Shown here: positions 1-43,690 of the stretch, piece by piece | Layout: each line of letters opens with the position of its first letter | Position numbering within the stretch: position 1 is the stretch's first letter | Virus record (IMG/VR): IMGVR_UViG_3300008107_006662 | Location: 1-43,690 of that record | From: a virus | Reading direction: 5' to 3' (one strand) | Length of the DNA: 43,690 nt | Made by a program: the position numbers and the translations under genes | Notes under the pieces: model-generated | The model's database searches: none | What the model was told of the DNA's origin: nothing | What the model saw: the letters and a program-made list of their open reading frames with translations, nothing else

Positions 1-1778
1 CTTGCTGAAAATCTATACTTTGTTTTCTCTTTATTATATGAAAGATTAAATGAAGGTAAAACATCTAAATACTCTCTATTCACATTTATTTTTGTTCCAC
101 TAAAATCTGCGGTTGATACATCAAATAAATTATACTCACCTCTTAATCCGGTGTTTAATTTCCACTTACCAAATTCAGTATCATACATTGTGTAAAGAGA
201 ACCCAAATCAAAATCGGCTGTGTATCTATCCGTATTATTTGTTATCTCATCCATCATATCAATTGATTGATATCTAAATACCCTAGCATTAAATCCTCTA
301 ATCTTTTTTAAGTAACCACCACCTATTTTAATCTTACCAAATTCTTTATTTACATTTCCATTAAAAGAGTTCTCATCCATTACACTCCAAAAACGATATG
401 TATCTCTCCAAGCAGTTGTATATGGTTCGTTAGTACCTAATGATTTTGTAATAGGATTAATTCGGTAATCGGGTTGTTCTCTGAACATATAGTTATATCC
501 TACATTAAAATCTAATGTTTTAATCTTACCATCTAATTGAGAATTTATTACAACATTATTCATATGATTTGATGCGGTAGAACGAACATTTTGAACGTTA
601 TCAAAGTTATCACCATTACGAGTCAGATAGTTATCATCTGATTGATAGTTTACTAAAGTTTTCCAACTGTATCTATTCTCACCTAAATAAGTTAAGTTAA
701 GTAAACCATTTGCTGAAAATCTTTTTGTGAATAACGTATCTCTATAATCATACGCCAATTCAGTTGATGATTGATAATCAGTTCTATGAATGTAATTAGT
801 TGTATATGTGTTTCGTATTGTAGAACTGAATAGTGAGTTCCATTTACCTTTTTTAATACCAAAAGATAATCCACCATTTAGGTTAGGTATTGATTTATAT
901 TCTTCGGTTGATGGGTTGTTAAACAATTTCGTATATGCTCTTTTATCACCATTTCCACTAATACGATATTTGTAAGTAGATGGGAATGTGGAAGGGAATT
1001 TAGTAGCTTGAACTAACTTAAAATCTCTAAAAGTTGAAACCAAACCCCAACCACTTCCCAATGACATGTTGAAAAAATTATCAGATACTTCTTTTGTTGA
1101 AACTTGAATTAACCCACCAGCCCAATCACCTGGTAAGTTTGCGGATGCTGATTTTGAAACAATAATATTATCTATTAGTGCAGTTGGTATTATATCAAAT
1201 GAAAAAGCTCTTCTATCAGGTTCAGTTGATGGTAGTGGTGTTTTATTTAACCAAGCAGAATTATATCTATCAGATAATCCTCTTACCAATACAAATTTAT
1301 CATTTTGAATAGTAACACCACTTACTCTTTTAAGAGCATCTCCTAAATTTCTATCTGGTGTCTTTTTTATAAATTCAGTTGAAATACCATCTGAAACAAT
1401 ATTACTATTTCGTATAGTTCTAATTATAGAAATTTCCGTTACCTTTTGTGGTGTTGTCCTAACAACCACTTCTGATAATTGTGTTGTATTTTCTTCTAAA
1501 ATAATATCAAAATTTAAATCTGATGTTACATTTAGTTCTTTTATAAAATCTTTATATCCAACATAAGATGCTTTAATTTGATATGTGCCGGACTTTAAGA
1601 TTATTTTATATTCCGCATTTTCATTTGAAATTGTAGAAAATAAATTTCCATTTACGTCTTTAAATGTTATGTGTGAAAAATATATTTTTTCTGAATTTGA
1701 TTTGGTATTACCCGTTATTGTTACTTGAGCGAATAATGATACTGGTATTAGTAACAATAGTAAAAGAAACGTTCTCAT
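1..1778 (-). CDS. TonB-dependent outer-membrane receptor, 3'-truncated by window edge
   Basis: The reading frame is open from the ATG at 1778 to the window edge (592 codons), so the C-terminal part of the barrel is missing. A Sec signal peptide (MRTFLLLLLLLIPVSLFAQ) is followed by a CarboxypepD_reg-like beta-sandwich (about residues 20-105, with the typical YKIILKSGTYQIKASYVGYK pattern). A plug domain follows (about 110-250, including RNLGDALKRVSGV and FVLVRGLSDRYN), then the start of an outer-membrane barrel. Such proteins import large substrates across the outer membrane using TonB energy. The base composition is AT-rich like the phage genes around it, unlike the second receptor at 3489-6770. 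The terminator at 1882-1907 lies just upstream, so a private promoter is expected between 1779 and 1880; only a poor match was seen there. The substrate cannot be read from the sequence. Confidence 0.9.
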   Translation of the reverse strand, partial: MRTFLLLLLLIPVSLFAQVTITGNTKSNSEKIYFSHITFKDVNGNLFSTISNENAEYKIILKSGTYQIKASYVGYKDFIKELNVTSDLNFDIILEENTTQLSEVVVRTTPQKVTEISIIRTIRNSNIVSDGISTEFIKKTPDRNLGDALKRVSGVTIQNDKFVLVRGLSDRYNSAWLNKTPLPSTEPDRRAFSFDIIPTALIDNIIVSKSASANLPGDWAGGLIQVSTKEVSDNFFNMSLGSGWGLVSTFRDFKLVQATKFPSTFPSTYKYRISGNGDKRAYTKLFNNPSTEEYKSIPNLNGGLSFGIKKGKWNSLFSSTIRNTYTTNYIHRTDYQSSTELAYDYRDTLFTKRFSANGLLNLTYLGENRYSWKTLVNYQSDDNYLTRNGDNFDNVQNVRSTASNHMNNVVINSQLDGKIKTLDFNVGYNYMFREQPDYRINPITKSLGTNEPYTTAWRDTYRFWSVMDENSFNGNVNKEFGKIKIGGGYLKKIRGFNARVFRYQSIDMMDEITNNTDRYTADFDLGSLYTMYDTEFGKWKLNTGLRGEYNLFDVSTADFSGTKINVNREYLDVLPSFNLSYNKEKTKYRFSA

Positions 1779-1881
1779 ATAGATGTTTTAAGTTAGTTCG
1801 TAAATAAGTATGGTTGCCACTTTTCAAGTACCCCAAAACTATATTAACTAATCATTAACTTTATATCATCATTTTATTAAC

Positions 1882-1907
1882 AAAAAAACCCCCACCGAAG
1901 TGAGGGT
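1882..1907 (-). terminator. Rho-independent terminator with UUCG tetraloop
   Basis: On the minus strand an 8-bp stem (1900-1907 with 1888-1895, one U-G pair) closes a UUCG tetraloop and is followed by seven T. It ends the transcript that comes from the 37-residue gene and the CpeT/NTPase genes, separating them from the receptor gene that starts at 1778. Confidence 0.85.
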
Positions 1908-1927
1908 CTTTTTAATCGCCAATTTTC

Positions 1928-2041
1928 TTACTTTTTTAAAAATCTTTTTACAAAATTTACTAAATAAGGAAGAACAAAATATCCAACTAATGCTCCACCT
2001 AAAAAGTGGATGTTGAATACGAAATCTAAAATTGTTTGCAT
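1928..2041 (-). CDS. Small single-span membrane protein (37 aa)
   Basis: This short ORF begins at the ATG at 2041 and reads MQTILDFVFNIHFLGGALVG..., ending in a basic tail (VKRFLKK). It has one hydrophobic segment (about residues 4-29) with small residues (GGALVG) that could pack in a membrane. It sits immediately before the UUCG terminator, and a motif like the proposed late promoter (ATATTTATT on the minus strand, 2111-2103) lies about 60 bases upstream. Its position between gene and terminator supports it being real. The function is unknown; small membrane peptides of phages may act in lysis or superinfection exclusion, but nothing here shows that. Confidence 0.6.
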   Translation of the reverse strand: MQTILDFVFNIHFLGGALVGYFVLPYLVNFVKRFLKK

Positions 2042-2130
2042 TTTACTTTTCTGTTTTAGTTAATTGTAAATAACTTAATTAATAAAACAGGCGCCATTAG
2101 TAAATAAATATTCTCTAATATTATAAACCT

Positions 2131-2679
2131 CTATTGATTTAGTAGATTTAATATACTATTCACTGTATCTTTATCTACGTCTATCTCAATATATGGAATA
2201 TTATTTTTGTCCAAAGCCGATTTTATCATATTGTCCAACTCAATACTTTGTTCTAATTTTTGATAACGTTCTTTATCATTATAATCAGTATTGAGATTTC
2301 TTTTTAATATGATATTCATATTATCATAATGATTATGAATCTTTAATAACATATCATCAAATTCTTTACCATATAAACAAGATGGATATTCGGCTGAATC
2401 ATTATAGTAATCTTTATAAACCAAACTTAAAAGAATTGGTGAATCAACAACTATGTATTTTACTTTACCATATGATTTTGCTATACCTCTATGTTGATTT
2501 GCTATAACATATAATTGGTCTTTAATTGCTTCACCATTATTATCCCATGCCAATACTTTTGGAAATTCATAAGGACAATCACAACTAATATGTTTTCTTT
2601 TTAATTTATATGTTAATCCAGCAGCAATAGAAGATTTACCAATGCCGGGTCCTCCAAATAGGTTGATGATTTTGCTCAT
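2131..2679 (-). CDS. P-loop NTPase / nucleotide-kinase-like protein (AAA_28 type)
   Basis: The 182-residue protein opens with MSKIINLFGGPGIGKSS, a clean Walker A motif (G9-S16, Lys15), and carries a Walker-B-like strand YIVVDSPILLS further on. The layout resembles small phage kinases of the NadR/AAA_28 group, which phosphorylate nucleotides or nicotinamide riboside; the substrate is not evident. The start codon overlaps the TGA of the upstream CpeT-like gene (ATGA), indicating translational coupling. No signal peptide is present, so it acts in the cytoplasm although both neighbours are envelope proteins. Confidence 0.7.
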   Translation of the reverse strand: MSKIINLFGGPGIGKSSIAAGLTYKLKRKHISCDCPYEFPKVLAWDNNGEAIKDQLYVIANQHRGIAKSYGKVKYIVVDSPILLSLVYKDYYNDSAEYPSCLYGKEFDDMLLKIHNHYDNMNIILKRNLNTDYNDKERYQKLEQSIELDNMIKSALDKNNIPYIEIDVDKDTVNSILNLLNQ

Positions 2680-3293
2680 TTAGAAATCTTTTTATAAATG
2701 TAATGACCTTTACTACTACCCCACACTTGCTTTCCGTTTTTATCCCATCCTCTTTCCCAACTATGTATTTTATTTTTATAGACCATAAAATCAGTAGTAG
2801 TATAAGATGAACCTCTAAAAGTTGCTATACAATTTGTATCATTTGTTTTACCACCATATACACCTTTAAGAATTGGATATGCAACAGTAGTTATTTCTAA
2901 ATCACAACCGGGCTTTAGATAAATATCTTTTGATGTTATTGATTTAATTGATTTTGGATTGAAATAAGAAAAGTTTTCTTGATTTTTTATATAGTAAATT
3001 CTTTGTAGTATTTTACCATCAACGATAGCTAATTGATAAACTCTTTGGCGGTATGGTTTATAATATAAAAACTCACCCTGTTCGGTGTAAACCCAATAGA
3101 TACCATTTTTATCTTTTCTAATTAGTTTTGTGTAAACTCTTACATTATCAAATGTAGTATCTAACTTAGATTGCTCTTCAGTTGAAAATACTCCTGTAAT
3201 TCTTTTTGTGTAATCTCTAAGATTTTTATTTGTCATCTGTCCAAATGATATTGTGGACATGAATACAAATATAATTAATAATAATTTTTTCAT
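2676..3293 (-). CDS. Exported CpeT/CpcT-family protein
   Basis: A Sec signal peptide (MKKLLLIIFVFMSTISFGQ) precedes about 185 residues carrying the landmarks of the CpeT/CpcT (DUF1001) fold: a GVFSTEEQSK start, WVYTEQGEF, PYRQRVYQL, a GCDLEI motif, GKTNDTNC...FRGSSYTTT, and the closing WERGWDKNGKQVWGSSKGHY. In cyanobacteria and cyanophages, CpeT/CpcT proteins are bilin lyases that attach chromophores to phycobiliproteins. Bacteroidota also have exported homologues of unknown role, and the signal peptide suggests this copy is of that kind. It is encoded between a 35-residue ORF and the NTPase in one minus-strand operon driven by the promoter at 3408-3438. A chromophore-lyase function is not implied for this host. 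Confidence 0.8.
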   Translation of the reverse strand: MKKLLLIIFVFMSTISFGQMTNKNLRDYTKRITGVFSTEEQSKLDTTFDNVRVYTKLIRKDKNGIYWVYTEQGEFLYYKPYRQRVYQLAIVDGKILQRIYYIKNQENFSYFNPKSIKSITSKDIYLKPGCDLEITTVAYPILKGVYGGKTNDTNCIATFRGSSYTTTDFMVYKNKIHSWERGWDKNGKQVWGSSKGHYIYKKISK

Positions 3294-3294
3294 A

Positions 3295-3402
3295 TTAAAA
3301 TTTCCCCCATTGTGAGTGTTTGTTTTTATATTCTTCAGCCATTTTAAATCCTAAAAGGATATCACTAAAGAATTTACGGATTTTAGTAAATATTTTTTTC
3401 AT
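3295..3402 (-). CDS. Small basic protein (35 aa)
   Basis: This short ORF reads MKKIFTKIRKFFSDILLGFK followed by a polar tail ending in SQWGKF. The N-terminal half is an amphipathic, basic helix. The stop codon lies one base before the ATG of the CpeT-like gene, so the two are probably co-translated. The ATG lies only five bases after the -7 box of the promoter at 3408-3438, so the mRNA may be leaderless or nearly so. The function is unknown. Its tight placement between promoter and operon supports it being a gene. Confidence 0.6.
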   Translation of the reverse strand: MKKIFTKIRKFFSDILLGFKMAEEYKNKHSQWGKF

Positions 3403-3407
3403 AGTTG

Positions 3408-3438
3408 TAAAGATACGAAATTTTTAGTTAAAAGCAAA
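3408..3438 (-). promoter_or_regulatory. Bacteroidota-type promoter for the CpeT/NTPase operon
   Basis: On the minus strand TTTG (3438-3435) is followed after 19 bases by TATCTTTA (3415-3408), matching the Bacteroidota -33 TTTG / -7 TAnnTTTG pattern. The -33 box overlaps the tail of the terminator for the Oar gene, so one transcript unit ends where the next begins. Confidence 0.6.
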
Positions 3439-3466
3439 ATAAAGGGGATATATTTCAATCCCCCTT
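3437..3466 (-). terminator. Terminator of the Oar-like receptor gene
   Basis: On the minus strand GGGGAT...ATCCCC forms a 6-bp stem (3463-3458 with 3449-3444) with an 8-base loop, followed by TTTATTTT. It lies about 20 bases after the receptor's stop codon. Confidence 0.75.
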
Positions 3467-3488
3467 ATAATTTATTTTTTGTAGAATA

Positions 3489-6400
3489 TTATCTACCAAA
3501 TGTATAGCGAATACCTAACTGAGCTGTCCATACATCGAATACTGAAGAGTTTCTTTGATATGTATCTCTTGCTAAGATTGTACTACCATCTGCAAGTTTT
3601 TGTGTAGATAGAGTGTAAACAGGTTCTCCATTAACAGTTGATTTATAGTTCAACAATGCTGGAGCTGTTGCTCTTTGAGATACACCCCAATTGTCATTTA
3701 ACATATTTCCAAAATTAAGGATATCAAAACGAATTTGGAAAGCGTTTCTTTCACCTTTAATTTTAACGAAAACATCCTGAGCAATTGATAGGTCAAATCT
3801 ATGTAGGTATGGAAGAATACTTCCGTTTCTTTCTGCATATTGACCTCTACGAGTTGAAAGATAATCATCTTGCGAAATGAATGCATCAAATGCTGCTTGT
3901 TGTTGAGCCGCAGTAAATGTCACACCACTTGTTGTGAAATCTTCGAACTTAATATCTGAACCTTTTGTTGGTACAAAAATTAATTCATTATCTCTAACTC
4001 TATCTCCGTTCATATCGCCTGCTATGAAATAAGAAAATGGATTTGATTGTTGTCCTACATATCCTAAAGTAAATGTAGTAGCACCACCATATTTCTTACC
4101 ATAATCCAATCGGTATCCTAGCAAACCTACAAAACGATTCTTAACTAAGAAATCAGAAATTGAAAGGTCTAAGTTATTGTTACCATTTACTGAACGAGCA
4201 GATTGCCAGCTACCACTTGCGATAGAACCAGCACTCATATAGTCTTGAGCATTTGCGGTAGTCCAAGCAAATGAACCCCACATACCATTAGAAATTGGTT
4301 TTTCTAATTTCAATGTAAGTGAGTTGTTAAATGCGCCATTTTTTGTTGTAAGAACGGCAGCCATAGAAACATTATCATTTACTCTTACACCAGCATCAGT
4401 ACCTGCAAATCTTACTCTTTTGTCAACACCTGAAAAGTTTCCAACTGAAGCATCTAAGTTTGCGTTATAATAATGAACTGCGTTAATAGTTTTATTAAAT
4501 AGAACTTCCGCACTTGCTACTAAACCTAACCAAGGTAACTTTTGGTCAACTGCCAAATTGTTTTTCCAAACTTGTGGCATTTTGTAGTTAGGGTCAGTTA
4601 ATGCTAAATCAAATGTTGAAGGTAATGTTGGAGTTGATGGTACAAAATATTGATTAGGATTTGCGGTGAATCCATATTGTGATGCCGCTGAACCACTTAC
4701 ATCAATAAATCCTGTCAACACACCATTGTTACCAATTTGATTAGATAAGAATACATAAGGAGGTCTACCGGTAAAGATACCACTACCACCTCTGATTTGT
4801 GTTTTCTTTTCACCCTTTACATCATAGTTAAATCCGAAACGAGGTTCAAATAGAACTTGTGTTTTAGGCATTGTACCTGTATTCCATTTTTCACCACCTG
4901 CAAAAGTCATAGCGGTGATTACTTTGTTTTCCAATGCTGTATTTTCAAAATCAATAATGTTTGTTCTCACACCAAAAGTTAATTTTAAATCTTTCGTTGC
5001 ATTGTATTCATCCTGCAAATAGAAATCCAAACGATTTGTTTTCAACACTTGCATTGGTTCTTCACCGCCTGGTAATGCTGAATAACGTAGTTGGAATCTA
5101 GAAGGTGCTAACGTAGAAGGTCTACCACCATTAGCAATTGATTGTCTTGCTGCTGCATAAAAATCATTCAAGCTATTAAAGATGTAAACACCATTAGAAG
5201 CTGGGTAGAATAGGTTGTTAGATTGATACTTTTGGAAATTGAAACCACCAACCAAAGTATGTTTTTCAAAATACTTAGTAATGTTGTTAGTAACATTAAA
5301 TGTCCAATAATCTAATTTATTACCAGGAGTAAACGGGTCCATGCCTACGGATGTGTAAGTTGCTGAACCTTCTCTGATATCAATAGTTGGGAACATAGGA
5401 CTCATATAAGCTCTATCTTCAATTTGCTTATCATAAGAAACGATTAAGTTGTTATGAAGTGTGTTAGAGATTTTAGAGTTCAATTCCAATACTGCTGAAC
5501 GAGTGTTGTCCTGAATAATATAACCACTATTCTGAAAACTCATTGCGTTGAATTGAGTTGTTCTATTACCAGCACCAGCTGATTGAGAGTTTGAAATATT
5601 AATCTCCGCAGATGAATTGTGGTGAACATAACGAGCAGTTAATTTGTTCTTATCGTTAATATTCCAATCAGTTCTAATCAAAAACTTTTTAGATGTGTTA
5701 TCATTAGAATATCCTTCAAACGGACCGGTTTCATAACCCAAACTATCTTTCATAAATTTAGATAGCTTAACCATATCAGCGTACTTAACACGGCTGATTT
5801 GTGAACCAGTCAATGGAGAACCATCCGAAATCCAAGTTGTACCAGGTTCGGTTCTTACGATATCTTCATAGTTACCAAAGATAAACAATTTGTTTTTAAT
5901 AATTGGTGCACCCAAACGGAAACCTTGTACTTTTTCATTAAATTGTGAAGCAGTAACTGGTACACCATAAGCTGAATTACCAACATACGTTGAACTATTA
6001 TTTCTTTGTGTTTGATAAACCGAACCCTCTACTTTATTAGTACCTGAACGAGTTACGGCATTAATACCAGCACCCGTAAAACCACTTTGACGAATATCAA
6101 ATGGAGCAACGTTTACTTGCAATTGGTCAATCGCATCTAATGAAATTGCCGAAGCACCAGTTCTACCACCGGCTTGTGCGGATGAGCCCAAACCAAAGTT
6201 GTTATTAAACTGAGAACCATCAATTGTAAAGTTATTCAAACGAGAGTCTTGTGCTCCGAATGAACGACCATCACCAAATGGATTGTACTTAGTAATCCCA
6301 TCAATAGTTCTAGCACCAGTGATTGGAATTGTACTTAATTCTCTACGTGAAAATTGTTGAGTTGCTCCAGTTCTTTCTTTAGAAAAAGTCCCGTTTTTTT

Positions 6401-6770
6401 GAGCGGATACAACAACTTCTGTCAAAGCAGTTGCTTCTTCAATCATCAAAAACTCAACATTGGTAGAGTTACCTAATTGAGTGTTGATTTCTTTTAGTTC
6501 TGCTTTTTTGTAACCAACGAATCTTGCATGAAGTGTGTAAGGTCCGCCCGGTCTAACTGCTGGAATCGTAAACACACCAGACTTATTGGTAACAGACGTA
6601 TACTGTGTACCCGTTGGTTCGTGTGTTACGTGAACAGTTGCGCCAGGCAGTAATTCACCCTTCTGGTCCTTCACAATACCAGAAATGGTCGAGGTTGTAA
6701 TTTGCGCAAACCCCGAAATCGCAGTCATTACCATAAGTAATAACACTAATCCTGCTTTTTTCATACGCAT
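3489..6770 (-). CDS. Oar-like TonB-dependent outer-membrane receptor, complete
   Basis: The 1093-residue protein starts with a Sec signal peptide (about residues 1-22), then a carboxypeptidase-regulatory-like domain (about 25-110, with TISGIVKDQKGELLPGATV). A plug follows (about 115-250, with RTIDGITKYNPFGDGRSFGA and LNNFTIDGSQFNNNFGLGS), then a long barrel ending in LGIRYTFGR, close to the terminal aromatic signature of outer-membrane proteins. The layout and length are those of Oar/SusC-like receptors of Bacteroidota. The start could be the first or third codon (ATGCGTATG). The region is visibly richer in G+C than its neighbours (30 of 60 bases at 6541-6600 and 26 of 60 at 5101-5160 by hand count, against 17 of 60 at 541-600 in the other receptor), suggesting later acquisition from a host. 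A terminator-like hairpin sits upstream in the leader. Confidence 0.92.
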   Translation of the reverse strand: MRMKKAGLVLLLMVMTAISGFAQITTSTISGIVKDQKGELLPGATVHVTHEPTGTQYTSVTNKSGVFTIPAVRPGGPYTLHARFVGYKKAELKEINTQLGNSTNVEFLMIEEATALTEVVVSAQKNGTFSKERTGATQQFSRRELSTIPITGARTIDGITKYNPFGDGRSFGAQDSRLNNFTIDGSQFNNNFGLGSSAQAGGRTGASAISLDAIDQLQVNVAPFDIRQSGFTGAGINAVTRSGTNKVEGSVYQTQRNNSSTYVGNSAYGVPVTASQFNEKVQGFRLGAPIIKNKLFIFGNYEDIVRTEPGTTWISDGSPLTGSQISRVKYADMVKLSKFMKDSLGYETGPFEGYSNDNTSKKFLIRTDWNINDKNKLTARYVHHNSSAEINISNSQSAGAGNRTTQFNAMSFQNSGYIIQDNTRSAVLELNSKISNTLHNNLIVSYDKQIEDRAYMSPMFPTIDIREGSATYTSVGMDPFTPGNKLDYWTFNVTNNITKYFEKHTLVGGFNFQKYQSNNLFYPASNGVYIFNSLNDFYAAARQSIANGGRPSTLAPSRFQLRYSALPGGEEPMQVLKTNRLDFYLQDEYNATKDLKLTFGVRTNIIDFENTALENKVITAMTFAGGEKWNTGTMPKTQVLFEPRFGFNYDVKGEKKTQIRGGSGIFTGRPPYVFLSNQIGNNGVLTGFIDVSGSAASQYGFTANPNQYFVPSTPTLPSTFDLALTDPNYKMPQVWKNNLAVDQKLPWLGLVASAEVLFNKTINAVHYYNANLDASVGNFSGVDKRVRFAGTDAGVRVNDNVSMAAVLTTKNGAFNNSLTLKLEKPISNGMWGSFAWTTANAQDYMSAGSIASGSWQSARSVNGNNNLDLSISDFLVKNRFVGLLGYRLDYGKKYGGATTFTLGYVGQQSNPFSYFIAGDMNGDRVRDNELIFVPTKGSDIKFEDFTTSGVTFTAAQQQAAFDAFISQDDYLSTRRGQYAERNGSILPYLHRFDLSIAQDVFVKIKGERNAFQIRFDILNFGNMLNDNWGVSQRATAPALLNYKSTVNGEPVYTLSTQKLADGSTILARDTYQRNSSVFDVWTAQLGIRYTFGR

Positions 6771-6803
6771 TTGTTTTTGTTTTAAAATTGAAACATATTA
6801 AAA

Positions 6804-6833
6804 TAAAAAATGCTCGATTATTAGGTCGAGCAT
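6804..6833 (-). terminator. Terminator/attenuator hairpin in the leader of the Oar gene
   Basis: A perfect 8-bp inverted repeat (ATGCTCGA at 6810-6817, TCGAGCAT at 6826-6833, 8-base loop) is followed on the minus strand by six T. It stands between the promoter at 7038-7069 and the receptor start at 6770. No good promoter was found between hairpin and start, so read-through or attenuation may set receptor expression. Confidence 0.75.
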
Positions 6834-7003
6834 TTAATTGTTAAAAATTTAGTAAAAACCAAATTTCTAATATTTTTAGTAAAGGATTCCGTTATGTATG
6901 ATGAATAGGTTAGTTGACGCCTATTATATCGGTAGGATACCGATTCAGTAAGAATATCAAGTAACATATTTGTTCGATTCATAGAGGTGTTATCTTTACT
7001 CAT
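6821..7003 (-). CDS. Possible 60-aa leader peptide upstream of the Oar gene
   Basis: The ORF begins MSKDNTSMNRTNMLLDILTE and ends inside the loop of the terminator hairpin at 6804-6833. It is bracketed by a strong promoter 35 bases upstream and that hairpin, so a short transcript is very likely. Whether the peptide is made, or the unit is a small RNA or attenuator leader, cannot be settled here. The sequence is polar, rich in Asn, Thr, Ser and Arg, with no domain that I recognise. The coding pattern is not convincing on its own, so confidence is low. Confidence 0.35.
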   Translation of the reverse strand: MSKDNTSMNRTNMLLDILTESVSYRYNRRQLTYSSYITESFTKNIRNLVFTKFLTIKCST

Positions 7004-7037
7004 CCAAAATAAATAGATGATTTTTCTAAAATTTTAA

Positions 7038-7069
7038 CAAATATACGAAAAAAAAATGTAAATTCCAAA
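7038..7069 (-). promoter_or_regulatory. Bacteroidota-type promoter driving the minus-strand block
   Basis: On the minus strand TTTGGAA (from 7069) is separated by 20 bases from TATATTTG (7045-7038), preceded by TCG exactly as in the plus-strand promoters of this window. It fires toward the short ORF and the Oar-like receptor and is divergent to the promoter at 7133. Confidence 0.8.
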
Positions 7070-7081
7070 TTATATTTCTGC

Positions 7082-7099
7082 TAAGTTATTGATAATCAA
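7082..7099. repeat. 18-bp motif, inverted copy of 12506-12523
   Basis: TAAGTTATTGATAATCAA is the exact reverse complement of the bases at 12506-12523. It lies between the two divergent promoters. The core TTGATTATCAA is itself a palindrome, so it may be a binding site for a dimeric regulator; it may also be a common Bacteroidota upstream element. Confidence 0.5.
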
Positions 7100-7132
7100 T
7101 ACGAAAAAAATATTGAAAAAACAAACAAAAAG

Positions 7133-7164
7133 CTTGGAAATTTGGAATTTTATTCGTATATTTA
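7133..7164 (+). promoter_or_regulatory. Bacteroidota-type promoter for the helicase operon
   Basis: CTTGGAAA (TTG at 7134-7136) is followed after 20 bases by TATATTTA (7157-7164) preceded by TCG. The predicted start of transcription is near 7170, shortly before the ATG at 7189. Confidence 0.75.
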
Positions 7165-7188
7165 CATAGTAATAAAGAAATCAAAGTT

Positions 7189-7536
7189 ATGAGACAAACT
7201 GAACAAAAAGCATTGGATTATTTGAAGAGTAACCCAATTGTAGCTGGATTTATTGAAAAATTGGATAAAGAACGTAAAGAGTATTACGAAAGAGCCAATA
7301 TGCCAAACCAATACAAACCCGTAGTTGTTGAAGTTGGTAATAAATTCATCAGAATATGGCATGGTACATCTTGTTGGGGATTTATCAGTAGAGTTGATGG
7401 TGATTTAAAAGGTTCACCTATTAAGAAAGGTGATTTGTTAAAAGCCGCAACTTGGAAAGCGCCAGCAAAGCACGCTAGAGGTAATATTATCGATGGTACT
7501 GCTCGCTATGGGGTGTATGGGCCGGAATATTTATAA
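7189..7536 (+). CDS. Conserved-looking phage protein of unknown function (115 aa)
   Basis: The protein begins with a helical, charged segment (about residues 1-38, KALDYLKSNPIVAGFIEKLD...KEYYERA) and continues with a compact part containing VVEVGNKFIRIWHGTSCWGF. The tail is rich in Gly and basic residues (HARGNIIDGTARYGVYG). No family is recognised. It is the first gene after the plus-strand promoter, about 18 bases from the predicted transcription start, and is followed seven bases later by the helicase gene. First position in an early operon fits a small host-interacting or DNA-associated protein, but that is only inference. Confidence 0.75.
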   Translation: MRQTEQKALDYLKSNPIVAGFIEKLDKERKEYYERANMPNQYKPVVVEVGNKFIRIWHGTSCWGFISRVDGDLKGSPIKKGDLLKAATWKAPAKHARGNIIDGTARYGVYGPEYL

Positions 7537-7543
7537 ATTATAA

Positions 7544-8920
7544 ATGGAGTTAAGACCAAATCAGATAGAACCTGTAAGAAGGGGTGTGGAATACTTTAAA
7601 AGTAAAAAACCACATCCTTCTATTATTGTTGCCCCAACGGCATTTGGTAAGTCAATTGTTATTGCCAAAATTGCTCACGAGTTAAACGAAAAGTTATTAG
7701 TAATCCAACCTTCAAAAGAATTATTGGAGCAAAATTATAATAAGTTTATTAACTTAGGTGGTAAAGCATCAATTTATTCCGCATCAATGAATGAAAAAGA
7801 AATTGGTGAGGTAACATATGCTACAATCGGTTCTATTGTTAATATTGCTTGGAAATTTAAAGAATTGGGTATCACAAAAGTTATTATAGATGAGTGTGAC
7901 CGTTTTCCAAGAGAGCCTGATGGTATGTTGAGGAGATTCCTTACGGCAGCTAAAATTACTCACGTATTAGGATTAACCGCAACTCCACTAAAATTACAAA
8001 CAAACATAGATGAGTATTTCCAACCATTCTCAAAATTGGTAATGCTTACATCAAAGAGTAAAAAAGGAAATTACTTCAAAGATATTATCCACGTTGCACA
8101 AATTAAAGAAATGTGTGATTTGGGTTTTTGGTCACCATTGGAATACGAATCGTATGATTTTGAAACTGGTGACTTGGTTTACAATTCAACAAAAGCTGAT
8201 TTTACCGATGATAGTATCAAAAAAGCTTATAAACAAAATGATATTGCTGGTAAAATAATTAAAAGAATTTCGGAATTACCCGATAGAAAATCTATTCTAA
8301 TTGCAGTACCATCTATTGATGAAGCAAAAGAGTTATCCACACGCCTTCCAAGTTGTGAAGCAGTATTTAGTGGAATGTCTGATTCAGATAGAAACCGAAT
8401 TATTGATGATTTTAAATCTCTTAAATTGAGAATAGTAGTTCAGGTTACAATTCTATCAGTAGGGTTTGACCACCCGCAGTTAGATTGTATTATAACCGGC
8501 CGCCCTACGGCTTCATTGAGTTGGTGGTATCAGTTTGTAGGTAGAGTAACTCGTATCCATCCTGACAAAGCAAATGGGCTTGTAATCGATTTTGTGGGGA
8601 GTGTACCAAAGTTCGGAAAGGTAGAAGATTTATATTTCGAATATGAAGCACCATTATGGAAACTATATGGTGAGGGTACAAAGTTACTAACAGGTATTCC
8701 ACTACACGAAATAGGATTACATAAACAAGGACAACCAAATCCACATGATGTGGTATCACAAGGACCTATTGTTAAAATGTCATTTGGTAAATACAAAGAT
8801 ACGGAAGTTCGTAAAATACCAGTTTGGTATCGTAATTGGTTATTGGATAATATTAAGTGGAATCCATTGAACAAACATATTCAACAAGAACTATTACGAT
8901 TAAAAGATATCGGAGTGTAA
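7544..8920 (+). CDS. SF2 DEAD/DEAH-type helicase with C-terminal DUF3820-like domain (UvsW-like)
   Basis: This 458-residue protein has a full superfamily-2 helicase core: a motif I APTAFGKS (Lys36), motif II DECD (116-119), motif III-like GLTATP, and motif VI QFVGRVTRIHPDK (330-342). Proteins of this build in T4-like phages (UvsW) unwind branched DNA during recombination-dependent replication and repair. After the helicase core, residues 412-458 carry FGKYKDTEVRKIP..YRNWL, the hallmark of the small DUF3820 domain, which is normally a separate protein or is joined to exonuclease domains. The gene is followed by a terminator. Confidence 0.88.
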   Translation: MELRPNQIEPVRRGVEYFKSKKPHPSIIVAPTAFGKSIVIAKIAHELNEKLLVIQPSKELLEQNYNKFINLGGKASIYSASMNEKEIGEVTYATIGSIVNIAWKFKELGITKVIIDECDRFPREPDGMLRRFLTAAKITHVLGLTATPLKLQTNIDEYFQPFSKLVMLTSKSKKGNYFKDIIHVAQIKEMCDLGFWSPLEYESYDFETGDLVYNSTKADFTDDSIKKAYKQNDIAGKIIKRISELPDRKSILIAVPSIDEAKELSTRLPSCEAVFSGMSDSDRNRIIDDFKSLKLRIVVQVTILSVGFDHPQLDCIITGRPTASLSWWYQFVGRVTRIHPDKANGLVIDFVGSVPKFGKVEDLYFEYEAPLWKLYGEGTKLLTGIPLHEIGLHKQGQPNPHDVVSQGPIVKMSFGKYKDTEVRKIPVWYRNWLLDNIKWNPLNKHIQQELLRLKDIGV

Positions 8921-8927
8921 TAAAAAG

Positions 8928-8953
8928 AAACCCAATTAAAAGTTGGGTTTTTT
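8928..8953 (+). terminator. Rho-independent terminator after the helicase gene
   Basis: AAACCCAA (8928-8935) pairs with TTGGGTTT (8943-8950) around a 7-base loop, followed by TTT. It begins seven bases after the helicase stop codon. Confidence 0.8.
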
Positions 8954-8962
8954 AATGCCAAA

Positions 8963-8971
8963 ATATTTATA
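8963..8971 (+). promoter_or_regulatory. ATATTTATA motif, candidate phage late promoter
   Basis: The nonamer lies 15 bases before the ATG at 8987 and just after a terminator, so a promoter is needed here. The same nonamer stands at a similar distance before five other genes in the window. Confidence 0.5.
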
Positions 8972-8986
8972 TGAAATAATATAGCA

Positions 8987-9220
8987 ATGTCATATTTCAT
9001 ACATAAACAATTAATACCCGTAGACCAAAATATGGGTGACCCGAATTGGGCTAAAAGACAGATTTGGGTTTTAAAATTAAATCCAAACGATAGTATCGAT
9101 GAATTTCAAAATTTAGAAGAAGCCCAATTAAAAAGAGATGAGTTAGATGCAGGAGACCCAACACCAAGAGTGTATAAGGTGGTTTTCAGAAATGAAGATG
9201 GGAGTTTTTCGGACATTTAG
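8987..9220 (+). CDS. Hypothetical protein (77 aa)
   Basis: The protein is acidic and hydrophilic (MSYFIHKQLIPVDQNMGDPN..., with NLEEAQLKRDELDAGDPTP in the centre). The central segment looks like the helix-and-strand pattern of small phage proteins that display sequence-parameter tables (EEAQ.KRDEL), but no family is recognised. It stands alone between the terminator at 8928 and the repeat-containing gap at 9221-9363, apparently under the ATATTTATA motif, which suggests late expression and possibly a virion role. Confidence 0.7.
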   Translation: MSYFIHKQLIPVDQNMGDPNWAKRQIWVLKLNPNDSIDEFQNLEEAQLKRDELDAGDPTPRVYKVVFRNEDGSFSDI

Positions 9221-9223
9221 ACC

Positions 9224-9297
9224 AAGTGTCCAAGTTTCCTGGTAACTGTCTAAGTCTTTATTTATACTGCTTTCAAGTGTCCCAGTGTCCAAGTGTC
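9224..9297 (+). repeat. Short direct repeats AAGTGTC in the gap before the Nmad1 gene
   Basis: AAGTGTC occurs at 9224-9230, 9275-9281 and 9291-9297, with a related CAGTGTCC at 9283-9290 and partial copies (AACTGTC, AAGTTTCC) between. The gap 9221-9363 has no ORF. The repeats may be protein-binding sites (iteron-like) or remnants of duplication. The 3' part of the gap is a run of A/T. Confidence 0.6.
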
Positions 9298-9363
9298 ATA
9301 AATATATATACATAGCGCTGCCAAAAAGCAAAAAAAATTTAAAAAAATAAAATAAAGTTTGTT

Positions 9364-9654
9364 TTGCTTGGATTTAACATCTTAGATGAGATGTATGTAA
9401 CCTTTTGTAAGAAGCAAAGAAACTATGGACCTGGCAACATTTCCGTAGGTACTCCATTGGAATCAAAGGATGATATTAAACTATCTCTTACAGGTCTTTG
9501 GTTTAGAATTAATGATAAAGTTCAACGCTTAAAGCAATTGGTAGTATTAGGACAACCTGATGAGGTTGGTGAATCTATCCAAGATACTTACGAAGATTTA
9601 TCAGTATATGGTGTGATTGCACAACTTGTACAAAGAGGTAAATGGGGTAAGTAA
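9364..9654 (+). CDS. Nucleotide modification associated domain 1 (DUF1599) protein
   Basis: The protein matches the DUF1599/Nmad1 pattern: KKQRNYGPGNIS near the start, then GLWFRINDKVQRLKQLV, and GESIQDTYEDLSVYGVIA near the end, finishing with a short W-containing tail. In other phages this domain accompanies nucleotide-modifying enzymes, and it is structurally related to all-alpha NTP pyrophosphohydrolases; acidic residues that could bind metal (ESIQDTYEDL) are visible. The start is uncertain: TTG at 9364 gives a better N-terminal helix, ATG at 9391 is the first conventional start. The next gene overlaps the stop (TAATG). Confidence 0.8.
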   Translation: MLGFNILDEMYVTFCKKQRNYGPGNISVGTPLESKDDIKLSLTGLWFRINDKVQRLKQLVVLGQPDEVGESIQDTYEDLSVYGVIAQLVQRGKWGK

Positions 9655-9791
9655 TGAAATCATATGTATGTTCAGTATATGGACAATTTTATTTGATTCC
9701 ATATTTAAAAATAACACATACCAGAAAACTAAATGGTGATTTAGAATTTATCATTGGTTGGTTAAAATGGGAACTTATATTATCAATATGA
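9654..9791 (+). CDS. Small protein (45 aa) coupled to the dCMP deaminase gene
   Basis: The ORF starts within the stop codon of the Nmad1 gene (TAATG) and ends inside the start codon of the dCMP deaminase gene (ATGA), the classical signature of a translated gene in a coupled operon. It begins MKSYVCSVYGQFYLIPYLKI and ends in a tryptophan-rich hydrophobic segment (IIGWLKWELILSI). It is not a clear transmembrane protein, and no family is recognised. Confidence 0.7.
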   Translation: MKSYVCSVYGQFYLIPYLKITHTRKLNGDLEFIIGWLKWELILSI

Positions 9792-10228
9792 ATTGGAATG
9801 ATTATTTTATTAATATAGCTGAGCAGGTAAAGCTCAAATCAAAAGATAAAAATACTCAAATAGGAGTGGTTATTGTTGGTAAGGATAATGAGATTGTTTC
9901 TACCGGCTATAATTCATTTCCAAGAGGAATCAATGATAATATTGATGAAAGACAGGAAAAGCCTGAAAAATACTTTTGGTTTGAACACGCCGAAAGAAAC
10001 GCCATTTATAACGCAGCACGAATTGGTGTATCCACATTAGGAACTACAATGTATATGACTTGTGGTATCAGTTGCGCAGATTGCGCCCGAGCAATTATCA
10101 ATTCGGGAATTTCAAAAATAGTTTTAAGGAAAGGTAGGGGTGCTACAAACCCAATATGGCAGGAATCAGCACAACGTTCTACACAAATGTTTGTTGAAGC
10201 TGGTATCATCGTAGAATATTACGATTAA
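9788..10228 (+). CDS. Deoxycytidylate (dCMP) deaminase
   Basis: The 146-residue enzyme has the zinc-dependent deaminase signature: His67-Ala-Glu69 (FEHAERNAIYNAA) and the second zinc motif Cys96-Ala-Asp-Cys99 (GISCADCARAI), where Ser replaces the usual Pro before the first Cys. It converts dCMP to dUMP, feeding the thymidylate synthase encoded at 19010. The ATG at 9788 is chosen because it overlaps the preceding stop (ATGA) and gives the usual MNWNDYFINIAEQ start; an upstream ATG at 9758 would add ten residues. Length is normal for phage dCMP deaminases. Confidence 0.92.
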   Translation: MNWNDYFINIAEQVKLKSKDKNTQIGVVIVGKDNEIVSTGYNSFPRGINDNIDERQEKPEKYFWFEHAERNAIYNAARIGVSTLGTTMYMTCGISCADCARAIINSGISKIVLRKGRGATNPIWQESAQRSTQMFVEAGIIVEYYD

Positions 10229-10242
10229 CCATATTTATAGGT

Positions 10243-11211
10243 ATGGATTATATCAGATTACCCGAATTAATTAATACATATCCGCAACCAGGTAATTACA
10301 TTAAACAAAGTACACGAAAATCAACTTTGTTTGGTATATACGATGATGTCAATAAATTAGACTTTGAATTACCAAATCTAAATACCATAAAAATTGTTAA
10401 TAATACTTCATTTAGATTTATATTAGGAATACGAAAAAATAAATCTGATAGGTATATTAATTACTTTACTTCTAGAAGGTATATGCTTGATTTGAGAGAA
10501 TCTCAAGAAGAAGGTAATCCTTATTTTTCACAATTCTCATTATTAAAAAATTACATAGTAGTAGTAGATTGGGAAAATTTTGATTTATTATTTGGTGATT
10601 TAGTTCCTGTTGAATTTAAGCAGGGTGTACTAATGCAAACTAATAATTGTATTCAAAAACCAAATCCAGAATCGGAAACAACTTTTGTAAATTATGAATT
10701 ACTTGCAAAATATGTTGATTGGGTTGTTAGCGCACCAACGCCAGCAGAAATAGGCTCTGATGGAGTTATCCCAGCTCCCGGACTTGGTGGTTGGTATGAA
10801 GGTGAATATAATCCAACTAAAGGTTATTTTACATTTGACAAAGCTGAAGTTTTCCAAAACCCAGAAGGAACTGGTACATCTGAAGATTATGGTAAAAAAG
10901 TATTTAGTAATGACCCTAAAATAAAATACGCACCATTTTCTGAAAAAGGAAAAGACTTACAATTTAAAAAAGTTGATAAAACTGGAATATGGTATTATTG
11001 GAATGAAAGCTTACAAATTTGGCAAAAATATGGTTTTGAAGAACCGCCAAAAAATTTCACACCATATACAAATATAACAGGTAAATCATCAAATACTGCC
11101 ACAAACACAGGTGGTACTGGAACTGGCAATACAAATACCAGCGGAGGTAATAATAGTGGTGGTAGTGGTGGTAGTGGTGGACCAGGTGGTGGACGTAGAG
11201 GAATGTTATAA
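10243..11211 (+). CDS. Unknown protein with Gly/Ser/Thr/Asn-rich tail (322 aa)
   Basis: The first 270 residues are rich in aromatic and polar residues and carry no recognised domain; a segment WYEGEYNPTKGYFTF is followed by GIWYYWNESLQIWQKYGF. The last 45 residues are a low-complexity linker (GGTGTGNTNTSGGNNSGGSG) ending in GGGRRGML. Such tails are common in virion decoration or fibre-associated proteins, which would suit late expression: ATATTTATA lies at 10231-10239. However, that motif is only three bases from the ATG, too close for a normal leader. There is no signal peptide. Confidence 0.75.
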   Translation: MDYIRLPELINTYPQPGNYIKQSTRKSTLFGIYDDVNKLDFELPNLNTIKIVNNTSFRFILGIRKNKSDRYINYFTSRRYMLDLRESQEEGNPYFSQFSLLKNYIVVVDWENFDLLFGDLVPVEFKQGVLMQTNNCIQKPNPESETTFVNYELLAKYVDWVVSAPTPAEIGSDGVIPAPGLGGWYEGEYNPTKGYFTFDKAEVFQNPEGTGTSEDYGKKVFSNDPKIKYAPFSEKGKDLQFKKVDKTGIWYYWNESLQIWQKYGFEEPPKNFTPYTNITGKSSNTATNTGGTGTGNTNTSGGNNSGGSGGSGGPGGGRRGML

Positions 11212-11289
11212 CATCATTACTTTATAAAAACTTCTTAATATTTATTACTGTAACCTATGGGTTATTAGTTTTAAAAATCAGTTGGTGTA

Positions 11290-11634
11290 ATGAACGTATA
11301 TTCAAACGTAAATTGGAAGCAATATTTTAACTATACTAATCCCACCATCAACAGCTATCTCCAAAAATACGGAAATGGATTTATTGAGCAAACATTTAAT
11401 AGAATATGTTTAGCTCATAAAACAAAAAAATCAAAAATTATTTTAATAAGGTTCAGAGATTCTGATATAGTTTCTATTTTAGAAAGTAAAGACTATATTA
11501 AGGCATTAGAAATACTATTGTCCTTTTGTATAAAAATAGAATATTATGAAATATGTACTGATATTCAAAAACAAATACGAAAAATGAAAGGAAAAAGTAG
11601 AAAAAATACTCAAAAACAAATTGTAAATTTGTAA
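11290..11634 (+). CDS. Hypothetical basic protein (114 aa)
   Basis: The protein starts MNVYSNVNWKQYFNYTNPTI and is mostly helical, with a lysine-rich tail (KQIRKMKGKSRKNTQKQ) that may bind nucleic acid. No family is recognised. The gap before it (11212-11289) contains a variant ATATTTATT of the proposed late motif and a small hairpin (TAACC/GGTTA, 11251-11264). The gene is followed by PhoH 32 bases later and is probably co-transcribed with it. Confidence 0.7.
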   Translation: MNVYSNVNWKQYFNYTNPTINSYLQKYGNGFIEQTFNRICLAHKTKKSKIILIRFRDSDIVSILESKDYIKALEILLSFCIKIEYYEICTDIQKQIRKMKGKSRKNTQKQIVNL

Positions 11635-11666
11635 GTTATGATTAGTACTTAACAAAATAAAATAGT

Positions 11667-12494
11667 ATGGCTAGAAAGAAAGAGGCTGTTGCCGAACCAC
11701 TAATTGAACAAATTCATTCAGTACCAAAGGTTATAAAGAAAATTAAATTTAAAACAAAAAACCAAAAAAGATTTTATAAAGCCATAGAGAATCAAGCAAA
11801 TAATATAATAATGGCTCACGCATTAGCTGGAGCCGGAAAAACATATGTTTCAATTCAAAAAGGATTGGAGATGATGTTAAATAAAGGTGAAGATATAAAC
11901 AAAATTGTAATAATAAATCCAACTGTTGATGTTGGAAATGAAGATAAGTTGGGACATTTGCCGGGAGATTTAATGAGCAAGATTGAAGTTCATAATGAAT
12001 CATCCATCTATATTTTAAATAAAATAATAGGTCCAGTTGAAACAAAAAAACTTATAGAAAACGGAAAGATAGAATTTAGAGTACTTAATTTTCTAAGAGG
12101 TATTAACTTTGAAAAGGCTTATATTATTTTAGATGAAGCACAAAACGCATCACCACTTCAATTGAAAACTTTAATAACTCGTATTTCAGATGATTCAAAA
12201 TTAATCATAGAAGGGGATTTATCGCAGTGTGATAAATACAGAGCAAATGGAACACCTGCATATCAGAAAAGTGGATTTTATGATGTGTGGAAACGATTGG
12301 CAGGAGTTAGGGGAATATATCAAGTTGAGTTCACCAAAGAAGATTGTATTCGTTCTGGTATCGTTAAGAGGGTATTGGAGAAATACGAAGAAGAAGAGCA
12401 AATATATTTGGGAGAAACCAACCCTTTTCAATTAGATATTGACTTTGTACCATTGGTAGATGGTATGGACATGGAAGTTATTGAAAATGAATGA
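11667..12494 (+). CDS. phoH: PhoH-like ATPase
   Basis: A PhoH-family P-loop ATPase of 275 residues: Walker A AGAGKT (54-59, Lys58) and Walker B ILDEAQN (Asp156-Glu157) are followed by the family's GDLSQCDK motif. PhoH proteins are very common in T4-like and marine phages, where an RNA-associated or stress role is suspected but not proven. The N-terminal 35 residues are a basic extension (VPKVIKKIKFKTKNQKRFYK) as usual for phage members. A strong terminator follows at 12537. Confidence 0.93.
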   Translation: MARKKEAVAEPLIEQIHSVPKVIKKIKFKTKNQKRFYKAIENQANNIIMAHALAGAGKTYVSIQKGLEMMLNKGEDINKIVIINPTVDVGNEDKLGHLPGDLMSKIEVHNESSIYILNKIIGPVETKKLIENGKIEFRVLNFLRGINFEKAYIILDEAQNASPLQLKTLITRISDDSKLIIEGDLSQCDKYRANGTPAYQKSGFYDVWKRLAGVRGIYQVEFTKEDCIRSGIVKRVLEKYEEEEQIYLGETNPFQLDIDFVPLVDGMDMEVIENE

Positions 12495-12505
12495 CATATA
12501 ACTTG

Positions 12506-12523
12506 TTGATTATCAATAACTTA
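12506..12523. repeat. 18-bp motif, inverted copy of 7082-7099
   Basis: TTGATTATCAATAACTTA reads exactly as the reverse complement of 7082-7099. Here it lies after phoH and ahead of the terminator and promoter of the next unit. In both places it sits within about 75 bases of a TTTG/TATATTTG promoter. Confidence 0.5.
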
Positions 12524-12536
12524 TGATTTTTTTAGT

Positions 12537-12566
12537 AAACCCTTGATTTTCAAGGGTTTATTTTTT
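12537..12566 (+). terminator. Rho-independent terminator after phoH
   Basis: AAACCCTTGA pairs with TCAAGGGTTT around a TTT loop, followed by A and six T. The stem is ten base pairs with no mismatch. Confidence 0.88.
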
Positions 12567-12574
12567 ACAAAAAG

Positions 12575-12606
12575 TTTGGAAATATCATAAAACTTTTGTA
12601 TATTTG
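12575..12606 (+). promoter_or_regulatory. Bacteroidota-type promoter for the 5'-nucleotidase operon
   Basis: TTTGGAAA (from 12575) and TATATTTG (12599-12606) are separated by 20 bases. The leader before the ATG at 12628 is short (about 15-20 bases), and this rules out the TTG at 12604 as the start. Confidence 0.85.
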
Positions 12607-12627
12607 ATAGTAATAATTAGAGAAGAT

Positions 12628-13110
12628 ATGAAAGAAAAGAAGGTAGTATGGATTGACATGGATGGTGTTTTGGTTGATTTTAGCAAACAAGTAGAAACCA
12701 CTATATCAAAAAACCCATTTTTAAAAGAAGCATACAAAGGTAGGTATGACCACATACCGGGTATCTTCAGAAACCCACCTCCAATTGAAGGAGCTATTGA
12801 AGCTATTAACAAATTAGCAGAAAGTGGTAAGTATGAATTGTATATCGCTACCGCAGCACCTTGGGGAAATCCGATGGCAGCTATGGATAAGAGATTTTGG
12901 ATTGAAGAACACTTCGGACGTTTGTTTCACAAAAAAATGTGTATAACTCACTTAAAAAATATGTTGATTGGTGATTATCTAATTGATGATAGAACCGCTA
13001 ACGGAGCAGGAGAATTCAAAGGTGAACTATTACGATTTGGTTGGTCTTATGAAACTGAAACTTTTAACGAATACCCAACTTGGGAATCTATATTAGAAAA
13101 ACTTCTATGA
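12628..13110 (+). CDS. 5'(3')-deoxyribonucleotidase (HAD superfamily)
   Basis: The N-terminal WIDMDGVLVDF places the HAD nucleophile and acid at Asp10 and Asp12, and the later LIDDRTANG matches the metal-binding motif of NT5C-type phage nucleotidases; LYIATAAPWGNP is the family's motif II region. The enzyme dephosphorylates deoxyribonucleoside monophosphates, balancing the dNTP pool with dCMP deaminase, ThyA and the IMPDH-like enzyme. The start at 12628 lies downstream of the promoter; its stop overlaps the next ATG (ATGA). The length, 160 residues, is normal. Confidence 0.88.
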   Translation: MKEKKVVWIDMDGVLVDFSKQVETTISKNPFLKEAYKGRYDHIPGIFRNPPPIEGAIEAINKLAESGKYELYIATAAPWGNPMAAMDKRFWIEEHFGRLFHKKMCITHLKNMLIGDYLIDDRTANGAGEFKGELLRFGWSYETETFNEYPTWESILEKLL

Positions 13111-13652
13111 AACGTATCTTAACCCTATCAATTTTTTCACTATTTTTAATAAGTTGTGAAAAAGACATTATTGTAGAACCAATACAATATCAATTATCAA
13201 TTGATTCCGTACTTACACAAAATGGTGTCAAAAGTTTACCAAAAGATTCAAATGGTTTTTATAGATTAAAATTTGTTTCAAATGGCACACCACAATCACA
13301 CAGAGTTGTTGGTAAAATTTTGGCAAATGGTAATGAACCATATCCACCTCAAAAAGTAACTTTTGAAAGTAATCTTTATTGGTGGTTAAGACAAGGCGAT
13401 ACAACGGCAACTATTACACAAGCTTATGTAAATTATTTTACAGGCCAATATACAATAGTTAACCTTCCACCAATGATTGCTAATAAAGATGAATTAGTTC
13501 CTACAACAAATTGTTGCTCATATAGTGGAAGAGGTGGTGAAATTAATACTATTATAGCACCTATTAGAGAAATGATTGGTGATACTTTAGTTTTAAAGGC
13601 GAGCCATTATACATCCGATACAATTGTTTATATAAAAGTTATTATAGAATGA
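13107..13652 (+). CDS. Putative lipoprotein (181 aa)
   Basis: A lipoprotein signal sequence MKRILTLSIFSLFLISCEKD places the lipidated cysteine at residue 17. The next residues (EKD) are charged, as in Bacteroidota lipoproteins exported to the outer membrane or surface. The remainder is a beta-rich domain with two adjacent Cys (TTNCCSY) and no family that I recognise. The gene is translationally coupled to the cytoplasmic 5'-nucleotidase before it (ATGA) and to the next gene after it (ATGA), an odd place for an envelope protein. A role in changing the host surface, for example superinfection exclusion, is possible but unproven. Confidence 0.78.
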   Translation: MKRILTLSIFSLFLISCEKDIIVEPIQYQLSIDSVLTQNGVKSLPKDSNGFYRLKFVSNGTPQSHRVVGKILANGNEPYPPQKVTFESNLYWWLRQGDTTATITQAYVNYFTGQYTIVNLPPMIANKDELVPTTNCCSYSGRGGEINTIIAPIREMIGDTLVLKASHYTSDTIVYIKVIIE

Positions 13653-14017
13653 GAAAAAAAGAAATTAAATTACCATTAACTCCAATAACCGAAAAAACAT
13701 TTGAAAGACAGGGTTGGACTAAACATAATATTGGTGATGCTATTATGGATGATGATGATACAAATGATTCCGATGCGTATTATTTTTCAATATCACTTCC
13801 AAAAGAAAGAGATGATGAATATGCACCACAATTAGTTTCTAATGCAACTGATGAATTAGGTATTCTTAAAGATATTGGTTTAAAGCCCGGACAATTCTTT
13901 GTTGAAATGGCTGATATGGATGGATTAGGTTTTTGCTCGAGTGAGGAAGAACTACAAATCTTATATTCAGCACTGACTGGTGAAGATATTGAAGAAAATT
14001 TGGAAAATCAAAAATAA
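13649..14017 (+). CDS. Hypothetical acidic protein (122 aa)
   Basis: An acidic protein beginning MRKKEIKLPLTPITEKTFER with an aspartate run (MDDDDTNDSD) and a C-terminal helical region (CSSEEELQILYSALTGEDIE). The layout (a strand reporting FSISLP and a late EEELQ.LY helix) is like small host-encoded and phage-encoded accessory proteins in Bacteroidota, but I cannot name a family. It is the last gene of the operon started at 12575, and its 3' end contains the -33 box of the next promoter. Confidence 0.7.
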   Translation: MRKKEIKLPLTPITEKTFERQGWTKHNIGDAIMDDDDTNDSDAYYFSISLPKERDDEYAPQLVSNATDELGILKDIGLKPGQFFVEMADMDGLGFCSSEEELQILYSALTGEDIEENLENQK

Positions 14018-14030
14018 AATGTTATATTTG
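13999..14030 (+). promoter_or_regulatory. Bacteroidota-type promoter inside the end of the previous gene
   Basis: TTTGGAAA (from 13999) and TATATTTG (14023-14030) are separated by 20 bases. The ATG of the HD-domain gene is only four bases after the -7 box, which predicts a leaderless or nearly leaderless mRNA. Confidence 0.8.
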
Positions 14031-14034
14031 TACT

Positions 14035-14700
14035 ATGAGAAATTATAATGAACAACAACTGCAAGAAAATTACGAAAAGTTCTTAGAATTTATTCGTAAA
14101 GCATTCGCCAAACAACCTGAGCGAATGGAAAAATTGTTACATATGTATTCTGAAGAAGAATTGGGAATGGAATTACTTATGGCGCCAGCTAGTGGTAAAG
14201 CACATTTTCATTCTGCGTATAATGGTGGTTATATTGACCACGTTATGAATGTATGTAAGAATTCAATGGGAATGATGAAGCAATTCAAAGAAAATGGAGG
14301 CATCATCGATTTTGAAATAGAAGAGCTACTATTTGCAGCACTTCATCACGACTTAGGAAAGTTGGGAGATTTGGGTAAACCATACTATATCGAACAAGAA
14401 TCAGATTGGCATAGAAAGAATCAAGGTTCTCTATTCAAACAAAACCCTGAAATCCATTATATGGATGTAACACATAGAGCACTATGGACTTTACAAAAGT
14501 ATGGTATTCAATTTACACAAAAAGAAATGTTGGGTATTATGTTGGCGGATGGATTGTATAATAAAGGAAATGAAAAATACTTTATTTCATATGATGAAAA
14601 CTTCCAATTGAAAACTGAACTACCTTATCTATTACATTGGGCAGACCATATGAGTTGCCGAATTGAAAATAGTGAATATAAAAATGGATTGAAATTTTAA
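14035..14700 (+). CDS. HD-domain phosphohydrolase
   Basis: This 221-residue protein contains an HD-domain: an early HSAYNGGYIDHVMNV metal-binding helix, then AALHHDLGKLGD (His105-Asp106) and a late LLHWADHMS motif. HD enzymes hydrolyse phosphate esters of nucleotides; the phage-type enzymes often act on (d)NMPs or cyclic nucleotides, and the substrate here is unknown. The nearby 5'-nucleotidase and the nucleotide genes downstream fit a role in nucleotide turnover. The ATG at 14035 is only four bases after the -7 box of its promoter. Confidence 0.85.
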   Translation: MRNYNEQQLQENYEKFLEFIRKAFAKQPERMEKLLHMYSEEELGMELLMAPASGKAHFHSAYNGGYIDHVMNVCKNSMGMMKQFKENGGIIDFEIEELLFAALHHDLGKLGDLGKPYYIEQESDWHRKNQGSLFKQNPEIHYMDVTHRALWTLQKYGIQFTQKEMLGIMLADGLYNKGNEKYFISYDENFQLKTELPYLLHWADHMSCRIENSEYKNGLKF

Positions 14701-14708
14701 TCTACTTT

Positions 14709-14717
14709 ATATTTATA
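14709..14717 (+). promoter_or_regulatory. ATATTTATA motif before the HSP20 leader
   Basis: A copy of the proposed late motif stands 77 bases before the HSP20 start, so transcription from it would give a leader of about 70 bases that includes both hairpins at 14722-14767. Confidence 0.4.
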
Positions 14718-14721
14718 TAAC

Positions 14722-14767
14722 GATGGGGCTGGCCAGCACATCACCGTATTCGCCCAAAAGGGAATAC
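14722..14767 (+). promoter_or_regulatory. Two-hairpin leader of the HSP20 gene
   Basis: The leader holds an interrupted palindrome (GATG, then GCTGGCCAGC at 14728-14737, then CATC) and a second hairpin in which GTATTC (14746-14751) pairs with GAATAC (14762-14767) around CCAAAAGG. Both stand out in G+C from the AT-rich surroundings. A structured 5' leader before a small heat-shock gene suggests a cis-acting RNA, possibly an RNA thermometer, although the ribosome-binding region AAAAAAAGG (about 14780) is not obviously paired. Confidence 0.4.
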
Positions 14768-14794
14768 ACTTAACGCTTAAAAAAAGGTAAAAAA

Positions 14795-15274
14795 ATGAAA
14801 AATCAAATTCAAAGGGGATTCCCTACCCCATTCCATAGGGATGAGTTCTTAGCACCATTCGATACACTCTTTGACAGAATGTTATCAAATACATTTCCGG
14901 AGTTAGCAAAAGAAGTTGGTGTTGATGTTTTCCAAAAAGGTGCATATCCAAAATGTGATATCATCAACTTCGATGACAGAATCGAAATCATAGCAGAAAT
15001 TCCTGGTATTAGTAAAGAACAACTATCAATTGATGTTGATGGTGATGTTATTACTTTAAAAGGAGAAAAAGGTGGACAAACCGAAGTTACAGGTGGAGGT
15101 GAGTATCTAAGACGAGAACTAAAACGTTCATCATTTCAAAGAAGCTTTACAGCAGATTCTAAAATATTTAATTTAGATTCTATTAAAGCTAAATTTGGAG
15201 ATGGGATTTTAGAATTACAAATTCCAAAAAGAGAAAAGGAACAACCTAAAAAAAGGACAATTACAATAGGTTAA
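14795..15274 (+). CDS. Small heat-shock protein, HSP20 family
   Basis: A 159-residue small heat-shock protein with an N-terminal arm (PTPFHRDEFLAPFDTLFDRM) and an alpha-crystallin domain from about residue 48 (KCDIINFDDRIEIIAEIPGI ... ITLKGEKG ... SFQRSFTADSKIF ... GILELQIPKRE). It ends with KKRTITIG, containing the I-x-I anchor used in oligomer assembly. HSP20 genes are frequent in T4-like phages, where they are presumed to hold unfolded proteins during virion assembly. The leader is structured (see 14722-14767), and a terminator follows. Confidence 0.95.
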   Translation: MKNQIQRGFPTPFHRDEFLAPFDTLFDRMLSNTFPELAKEVGVDVFQKGAYPKCDIINFDDRIEIIAEIPGISKEQLSIDVDGDVITLKGEKGGQTEVTGGGEYLRRELKRSSFQRSFTADSKIFNLDSIKAKFGDGILELQIPKREKEQPKKRTITIG

Positions 15275-15290
15275 TTGGATAATACAGAAT

Positions 15291-15320
15291 GGGGTGGGTA
15301 TCAAAATCCCACCCTTTTCT
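15291..15320 (+). terminator. Terminator after the HSP20 gene
   Basis: GGGTGGG (15292-15298) pairs with CCCACCC (15308-15314) around a 9-base loop, followed by TTTTCTTTTTT. It makes an ATG at 15289 an unlikely start for the next gene. Confidence 0.85.
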
Positions 15321-15329
15321 TTTTTTAAT

Positions 15330-15338
15330 ATATTTATA
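15330..15338 (+). promoter_or_regulatory. ATATTTATA motif, candidate late promoter
   Basis: The nonamer lies directly after a terminator and 22 bases before the ATG at 15361, the same spacing as at 24214, 33113 and 38919. Confidence 0.55.
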
Positions 15339-15360
15339 TATTGAACATAAACAAAAAATT

Positions 15361-15540
15361 ATGAAACCAGAATACAAAATTAGAGCTCAAGAAAACTTAG
15401 AAGCAATTACTAAGAGAGCAACTATGATTAGTGAAATGTTAGAAGGAAAAAGACCAGCAAATCCAGCTGAGGCTATTAAGCTATCTAAAGAGATTGAAAG
15501 ATTGGTAGAATTAACAACAAACATTGTAGATTTATCTTAA
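15361..15540 (+). CDS. Small helical protein (59 aa)
   Basis: MKPEYKIRAQENLEAITKRA begins a wholly helical, coiled-coil-like protein ending in VELTTNIVDLS. The start at 15361 is chosen because an in-frame ATG at 15289 lies inside the preceding terminator and would encode a non-homogeneous extension. It is one base away from the next gene, the large membrane protein, and probably forms a two-gene late operon with it. No family is recognised. Confidence 0.75.
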   Translation: MKPEYKIRAQENLEAITKRATMISEMLEGKRPANPAEAIKLSKEIERLVELTTNIVDLS

Positions 15541-15541
15541 A

Positions 15542-16840
15542 ATGAATTGGTTAAGAGTATTAGTTGGATTTTCGGCAATCCTTGTTGCTGGATGTGCGGC
15601 GTACTTTTCCGTAACCGGATTGGGTGTACTATTTGCTGGAGCATCTGCTTCGGTAATGGTAATGGCTGGTTCATTAGAATTGGCTAAATTAGTAGCAGCA
15701 ACTTATCTAAAGCAAGAGTGGGATAACCTTAAAGGATTTAACAAATGGTATTTAACAATATCAGTTGGAACTTTAATGCTTATCACATCAGCAGGTATAT
15801 TTGGATATCTATCTAATGCATTCCAACAACAAAACTTAGAACTACAAAAAGTTGAAAGAGATATAGCAGTATATCAAACCCAAATTACTAAAAATGATGC
15901 GGAGATAGCTCGATATACAACTCAATTAACTAACCAACAAAATATTCGTAACTCACAGGAGGCTAACTTATCCAAACAAATTGATAAGGATAAATCCACT
16001 TCAAGAGTTTCACAAATGATTAGAACTGCTGATAAAGAAATAGCATCAGTATCTAAACGTATTGATGAATTGACAATACAAAACAATGTAGCATTAGATT
16101 CAATTAATAATATTAAAAATAACAACATTGAATTAGAAAGAGAAGTGGGTGGATTCAGATTCGTAGCTGAAGCATTTAATGTCCCACTTAATGATGTTGT
16201 AAAATTCTTTATCCTTATAATCGTATTAGTATTTGACCCATTAGCAGTAGCATTGATTATTGCATTTAATGGATTAATAATGAGACGTAAAGAAGAAGAT
16301 GGTATAGATGTTATTATAGATGATGGTGGTATTTCGGATATCCTTAAAAAAGAAAAGGAATACGAAGTGTATGGCGATAAAGAAAAACAAAGAGAAGCTA
16401 TTATAGAAATGATGAAAGGTGATGAGGAATTGGGATTATATGATGAACCAAACGAAGCATTAGTAGAAGCGGCTCAACAATATGAAGCCGAAAAAAAAAA
16501 CGAAATTGATTCCACTCCAACGAATGTGGCAGAAAATCAAATAGATGAAGAACTGTTTGAGCTAAAGCAAGATGTATCACGCAGACCTATTGATTTAGAT
16601 GGTGATGGTGCTATTGATGGCTGGGATACTGATGGTGATGGGTTAATTGATGAAATAGCACCGAATTCATCAAATAGAAAGCTATACGCTAAAAACACTA
16701 AACCATACTACGCTAACCAAGAATTTAATTGGAGTGACCGTAGTAAGTGGATAAATGACCAAAATGCAGTAAATTACTGGTTTACCCACATAAGAAAGAA
16801 CGAAAGATACCCTACGGATTTCGAATCAAAAACATATTAA
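15542..16840 (+). CDS. Multi-span membrane protein with coiled coil and calcium-loop repeats (432 aa)
   Basis: Three N-terminal membrane segments (about residues 4-24, 28-55 and 72-92) are followed by a coiled coil (about 95-200), one more hydrophobic segment (FFILIIVLVFDPLAVALII, about 222-248), and a long acidic soluble tail. In the tail, residues 351-372 contain two Asp-rich loops (DLDGDGAIDGWDTDGDGLID) like thrombospondin-3/EF-hand calcium sites. The N-terminal part resembles a membrane protein seen in several large environmental phages. It is not exported by signal peptide. The same type of loop appears in the protein at 27459. A role at the membrane during assembly or lysis is possible. 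Confidence 0.78.
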   Translation: MNWLRVLVGFSAILVAGCAAYFSVTGLGVLFAGASASVMVMAGSLELAKLVAATYLKQEWDNLKGFNKWYLTISVGTLMLITSAGIFGYLSNAFQQQNLELQKVERDIAVYQTQITKNDAEIARYTTQLTNQQNIRNSQEANLSKQIDKDKSTSRVSQMIRTADKEIASVSKRIDELTIQNNVALDSINNIKNNNIELEREVGGFRFVAEAFNVPLNDVVKFFILIIVLVFDPLAVALIIAFNGLIMRRKEEDGIDVIIDDGGISDILKKEKEYEVYGDKEKQREAIIEMMKGDEELGLYDEPNEALVEAAQQYEAEKKNEIDSTPTNVAENQIDEELFELKQDVSRRPIDLDGDGAIDGWDTDGDGLIDEIAPNSSNRKLYAKNTKPYYANQEFNWSDRSKWINDQNAVNYWFTHIRKNERYPTDFESKTY

Positions 16841-16846
16841 GAAATA

Positions 16847-16878
16847 TTTGGAAATTACCAAATAATTTCGTATATTTG
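16847..16878 (+). promoter_or_regulatory. Bacteroidota-type promoter for the UvdE gene
   Basis: TTTGGAAA (from 16847) and TATATTTG (16871-16878), preceded by TCG, are separated by 20 bases; the ATG at 16902 follows a short leader. Confidence 0.87.
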
Positions 16879-16901
16879 TGTATTACTAATCGTAAAAGTT
16901 T

Positions 16902-17864
16902 ATGAATTTAGGATACGCATGTATTAATATGAGTATGGGTAAGAAAGTTACCACTAACCGAGCTATGGTTAAACGTACATTTGAATCTAAGGGTTTAGAT
17001 TACGTTTCTGAACTTGCATTACTCAACGCAAAAGATATTATTAGGATTTTGGAATGGAATAGATTAAATGGAATCTATTTTTTCCGATTATCATCTGCAT
17101 TAATTCCTTGGGGTGACCATTTAGATTTAACACAACTAAAGGATTATACTGAAATTAAAAGAGAGTTAAAGAAAGCAGGTGATTTTGCTAAGTTTTGGAA
17201 TATGCGTATTACTTCACATCCTGGTCCATTTGTTGTACTCACATCACCAAATGAAAAAGTTGTTACAAACGCTATAGCAGATTTAGAATTACATGCTAAA
17301 GTATTTGATATGATGGGATTATCTAAAACCCCATTTAACAAAATCAATATTCATTGTAATGGTGTTTATGGAGATAAACAATCAGCTATGGATAGATTTT
17401 GTGAAAACTTCAAAAAACTATCACCTTCAGTTCGTAAAAGATTAACTATTGAAAACGATGATAAGGCTAGTATGTATTCAGTTAAAGACCTTATGTATAT
17501 TCATAAACAAATTGGTATCCCAATTGTTTTCGATTATCATCACCACAAATTTTGCACCGGTGAATTAACCGAAAAAGAGGCTTTAGAATTAGCAATTTCA
17601 ACTTGGCCAGCTGATATAACACCTATTGTTCATTATTCAGAATCCAAATCATTACATGAAAATAATAGCAAGCTAAAACCACAAGCACATTCAGATTATA
17701 TTGATTCATTACCTAACACATATGGGCATGATGTAGATATTATGGTTGAAGCAAAAGCAAAAGAATTAGCAATATTACCTTTTGTTGGTAGAGATGCTAT
17801 ATGTGAATATAGTGGATTATTAAATGTAAATAACTATAAAAAGTATGAAACATCAGCTATATAA
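16902..17864 (+). CDS. UV-damage endonuclease (UvdE/UvsE family)
   Basis: The 320-residue protein shows the TIM-barrel motifs of UV-damage endonuclease: an MNLGYACINMS start, YFFRLSSALIPWGDH, ITSHPGPFVVL, INIHCNGVYGDK, RLTIENDDK, IPIVFDYHHHKFC and PIVHYSES, which carry the metal-binding His, Glu and Asp residues. It nicks DNA 5' to UV photoproducts and other lesions, starting excision repair without UvrABC. Phages use this or T4 DenV-type enzymes for lesion repair. The 3' end overlaps the next gene by 20 bases, suggesting coupling. Confidence 0.92.
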   Translation: MNLGYACINMSMGKKVTTNRAMVKRTFESKGLDYVSELALLNAKDIIRILEWNRLNGIYFFRLSSALIPWGDHLDLTQLKDYTEIKRELKKAGDFAKFWNMRITSHPGPFVVLTSPNEKVVTNAIADLELHAKVFDMMGLSKTPFNKINIHCNGVYGDKQSAMDRFCENFKKLSPSVRKRLTIENDDKASMYSVKDLMYIHKQIGIPIVFDYHHHKFCTGELTEKEALELAISTWPADITPIVHYSESKSLHENNSKLKPQAHSDYIDSLPNTYGHDVDIMVEAKAKELAILPFVGRDAICEYSGLLNVNNYKKYETSAI

Positions 17865-18459
17865 TTTATTTGCAACACCAGTTATGAAATTCGCATCCGA
17901 AGAAATTATATCGGATGAATTAGTAAAATCAATTACTTTTTACAAAAACGATTCTTATAATAATTTTGGTAATAAAACAACAAATGATTCTTTTATATTA
18001 GATAAACAAGAGTTTAAAAATTTAAAACAATTTATAGATAAATGTTTATATGATTATGTTGAAATAATTTATGGCTCAAATCCATACATTACTAAATTAA
18101 AAGTAACTCAATCTTGGTTAAATTATACAAATAAAAACGAATATCATCATACTCACAACCACCCAAACAGTTTAGTTTCCGGTGTGTTTTATTTTAATGC
18201 TGATGAACAATATGATGAGATAGCATTTTTTAATCCAAAGTATAATCAAATAGAATTACCAATTATAAAATATACTGATTATAATGTAATTGAGTGTGCA
18301 TTGAAAATAAAAACTGGAGATTTAGTATTATTTCCATCATCATTACAACATGCAGTTCCAACGAAAGTTGGAGATAATGAAAGAATAAGTTTAGCATTTA
18401 ATACGTTTGTTAGTGGAGAATTGGGAAAGGCAGAACATTTAAATTATTTAAAACTATAA
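17845..18459 (+). CDS. 2-oxoglutarate/Fe(II)-dependent oxygenase-like protein
   Basis: The 204-residue protein follows the phage 2OG-Fe(II) oxygenase pattern (PF13759-like): an LFATPVMKF start, a first metal motif around EYHHTHNHPNSLVSG (His101-His106 cluster), and distal FPSSLQHAVPTKVGDNERIS, with His169 as likely third ligand and Arg180 as likely 2-oxoglutarate contact. Such enzymes are abundant in T4-like cyanophages; their substrates are mostly unknown, with proposals from nucleobase to protein hydroxylation. It overlaps the UvdE gene by 20 bases, so a link with DNA repair or modification is possible. Confidence 0.87.
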   Translation: MKHQLYNLFATPVMKFASEEIISDELVKSITFYKNDSYNNFGNKTTNDSFILDKQEFKNLKQFIDKCLYDYVEIIYGSNPYITKLKVTQSWLNYTNKNEYHHTHNHPNSLVSGVFYFNADEQYDEIAFFNPKYNQIELPIIKYTDYNVIECALKIKTGDLVLFPSSLQHAVPTKVGDNERISLAFNTFVSGELGKAEHLNYLKL

Positions 18460-18463
18460 AGGA

Positions 18464-18775
18464 TTGATAACATACGCAGCCATATTAACATTTCAAATAT
18501 TATTTAATGTATTTAAAACAATGGAAATTAAATACACATATGAAAATAAATTAAATAGTCTACTGATTAATTCAGTATGGATTAATTTAGTATCATTGGC
18601 TGGTATGTATTTTTCACTACAACCACTACTATTTGAAAAAGATTTTTTAGTATTACCATTTTATATTGGTGGAAGTGTTTTGGGTAAGTGGATAGCAATG
18701 ACAAAGATGGATAATATTGAATTTAAAATATTTTCGTTCTTTACAAAAAAAACTGAAAAAATAAAAAAGAAATGA
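18464..18775 (+). CDS. Small membrane protein (up to 103 aa)
   Basis: With a TTG start at 18464 the protein has three hydrophobic stretches (ITYAAILTFQILFNVF; LLINSVWINLVSLAGMYF; VLPFYIGGSVLGKWIAM) and a lysine-rich cytoplasmic tail. Starting at the ATG at 18521 would remove the first span. The TTG start is preferred because it follows the upstream stop by four bases. The next gene overlaps the stop (ATGA). A similar arrangement of a short multi-span protein next to ThyA-region genes is seen in large phages; the function is unknown. Confidence 0.7.
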   Translation: MITYAAILTFQILFNVFKTMEIKYTYENKLNSLLINSVWINLVSLAGMYFSLQPLLFEKDFLVLPFYIGGSVLGKWIAMTKMDNIEFKIFSFFTKKTEKIKKK

Positions 18776-19008
18776 AAGCAATTTTAGAATTTGATTTTGA
18801 TAAAGAAGATAGTGATGACCGTATTCAATTTCAAGACGCTGTTGATGGTACTAAGTGGAAACTTGCTATGTGGGAATTAGACCAATGGTTAAGAGCACAA
18901 ATAAAATATGCACCGGATACTATGAGTGATGATACACATAAAACTCTACAAGAATGTAGAGATAAATTACATTATATACTAAGCGATAATAATTTAAATT
19001 TAGATTAA
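18772..19008 (+). CDS. Small acidic conserved phage protein (78 aa)
   Basis: MKAILEFDFDKEDSDDRIQF starts a mainly acidic protein with a central helix (KWKLAMWELDQWLRAQIKYA) and a second helix (TLQECRDKLHYILSDNNL). This type of small protein recurs beside thymidylate synthase or nucleotide genes in phages of many hosts; the function is not established. It is coupled by overlap to the membrane protein before it and lies one base from the ThyA gene. Confidence 0.8.
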   Translation: MKAILEFDFDKEDSDDRIQFQDAVDGTKWKLAMWELDQWLRAQIKYAPDTMSDDTHKTLQECRDKLHYILSDNNLNLD

Positions 19009-19009
19009 T

Positions 19010-19966
19010 ATGAATAATATAGATAGAAAATATCAACAATTACTTAGTGATATCATAGAATTTGGTGTAGAAAAAAAAGATAGAACTGGGACAGGTACTA
19101 TATCTGAATTCGGACATCAAATCAGACATAAAATGAGTGAAGGGTTTCCATTACTTACAACCAAAAAGATGGCATTCAAAACAATCGTAACCGAATTGTT
19201 GTGGTTTCTTCGTGGTGATACCAATATCAAGTATTTGGTTGAGAATGGATGTCATATTTGGGATGGTGATGCTTATAAAAACTATCAAACAGACTGGTTA
19301 AAAGAAAACCCACCATTCTCTGGACCATATGATAATGTTTGTTTAACAAAAGAAGAATTTATTAACGAAATCAAAACTAATAATGAATTTGCAAAAGTGT
19401 GGGGTGAATTAGGACCAATCTACGGTAAACAATGGAGGAAGTGGTCACCTGAAGCGGGTGAGGTTAACAAAGGTGGTGTGGACCAAATCCAAAACCTTAT
19501 CAACGAGTTAAAAACAAATCCAGACTCACGAAGGTTGATGGTGTCTGCTTGGAACGTAGGAGAATTAAATCAAATGGTACTTCCACCTTGTCATTATGGA
19601 TTTCAATGTTATGTGAGAGATGGTAAGTATCTTTCTTTAATGTGGAATCAACGAAGTGTAGATACATTTTTAGGTTTACCATTCAACATTGCTTCTTATG
19701 GTTTACTACTTGAAATCATAGCTAAAGAAGTTAATATGATACCTGATGAGTTAATTGGTAATTTGGGTGATGTTCATTTATATTCAAATCATATTGAACA
19801 AGCAAAAGAACAAATAACTCGAGTTCCGTATGAGTTACCTACAATTAAGATAGAAGATGACGTAGTATGGGCAGAATATGATTGCTTACCATCATACTCA
19901 ATTAAGGATTTTACCTTAGAAAATTACCAATCGCATCCAGCAATTAAAGCACCTTTAAGTAATTAA
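19010..19966 (+). CDS. thyA: Thymidylate synthase (ThyA)
   Basis: A 318-residue folate-dependent thymidylate synthase: the substrate loop GVEKKDRTGTGTISEFGHQI, ELLWFLRGDTNI, the catalytic LPPCHYGFQCYV with Cys194, the phosphate-binding RRLMVSAWNV and the C-terminal GDVHLYSNHIEQA are all present. It methylates dUMP (supplied by the dCMP deaminase at 9788) to dTMP. It is somewhat longer than the E. coli enzyme (264), with an insertion around residues 88-140, as in many phage and Bacteroidota enzymes. It starts one base after the previous stop. Confidence 0.97.
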   Translation: MNNIDRKYQQLLSDIIEFGVEKKDRTGTGTISEFGHQIRHKMSEGFPLLTTKKMAFKTIVTELLWFLRGDTNIKYLVENGCHIWDGDAYKNYQTDWLKENPPFSGPYDNVCLTKEEFINEIKTNNEFAKVWGELGPIYGKQWRKWSPEAGEVNKGGVDQIQNLINELKTNPDSRRLMVSAWNVGELNQMVLPPCHYGFQCYVRDGKYLSLMWNQRSVDTFLGLPFNIASYGLLLEIIAKEVNMIPDELIGNLGDVHLYSNHIEQAKEQITRVPYELPTIKIEDDVVWAEYDCLPSYSIKDFTLENYQSHPAIKAPLSN

Positions 19967-19968
19967 TT

Positions 19969-20358
19969 ATGGCAAACTTTGATGTAAAAATAAAATCCCC
20001 GAAAAGAGTAGAAAAGAAATGGGGATATGAATTGTGGATTCATAATGATTCTCAGTATTGTGGAAAGTTGTTAGTATTCAATAATAGTGGTGATAAGTTC
20101 TCAATGCATTATCATATGTTAAAAAACGAAACTTGGTATGTGCAAGAGGGAGCATTTCAGTTTGATTGGATTGATACCGAATCTTCTGAAAGATGTTACA
20201 CTCAATTACAAAAAGGAGATGTTGTTTACATAGAAAAAGGATTACCACATCAATTAATTGCACTTACTGATAATGCTACTGTATTTGAAGTTAGTACTGA
20301 ACACTTTGATGAAGATAGTTATAGAATTTATAGAAACGGACCAAAAGATTTAGAATGA
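19969..20358 (+). CDS. Cupin-fold protein (mannose-6-phosphate isomerase type II-like)
   Basis: A 129-residue single-domain cupin. It has the KKWGYELWIHND start seen in the cupin half of type II phosphomannose isomerases, HYHMLKNETWYVQEG (metal-ligand His-x-His with Glu) and GDVVYIEKGLPHQLIAL (second metal motif with His). Its catalytic role is uncertain because single cupins of this type may isomerise or epimerise sugars or only bind them. In a phage it could act in the modification of host sugar nucleotides or surface polysaccharide. The stop overlaps the next ATG. Confidence 0.85.
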   Translation: MANFDVKIKSPKRVEKKWGYELWIHNDSQYCGKLLVFNNSGDKFSMHYHMLKNETWYVQEGAFQFDWIDTESSERCYTQLQKGDVVYIEKGLPHQLIALTDNATVFEVSTEHFDEDSYRIYRNGPKDLE

Positions 20359-21590
20359 CATACATTAATAAACACTTACCAAAATACGAAGATTTAAAAA
20401 AAGAATTAGAATCAAATCCTGATAATCTAAGATATTATACAAAATACGAAGGGTTCATTGGTGATTCGGATTCTATTGCTTATATAAACTTTAAAATTAA
20501 CAAACTAACAAAGAAAAAACAAATGAAAACATTTTTAACATATGATGATATCCAACTTGTTCCAGCGTACTCTGAAATTGAAACAAGAAAAAGTATCAAA
20601 CTACAAACTTTAGTTACAAAACGATATGGATTAAACACTCCATTAGTAGCATCTCCAATGGATACTGTTTGTGGATTAGATATGGCGTACAAAATGATGC
20701 TAATGGGTGGTGTTGGTTGTATTCATAGATTTATGAGTATTGATGAACAATCTGAAATTATAAAGCATTTAAAATATAAAATTTACGGAGATGGATTTGG
20801 TGGACCATTTGAAGAGTGGGGAATTATGTATGATGATTGGCATTCTGAAATCAAACAAGTACCTATTATGGCTGCGGTTGGTGCTAATGGGGATTATTTA
20901 GAAAGAGCACAATCATTAATTGCAGCCGGTGCAAATATTATCTTAATTGATGTAGCACATGGTCATCATCAAAATGTAAAATTAGCAATCGAAAACATTA
21001 AAGCAATTAGTTCAGAAGTTGATGTAATTGCTGGAAATATAGCTACGGCAGAAGCAGCTATGGATTTACAAAGTTGGGGAGCTGATGGATTGAGAGTTGG
21101 AGTTGGTGGTGGTTCACTTTGTACTACTCGTATTAAAACTGGATTTGGTGTACCAAATGTAACTTGTTTAGAAGAAATTATTTCAGTATCAAAAGTACCA
21201 GTAATGGCAGATGGTGGAATTCGTACAAGTGGTGATATCTCCAAAGCATTAGCATTAGGGGCATCATCTGTTATGTTAGGTTCTTTATTAGCTGGAACTG
21301 ATGAAGCACCTGGTCAAATTATTCAAAAGCAAAATGGACTATATAAACGATACAGAGGAGCTGCATCTTTGGAAACAAAAGTAACTCACGGACAAGAAGC
21401 TAGAAACGTAGAAGGTGAATCTACAATTATTCCATATAAGGGTGGTGTAAAATATATCATCACCGAATTGTTAGATGGAGTACGTTCATCATTATCATAT
21501 GGTGGAGCAACATCATTAAAAGAATTCAATCCACATTATGTTATTGTAACAAATGCTGGTATCACCGAAGCAAAACCACACTTACTATAA
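20355..21590 (+). CDS. IMP dehydrogenase/GMP reductase-like enzyme with N-terminal extension
   Basis: From the internal Met at 20523 the protein is an IMP dehydrogenase/GMP reductase barrel without CBS domains: FLTYDDIQLVPAYSEI, LVASPMDTVCG, GANIILIDVAHGH, the catalytic loop GGGSLCTTRIKTGFG (Cys256 in the numbering from 20355), ADGGIRTSGDISKALALGA and MLGSLLAGTDEAPG. This enzyme class converts IMP to XMP, toward GMP, or GMP to IMP. The ORF starts at 20355 (ATGA overlap with the previous gene), adding a 56-residue extension (YTKYEGFIGDSDSIAYINFK in its centre) that looks like a separate small phage protein. Both starts are possible. Confidence 0.87.
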   Translation: MTYINKHLPKYEDLKKELESNPDNLRYYTKYEGFIGDSDSIAYINFKINKLTKKKQMKTFLTYDDIQLVPAYSEIETRKSIKLQTLVTKRYGLNTPLVASPMDTVCGLDMAYKMMLMGGVGCIHRFMSIDEQSEIIKHLKYKIYGDGFGGPFEEWGIMYDDWHSEIKQVPIMAAVGANGDYLERAQSLIAAGANIILIDVAHGHHQNVKLAIENIKAISSEVDVIAGNIATAEAAMDLQSWGADGLRVGVGGGSLCTTRIKTGFGVPNVTCLEEIISVSKVPVMADGGIRTSGDISKALALGASSVMLGSLLAGTDEAPGQIIQKQNGLYKRYRGAASLETKVTHGQEARNVEGESTIIPYKGGVKYIITELLDGVRSSLSYGGATSLKEFNPHYVIVTNAGITEAKPHLL

Positions 21591-21600
21591 AACAAAACTT

Positions 21601-22179
21601 ATGAAAGTTAAAAAAATAGAAAAATCAGAAATATCAGCAGATGATATTCAACTTTATAAAGATTCCATAAAAAAACTAAAAGGAGTTGTATTCACAGCAA
21701 ATGATGTGAATATGAATAAAAGAATTATAACAATTAGATTAGGAAATGTAGAAGATGAATTAACACTAGTTAATCCAATACCAACTACCATTTCGGAAAA
21801 ACCATTGGTTTATTTTGAAAAAGATTTTATAAAAAACAAAGTTAGAAAAACCATAAGATATCCGTATTTGGTAATTGATACTGATAATTTAGGTAGTGTT
21901 GAATTTAAAGCCGATAACCAAAATGGTGATTGGAAAAATGCAGATGAGTTTTTTACTGATGCTGGTTTGTTGGAATGTGTATTAGTTCAAAGAGCAATTG
22001 ATGCTATGGATGGTGTTGATATAACTCACCCAATACGAGCATATTCAGAAACTGTTGTTAAAGATAAAGAGCCTGGTAGAAATGATAAACTTATGTTACA
22101 AGGACCTGATGGTGATATGATTTTTGTTAAATATAAAAAAGCAGAATCGTATATTAAAATGGGATATAAAAAAGTATAA
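21601..22179 (+). CDS. Hypothetical protein (192 aa)
   Basis: MKVKKIEKSEISADDIQLYK starts a mixed alpha/beta protein with motifs VVFTANDVNMNKRIITIRLG, YPYLVIDTDNLGSVEFK and MLQGPDGDMIFVKYKKAESY. No family is recognised. The start at 21601 is chosen because an upstream in-frame ATG at 21553 lies within the preceding gene. It follows the IMPDH-like gene by ten bases, so the two are probably co-transcribed, but nothing links it to purine metabolism. Confidence 0.75.
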   Translation: MKVKKIEKSEISADDIQLYKDSIKKLKGVVFTANDVNMNKRIITIRLGNVEDELTLVNPIPTTISEKPLVYFEKDFIKNKVRKTIRYPYLVIDTDNLGSVEFKADNQNGDWKNADEFFTDAGLLECVLVQRAIDAMDGVDITHPIRAYSETVVKDKEPGRNDKLMLQGPDGDMIFVKYKKAESYIKMGYKKV

Positions 22180-22190
22180 ATTTTTGATAT

Positions 22191-22379
22191 ATGGCTAAGA
22201 TGATATTTAATATAGATAAGACAGATTATAGAGAAGCATTCAATATAGAGTTATCTGTTCCTGATGATATGAACATTTTTGAGTTCAAAACAGTTTGTAC
22301 TCCGGTTCTTTACAAACAATTTAATTATGCAAAGTATATTAGAAATGAATTTGCTATCTCAGCAAGAAGAATTAATTAA
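22191..22379 (+). CDS. Hypothetical protein (62 aa)
   Basis: MAKMIFNIDKTDYREAFNIE is followed by a strand-helix pattern ending in NYAKYIRNEFAISARRIN. The next gene begins inside its last 35 bases in another frame. The function is unknown; the spacing (11 bases after the previous stop) fits an operon member. Confidence 0.6.
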   Translation: MAKMIFNIDKTDYREAFNIELSVPDDMNIFEFKTVCTPVLYKQFNYAKYIRNEFAISARRIN

Positions 22380-22575
22380 ACTACAAATACTATTACATGC
22401 ATTAGTAGATGAATTAGTTGAGACAGACGTAATTTCAGCAGAATCTTTGGATTCCAGATTGAAAGAAAAAGTTGATTTGGTAAATAAAATAATAGAAAAA
22501 CAAAAAGAAAAATTACATTTAAATGATGATATTGCTTTAAGTAATATTTTCAATGCTCCTATGGGAGAGGCTTAA
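22345..22575 (+). CDS. Small helical protein (76 aa)
   Basis: MNLLSQQEELIKLQILLHAL starts a protein that is almost wholly helical (VDLVNKIIEKQKEKLHLNDD), ending NIFNAPMGEA. It overlaps the previous gene by 35 bases. The ATG at 22345 is preferred over an earlier in-frame start (22279) because the earlier part would lie entirely inside the previous gene. The promoter for the next unit begins right after its stop. Confidence 0.65.
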   Translation: MNLLSQQEELIKLQILLHALVDELVETDVISAESLDSRLKEKVDLVNKIIEKQKEKLHLNDDIALSNIFNAPMGEA

Positions 22576-22576
22576 A

Positions 22577-22608
22577 TTTGGAAATGTGAAAAAAATATCG
22601 TATATTTG
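22577..22608 (+). promoter_or_regulatory. Bacteroidota-type promoter for the murein hydrolase gene
   Basis: TTTGGAAA (22577) and TATATTTG (22601-22608), preceded by TCG, are separated by 20 bases. The predicted transcription start falls after the ATG at 22606, so the start at 22630 is used. Confidence 0.87.
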
Positions 22609-22629
22609 TATAATATACTTTTAAAAAAT

Positions 22630-23205
22630 ATGGAAACTAGAGGTTCAAAAATAATATTTGTTTTCTTCTGCTTGATTGTTTTGGGATATATCTCAAATAT
22701 AACTCAAAAACAAAACGTAGCTGAGATAAAAAAAGTGGAGGATATAAAGTTAAATACCAATATTGTGGATTTAACAAATTACCCATTAAAGAAAATGAGT
22801 TCATTTTTGCGAGCAATAGGTAGAACTGAATCTGGAAATGACTATCAGGCTGTAAATAGATTTGGATATTTAGGTAGATATCAATTTCATCCAAGAACAA
22901 TAAATGGACTTGGTTATGATATTGATGATTCTACTTTTTTAAATACACCACATTTGCAAGATAAAGTTATGATGGATTATTTAAGGTATAATAAAAAAAT
23001 ATTAAGTAAATACATCCGTAAATGGAACGGAAAAATTATAGGTGATAAGGTAGTAACGGAAAGTGGTATATTAGCAGCCGCCCATCTTGTTGGACCGGGT
23101 GGTGTTATGGAATACTTCGATAAGGGAGTTGATTCTTCCGATGCTAATGGAACAAAAGTGAGTAACTATTTGTTTAGGTTTAGCGGATATAAAATTAAAA
23201 TATAA
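22630..23205 (+). CDS. Membrane-anchored lytic transglycosylase/lysozyme-like protein
   Basis: A hydrophobic N-terminal segment (KIIFVFFCLIVLGYI, residues 7-21) would anchor the protein or act as an uncleaved signal (SAR-like). Residues 60-190 match the lysozyme-like fold of lytic transglycosylases: FLRAIGRTESGNDYQAVN with candidate catalytic Glu67, then GYLGRYQFHPRTINGLGY and LAAAHLVGPGGVMEYF. This could be the main endolysin or an envelope-spanning hydrolase. It sits beside a membrane protein and the gp55-like sigma and has its own host-type promoter, so it is probably made before the structural genes. Confidence 0.75.
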   Translation: METRGSKIIFVFFCLIVLGYISNITQKQNVAEIKKVEDIKLNTNIVDLTNYPLKKMSSFLRAIGRTESGNDYQAVNRFGYLGRYQFHPRTINGLGYDIDDSTFLNTPHLQDKVMMDYLRYNKKILSKYIRKWNGKIIGDKVVTESGILAAAHLVGPGGVMEYFDKGVDSSDANGTKVSNYLFRFSGYKIKI

Positions 23206-23210
23206 AATAT

Positions 23211-23498
23211 ATGAGTTTATTTGTTTATTTTTTATTGGTAGTTGTACTACCAGCTTCGGTAATATTTAATATTCTTCTTTTAATAAGAGGTTTAAATATT
23301 GTTAAGCAAAACGAACAATTAGTAGATGTTGTTAATGAATATGATTTAAGACAATTTGAAACATCTCAAAAATTAGAAACAATGCTTCAAACAATGAAGG
23401 ATATCGATAGTAGTGGGGCATTTGAATCCGATGATGAAGTTGGTTCTGTTTTTAACCAACTAAAAGAAACTATCGAAATTTACAAAAAAGAAATTTAA
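23211..23498 (+). CDS. Single-span membrane protein with coiled coil (95 aa)
   Basis: One N-terminal membrane segment (LFVYFLLVVVLPASVIFNIL, residues 3-22) is followed by an acidic, helical cytoplasmic part (VKQNEQLVDVVNEYDLRQFE and on). It lies five bases after the murein hydrolase and two bases before the sigma gene. This could be part of a lysis set (holin or inner spanin) or a phage membrane protein; no family is recognised. Confidence 0.7.
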   Translation: MSLFVYFLLVVVLPASVIFNILLLIRGLNIVKQNEQLVDVVNEYDLRQFETSQKLETMLQTMKDIDSSGAFESDDEVGSVFNQLKETIEIYKKEI

Positions 23499-23500
23499 AT

Positions 23501-24232
23501 ATGCCTAGAAAAAAGAAAAGTAAACAATACTTTACATTAGATACAGAACAAGCTATTATTGAATATAATAAAACAAAAGACCCATTAAAAAGAAATAAAA
23601 TATATGTGGAAAGCATACAATATCCTTTTGAAAAGTTAGCTGAAAATATTCTAAATACATTTAAGTTTTCCTATTTTGATGTACCTAAACAGGACGTTCA
23701 AATGGAAGTTGTTTCTACATTGATTGAAAAAATTCATATGTTTAAAGAAGGAAAGGGTAAAGCCTTTTCTTATTTTAGTATCGTTGCAAAAAACCATTTA
23801 ATTCTTAAAAATAATGGTAACTACAAACGATTTAAAAAAACATCACTACTTTCAGAAATGCCTGAAAGTTGGAATCCACCAGATGATTTTGAACATGTTG
23901 AGTTAGGTAAGGAGTATAACGAATTTAAAGATTTGATGCTAATCTATTGGGACAAAAATCTTACAAAGGTTTTTACCAAAAAAAGAGATATACAAATAGC
24001 CGATGCGGTATTAGAATTATTCCGTAGAAGTCAATACATTGAAAACTTTAATAAGAAACATTTATATCTTCTAATTAGAGAAATGACAGATTGTAAAACA
24101 CATTATATTACAAAAGTAGTTAATGTAATGAAGGAGCATCAAAGAAGAATATTAAATGAATATTTGGATTATGGTTCTGTTACCAACCAAAATGATGATT
24201 TTTGGGAAGAAACATATTTATATGAGGAATAA
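23501..24232 (+). CDS. T4 gp55-like late-transcription sigma factor
   Basis: The 243-residue protein matches the phage-late sigma family: a basic start (MPRKKKSKQYF), then NKIYVESIQYPFEKLAENIL, NTFKFSYFDVPKQDVQMEVV and KGKAFSYFSIVAKNHLILKN, the region-2-like segment of gp55 relatives that contacts the core polymerase and the -10 element. The C-terminal part (residues 155-225) is helical and may contact the sliding clamp coactivator system. In T4, gp55 directs the host RNA polymerase to TATAAATA late promoters. Here the repeated ATATTTATA motif is the natural candidate target. Confidence 0.85.
   Translation: MPRKKKSKQYFTLDTEQAIIEYNKTKDPLKRNKIYVESIQYPFEKLAENILNTFKFSYFDVPKQDVQMEVVSTLIEKIHMFKEGKGKAFSYFSIVAKNHLILKNNGNYKRFKKTSLLSEMPESWNPPDDFEHVELGKEYNEFKDLMLIYWDKNLTKVFTKKRDIQIADAVLELFRRSQYIENFNKKHLYLLIREMTDCKTHYITKVVNVMKEHQRRILNEYLDYGSVTNQNDDFWEETYLYEE
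24214..24222 (+). promoter_or_regulatory. ATATTTATA motif, candidate late promoter within the sigma gene
   Basis: This copy lies inside the last codons of the gp55-like gene and 21 bases before the ATG at 24244, matching the spacing elsewhere. Confidence 0.4.
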
Positions 24233-24243
24233 AAGCATATATT

Positions 24244-24609
24244 ATGACGGATTTATTATCAATGTTACTACACAGCCGTAATCAGGCTCATGTATTTCAT
24301 CTTAGAGTATCACCTAAAGGGTTAGCTCCACACTTAGCTCTACAATCATATTATGAAGGTATTGTTCCATTAATAGATGAACTTGCAGAAGGATACCAAG
24401 GTATGGTTGGTTTAATTGAATTTAAACCAGTTAAAGGATTGGATAACGATGCATCTATTGATAATATAATTTCTTACTTCGAAACTCTCCTAAAATTTGT
24501 TAAAAAGCAAAGACAATCAGAAGAAATTTCATCTTCTTGGATTCAAAACGAAATAGATAATATTGAAAAGTTAATCTATCAGACAATGTATAAATTGAAA
24601 AATTTATAA
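24244..24609 (+). CDS. Ferritin-like/DUF5856 helical protein (121 aa)
   Basis: The sequence has the shape of a four-helix bundle of the DUF5856/Dps-like kind found in large phages: HSRNQAHVFHLRVSPKGLAP, HLALQSYYEGIVPLIDELAE, GYQGMVGLIEFKPV and late helices ending YQTMYKLKNL. Dps-like proteins protect DNA and may store iron, but the metal-site residues are not clear here. It follows the gp55-like sigma by 11 bases and is the last gene before the second envelope island. Confidence 0.7.
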   Translation: MTDLLSMLLHSRNQAHVFHLRVSPKGLAPHLALQSYYEGIVPLIDELAEGYQGMVGLIEFKPVKGLDNDASIDNIISYFETLLKFVKKQRQSEEISSSWIQNEIDNIEKLIYQTMYKLKNL

Positions 24610-24710
24610 TATTTACTGTTAAGGATTAAATAGTTTTTAAAAATAGTTAGTACCAATAGGTTTTTTTAAAGGTTTCTTTATGTGTTATACTAATAATACA
24701 AAAGGATTAT

Positions 24711-25196
24711 ATGATGAAGAACTTATTGGTTTTTTTATTTGCATTACTATACATAAACGTAACTCAAGCACAAACCCAAATTTTTGTTGGTGATGTAACC
24801 AATGGTATTAAGATTGGGCCTATGATTGGTAATAAAAACCTTATATTAGGTCTGAGAAATATTGCAGAGGAAGCTTTTATGGATAAGGGTTTTGATATCG
24901 TTGCAAAAAACGATTCAACCATGAAACTTAATATGGAGATTGTGTATTTCGATATACTATCCACAAACGCTGGTGTTAGCGTATTTCACAAAACAAATGC
25001 TGAAACCATTATCCGAATAAAAGGGTATTTGGTAAAAGATGGTAAGAAGGTTAAAGAATATTTAGCAACCGGAAAATCATCGGAAATTTCTACGTCAACT
25101 ATGGTTATAGATGAAGGTGGTGGTATAAATCAACAAGCTGCCCGTTCTGCTCTTAAAAAAACAATTATAGAACTAATTGACAAACTAACCATATGA
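24711..25196 (+). CDS. Exported YajG/CsgG-like periplasmic protein (161 aa)
   Basis: A Sec signal peptide (MMKNLLVFLFALLYINVTQAQ) is followed by one alpha/beta domain resembling the YajG or curli-assembly CsgG fold: IGPMIGNKNLILGLRNIAEE, MDKGFDIVAKNDSTMKLNME, AETIIRIKGYLVKDGKK and the C-terminal helix QQAARSALKKTIIELIDKL. There is no lipobox. It overlaps the T9SS protein gene (ATGA), so the two are co-translated. It may assist surface export; a curli-like role is inferred from its shape and its neighbours. Confidence 0.65.
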   Translation: MMKNLLVFLFALLYINVTQAQTQIFVGDVTNGIKIGPMIGNKNLILGLRNIAEEAFMDKGFDIVAKNDSTMKLNMEIVYFDILSTNAGVSVFHKTNAETIIRIKGYLVKDGKKVKEYLATGKSSEISTSTMVIDEGGGINQQAARSALKKTIIELIDKLTI

Positions 25197-27103
25197 AAAA
25201 ACTATTATTATTAGCTGGATTACTAATCTCCAGCTTTTCGATTTTCGCTCAAAACCCATCTATTGGACATTTTCAGCAATTGCAAACTGTAAAAAGAGGT
25301 GATACCTTAGAAGTAGCTTGGTACTATCAACCAGTGGCAAATACGGATATCCGTTCTTTCCAAGTTGATTTTCAGTACAAAAAACAACTTTTAACACACA
25401 TCTCTACTACGGTAGCATCTACCTACAATTCACAAACTCCGTATGTGGATTACAAACAATTTGATAACTACAAATATAATTCATATTCAAATGGAGCGTA
25501 CAATTACACAACTGATACCAGTTGGACTGTTGCTAGAAACTATTTAATTTTAGCTAGTGGTAATGCTATATCATCAAATTCTTATATTATTTACAACAAA
25601 TATAAAATTAATGATGTACAATCAAACTTCGCTTCAGATTCGGTAACTGTAAACTGGGCTAGATTATTTAAAGTTGATGGTACATCTATTGGTGATAACG
25701 TTGCTAATTTAACAAATAAAAAGTTAGCAATATATCTTAAAGGTAACTTTACAATATCTGGTAAGGTTTGGTTGGCTGCAAATATGACGGCTAAACCAAC
25801 TGTAGTTGCAACAGAATTTAATAGTGGTTTGATTGCATCTAGCATTGTTGTAAATAATGATGGAACATACACTTTACCAAATATTGAGGAACAAACAAAA
25901 TATAAAATTAGTGTATTATTCCCACAAGATAGTTTAACCAATATTAGAGATTATGCGGTAACTATAACCGATGGTACTAAAACTTATGATGAATTTACAA
26001 AAACTGATGTAAGCCAACAATATAGTAAATTGTATCTTAAATCAGGTTTAGCTTACTTACAAGCAGATATAAATAAAACAGGAACATTAGATGGTGGTGA
26101 TGCGTATGGTATATACGCTTCGGTTTCTGGGTTGAAAAAAATAGATACGGCTAATTTAATAAGTGTATTCCATGCGGCTGAATATGACTCTTTAGTTTTA
26201 GGACAAAATCAATGGACTACATGGGCAAATTACATAAACAGAGGTGAGTTTGTAGTGGATAGTGTACAAACATCTAACCTTACTGTAAATTTAAAATATA
26301 TGATTTTGGGTGATGTTAATAGAAGTCATTCATCTCCTGTATTTAATCAATCGGGTACTGAAGTATTAGCATACAATATTATAGGTAATATGGATGTTAA
26401 TATTCCAGACACTTATACCGCAGCTGGTCAACCATTATTCGTACCATTCAATGTTAGTTTTGCAGACAACAAACAAAATGCAGGACTTCAATTTGAAATG
26501 AAATATGACCCAACCAAAGTTAAATTTGAAGAAATCGTATCAAATATACAAGGCCCTTGGTTACAATATGTAACACATGATGAGCAAAATGGTATTGTTA
26601 GATTTGGTGGTATGAACAACCAAAATAGTGGATTTTTAACTGGTAATTCTACACCATTTAAACTTAAATTTTCACCGATTGGAAATAATGATATAACATC
26701 AAATATATATGTTAGAAGATTAATGGATGCATCTGATGTAAATGGTGACCCATTTGCAATAACATTAGCATCTGATAGAGTTACTATTAGTAATAAAGCA
26801 ATGCCTGGCTTTGTTAATGGTGGTATGATGAAAGAAATTACGGCTAAGGTTTACCCAAACCCAAGCAACGGTATGTTTGAGTTAGTAGTAGATTTCCCAG
26901 AACCAAATATGTTCGTTGTAGCTAATGTTTATGATTTTGATGGTAATTTGGTTAAACGAATTGGTAAAATTCAAGCAGAACAATACTTATTGACAGCACA
27001 AACACGTGTTGAAATGCAGGGAGCAAGACCTGGCGGTGGTTATTTTGTATCGTTACAATCTCCAAATGGTAAAGCAGTTACGAAGAAATTATTAATATTA
27101 TAA
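25193..27103 (+). CDS. Surface protein with cohesin- and dockerin-like domains and T9SS sorting domain
   Basis: The 636-residue protein has a Sec signal (MKKLLLLAGLLISSFSIFAQ), a first beta domain (about 21-190), a CarboxypepD-like module (about 190-255), a dockerin-like calcium loop region (ADINKTGTLDGGDAYGIYA, Asp292; LGDVNRSHSS, Asp374), a cohesin-like domain (about 395-535, FVPFNVSFADNKQNAGLQFE) and a C-terminal sorting domain (from about 548, AKVYPNPSNGMFELVV, ending VTKKLLIL). The last is the type IX secretion signal of Bacteroidota, which sends proteins to the cell surface through the host PorSS. It is translated with the preceding YajG-like gene. Its sequence is AT-rich like the phage genes. 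Confidence 0.85.
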   Translation: MKKLLLLAGLLISSFSIFAQNPSIGHFQQLQTVKRGDTLEVAWYYQPVANTDIRSFQVDFQYKKQLLTHISTTVASTYNSQTPYVDYKQFDNYKYNSYSNGAYNYTTDTSWTVARNYLILASGNAISSNSYIIYNKYKINDVQSNFASDSVTVNWARLFKVDGTSIGDNVANLTNKKLAIYLKGNFTISGKVWLAANMTAKPTVVATEFNSGLIASSIVVNNDGTYTLPNIEEQTKYKISVLFPQDSLTNIRDYAVTITDGTKTYDEFTKTDVSQQYSKLYLKSGLAYLQADINKTGTLDGGDAYGIYASVSGLKKIDTANLISVFHAAEYDSLVLGQNQWTTWANYINRGEFVVDSVQTSNLTVNLKYMILGDVNRSHSSPVFNQSGTEVLAYNIIGNMDVNIPDTYTAAGQPLFVPFNVSFADNKQNAGLQFEMKYDPTKVKFEEIVSNIQGPWLQYVTHDEQNGIVRFGGMNNQNSGFLTGNSTPFKLKFSPIGNNDITSNIYVRRLMDASDVNGDPFAITLASDRVTISNKAMPGFVNGGMMKEITAKVYPNPSNGMFELVVDFPEPNMFVVANVYDFDGNLVKRIGKIQAEQYLLTAQTRVEMQGARPGGGYFVSLQSPNGKAVTKKLLIL

Positions 27104-27114
27104 AATAAAATTTT

Positions 27115-27432
27115 ATGTCTGAAGAAGTACAAGAAAATGATGGAACTTTGTCTGGTTTAAAAAAGACTATTATTGGTGTAGTAACAACCGCAGTGATGGG
27201 TTTAGGAACTTGGGGAGTAACTCAAATTACAGGCGGTGGTGATGAACCAGCACCTGTTCAACAAGCAGCTCCAGTAATCAACATTACCAACTCCAACCAA
27301 CAAGCTCAACAATCTGGTGGAACTAAAGTAATTGAAAGAGTAATAGAAAAACCAGCAGCTCAACCAGCACCGGCTCCAAAGCCTAAGAAAAAAGAAGGTG
27401 ATGAGTTCAAAGAAGAAGCACCTAAGTGGTAA
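27115..27432 (+). CDS. Small membrane protein with Pro/Ala-rich tail (105 aa)
   Basis: An acidic start is followed by one weak membrane segment (TIIGVVTTAVMGLGTWGVTQI, residues 18-38), then a Gln/Asn-rich linker and a Pro/Ala/Lys-rich tail (KPAAQPAPAPKPKKK). Spacing and small size suit a holin or holin-associated peptide, since two more small membrane proteins follow. No family is recognised. The tail is cytoplasmic or periplasmic depending on orientation. Confidence 0.65.
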   Translation: MSEEVQENDGTLSGLKKTIIGVVTTAVMGLGTWGVTQITGGGDEPAPVQQAAPVINITNSNQQAQQSGGTKVIERVIEKPAAQPAPAPKPKKKEGDEFKEEAPKW

Positions 27433-27458
27433 TTTAAAATATAAAAAATTTATATAAA

Positions 27459-28079
27459 ATGGCAGAACAACCAAGTGGGTTTAAAGACCTATTGAACAAA
27501 ATGATGGCCAGAAGATGGTACATCACTGCATTAGTATTGGGTGGATTTATGTTAATAATGGGCGGTATGTTTGCGGCCATTTTTAACAAATCCGATATAG
27601 CAGGAGAGTGGAAAGAACTTCTACTCCTTTTATTAGGAGCCTTTATCGGTTCTTATGGTAAAATCATTGACTATTGGTTTAGGGATACTGATAAGGATAA
27701 AATGTTAGTTCAGAAAATGGATGAAGAAGATGGTACATCAATGAGTAACACAGCTGATATGCCTGTAACTCCACCAAATAATACTCCATTAATTCCAGAA
27801 GCATTTACCGCAGCAATTTCAAATGCAGCATCTCAACCAAAAGAAGTTAATTCTCAAATTACTGATGCAGTTACTACTGAAGCTCCAAAAGCTAAAGTTG
27901 GTGTTGAAATTGATGAAGATGGTGATGGTGTAATGGATGGACTAGACTTAGATGGTGATGGTGATATCGATGAATACTTTACACATAGACAATGTGAGCA
28001 CGTTTGGGGCGATTTGGATGGCAATGGTACAGAAGAGTGTATTAAATGCGGAAAAATCAAAGACGATGAAGAAGGATAA
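27459..28079 (+). CDS. Holin-like membrane protein with calcium loop and zinc-ribbon tail (206 aa)
   Basis: Two membrane segments near the start (ITALVLGGFMLIMGGMFAAI, about 23-43; ELLLLLLGAFIGSYGKIIDY, about 55-74) resemble phage holins. The middle is a linker, then residues 152-178 contain an Asp-rich loop (DEDGDGVMDGLDLDGDGDID) like a thrombospondin-3/EF-hand site. The end carries a small zinc-ribbon-like element (CEH at 179-181, CIKC at 194-197). The same Asp-rich loop type is in the membrane protein at 15542. The tail suggests a regulated membrane protein. The next small ORF overlaps its end by 14 bases. Confidence 0.7.
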   Translation: MAEQPSGFKDLLNKMMARRWYITALVLGGFMLIMGGMFAAIFNKSDIAGEWKELLLLLLGAFIGSYGKIIDYWFRDTDKDKMLVQKMDEEDGTSMSNTADMPVTPPNNTPLIPEAFTAAISNAASQPKEVNSQITDAVTTEAPKAKVGVEIDEDGDGVMDGLDLDGDGDIDEYFTHRQCEHVWGDLDGNGTEECIKCGKIKDDEEG

Positions 28080-28164
28080 TAAAATAAACGAAAGTTTAAT
28101 TGGTTTTGGAATTGTAATTGTTTGGTTTATATTAATGTTTGTTATAGCTCAATATGTTGTGTAA
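28066..28164 (+). CDS. 32-aa single-span membrane peptide
   Basis: This short ORF (MKKDNKINESLIGFGIVIVW, then FILMFVIAQYVV) overlaps the end of the previous gene by 14 bases and stops 23 bases before the next ATG. Its start resembles that of the next protein: NKINESLIGFG here against NQINEKSVVGFG there. The shared pattern suggests the two small genes are related by duplication. Function unknown; holin-associated peptide is one possibility. Confidence 0.65.
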   Translation: MKKDNKINESLIGFGIVIVWFILMFVIAQYVV

Positions 28165-28187
28165 TAAACAATAATAAAATTAAAATT

Positions 28188-28448
28188 ATGGGATTCTGGA
28201 AAGATTTATTTAGTGATGATAACCAAATTAACGAAAAATCAGTAGTTGGATTTGGTGCATTTGTAATGATGGTAATAACATTGGCAACTGATTTAGTTAC
28301 CGGAGTATTGGGTAGAGAGATGCCAATTCACGAATTTGTATTTGATGGATTTATGGTAATAACATTAGGTTCATTTGGTATAGCATCGGTTGATAAATTC
28401 ATCAACGCTAAAAAGGGAAAAGAAAATTCTGAAGAAGAATTAGGATAA
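28188..28448 (+). CDS. Small two-span holin-like protein (86 aa)
   Basis: MGFWKDLFSDDNQINEKSVV is followed by two membrane spans (GFGAFVMMVITLATDLVTGV and FDGFMVITLGSFGIASVDKF) and a charged tail (INAKKGKENSEEELG), the pattern of a class II-type holin. The start at 28188 is chosen because an upstream start at 28122 would add a Cys-rich out-of-context extension inside the previous ORF. A strong terminator follows immediately. Together with 27115 and 27459 this makes a probable holin cluster. Confidence 0.75.
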   Translation: MGFWKDLFSDDNQINEKSVVGFGAFVMMVITLATDLVTGVLGREMPIHEFVFDGFMVITLGSFGIASVDKFINAKKGKENSEEELG

Positions 28449-28476
28449 AAAGAGGGGAGAACAATCTCCCCTTTTT
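28447..28476 (+). terminator. Rho-independent terminator after the holin cluster
   Basis: GGGGAGA (28454-28460) pairs with TCTCCCC (28465-28471) around ACAA and is followed by five T. It separates the holin-like cluster from the CsgG-like gene. Confidence 0.9.
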
Positions 28477-28497
28477 ACATTTACTAAAAATATTATT

Positions 28498-29214
28498 ATG
28501 AAAAAACTATTATTTTTATTTACATTAATTTCAACACTTAATCTTAGTGCTCAAACTATTGGTACTACAAAAACCGAACAATATAAAGCTTCGTTTGAAA
28601 CACAAATTGATATTTCTCAATATATGGATTATGATGGACCACAAATTCCAATTCAAATCTTAAAATGTGGTATATCCGATGAAATGTACGAACTATATCC
28701 TGAACTAAAAGAGAAAAGAGTTGGATTGGGTGTTGCAAACATTTCAATGGAATATTTAGAAAATCTTAATAGATTTAAATTTACTGAAGATAAAACTGAA
28801 ATTAAAAATAGAATGGTTAAGCAATTCCAAGCATCTCAAGCTGGAATAGCTGAAAATCCATTAGATGGTAGAGGTAAAATTAACTTAGCAAAATACTTTG
28901 TAACAATAGAGTGCTACGATTATTCAATATCAGAAGATGAGACGGTAAATCTTAAAGATGGTGTTAAAAATATGATGGTAACTCGTATTGGTTTACAGGT
29001 TCGTTTTACTGATGCGGAAACTGGTGTAGTATTTGGTGCTAGTGGGTTGGGTGAAGCAACAACAACTAGAGAACTAACATTACTTTCAGATGCTACTGTA
29101 GACCCAGTTAAATTTAATCAATCAACCATTTCTATCGCCACAAAGAAAGCATTGGATATTGCTTGTGCAAGAATTCTACAAAGAATGGTAACCAAAGGTA
29201 TATTTACTAAGTAA
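28498..29214 (+). CDS. Exported CsgG/curli-assembly-like protein (238 aa)
   Basis: A Sec signal peptide (MKKLLFLFTLISTLNLSAQ) without lipobox cysteine precedes a domain of the CsgG type: RVGLGVANISMEYLENLNRF, KYFVTIECYDYSISEDETVN, VTRIGLQVRFTDAETGVVFG, then a C-terminal helix (KALDIACARILQRMVTKGI). CsgG-like proteins form or help form outer-membrane channels that secrete curli subunits. Pore formation cannot be read from this sequence, and the lack of a lipobox distinguishes it from E. coli CsgG. It is followed by a Gly/Ser/Asn-rich secreted protein that could be its client. Confidence 0.72.
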   Translation: MKKLLFLFTLISTLNLSAQTIGTTKTEQYKASFETQIDISQYMDYDGPQIPIQILKCGISDEMYELYPELKEKRVGLGVANISMEYLENLNRFKFTEDKTEIKNRMVKQFQASQAGIAENPLDGRGKINLAKYFVTIECYDYSISEDETVNLKDGVKNMMVTRIGLQVRFTDAETGVVFGASGLGEATTTRELTLLSDATVDPVKFNQSTISIATKKALDIACARILQRMVTKGIFTK

Positions 29215-29219
29215 TAAGT

Positions 29220-29236
29220 TTCAATTAATAATTGAA
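29220..29236. repeat. 17-bp palindrome upstream of the 511-aa protein gene
   Basis: TTCAATTA and TAATTGAA flank a single central A, giving a perfect palindrome between the CsgG-like gene and the next gene (ATG at 29252). It may be an operator or a weak hairpin; there is no T tract after it, so it is not a typical terminator. Confidence 0.5.
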
Positions 29237-29251
29237 TGTACAAATGTATAA

Positions 29252-30787
29252 ATGAAAAAATGGCTAGTAACTATTCTAACAATTGTTACATTTTTAATAT
29301 CTAATAAGGTATCTGGCCAAATATTGTCTTATACGTTTGTTGACCCTTGTACACAAGCGGTGACCGTATTTAGTATTCCTGCTCAAGGGACGGTAGTTTT
29401 CTTTTTAAATCAATCAAGAAGTTTTACTCCAGCTGATGTTGCAAGTGGCGCATTAGCATCTTGGATAAATCAAGTTTATGCGGCTTATAGATTGGTAGCA
29501 CCTTGTGGACAACAACAAGGACAGGTAACGCAAAACCAAATAACAACGCAAATAATCAGTAGTACAGTTCAAAGTGTGGTTGGTAGTATAATGTCATCTG
29601 CACAATCAGCATCAGCTGGTATGAATGTTAATTCCAGCTCATCTGGTAACAATAACAAATCGGGTAATCAAAATAATAGTGGTGGTTCTACCGCTGGTTC
29701 AAATAATAATGGTGGAAATAATACAACATCAAGTGGGGGTAATTCTGGGAGCAATTCTGGAGGTTCTGGGAGCAATTCTGGGGGTTCTACTAATAATGGT
29801 AGTGGTGGTTCAACTGGTAGTTCTGGAGGTTCTGGGGCAGGTTCTGGGGGTTCTGGAAGCGGTTCTAGTGGGGGTGGAACTACGACAGGGGGTTCTACAA
29901 CCAATACTGGTGGTTCTACCGGTTCAAGTGGAGGTGGGAGTACTTCGAGTGGTGGTTCAACAACTGGTAGTACAACACAAAGCGGTCAAAGTAGTGGTGA
30001 AAAAAAGGCTGAAGAAGTTGCTGCAACAACAACGATGAACGTTGATGCTCATAATGGTGGTGGTGAATCCGGAGGTGAATCTAGCAGTAGTGGCGGTGGT
30101 GGTAAAGGTGGAGGTAAATCCAGCTCAAAATCATCCAACTCAAATCCTATGTTAGTACAATCAGATTTGACAACTGCTCAAAATTTAGATAAAAGTTTTA
30201 CACCAATTTTAAATTTAGGTATATCACAAGCATCAATGACTGGAGCATCAAGTTGGGGAGTAACATCTATGACTTGGTTAAACTTTAGACAGTTTGCTTT
30301 GAGCGCAAGATATACAAGTATGATATTTAATAAAACTGGGACAGTAAAATATATAAGTAATTTTAATTTAACAGGTGTGTATTCTTATGGAAACATTTTA
30401 GGTTTTGTTGGTTATAGTGGTATATTGAATGCTGGAAAATATGGAGTTACTGGTTTTAATGCAAGTGTAGCAGCTACATTAATATCAGAAGATAAATCTT
30501 CATTCTTTTCACCATCATTAACCGCATTTTATACAAAACCATTTATGGTTGGTAAAAAGCTTACAATTTCACCGGAGTTATATGTTATATCAACACCATT
30601 AATATATTCATCTAAAGAAGAGGTTTTTCAAACGGATAGAACATTTAGTGGATTTATAGGAAGCGGGTTTGATTATCAAATTTCTAAAAGATTTAAATTT
30701 AATATAAATTATAAGGCAAATTTAAGTACAAACCCTGATTTCCCAATATTATCATTTTTCTTAATTGGAAGTAAGGTAAATTTATAA
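29252..30787 (+). CDS. Exported Gly/Ser/Asn-rich protein with barrel-like C-terminus (511 aa)
   Basis: A signal peptide (about residues 1-22) is followed by a small domain with two Cys (YTFVDPCTQ and RLVAPCGQQ). Residues about 129-293 are a low-complexity segment of Gly, Ser, Asn and Thr (for example SGGNSGSNSGGSGSNSGGST), and the last 215 residues are a regular alternation of aromatic and polar residues (from about 300) typical of an outer-membrane beta barrel, ending ILSFFLIGSKVNL. A CsgG-like gene lies just upstream. This may be an outer-membrane anchored adhesin or fibre protein. The repetitive DNA is likely to vary in length between strains. Confidence 0.72.
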   Translation: MKKWLVTILTIVTFLISNKVSGQILSYTFVDPCTQAVTVFSIPAQGTVVFFLNQSRSFTPADVASGALASWINQVYAAYRLVAPCGQQQGQVTQNQITTQIISSTVQSVVGSIMSSAQSASAGMNVNSSSSGNNNKSGNQNNSGGSTAGSNNNGGNNTTSSGGNSGSNSGGSGSNSGGSTNNGSGGSTGSSGGSGAGSGGSGSGSSGGGTTTGGSTTNTGGSTGSSGGGSTSSGGSTTGSTTQSGQSSGEKKAEEVAATTTMNVDAHNGGGESGGESSSSGGGGKGGGKSSSKSSNSNPMLVQSDLTTAQNLDKSFTPILNLGISQASMTGASSWGVTSMTWLNFRQFALSARYTSMIFNKTGTVKYISNFNLTGVYSYGNILGFVGYSGILNAGKYGVTGFNASVAATLISEDKSSFFSPSLTAFYTKPFMVGKKLTISPELYVISTPLIYSSKEEVFQTDRTFSGFIGSGFDYQISKRFKFNINYKANLSTNPDFPILSFFLIGSKVNL

Positions 30788-33087
30788 TGAAAAAGTTATT
30801 AATAATATTATTGAGTTTTTTACCATATTTGGTATTTTCTCAAGCAACAACGGTATCATTAGGTACGTCAAGCACAGGTGTACTATCACTAAGTCACAAT
30901 ACGTGGACAAAGGTTGACCCTAACGTAACCATAACGGCAAATGGTAACATAACTGGATTTAGAGTTCAAATATCACAAGCATATACAAGTGGTGCTAGTG
31001 GTGACCAATTAAGGTCAACTGTAACATTACCTTCTGGTATTAGTGTATCTACATTTAACACAACAACGGGTATTTTAATTTTTAATGGTACAACAACCGC
31101 ATCTAATTGGCAAACTATATTAAGAGGTGTTGAATTTAAATCCACTTCTTCAAGTTGTTATGCATTACAAAGAAGAGTAACATTTGTTGCTGGTACGGTA
31201 TTCTACAATCCACTAACTGAACATTTTTACGAATATGTTGCGGGAAGTACAACTTGGACGAATGCAAAAACATCAGCAGAAAATCGTTCTTATTTTGGTA
31301 GAGTCGGTTATTTGGCAACAATGTCATCCGAAGCGGAAAATAACTTTGTTTGGAAATTGATGTCCTCTGATGCGTGGTTTGGTGCTTCCGATGAAGTATC
31401 TGCTGTAAATACGGCAAAAGGAAGTACCGCTTTTGCATCACAATCAGCTGTTGAACAAAAATGGCATTGGGTAACCGGTCCTGAAAAGGGTACACAATTT
31501 TCAAATAGTTCAACAGCGGTAACAGGTCAATATTCAAAATGGGCTGGTGGTGAACCAAACAATGCGGGAGGTGAACACTATGGACAATTCTATTCATCTA
31601 ATAACGGTCAATGGAATGATTTACCAAATGTAAATTTAGGTGGATATGTTTGTGAATATGGGGATATGCCAGGAGATATTACATCAAGCACAACCATATT
31701 AACAAAGGATATTGAGATTAGTGGAGCATCAAGTGGTTACCTAAGTGGCGGTGATATAAATGTATGTTCTGGTAGTAATAGTACCACTTTAACGCTCAAT
31801 GGATATACAGGTAGTGTTGTTAGATGGGAATCTTCATTTGATAACTTCTTTACGGCTGGTACTACAATATCAAGTACATCTTCAAGTATCACTGTTAGTA
31901 ACCTTACAAAAACAACTTATTATAGAGCAATTGTAAACTCATCAAGTCCTCAAAGTTGTTCTAATTTACCAACTTCAAGTGTTTTCTTATCAGTTAAACC
32001 AACAAAATCGGGAAGTATATTTGCAGTTAACAATTCAATTTGTGCTGGTGGACAAGTTGAACTAACACTTTCAGGTCAGCAAGGAAATGTAAATAAATGG
32101 CAACGTTCAACTGATAATGTGAATTGGACTGATATATCAAATACTACAACAAGTCTTACTGAAACATTAAGTAACGCAGGAACTTATTATTATAGAGTTC
32201 AAGTTCAAACTCCAAATTGTGGTAGTGCAGTTAACTCTGATTCAAAAACAATTACCGTAACATCTGGAACACCTCCAGTTGGTGGTTCTGTTTCTTCAGC
32301 AAATCATTCAACCACAAGTAACTCTGGGACACTTACATTAAGTGGATATAGTGGAACTATTGTAAAATGGCAACGTTCAACCAATGAGGGGGTTACATGG
32401 ACTGATATTACAAATACAAACACAACGTATTCATACACTAATATTACAGCAAAAACATTATTTAGAGTACAATTACAAAGTGGTACTTGTGGATTTGCAT
32501 ATTCTACCGCTGGTATTGTTAATATAGTTTATACAATATCCGGTACAATCACATTACCAGCATCAACAACATTATCGCCTATGATAACAATAAGTTTATA
32601 TAAAGTTGTTGGTAGTACAGAAACTTTAGTAAAAACCGATACATTAAACTCAAATGGTACATATTCATTTGATGTACCTGAAAGTGGTATTAATTATAAA
32701 ATAGTACCATCTTTGGTAATGCAAGGTATAACTTTGGATGATTTCAATCCTGCTTTTAATGAGGTTATGAATATGAATACACCAAATAACACAACATCTG
32801 GATTACATTTAAATTCTGGTAAAAAATGGAAAGCAGCTGATATTAGTAGAAATGGATTCTTAGATTTAGGAGATGCTTTCCTAATAGCAGCTCATATAAC
32901 TAATTTAGTACCCATCAATAAAGTACTATGGTTTACTTCAGCAAATTATGATTCGTTAACACAATCAAACTATGGTTCAGTAAATGCGGTTGAATCATTT
33001 TCATTCAGTTCTGTTAGTTCTAGTGTTACCCAAAACATAAAATATTGTATATTGGGTGATGTAAATCTTTCACATTCTTCAAACTAA
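30787..33087 (+). CDS. C-type-lectin/Ig-like/dockerin-like exported protein (766 aa)
   Basis: After a Sec signal (MKKLLIILLSFLPYLVFSQ) comes a beta-sandwich region (20-130), then a C-type-lectin-like domain (about 135-295) carrying GGEPNNAGGEHYGQF (Glu256-Pro257-Asn258) and QWNDLP (Trp276-Asn277-Asp278), the canonical calcium/sugar motifs EPN and WND. Three Ig-like repeats follow (each with a KWQRST-type motif: VVRWESS, NKWQRST, VKWQRST). The end is a dockerin-like module (AADISRNGFLDLGDAFLIAA, Asp685) and stops at GDVNLSHSSN, exactly where the related protein at 25193 continues with a cohesin domain and T9SS tail. No sorting domain is present, so it may be truncated or exported differently. 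The start overlaps the previous stop (TAATG). Confidence 0.82.
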   Translation: MKKLLIILLSFLPYLVFSQATTVSLGTSSTGVLSLSHNTWTKVDPNVTITANGNITGFRVQISQAYTSGASGDQLRSTVTLPSGISVSTFNTTTGILIFNGTTTASNWQTILRGVEFKSTSSSCYALQRRVTFVAGTVFYNPLTEHFYEYVAGSTTWTNAKTSAENRSYFGRVGYLATMSSEAENNFVWKLMSSDAWFGASDEVSAVNTAKGSTAFASQSAVEQKWHWVTGPEKGTQFSNSSTAVTGQYSKWAGGEPNNAGGEHYGQFYSSNNGQWNDLPNVNLGGYVCEYGDMPGDITSSTTILTKDIEISGASSGYLSGGDINVCSGSNSTTLTLNGYTGSVVRWESSFDNFFTAGTTISSTSSSITVSNLTKTTYYRAIVNSSSPQSCSNLPTSSVFLSVKPTKSGSIFAVNNSICAGGQVELTLSGQQGNVNKWQRSTDNVNWTDISNTTTSLTETLSNAGTYYYRVQVQTPNCGSAVNSDSKTITVTSGTPPVGGSVSSANHSTTSNSGTLTLSGYSGTIVKWQRSTNEGVTWTDITNTNTTYSYTNITAKTLFRVQLQSGTCGFAYSTAGIVNIVYTISGTITLPASTTLSPMITISLYKVVGSTETLVKTDTLNSNGTYSFDVPESGINYKIVPSLVMQGITLDDFNPAFNEVMNMNTPNNTTSGLHLNSGKKWKAADISRNGFLDLGDAFLIAAHITNLVPINKVLWFTSANYDSLTQSNYGSVNAVESFSFSSVSSSVTQNIKYCILGDVNLSHSSN

Positions 33088-33112
33088 CATTTTTACGTTT
33101 TAACAACTTTAG

Positions 33113-33121
33113 ATATTTATA
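33113..33121 (+). promoter_or_regulatory. ATATTTATA motif, candidate late promoter
   Basis: The nonamer lies 21 bases before the ATG at 33143, at the boundary between the surface island and the structural block. Confidence 0.55.
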
Positions 33122-33142
33122 CCTGTTAAAAAGTATTTAAAT

Positions 33143-33898
33143 ATGAAAAACAAATTACAACAAGAAGTTCAACAAAATGTTGAAAAAGTAAAAGAATTTA
33201 AAAATAATAATAAAAAGCTCCTTTTGGTGGCTGGTATCTTATTATTAGGTTTTTTATTGTGGGGAACGTTTTCAAACAAATATCATAAGAAAGAAATCAA
33301 AGCCTTAGAGAAGGAAATAGAATTGGTTCAGGAAAAGTTTGAAGAAGCGGTAATTGAAAAGGAAAGATTGAGAGATTCTTCTGAAGTATATGAAACAATA
33401 GCTGCACAAGCAGAATTAGAAGCTGATAAATTTAGAGATAAGGCTGCAAGAGAAAAGAAAGATAAAGAAACTGCGTTAGCAGCTTTGAAGAATTTACCAA
33501 AGGATGAAATTGATACATTTTTGGCTAAAAGATATGTAAATGTTGAAAAAGCAGATGTTAATTTAGATTTGGATAAAAACGTAGGTAATGCAATAGTGGT
33601 TGAGTTAGTGGAAAAAGACCATTTAGTAGGTCAATTAGCAACTTCTGATAGTTTAAACACCACACTAACAGGTCAAGTTAGTTCTTTAAAAACATCTTTA
33701 GACTTTTCAAAATCTGCACTAATTTCAGCAGATTCGGCGATTGCACATAAAACGAAACAATTTGAGTTACAACAACAGGTAAGTGATTTACTTAAAAAAG
33801 ACCTAAAAACTGCAAAAAACAAAGCATTTTGGAATAAATTTAAAGGTGCTGGTGTTGGTTTACTTATTGGGTTTGGTGTTGGTATATTAGCTAAATAA
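33143..33898 (+). CDS. Inner-spanin-like membrane protein with long coiled coil (251 aa)
   Basis: A charged N-terminus is followed by one membrane span (LLLVAGILLLGFLLWGTFS, about residues 26-44) and a long coiled coil rich in Lys and Glu (KALEKEIELVQEKFEEAVIE and on). A Gly-rich hydrophobic end (GAGVGLLIGFGVGILAK) may form a second membrane element. This shape resembles an inner-membrane spanin, which links inner and outer membrane to complete lysis, but no outer-membrane partner lipoprotein was seen next to it. A structural tail role is an alternative. Confidence 0.6.
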   Translation: MKNKLQQEVQQNVEKVKEFKNNNKKLLLVAGILLLGFLLWGTFSNKYHKKEIKALEKEIELVQEKFEEAVIEKERLRDSSEVYETIAAQAELEADKFRDKAAREKKDKETALAALKNLPKDEIDTFLAKRYVNVEKADVNLDLDKNVGNAIVVELVEKDHLVGQLATSDSLNTTLTGQVSSLKTSLDFSKSALISADSAIAHKTKQFELQQQVSDLLKKDLKTAKNKAFWNKFKGAGVGLLIGFGVGILAK

Positions 33899-33904
33899 TT
33901 AATT

Positions 33905-34213
33905 ATGATAAAACTAACTGAAATATTAACCGAAGAAACTCCTATCTATAAAGATTGGGATGAGTTTGTAAATCCTCATCACATTATTGTACATCTTAAA
34001 AATGGTAAAAAGTTAAAGGTAGATAGAAGTAGAGTAAAGGGTGGAAATGCTGCTTACCATGCAATCCTCAAAGCGTTTAATGACAATAACTACAAAATTA
34101 CCAATAAGATTGTGAAAGCTATGATGGATATAAAACAAACTCGTAATATGCCGGGTTCTATAATAGCTATCGAAGATAATGAAGGTATGATTGTTTATTC
34201 AGAAAGAATATAA
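33905..34213 (+). CDS. Hypothetical protein (102 aa)
   Basis: MIKLTEILTEETPIYKDWDE, a short beta segment (HHIIVHLKNGKKLKVDRSRV) and a helical middle (AAYHAILKAFNDNNYKITNK) are visible. The start MIKLTEIL resembles phage proteins that are cleaved or assembled into the capsid or neck. No family is recognised. It is followed one base later by the Ntn-hydrolase-like gene, so the two are probably translated together. Confidence 0.65.
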   Translation: MIKLTEILTEETPIYKDWDEFVNPHHIIVHLKNGKKLKVDRSRVKGGNAAYHAILKAFNDNNYKITNKIVKAMMDIKQTRNMPGSIIAIEDNEGMIVYSERI

Positions 34214-34214
34214 A

Positions 34215-35030
34215 ATGAAAATTACAGAGTGCATTATAGTATCTAAAGAAATTAACGATAAGTTTATCTTAGCTAAAAATAGAGATAGAGCTTATAATCC
34301 TTCTTTAGAAATTGTACACACTATCATTGATGGTGTTGAAGTTGCATATCTGCACGATTTGGTAACCGATTGGAGTGAGGGTTTAAACGAAAAAGGTATT
34401 GGTGTTGTGAACTCAGCATTACTTGTAGGACATGATGAGGCTGAACATAAAATTGTAAAAAAAGGTGGTAAACCTGGACCTGATGGTGATAAGATGAGAA
34501 ATATCATCAAACAACCAACTTTATTAAATGCAATAAGAGCTGCACTTAAATACAAAGGTAAGAGTGGGTTATCTCTTAAAGGTCATACATTTGTATCATC
34601 TCCAAAACATATGGTTAGTATTGAAACCACATCAAAGCATAAGCCGGATGTTAAACTTCAAAACTCCGAATCACCCGTTGTTCGTACAAATCACGGACAC
34701 CTATTCACCGATGCAGGATACACACATGGTGAAAAATACTTATCATCTAAATTGAGAAAGATATCAGCGGAAAAATCAGTTGATAAAGTAGATGATTGGA
34801 CAGAAATATCAGCGGCTATGAGAAAGGAATACTTTCCAAATAGACCACAATTGAATATGAAAAGAGACACCAAAGAGATGTCTACTTCTTCTCAGACAGT
34901 AATGAATCTTACTGATAAGATATTACAAATAACCTATTTTAAAGATAAGGTTAATGAATTTAAAGGTATTAATAATCAATTACCAAAAGATTATCAGCCT
35001 AAAATCAAAATCGAAATAATAGCTATATAA
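34215..35030 (+). CDS. Ntn-hydrolase-fold protein, C45/NRDE-like (271 aa)
   Basis: The start MKITECIIVS places a cysteine at residue 6, followed by ILAKNRDRAYNP, the hallmark of Ntn hydrolases (NRDE, choloylglycine hydrolase and acyl-CoA:6-APA acyltransferase families) in which Cys acts as nucleophile after removal of the preceding residues. Further motifs are GLNEKGIGVVNSALLV and VVRTNHGHLFTDAG, also typical of the fold. Activity would hydrolyse a peptide or amide bond, possibly as an internal processing protease. The usual N-terminal Cys would need cleavage of five residues. The ATG at 34215 is preferred to 34191, which lies inside the previous gene. Confidence 0.65.
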   Translation: MKITECIIVSKEINDKFILAKNRDRAYNPSLEIVHTIIDGVEVAYLHDLVTDWSEGLNEKGIGVVNSALLVGHDEAEHKIVKKGGKPGPDGDKMRNIIKQPTLLNAIRAALKYKGKSGLSLKGHTFVSSPKHMVSIETTSKHKPDVKLQNSESPVVRTNHGHLFTDAGYTHGEKYLSSKLRKISAEKSVDKVDDWTEISAAMRKEYFPNRPQLNMKRDTKEMSTSSQTVMNLTDKILQITYFKDKVNEFKGINNQLPKDYQPKIKIEIIAI

Positions 35031-35051
35031 CTTTAAGTTTTCGTTTATTAC

Positions 35052-35060
35052 ATATTTATA
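35052..35060 (+). promoter_or_regulatory. ATATTTATA motif, candidate late promoter
   Basis: The nonamer lies 27 bases before the ATG at 35088, the first gene of the baseplate/tail module. Confidence 0.5.
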
Positions 35061-35087
35061 GATAAGCAAAAATAAATATGCAATAGT

Positions 35088-35480
35088 ATGTCAACTGATT
35101 TTGAATTATTCAAAGGTAAATCGTTAAGTTCTCTTTTTGAGGATATTTACAATAACCAAATACAAAAAAAAGCTAAAATAAGCGAGCTTATCAATGAATT
35201 AAAAAAAATGATAAAGCATGCTGGTGATGTAGCTGTGATAGGTCCAATTATTAAAGACCTTATCGAAACTTCCGTAAAAAATGATGACCAACTTGTTAAA
35301 TTGGCCACAATTGCACAAAGAATTATAGCGGGAGAGAAAAAAACTGAAGGACAGGAAGGATACCTATCAGCAGAAGAAAAAGCACAATTATTAGCAGAAA
35401 TAGATTCTATTCAACAAGAAGTATCAAAAGTTGATGACCTTCAGTTTGAAATTGATGAAATTAAGGATAAAATAAATTAA
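35088..35480 (+). CDS. Helical structural protein, unknown (130 aa)
   Basis: MSTDFELFKGKSLSSLFEDI starts an almost wholly helical protein with acidic/basic coiled-coil character (KISELINELKKMIKHAGDVA, LAEIDSIQQEVSKVDDLQFE). It lies one base before the gp5-like spike gene and follows the late motif, so it is probably a baseplate or neck component. No family is recognised; similar short helical proteins precede the gp5-like gene in other T4-like phages. Confidence 0.7.
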   Translation: MSTDFELFKGKSLSSLFEDIYNNQIQKKAKISELINELKKMIKHAGDVAVIGPIIKDLIETSVKNDDQLVKLATIAQRIIAGEKKTEGQEGYLSAEEKAQLLAEIDSIQQEVSKVDDLQFEIDEIKDKIN

Positions 35481-35481
35481 T

Positions 35482-36735
35482 ATGGGTTTAGTTAATGCTG
35501 GGGTTGTAAACGTTAGGGGTGCACAAACTGGTACTACATCTCCAATTTCCAAAAAAGGATTTGGTTATGTGTATAGTATTATATTGGATGAAACACACCC
35601 TAGAATAAAAGAAAAGGTTGGTAACACTATAAGTGAACCAAATATGTCTTTAATAGGATGTATCGAGTTTAGATTTTCGAGCGATAATGTATCCGATGAA
35701 GAAAACCTACCATTAGCATATCCATTTGATAAAAACTTTGTAAACCTTCCTGTAAGAAACGAAACAGTTGAAATTTGGCAGGGTGAAGGTGGACAAAACT
35801 TTTATAGAAGAATTGGTGATGATATAACACCAAATATAAATGCAGATGAAAAAGCTATAAGTAAAACATTTGCACCAAAATCAACAAAAGATAATTCTTC
35901 AAAAAATTATCAAAAAGTACAAGCAACTTCCATAGCTAGAACCGATAGTAATGAATCATCAAAATATGATGGGTATGGTGATTATTTTAAAACTGAAGCT
36001 GGGATACATAAATTAAAATTGTACGAAGGTGATAGTTTACTACAAACTAGATTTGGTCAATCAATACGATTTAGTGGTTTTAATAACAACAATAAAGAAT
36101 TTTCTCCTGTAATAATATTAAGAAACTCTGAAAATTCTATATCAAAAAATAAATCAATTACCGAACCTACCGAAGAAGATTTTAGTAGAGATGGTAGTAT
36201 AATAGCATTGACATCAAACCAATATCAAATAGGTTTTCAACCGGGTACTGTGGATGATGGTGGAACTTCTGATTTTGAAACTAAACCAAACTCATTTAAA
36301 GATTTTCCAAAAAAATTAATAGGAGATAACGTATTAATAAATTCTGGTAGATTAATATTATCAGCTAGAAATGCTGAAATGATGTTTTTCTCAAAGAAAA
36401 ATTATGGATTTATTTCAGACGGTGCATTATCAATAGATAATAAATTAGGTGTAAATGTAAATGTTGGTGATAATACAAATTATACAACAAACGACAGAGA
36501 TATTAATTTTAACACTGGAAACGGAAAAATAAATTTAGGTAATAAAGAATTAGAACCAATTGTAAAAGGACAAAAATTAGTTGATATTTTAAAAGAATTA
36601 ATTGATACAATAGTTGCACAGGTTTATCTAACACCATCCGGTCCAACTGCAACAGGTCCAACAAATTTAGCGGACTTTAATAGTATAAAATCCAGATTAA
36701 ATACGATACTTAGTGAATTAAATAAAACATCTTAA
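35482..36735 (+). CDS. Baseplate central spike/hub protein, gp5-like (417 aa)
   Basis: The N-terminal part (FGYVYSIILDETHPRIKEKV and on to residue 110) looks like the OB-fold domain of T4 gp5. The C-terminal part carries the features of gp5-type spike ends: LILSARNAEMMFFSKKNYGF, ISDGALSIDNKLGVNVNVGD, NTGNGKINLGNKELEPIVKG and a helical tail (LVDILKELIDTIVAQVY). The lysozyme domain of T4 gp5 is absent, and murein hydrolase activity is instead supplied by the next two genes. It stands between a helical protein and those hydrolases, in keeping with a hub position. Confidence 0.7.
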   Translation: MGLVNAGVVNVRGAQTGTTSPISKKGFGYVYSIILDETHPRIKEKVGNTISEPNMSLIGCIEFRFSSDNVSDEENLPLAYPFDKNFVNLPVRNETVEIWQGEGGQNFYRRIGDDITPNINADEKAISKTFAPKSTKDNSSKNYQKVQATSIARTDSNESSKYDGYGDYFKTEAGIHKLKLYEGDSLLQTRFGQSIRFSGFNNNNKEFSPVIILRNSENSISKNKSITEPTEEDFSRDGSIIALTSNQYQIGFQPGTVDDGGTSDFETKPNSFKDFPKKLIGDNVLINSGRLILSARNAEMMFFSKKNYGFISDGALSIDNKLGVNVNVGDNTNYTTNDRDINFNTGNGKINLGNKELEPIVKGQKLVDILKELIDTIVAQVYLTPSGPTATGPTNLADFNSIKSRLNTILSELNKTS

Positions 36736-36736
36736 T

Positions 36737-37912
36737 ATGTCTTGGGCTATATTCAAAGCAAATATTTTAAGATATGCTAATAATCCGAATAGCCTGCAAG
36801 ATGTAGATTCGGTTGCTAATCTTTGGGCTAAAGAATATGATGCTGCTATAAAAAGAGGATTTGATACTGTAAACTTCGTTACTTTAAAAAAAGGTAATGT
36901 TGAAATTTTAGAACAATTGTTTAAAGCAGCTTTGTTAAAAGGGCAAACATCAAAACAACCTTATGATTTAGTTGGTGCTATGGGTAATGCTGTAAAAGCA
37001 TATTGGGCAGGTGGTATAATGAATGAAATACCAATACCACTAATACCAGCACCCGGTGCAGTTTCAAACATTAGCGTTGTTTCAAATGTTGTTATAAACC
37101 CTGGTACTTGGACTCCACCAACATCAAGACCATCCGTTGGTATAACACCAAATTTAAATGGAACTGAAGTGGAAACTACACAAGACCCAACAATGTCAGA
37201 AGAGGAGTTAGCTGGGGCTAATGAAGATTTAGCAACCGCTGAAACTGATTTGGAAGAGTTTGCAGCTTCTGGTCAAGAAGAAGCAGCAGTTACCGCTGAA
37301 GAACAAATACAATATCAGCAGGATAGAATAGATTCTGAAGAAAATACATCTATGTTTGTAGAAGAAGCAAATTTAAGCGAAGAACAACAACAACAAATAG
37401 AAGAAGTAAAAAATGATAATGAAGCAGAGCCTGTATCCGATGATAATATTGGTAAGAAGATTGTTGCTATGGCTTTGAAAGATTTGGGAACTTTAGAAAA
37501 TCCACTCCCACCTAAAACACCGGAAAATTCAGGTGAAAGAGTTTTAACGATGCTGAGAAATACCGGAATAAACGGACCTGCATATTGGTGTGCTGCGGCT
37601 GTTACAACTTGGTATAAAGCAGCAGGCGCAGCTTATCCACCAAGTGGTGCAGCTTCTTGTGATGTTTGGATGAATTGGGCTAAAAGAAATAAATTATTTA
37701 GTAAAACACCAGCAGTTGGTGCGGCTATCTTATATGGTAGCTCTTCAGATGCTCATCATATAGGAATTGTAGAAACTGTTGTTGGGAGCAAAATAACAAC
37801 AATAGAAGGAAACACAAGCGGTGGTGGATTTAATAGAAATGGAGTTGGTGTATTTAGAAAAACCCCAAACGCTTCAAAAGCACTTGGATTTGTATTACCT
37901 AAAAAGAAATAA
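36737..37912 (+). CDS. Tail-associated murein hydrolase, CHAP/NlpC-P60-like domain
   Basis: The N-terminal region (FKANILRYANNPNSLQDVDS and on, about 1-110) resembles a phage tail-anchoring domain and is followed by an acidic, Gln-rich linker (about 150-235). The C-terminal domain (about 240-391) is a CHAP/NlpC-P60-like amidase/endopeptidase with YWCAAAVTTWYKAAG (nucleophile Cys285) and DAHHIGIVETV (His340-His341), then EGNTSGGG. It probably cuts peptide bonds in peptidoglycan during tail penetration. It lies next to a second hydrolase of another fold. Confidence 0.8.
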   Translation: MSWAIFKANILRYANNPNSLQDVDSVANLWAKEYDAAIKRGFDTVNFVTLKKGNVEILEQLFKAALLKGQTSKQPYDLVGAMGNAVKAYWAGGIMNEIPIPLIPAPGAVSNISVVSNVVINPGTWTPPTSRPSVGITPNLNGTEVETTQDPTMSEEELAGANEDLATAETDLEEFAASGQEEAAVTAEEQIQYQQDRIDSEENTSMFVEEANLSEEQQQQIEEVKNDNEAEPVSDDNIGKKIVAMALKDLGTLENPLPPKTPENSGERVLTMLRNTGINGPAYWCAAAVTTWYKAAGAAYPPSGAASCDVWMNWAKRNKLFSKTPAVGAAILYGSSSDAHHIGIVETVVGSKITTIEGNTSGGGFNRNGVGVFRKTPNASKALGFVLPKKK

Positions 37913-37915
37913 AAA

Positions 37916-38896
37916 ATGTCAGTATTACCACCATCAAATAATACATCGGCAATAATAGATGATTTTATAAATTACGCTACACAACATCTTACAACTGTTA
38001 GTGGTGTAATAACCACAGTATCATTATATCCTGCAGCTCCAACGCCTGTGCCTGGACCTGGTGCTATAACTTGGACTGGGTACACTGTCACTCCATCTGT
38101 ACCAACCCCACCATTCCCTACTGCAAATTTTGACCCAAATTTAGTAGAAACTCCAATTGCAGATACTACATCAATAGAGATGACAGATTCTCAATTAGCT
38201 GTATCGGAACAAGCAAGTTTAAATGGTTCTAATATAAACGAAGCAACGGCGATGGCTTTTGAAAGTGATGAAGAATTCACACCCAGTCAAATAGAATCAG
38301 CAGAAGCTGCGTTAGTTGAAGATGCTGAAAATCAACCAACGCCAACTGAAGCAGAACCAATCGATGATGATATTAAACAGGTTCCTAATTATAAAACAAA
38401 CGTAAAAGTTCCACCTGAGATGGTTGTTGCTATGAGAAAATATGGTGTTGGTAGAACTGCGATTCAAAGAGCACACCTATTAGCTCAATGTGCACATGAG
38501 TCTGGTGTATGGATATACAAAGAAGAAATTGCTTCTGGAGCGGCTTATGAGGGTAGAAAAGATTTGGGAAATACCCAAACTGGAGATGGTAAACGTTACA
38601 AAGGTAGAGGATATGTACAATTAACAGGTAGGGCTAATTATAAAAAGTATGGACCTGTTGCTGGTGCGGATTTTGAAAATAACCCAACAATAGTTGCAAC
38701 TAGGTACTTTGCAGATACGGCCTGTATGTTTTGGAAATCAAATAAATTAGATGCAAAAGCAGTTGATTCAAGCGAAACTACCATAAAAGTTATAAGTAAA
38801 AGGATTAATGGTGGGTATAATGGATTGGCTGATAGAATGAAAAAATTCAAATTATATTGGACAGAGTTGCAGAAAGACCCTACGCTGTGGAGTTAA
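37916..38896 (+). CDS. Tail-associated murein hydrolase, GH19 chitinase/lysozyme-like domain
   Basis: This 326-residue protein has a short N-terminal region with a Pro-rich stretch (YPAAPTPVPGPGAITWTGYT) and an acidic linker (up to about 150), then a GH19-like glycosidase domain: AHLLAQCAHESGVWIY (Glu195 the likely catalytic acid), YKGRGYVQLTGRANYKKYGP and CMFWKSNKLDA. GH19-type domains in phages cut the glycan strands of peptidoglycan. The linker architecture parallels that of the preceding CHAP protein, suggesting that both are carried on the same tail part, with different bonds attacked. Confidence 0.85.
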   Translation: MSVLPPSNNTSAIIDDFINYATQHLTTVSGVITTVSLYPAAPTPVPGPGAITWTGYTVTPSVPTPPFPTANFDPNLVETPIADTTSIEMTDSQLAVSEQASLNGSNINEATAMAFESDEEFTPSQIESAEAALVEDAENQPTPTEAEPIDDDIKQVPNYKTNVKVPPEMVVAMRKYGVGRTAIQRAHLLAQCAHESGVWIYKEEIASGAAYEGRKDLGNTQTGDGKRYKGRGYVQLTGRANYKKYGPVAGADFENNPTIVATRYFADTACMFWKSNKLDAKAVDSSETTIKVISKRINGGYNGLADRMKKFKLYWTELQKDPTLWS

Positions 38897-38918
38897 AACG
38901 CAAAAATACTTTATCCAA

Positions 38919-38927
38919 ATATTTATA
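38919..38927 (+). promoter_or_regulatory. ATATTTATA motif, candidate late promoter
   Basis: The nonamer lies 22 bases before the ATG at 38950, opening the gp25/gp6 baseplate operon. Confidence 0.58.
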
Positions 38928-38949
38928 AACATAACAAAGATAAACTATT

Positions 38950-39453
38950 ATGAATACAGATAAATTGTTAAAAGCAATTCAAATTCTCATAAAAGAAGAA
39001 CTTAAAGAAACACTTCCAAAATTAATAAAAGAAAGTGTTAAAATGGAAGTTAAGAGAATTTTGGCTGAAAATAAAGTATCTCAACCCAAAAAAGCTGAGA
39101 GTAGCTTATCTATGGCTAAGGCTATATTAGGTAATGAAGATACTATAATTGAAAATGTGGAAAAGAAAGTTTACACCAAAAATGGTATGATTAACGATAT
39201 TCTAAACGAAACCAGAATGCAATATGCTGGTTCTCCATACGAAGTATCTGAATCTACTATGGTTTTCGATTCTTCTAATGTACCTATGTCAACTGGTATT
39301 GCACCGGATTTAAGAGCTCAAATGGCAGCTAAAATGGGATATAGTGATATGGGTGGTAAAAGAACTGGATTGGGTGTACAAACCGGTGTGGCTGAATTAG
39401 ATAAAGCATTCAATAGAGATTATAGCGAATTGGTAAAAAGATTTAAGAAGTAA
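38950..39453 (+). CDS. Phage structural or assembly protein of unknown function (167 aa)
   Basis: The N-terminal 70 residues are helical and lysine/glutamate-rich (LLKAIQILIKEELKETLPKL); later parts carry VYTKNGMINDILNETRMQY and a conserved-looking GIAPDLRAQMAAKMGYSDMG. The type of sequence occurs beside gp25-like genes in other environmental T4-like phages, but no name can be given. Its stop overlaps the start of the gp25-like gene (TAATG), so the two are co-translated. Confidence 0.75.
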   Translation: MNTDKLLKAIQILIKEELKETLPKLIKESVKMEVKRILAENKVSQPKKAESSLSMAKAILGNEDTIIENVEKKVYTKNGMINDILNETRMQYAGSPYEVSESTMVFDSSNVPMSTGIAPDLRAQMAAKMGYSDMGGKRTGLGVQTGVAELDKAFNRDYSELVKRFKK

Positions 39454-39875
39454 TGGCAATAGTATTAGGACAAAGAAAGGTTAAAGATTTAAAAGAATTC
39501 GAAGATTATGCGATTGGTATAACGTTACCTCTCCAGATTGGAAATACTGCCTTTAATCAATCTTTTAAAACTATTGACCAGGTTAAAACAAATATAAAAA
39601 ATTTGTTATTAACTAAGAAAAGAGAAAGAGTAATGCAACCAAATTTAGGAAGCGGTTTGCAAGAACTTCTTTTTGATTTTAATGATGATACGTTAGCAGA
39701 AAAAATAGAGCAAACTATTACAGACGCTATTCAAACTTGGTTACCATATATTAATATAGAAGAAATAAACGTACAACAATCAAATGAACTAAAGGATTCG
39801 AACAGAGTTGGTATATCTTTATCATTTACTGTTGGAAATGAGGTTGATTTAAATAGCGTAAGCTTTACAATATAA
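39453..39875 (+). CDS. Baseplate wedge protein gp25-like
   Basis: At 140 residues this matches T4 gp25/GPW_gp25 in length and pattern: a basic N-terminal strand, FNQSFKTIDQVKTNIKNLLL, KRERVMQPNLGSGLQELLFD and LPYINIEEINVQQSNE. Gp25 joins gp6, gp7 and gp53 in the baseplate wedge and nucleates sheath contraction; the motif with the conserved EPR-like core reads QPNLG here instead. It is followed at once by the gp6-like gene, as in other contractile phages. Confidence 0.9.
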   Translation: MAIVLGQRKVKDLKEFEDYAIGITLPLQIGNTAFNQSFKTIDQVKTNIKNLLLTKKRERVMQPNLGSGLQELLFDFNDDTLAEKIEQTITDAIQTWLPYINIEEINVQQSNELKDSNRVGISLSFTVGNEVDLNSVSFTI

Positions 39876-39880
39876 CAAAA

Positions 39881-41920
39881 ATGGCATTAACCACATCAAA
39901 TAACAATTTTACAAATAGAGGTAAGGATATAAAGTATCTTAATAAGGACTTTGCTAGCTTTCGTGCAAATTTAATAGAATTTACAAAAGCTTATTTTCCA
40001 AAAACTTATTCGGATTTCAATGAAACTTCACCTGGTATGATGTTTATTGAATTAGCATCATATGTTGGTGATTCACTATCTTATTATGTAGATGATACAC
40101 TTAAAGAATCTTTTTTAGCATACGCTGAAGATACTCAAAGTGTTTTGGCGTTATCTCAATTTATGGGATATAAACCAAAAGTAACATCACCTGCAATAAC
40201 AACTCTTTCTTTATATCAATTAGTACCTTCTATTGGTAGTGGTGCTAGTAATCAACCTGACTCTATGTATTATTTGAGAGTGAAAGAAGGTATGAGAGTT
40301 GAATCTACTACAAGTCCAAAAGTTTTATTTAGAACAACGGATGTTGTAGATTTTTCAGAAGATTCAAATAGAGAAATAACGGTATATCAAAGAGATTCAA
40401 ATACTGGAGAACCAACATTTTATTTAGTTAAAAAACAAGTATCTGCAATTTCTGCGGAAGAAGTAACTCAAACTTTTGATTTTGGTTCATATGAATCATT
40501 CAGAAAAATTAATTTATCTGATACAAATATAATTCAAATATATGATGTTAGGGATGATAATGGTAATAAATGGTATGAAGTTCCTTATTTGGCACAAGAA
40601 ACTATATTCATAGAGCAACCAAATACGGAAATAAATGACCAAGACCTTTATCAATTTAAATCTACTGTACCTTATGTTTTAAAAACTATAAAGACATCAA
40701 AAAGATTCACAACTTTAGTAAATCCTGATAGTACAACAACTATACAATTCGGTGTAGGTGACCCATCGGCAAACGATGAATTACTCATACCAAATATGAA
40801 AAATGTTGGATTGGGTTTACCAAATTCAATTAGTAGATTAGAAGAATCATTTGACCCTACTAACTTTTTAAAAACCAAAACATACGGAGTATCACCAGCT
40901 AATACAACATTAACTGTAAAGTATTTTGTAGGTGGTGGTATTGTATCAAATGTAGCTAAGGGTACATTGACTAGATTAAATGGAGTTGAGTACGAAGAAG
41001 ATTTAACTAAATTTACTGTACAAGAAAGAATATTATATAATACAGTCAAAAACTCTTTGGCAGTAGATAATGAAATCCCAGCTACTGGTGGTAGAGGCGG
41101 TGAAACTATTGAAGAAATTAGACAAAATGCTTTGGCAAATTTTGGTTCACAAAATAGAGCAGTAACCGCAAAGGATTATCAAGTTAGAGCATTATCTATG
41201 CCTGCTAGGTTTGGTGGTATTGCTAAAGCATACGCTACTGCTGATGGTACATTGGATAATAACTCACCATCATCTATTCTTGCATCACCAAATACATTAC
41301 AAGAGTTTACCGATTTGGTAATGAGTTTTGTAAATAAACCAGATAGTGAAGAACCAAATACACAAAGTGTAAAGGATGAAATTCAAAAGTTTTTAATTGG
41401 AAAAACTTCAAATGAAAATGAAAAAAATAATCCGTTTGCTATAAACCTTTATTTGTTGGGATATGATAATGCTGGTAGATTGACTCAATTAAACAGAGCA
41501 GTTAAAGAAAATTTAAAAACATATCTAAACGAATATAGAATTCTAACCGATGGTATTAATATAAATGATGGATTTATTATAAACATTGGAATTGAGTTTG
41601 AAGTAATTTGCTATCCAAATTATAATAAAAGTGAAGTTGTTGCAAAATGTATATCTCAACTAAAAGATTATTTTAATATGGATAAGTGGAGTTTTAACCA
41701 CACTATTAATCTTAGTGAAGTTGAATTAGCATTGGCAAATGTTGAGGGAGTATCATCAGTTCCTATGGTTAAGATTATAAATAAATGTGGAGGTAATTAT
41801 ACAAATAACTCATATAATATAGATGCGGCAACTAAAGGTAAGATTATATATCCATCATTAGACCCATCAGTTTTTGAAATTAAGTTTCCTGATTCAGATA
41901 TTAAAGGGAGGGCAAGATAA
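39881..41920 (+). CDS. Baseplate wedge protein gp6-like (J-like)
   Basis: A 679-residue baseplate_J/gp6-type protein: RGKDIKYLNKDFASFRANLI and ETSPGMMFIELASYVGDSLS (N-terminal gp6 signature), then LSQFMGYKPKVTSPAITTLS, a central domain with QFGVGDPSANDELLIP, and NRAVTAKDYQVRALSMPARF followed by the C-terminal domain. Gp6 dimers form the inner baseplate ring that holds wedges together and controls the hexagon-to-star transition. It ends with a one-base overlap to the next gene (TAATG). Confidence 0.9.
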   Translation: MALTTSNNNFTNRGKDIKYLNKDFASFRANLIEFTKAYFPKTYSDFNETSPGMMFIELASYVGDSLSYYVDDTLKESFLAYAEDTQSVLALSQFMGYKPKVTSPAITTLSLYQLVPSIGSGASNQPDSMYYLRVKEGMRVESTTSPKVLFRTTDVVDFSEDSNREITVYQRDSNTGEPTFYLVKKQVSAISAEEVTQTFDFGSYESFRKINLSDTNIIQIYDVRDDNGNKWYEVPYLAQETIFIEQPNTEINDQDLYQFKSTVPYVLKTIKTSKRFTTLVNPDSTTTIQFGVGDPSANDELLIPNMKNVGLGLPNSISRLEESFDPTNFLKTKTYGVSPANTTLTVKYFVGGGIVSNVAKGTLTRLNGVEYEEDLTKFTVQERILYNTVKNSLAVDNEIPATGGRGGETIEEIRQNALANFGSQNRAVTAKDYQVRALSMPARFGGIAKAYATADGTLDNNSPSSILASPNTLQEFTDLVMSFVNKPDSEEPNTQSVKDEIQKFLIGKTSNENEKNNPFAINLYLLGYDNAGRLTQLNRAVKENLKTYLNEYRILTDGININDGFIINIGIEFEVICYPNYNKSEVVAKCISQLKDYFNMDKWSFNHTINLSEVELALANVEGVSSVPMVKIINKCGGNYTNNSYNIDAATKGKIIYPSLDPSVFEIKFPDSDIKGRAR

Positions 41921-42990
41921 TGGCATACTATTTTATGACAGCATCAAAAGATGCATCGATATACCTACAACAGCCTAACCAAAACGCAGGGCTTGATGAG
42001 ATATTAGAAATAAGTAAAGTTTACTATGGTACGATAAAAGACGTATCAAGAGCTCTTATAAAATTTGATGTTGGTTATATATCATCATCCATATCAACTG
42101 GAACTATTAAACTTCAAGAAGCTAACTTAATTTTAAGAGAAGCCCAAAGTGAAGAAATTCCATTGGAATATACAATATATGCATTTCCAATAAGTGGTAG
42201 TTGGGAAATGGGTAAGGGTACTAGGTTTGATGATATATCAACCGCTGGTGTTACTTGGAATTATAGAGAAGGTGATTCAAAATTAGATTGGTTAGAAAAT
42301 ACATTAGAAGTTGGAAGTGATGCAAATCCTAACAATGGTACTGGGGGAACTTGGTATTTGACTAGTGGTTCTACTCAATCATTTAATTACCAAACATCCG
42401 ATATACAAATGGATGTTAAAAACATGCTTAAAGCATGGATGAGTGGTTCTTTAACAAACGATGGTATTATACTAAAGCATTCTGATTCTAAGGAAAATGA
42501 TACGCAAGATTATGGTATCATAAAACTATTTAGTAAAGAAACCAATACAATACACCAACCAAAAATAAGAATAGGTTGGGATGACCAAATATTTTCAACA
42601 GGTTCTTTATCTGAATTAGTAGTTGATGATATTGTTGTTGGAATAAAAAACTTCAAAACGGAATACAAGTTAGAAGCAACACCAACATTAAGAATATTTG
42701 GTAGAGAAAGATATCCATTAAAAACTTTTTCAACAACATTTCAATATAACAATATAAAATATCTACCTGAAACATCATATTATCAAATAAAAGATTTTGC
42801 TTCTGATGATATCATTATACCTTTTTCGGATTACTCAAAGATTAGTTGTGATAGTGATGGAAACTACATTAAATTAAACTTATCAAATTGGGAAGCTGAT
42901 AGAGTATATAAGATTGAATTCAAAATTGAATCAAATGGAAGTATCCAATATTTTGATGGGGATTATACATTTAGTGTAGTAAAAAAGTAA
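41920..42990 (+). CDS. Baseplate/tail structural protein with DNRLRE-like beta domain (356 aa)
   Basis: The N-terminal 210 residues show the pattern of a DNRLRE-like carbohydrate-binding beta-sandwich: DASIYLQQPNQNAGLDEILE, VSRALIKFDVGYI, TIKLQEANLILREAQSEEIP, FPISGSWEMGKGTRFDD, TAGVTWNYREGDSK and MLKAWMSGSLTNDGIILKHS. The C-terminal 140 residues are a separate beta-rich domain. In other large phages such proteins occur next to gp6 and may form wedge or short-fibre parts that bind surface sugars. The name is uncertain. Confidence 0.7.
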   Translation: MAYYFMTASKDASIYLQQPNQNAGLDEILEISKVYYGTIKDVSRALIKFDVGYISSSISTGTIKLQEANLILREAQSEEIPLEYTIYAFPISGSWEMGKGTRFDDISTAGVTWNYREGDSKLDWLENTLEVGSDANPNNGTGGTWYLTSGSTQSFNYQTSDIQMDVKNMLKAWMSGSLTNDGIILKHSDSKENDTQDYGIIKLFSKETNTIHQPKIRIGWDDQIFSTGSLSELVVDDIVVGIKNFKTEYKLEATPTLRIFGRERYPLKTFSTTFQYNNIKYLPETSYYQIKDFASDDIIIPFSDYSKISCDSDGNYIKLNLSNWEADRVYKIEFKIESNGSIQYFDGDYTFSVVKK

Positions 42991-42991
42991 T

Positions 42992-43690
42992 ATGAATAAT
43001 AACACAGGACTTAAAAATGAGGTTCTTATTTCAGAACTATTAACCAGCGGTTCTTTGGCATTACCTGCCAAAAACGAATATGGTGTCCATTTGTTTGATT
43101 CAAAAAATTTAGAAGATGGTGTTGTAAGTGGTAAATTGGTTAAACCAAAATATAATGAAGAGGAACTTCTTAAATCAGTTGATACTACAATTATTGAACT
43201 TCTTCCAATTGCAGCACCTGATTTACCTGATACTGTTTTAAGGTCTATTTATAACGAAGCAACTCAATCAATATTAGATTTAAGAGTAGAAGTTAGAAGG
43301 TTAAATAATGAAAATTCTGATTTAAGAGCAAAAGTTCAAGAATTAGAAATTATATCTCAAAGTTTAAGAGTGGAATTGGATTCTAAAGAATTGGTTGTGG
43401 CAGCTGCTCAAAATCAATCGTATCAATCGAATTTAAAAGTATCATCAACCATAACTGAATTACAAAATGCTATTCAAAAGGCAACAATAGAATCTATTCA
43501 ACGAGTTTCATTATTTGCAAGAAATCAATCATTGGAACAAGAATTGGTTAATCTAAGAGAACAACTATTTGGTAAAGAAGGTAAAGCAGCAGAGGGAGCA
43601 GCAGTTAGTGATTCATTCTCAGCTAAAATTCTTGAGGTTGCAAATAAAGATTTGGCAAATATAGCTTATAGAGCAAGAGCAAATCAAAAT
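42992..43690 (+). CDS. Coiled-coil baseplate/tail protein, truncated by window edge
   Basis: The frame is open from the ATG at 42992 to the end of the window (233 codons), so the C-terminus is missing. It starts MNNNTGLKNEVLISELLTSG, and residues about 90-165 form a long coiled coil (ILDLRVEVRRLNNENSDLRA, KVQELEIISQSLRVELDSKE), with another helical part after. It follows the previous gene by one base in the baseplate operon and is probably a wedge or tail-fibre-network component. Confidence 0.8.
   Translation, partial: MNNNTGLKNEVLISELLTSGSLALPAKNEYGVHLFDSKNLEDGVVSGKLVKPKYNEEELLKSVDTTIIELLPIAAPDLPDTVLRSIYNEATQSILDLRVEVRRLNNENSDLRAKVQELEIISQSLRVELDSKELVVAAAQNQSYQSNLKVSSTITELQNAIQKATIESIQRVSLFARNQSLEQELVNLREQLFGKEGKAAEGAAVSDSFSAKILEVANKDLANIAYRARANQN

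Follow-up and report, generated by a model that had tools for sequence, protein, structure and literature searches.

A predicted type IX secretion cargo with cohesin modules in a conserved export cassette of Bacteroidota phages, alternating with a lipoprotein-associated form

The window (the whole stretch of DNA analysed here, 43,690 bases, which is an entire IMG/VR virus record) contains an intact open reading frame of 636 aa (25193..27103, + strand) for a cohesin scaffold that ends in a predicted type A sorting domain of the type IX secretion system (T9SS). The gene belongs to the phage, and the signal peptide and tail of its product make it likely that this scaffold is a cargo of the host's T9SS, so that a protein of the virus would probably be displayed on the surface of the infected cell. 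A conserved and selected sorting domain on a phage gene makes use of the host T9SS the natural reading; the presence of that system in the host is assumed because of the sorting domain itself and of the Flavobacterium host of the cultured relative vB_FspM_immuto.

From its N-terminus the cargo protein consists of a signal peptide, a first cohesin, a transthyretin-like module, a dockerin-like module, a second cohesin and the T9SS type A sorting domain, all encoded on the + strand. The Sec signal peptide MKKLLLLAGLLISSFSIFAQ (25193..25252, residues 1-20) was recognised by inspection and has no lipobox; other members of the cargo family possess a similar N-terminus, and no lipobox occurs in the 113 cargo family ORFs in which it was looked for. 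Cohesin 1 (25247..25744, residues 19-184) superimposes on 2vo8 with Z 13.7 and an rmsd of 2.7 over 133 residues, and cohesin 2 (26384..26773, residues 398-527) on 1aoh with Z 13.3 and an rmsd of 2.4 over 127 residues. Cohesin 2 is furthermore matched by PF00963 (E 5.1e-5, 23.9 bits against a cut-off of 24.1). The cohesin-like modules pointed out by the sequence-only reading are borne out by this profile match and by the two jelly-roll folds (Z ~13 each), even in an AlphaFold model of moderate overall quality (pLDDT 59), in which the individual domains are recognisable. The CarboxypepD_reg or transthyretin-like module (25748..25918, residues 186-242) is matched weakly by PF13620, with E 0.23 in the window copy and matches in 7 of 19 family members (best 2.7e-4).

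The dockerin-like module (26030..26338, residues 280-382, with the end GDVNRSHSS) contains one canonical F-hand calcium loop at residues 292-303 (D292-I-N-K-T-G-T-L-D-G-G-D303) and a degenerate second loop. The profile PF00404 (Dockerin_1) does not match the window cargo, and an assignment as dockerin by profile was dropped in favour of the name "dockerin-like"; AlphaFold confidence is low across the module. A related module lies at residues 582-765 of the product of gene 30787, and the region common to both proteins (aligned at 186-381) has 32% identity (E 2e-16). What had been proposed as a dockerin-like module from the letters alone is thus retained at motif level, from the calcium-loop motif and its sharing with gene 30787, and is left unmatched by the profile.

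The predicted sorting domain (26825..27100, residues 545-636) is matched by the full profile PF18962 (Por_Secre_tail) at residues 553-635, with E 1.6e-5 and 25.5 bits in a search with the whole protein, just below the cut-off of 27 bits, and with 31 bits, above the cut-off, in a six-frame search. Because the window score is so near to the cut-off, the profile test was made family-wide. PF18962 matches all 19 aligned cargo members (best 1.5e-8), and TIGR04183 (T9SS type A) matches 14 of these 19 (best 2e-9) and misses the window's own copy. Of 80 related records only L013 (87% identical) has a tail that does not reach the PF18962 cut-off; the other 79 score above it. The site lies at the C-terminus of an open frame of normal length and occurs once per record, save for one record with an extra weak match. 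Residues 545-636 superimpose on the C-terminal domain of PorU (6za2), which serves as a T9SS signal in PorU, with Z 10.2 and an rmsd of 2.4 A over 89 residues; in the model they adopt the Ig-like fold known from the C-terminal domains of PorU and RgpB. Between the window and L013 dN/dS amounts to 0.09 in the tail, as against 0.62 in the linker preceding it and 0.12 over the gene in its entirety, a contrast indicating that the tail is kept by purifying selection. The tail is accordingly described here as a conserved, selected, predicted T9SS sorting domain. For T9SS cargo speak two independent profile libraries and the fold; against it stand the window tail's score near the Pfam cut-off, the TIGR04183 miss and the unmatched Dockerin_1 profile. 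The C-terminal sorting domain claimed by the sequence-only reading is confirmed by PF18962 in window and family and by the PorU fold, while the type A profile it proposed to search succeeds in most family members and fails on the window copy.

The survey of other phages that the same reading had suggested finds the tail in nearly all of the 80 related records and in the isolate immuto. When a phage collection was searched with the sorting-domain consensus, matches were confined to the isolates of immuto, three uncultured phages of very large size and two fragments from faeces, some of these matches being weak. The weak matches in the very large phages are located in LR756501/LR756503 (735 kb, ~654254-654475) and LR745206 (635 kb, ~298444), with E 0.004-0.09.

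Baseplate wedge proteins, endolysins, PhoH and a helicase were recognised in the window with PHROGs, a search in which the cassette genes found no match. The cargo gene is linked to phage sequence in independent records, namely contig G012, the isolate immuto and phage-size contigs. Relatives of the cargo are present on at least 104 viral contigs and reach phage-size contigs of up to 321 kb, relatives of the cargo or of its CsgG-like partner on phage-size contigs including some of 233-326 kb, and no relative of the cargo was found in the GTDB genome collection. The claim of a phage gene is upheld by these relatives and by the baseplate, endolysin and helicase neighbours. An origin of the region from a bacterial chromosome, an objection the sequence-only reading had raised against itself, or from mis-assembly of the contig has hardly any probability left: the genes for outer-membrane receptors in 3-6770, at the left end, do look bacterial, but G012 matches nearly all of 5399-43689 at 80-87% identity, immuto and phage-size contigs carry the same cassette, and no GTDB genome matches. 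Chromosomal island and chimera are rejected for the cassette, and 3-1778 alone stays uncorroborated.

The left end of the window holds several features of its own. Gene 3489-6770 (- strand) encodes a full-length outer-membrane beta-barrel of 1093 aa of TonB-receptor/Oar-like type (PF25183, 6e-48, with CarboxypepD_reg). Its relatives occur in 35 viral contigs, most at 69-86% identity, with a copy in G012, and several of them adjoin a phage helicase homologous to gene 7544. It seems to be conserved among phages as one of their own genes, and this would be unusual; nothing specific on phage-borne receptors was found in the literature searched. A second TonB-dependent receptor (3-1778, - strand; Plug, OMP_b-brl_3) is truncated by the contig end, and no homologue was seen in the related loci examined, so that its phage origin is uncorroborated. 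Gene 2676-3293 (- strand) encodes a CpeT/CpcT family protein (PF06206, 2e-31) with a signal peptide. CpeT is a bilin lyase of cyanophages and is unexpected in the present setting.

The cargo gene stands in a cassette of genes 24711, 25193, 27115, 27459, 28188, 28498, 29252 and 30787 (all + strand), of which 27459 and 28188 are frequent partners, and the gene order is kept in most of the 33 viral contigs retrieved with the cargo. Gene 24711 (24711..25196) encodes a small exported protein of 161 aa with weak Lipoprotein_16 similarity (E 0.025) and overlaps the cargo start; its homologue adjoins the cargo in 33 viral loci and is also detected in immuto. It is followed behind the cargo by a conserved small protein of 105 aa with one transmembrane segment (27115..27432; gp016 in immuto), a transmembrane protein with DxDGDG repeats (27459..28079) and a small membrane protein, holin-like by size and hydrophobicity (28188..28448). 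The repeat DxDGDGxxDxxDxDGDGxID is common to two otherwise different membrane proteins of the window, 15542-16840 and 27459-28079. Gene 29252 (29252..30787) encodes an exported protein with a conserved N-terminus, a Gly/Ser/Asn-rich middle and a C-terminus that looks like a beta-barrel, its signal peptide and composition having been judged by inspection; homologues are present in the cassettes, and tblastn against the phage collection gave no match. Gene 30787 (30787..33087) encodes an exported C-type-lectin-like protein (PF00059, E 0.0026) that lacks a sorting domain and carries the dockerin-like module described above, with a C-terminal end conserved in the family.

By inspection, signal peptides are also present on the products of 24711, 28498, 29252 and 30787. 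The scaffold might instead decorate virions as a tail or head adhesin, through cohesin-dockerin contacts made after export or release. Typical adhesion modules, lectin and cohesin, are present and the cassette is situated upstream of baseplate genes, but members of the cargo family carry signal peptides, unlike virion proteins assembled in the cytoplasm, and a sorting domain would serve no point on a virion protein; we regard a virion role as very improbable.

A candidate phage promoter element, ATATTTATA (24214..24222, + strand), heads the cassette, 30 nt ahead of gene 24244. All of its 9 copies are on the + strand and none is on the - strand; seven precede a gene start by at most 90 nt, with sites including 7527, 10231, 14709, 24214, 33113, 35052 and 38919. 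The T4 late-promoter motif TATAAATA was rejected as a candidate, its frequency being at chance when both strands are counted, whereas its reverse complement ATATTTATA is strongly strand-biased. A further motif, TATATTTG, is found shortly before several + strand genes (14023, 16871, 12599, 22601) and resembles the -7 element of Bacteroidota promoters; these sites are possibly host-type early promoters, and 14 copies are present on the opposite strand too.

The product of gene 28498 (28498..29214, + strand, 238 aa) is an exported protein recognised by fold. Its AlphaFold model (pLDDT 72) has CsgG as top PDB match, with a best Foldseek E of 6e-7, and superimposes on CsgG with Z ~10 over up to 175 residues at an rmsd of 4-5; of the related folds PelC, LptE and HpaA-like score slightly below CsgG, and Cj1090c above. 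PF03783 matches neither this protein at E 10 nor any of 17 family members, and a PDB sequence search gave no useful match, for which reasons identity with CsgG by sequence was dropped and the fold relied on instead. The signal peptide MKKLLFLFTLISTLNLSAQ contains no Cys and hence no lipobox. Relatives of 28498 are present on at least 504 viral contigs.

Sister phages gathered by searching with the CsgG-like protein have CsgG copies mostly 81-92% identical to that of the window, and mostly no sorting domain. Their cargo homologue ends just after the cohesin, and at 24 loci the tail-less cohesin gene is followed, after 0-3 nt, by a gene of ~125 codons for a small lipoprotein (e.g. 5451-5834 in L097, 6387-6764 in L111, 6787 in L050 and 6308 in L062). 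Among 164 contigs, each counted once, the tail is present in 85 and the lipoprotein in 61; no contig combines the two, and 18 have neither, several of these being incomplete; the exclusion of tail and lipoprotein has a Fisher value of 4e-29, which ignores shared ancestry. In the CsgG tree the tail is spread across basal groups and no fewer than 4 changes of label are required, with the window and L013 forming a tail-bearing pair amid lipoprotein phages. Immuto is labelled as "no CTD" in this tree, the custom profile having missed its diverged tail, which PF18962 finds. T9SS export is thus inessential to the cassette, as close relatives do without a sorting domain.

The domain of these lipoproteins is reminiscent of a sorting domain's second half, with weak PF18962 matches in 11 of 50 sister-phage records (14.8-19.5 bits), all of them below the cut-off. 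This swap may mean that the Ig-like domain matters more than T9SS: the tail would be an Ig-like contact domain in a periplasmic or outer-membrane complex together with the CsgG-like pore, with no T9SS involved and with PF18962 reporting a shared fold. Several observations make this improbable. A PNP-type motif is present in the tails of all 113 cargo ORFs and absent from nearly all lipoproteins (86 of 91), the tail is always at the extreme C-terminus and, in most aligned members, is recognised by TIGR04183, and the profile comparison between lipoprotein and tail is weak (probability 39%), too weak for homology to be claimed. We retain secretion of the tailed form by T9SS as the likely reading. 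In Bacteroidota lipoproteins, acidic residues soon after the cysteine are the signal for surface export. Several of the phage lipoproteins possess acidic residues in this place. Tentatively, and a little short of an even chance, we propose that the scaffold of this CsgG-fold, cohesin and lectin cassette of widespread Bacteroidota phages is brought to the surface by two interchangeable routes, fusion to a T9SS tail or a separate lipoprotein, and that the route was switched several times, perhaps to fit the export machines of the hosts.

Flavobacterium phage vB_FspM_immuto (NC_055915) carries the cassette as gp013-gp018, with gp014-gp018 homologous to the window genes and in the same order. Unlike in the window, the lectin gene is situated upstream and the cargo is split into two genes, each with its own signal peptide: gp014 comprises the cohesin-like cargo start and the dockerin-like end, gp015 the second cohesin and the sorting domain, which is diverged and nevertheless matched by PF18962. 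Such fusion or fission suggests that the two halves work together. The annotation of immuto mentions only a "cohesin domain-containing protein".

From sequence and fold the following course may be proposed. The signal peptide would direct Sec export of the cargo to the periplasm, where the host T9SS would recognise the type A tail, move the folded protein across the outer membrane and remove the tail, leaving the cargo attached or released. Outside the cell the two cohesins would offer docking sites, the likeliest partner being the dockerin-like end of the 30787 product, and a small lectin-bearing assembly would form on the infected cell; to this docking we give a nearly even chance. The cargo would act with the remaining exported proteins that the cassette encodes, among them the CsgG-fold protein, beside the lysis genes, which comprise a spanin-like gene at 33143 and endolysins at 36737 and 37916. 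As to purpose, one guess is that the surface of the infected cell is altered before lysis, in superinfection exclusion, adhesion or help with lysis, which we hold to be rather doubtful. A further proposal concerns this purpose and leaves the T9SS route as it is: the exported pore, barrel and scaffold would weaken the outer membrane in concert with the holin-like, spanin-like and endolysin genes. Proximity to these genes and the lysis role proposed for CsgGF of methylophage Melnitz (PMC9004378) speak for it; the CsgG pore is small, however, and lysis has no need of a cohesin scaffold with an export tail, and we consider it unlikely.

The sequence-only reading took display by the host's type IX machine for an undescribed phage strategy, and here it has to be corrected: Bellas et al. 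2020 (PMC7468147) reported three T9SS cargo genes of Cryophage and proposed hijacking of the host system, and T9SS sorting-domain proteins of gut phages are noted by de Jonge et al. 2019 (PMC6949934). As in the window, the Cryophage genes of Bacteroidetes phages end in T9SS type A sorting domains, but they number three, are variable (endoglucanase, GH39, PA14) and belong to flexible islands, whereas the records studied here each have a single conserved cohesin scaffold, which is non-enzymatic and has its fixed place in the cassette of many phages. Sorting-domain proteins occur likewise in gut phage cluster 2, one of them fused to another domain; the cluster differs in having BACON repeats in place of cohesin, and no CsgG cassette is described in the text consulted. 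Pelagimyophages and methylophage Melnitz carry CsgG/CsgF clusters (PMC7029224, PMC9004378), and curli-type genes form a set in a predicted marine Bacteroidetes T4-like virus (PMC7198788). These resemble the window in that a phage CsgG-type protein is clustered with exported or hypothetical proteins; the window CsgG is distinguished by recognition from fold only, by the lack of a lipobox and by travelling with a cohesin/T9SS or cohesin/lipoprotein pair, and no CsgF was identified in the window cassette. Cellulosome scaffoldins (CipA, ScaA) share the arrangement of cohesins and dockerin-like modules on neighbouring secreted proteins, while the window system is phage-encoded, has no enzymes, bears a T9SS tail and leaves the dockerin profile unmatched.

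In the literature searched, with few subscription papers and preprints, neither the cohesin scaffold nor its link to the CsgG cassette nor the alternation of tail and lipoprotein was found described, and nothing specific on phage cohesin or dockerin turned up. The exported-protein cassette (CsgG-fold protein, lectin with a shared dockerin-like module, lysis genes nearby) and its clean alternation appear to be unreported; the CsgG-like cassette and the lipoprotein alternative are additions to the sequence-only reading.

If true, these findings would mean that phages make conserved use of a host secretion machine to remodel the infected cell's surface, and a sorting domain could hint at which phages infect T9SS-bearing hosts. 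They also offer a starting point for explaining the CsgG-type genes of aquatic phages, which may be part of an envelope complex with a surface scaffold of its own. With immuto and its host Flavobacterium sp. LMO8 a cultured system is at hand in which phage-driven surface display is testable.
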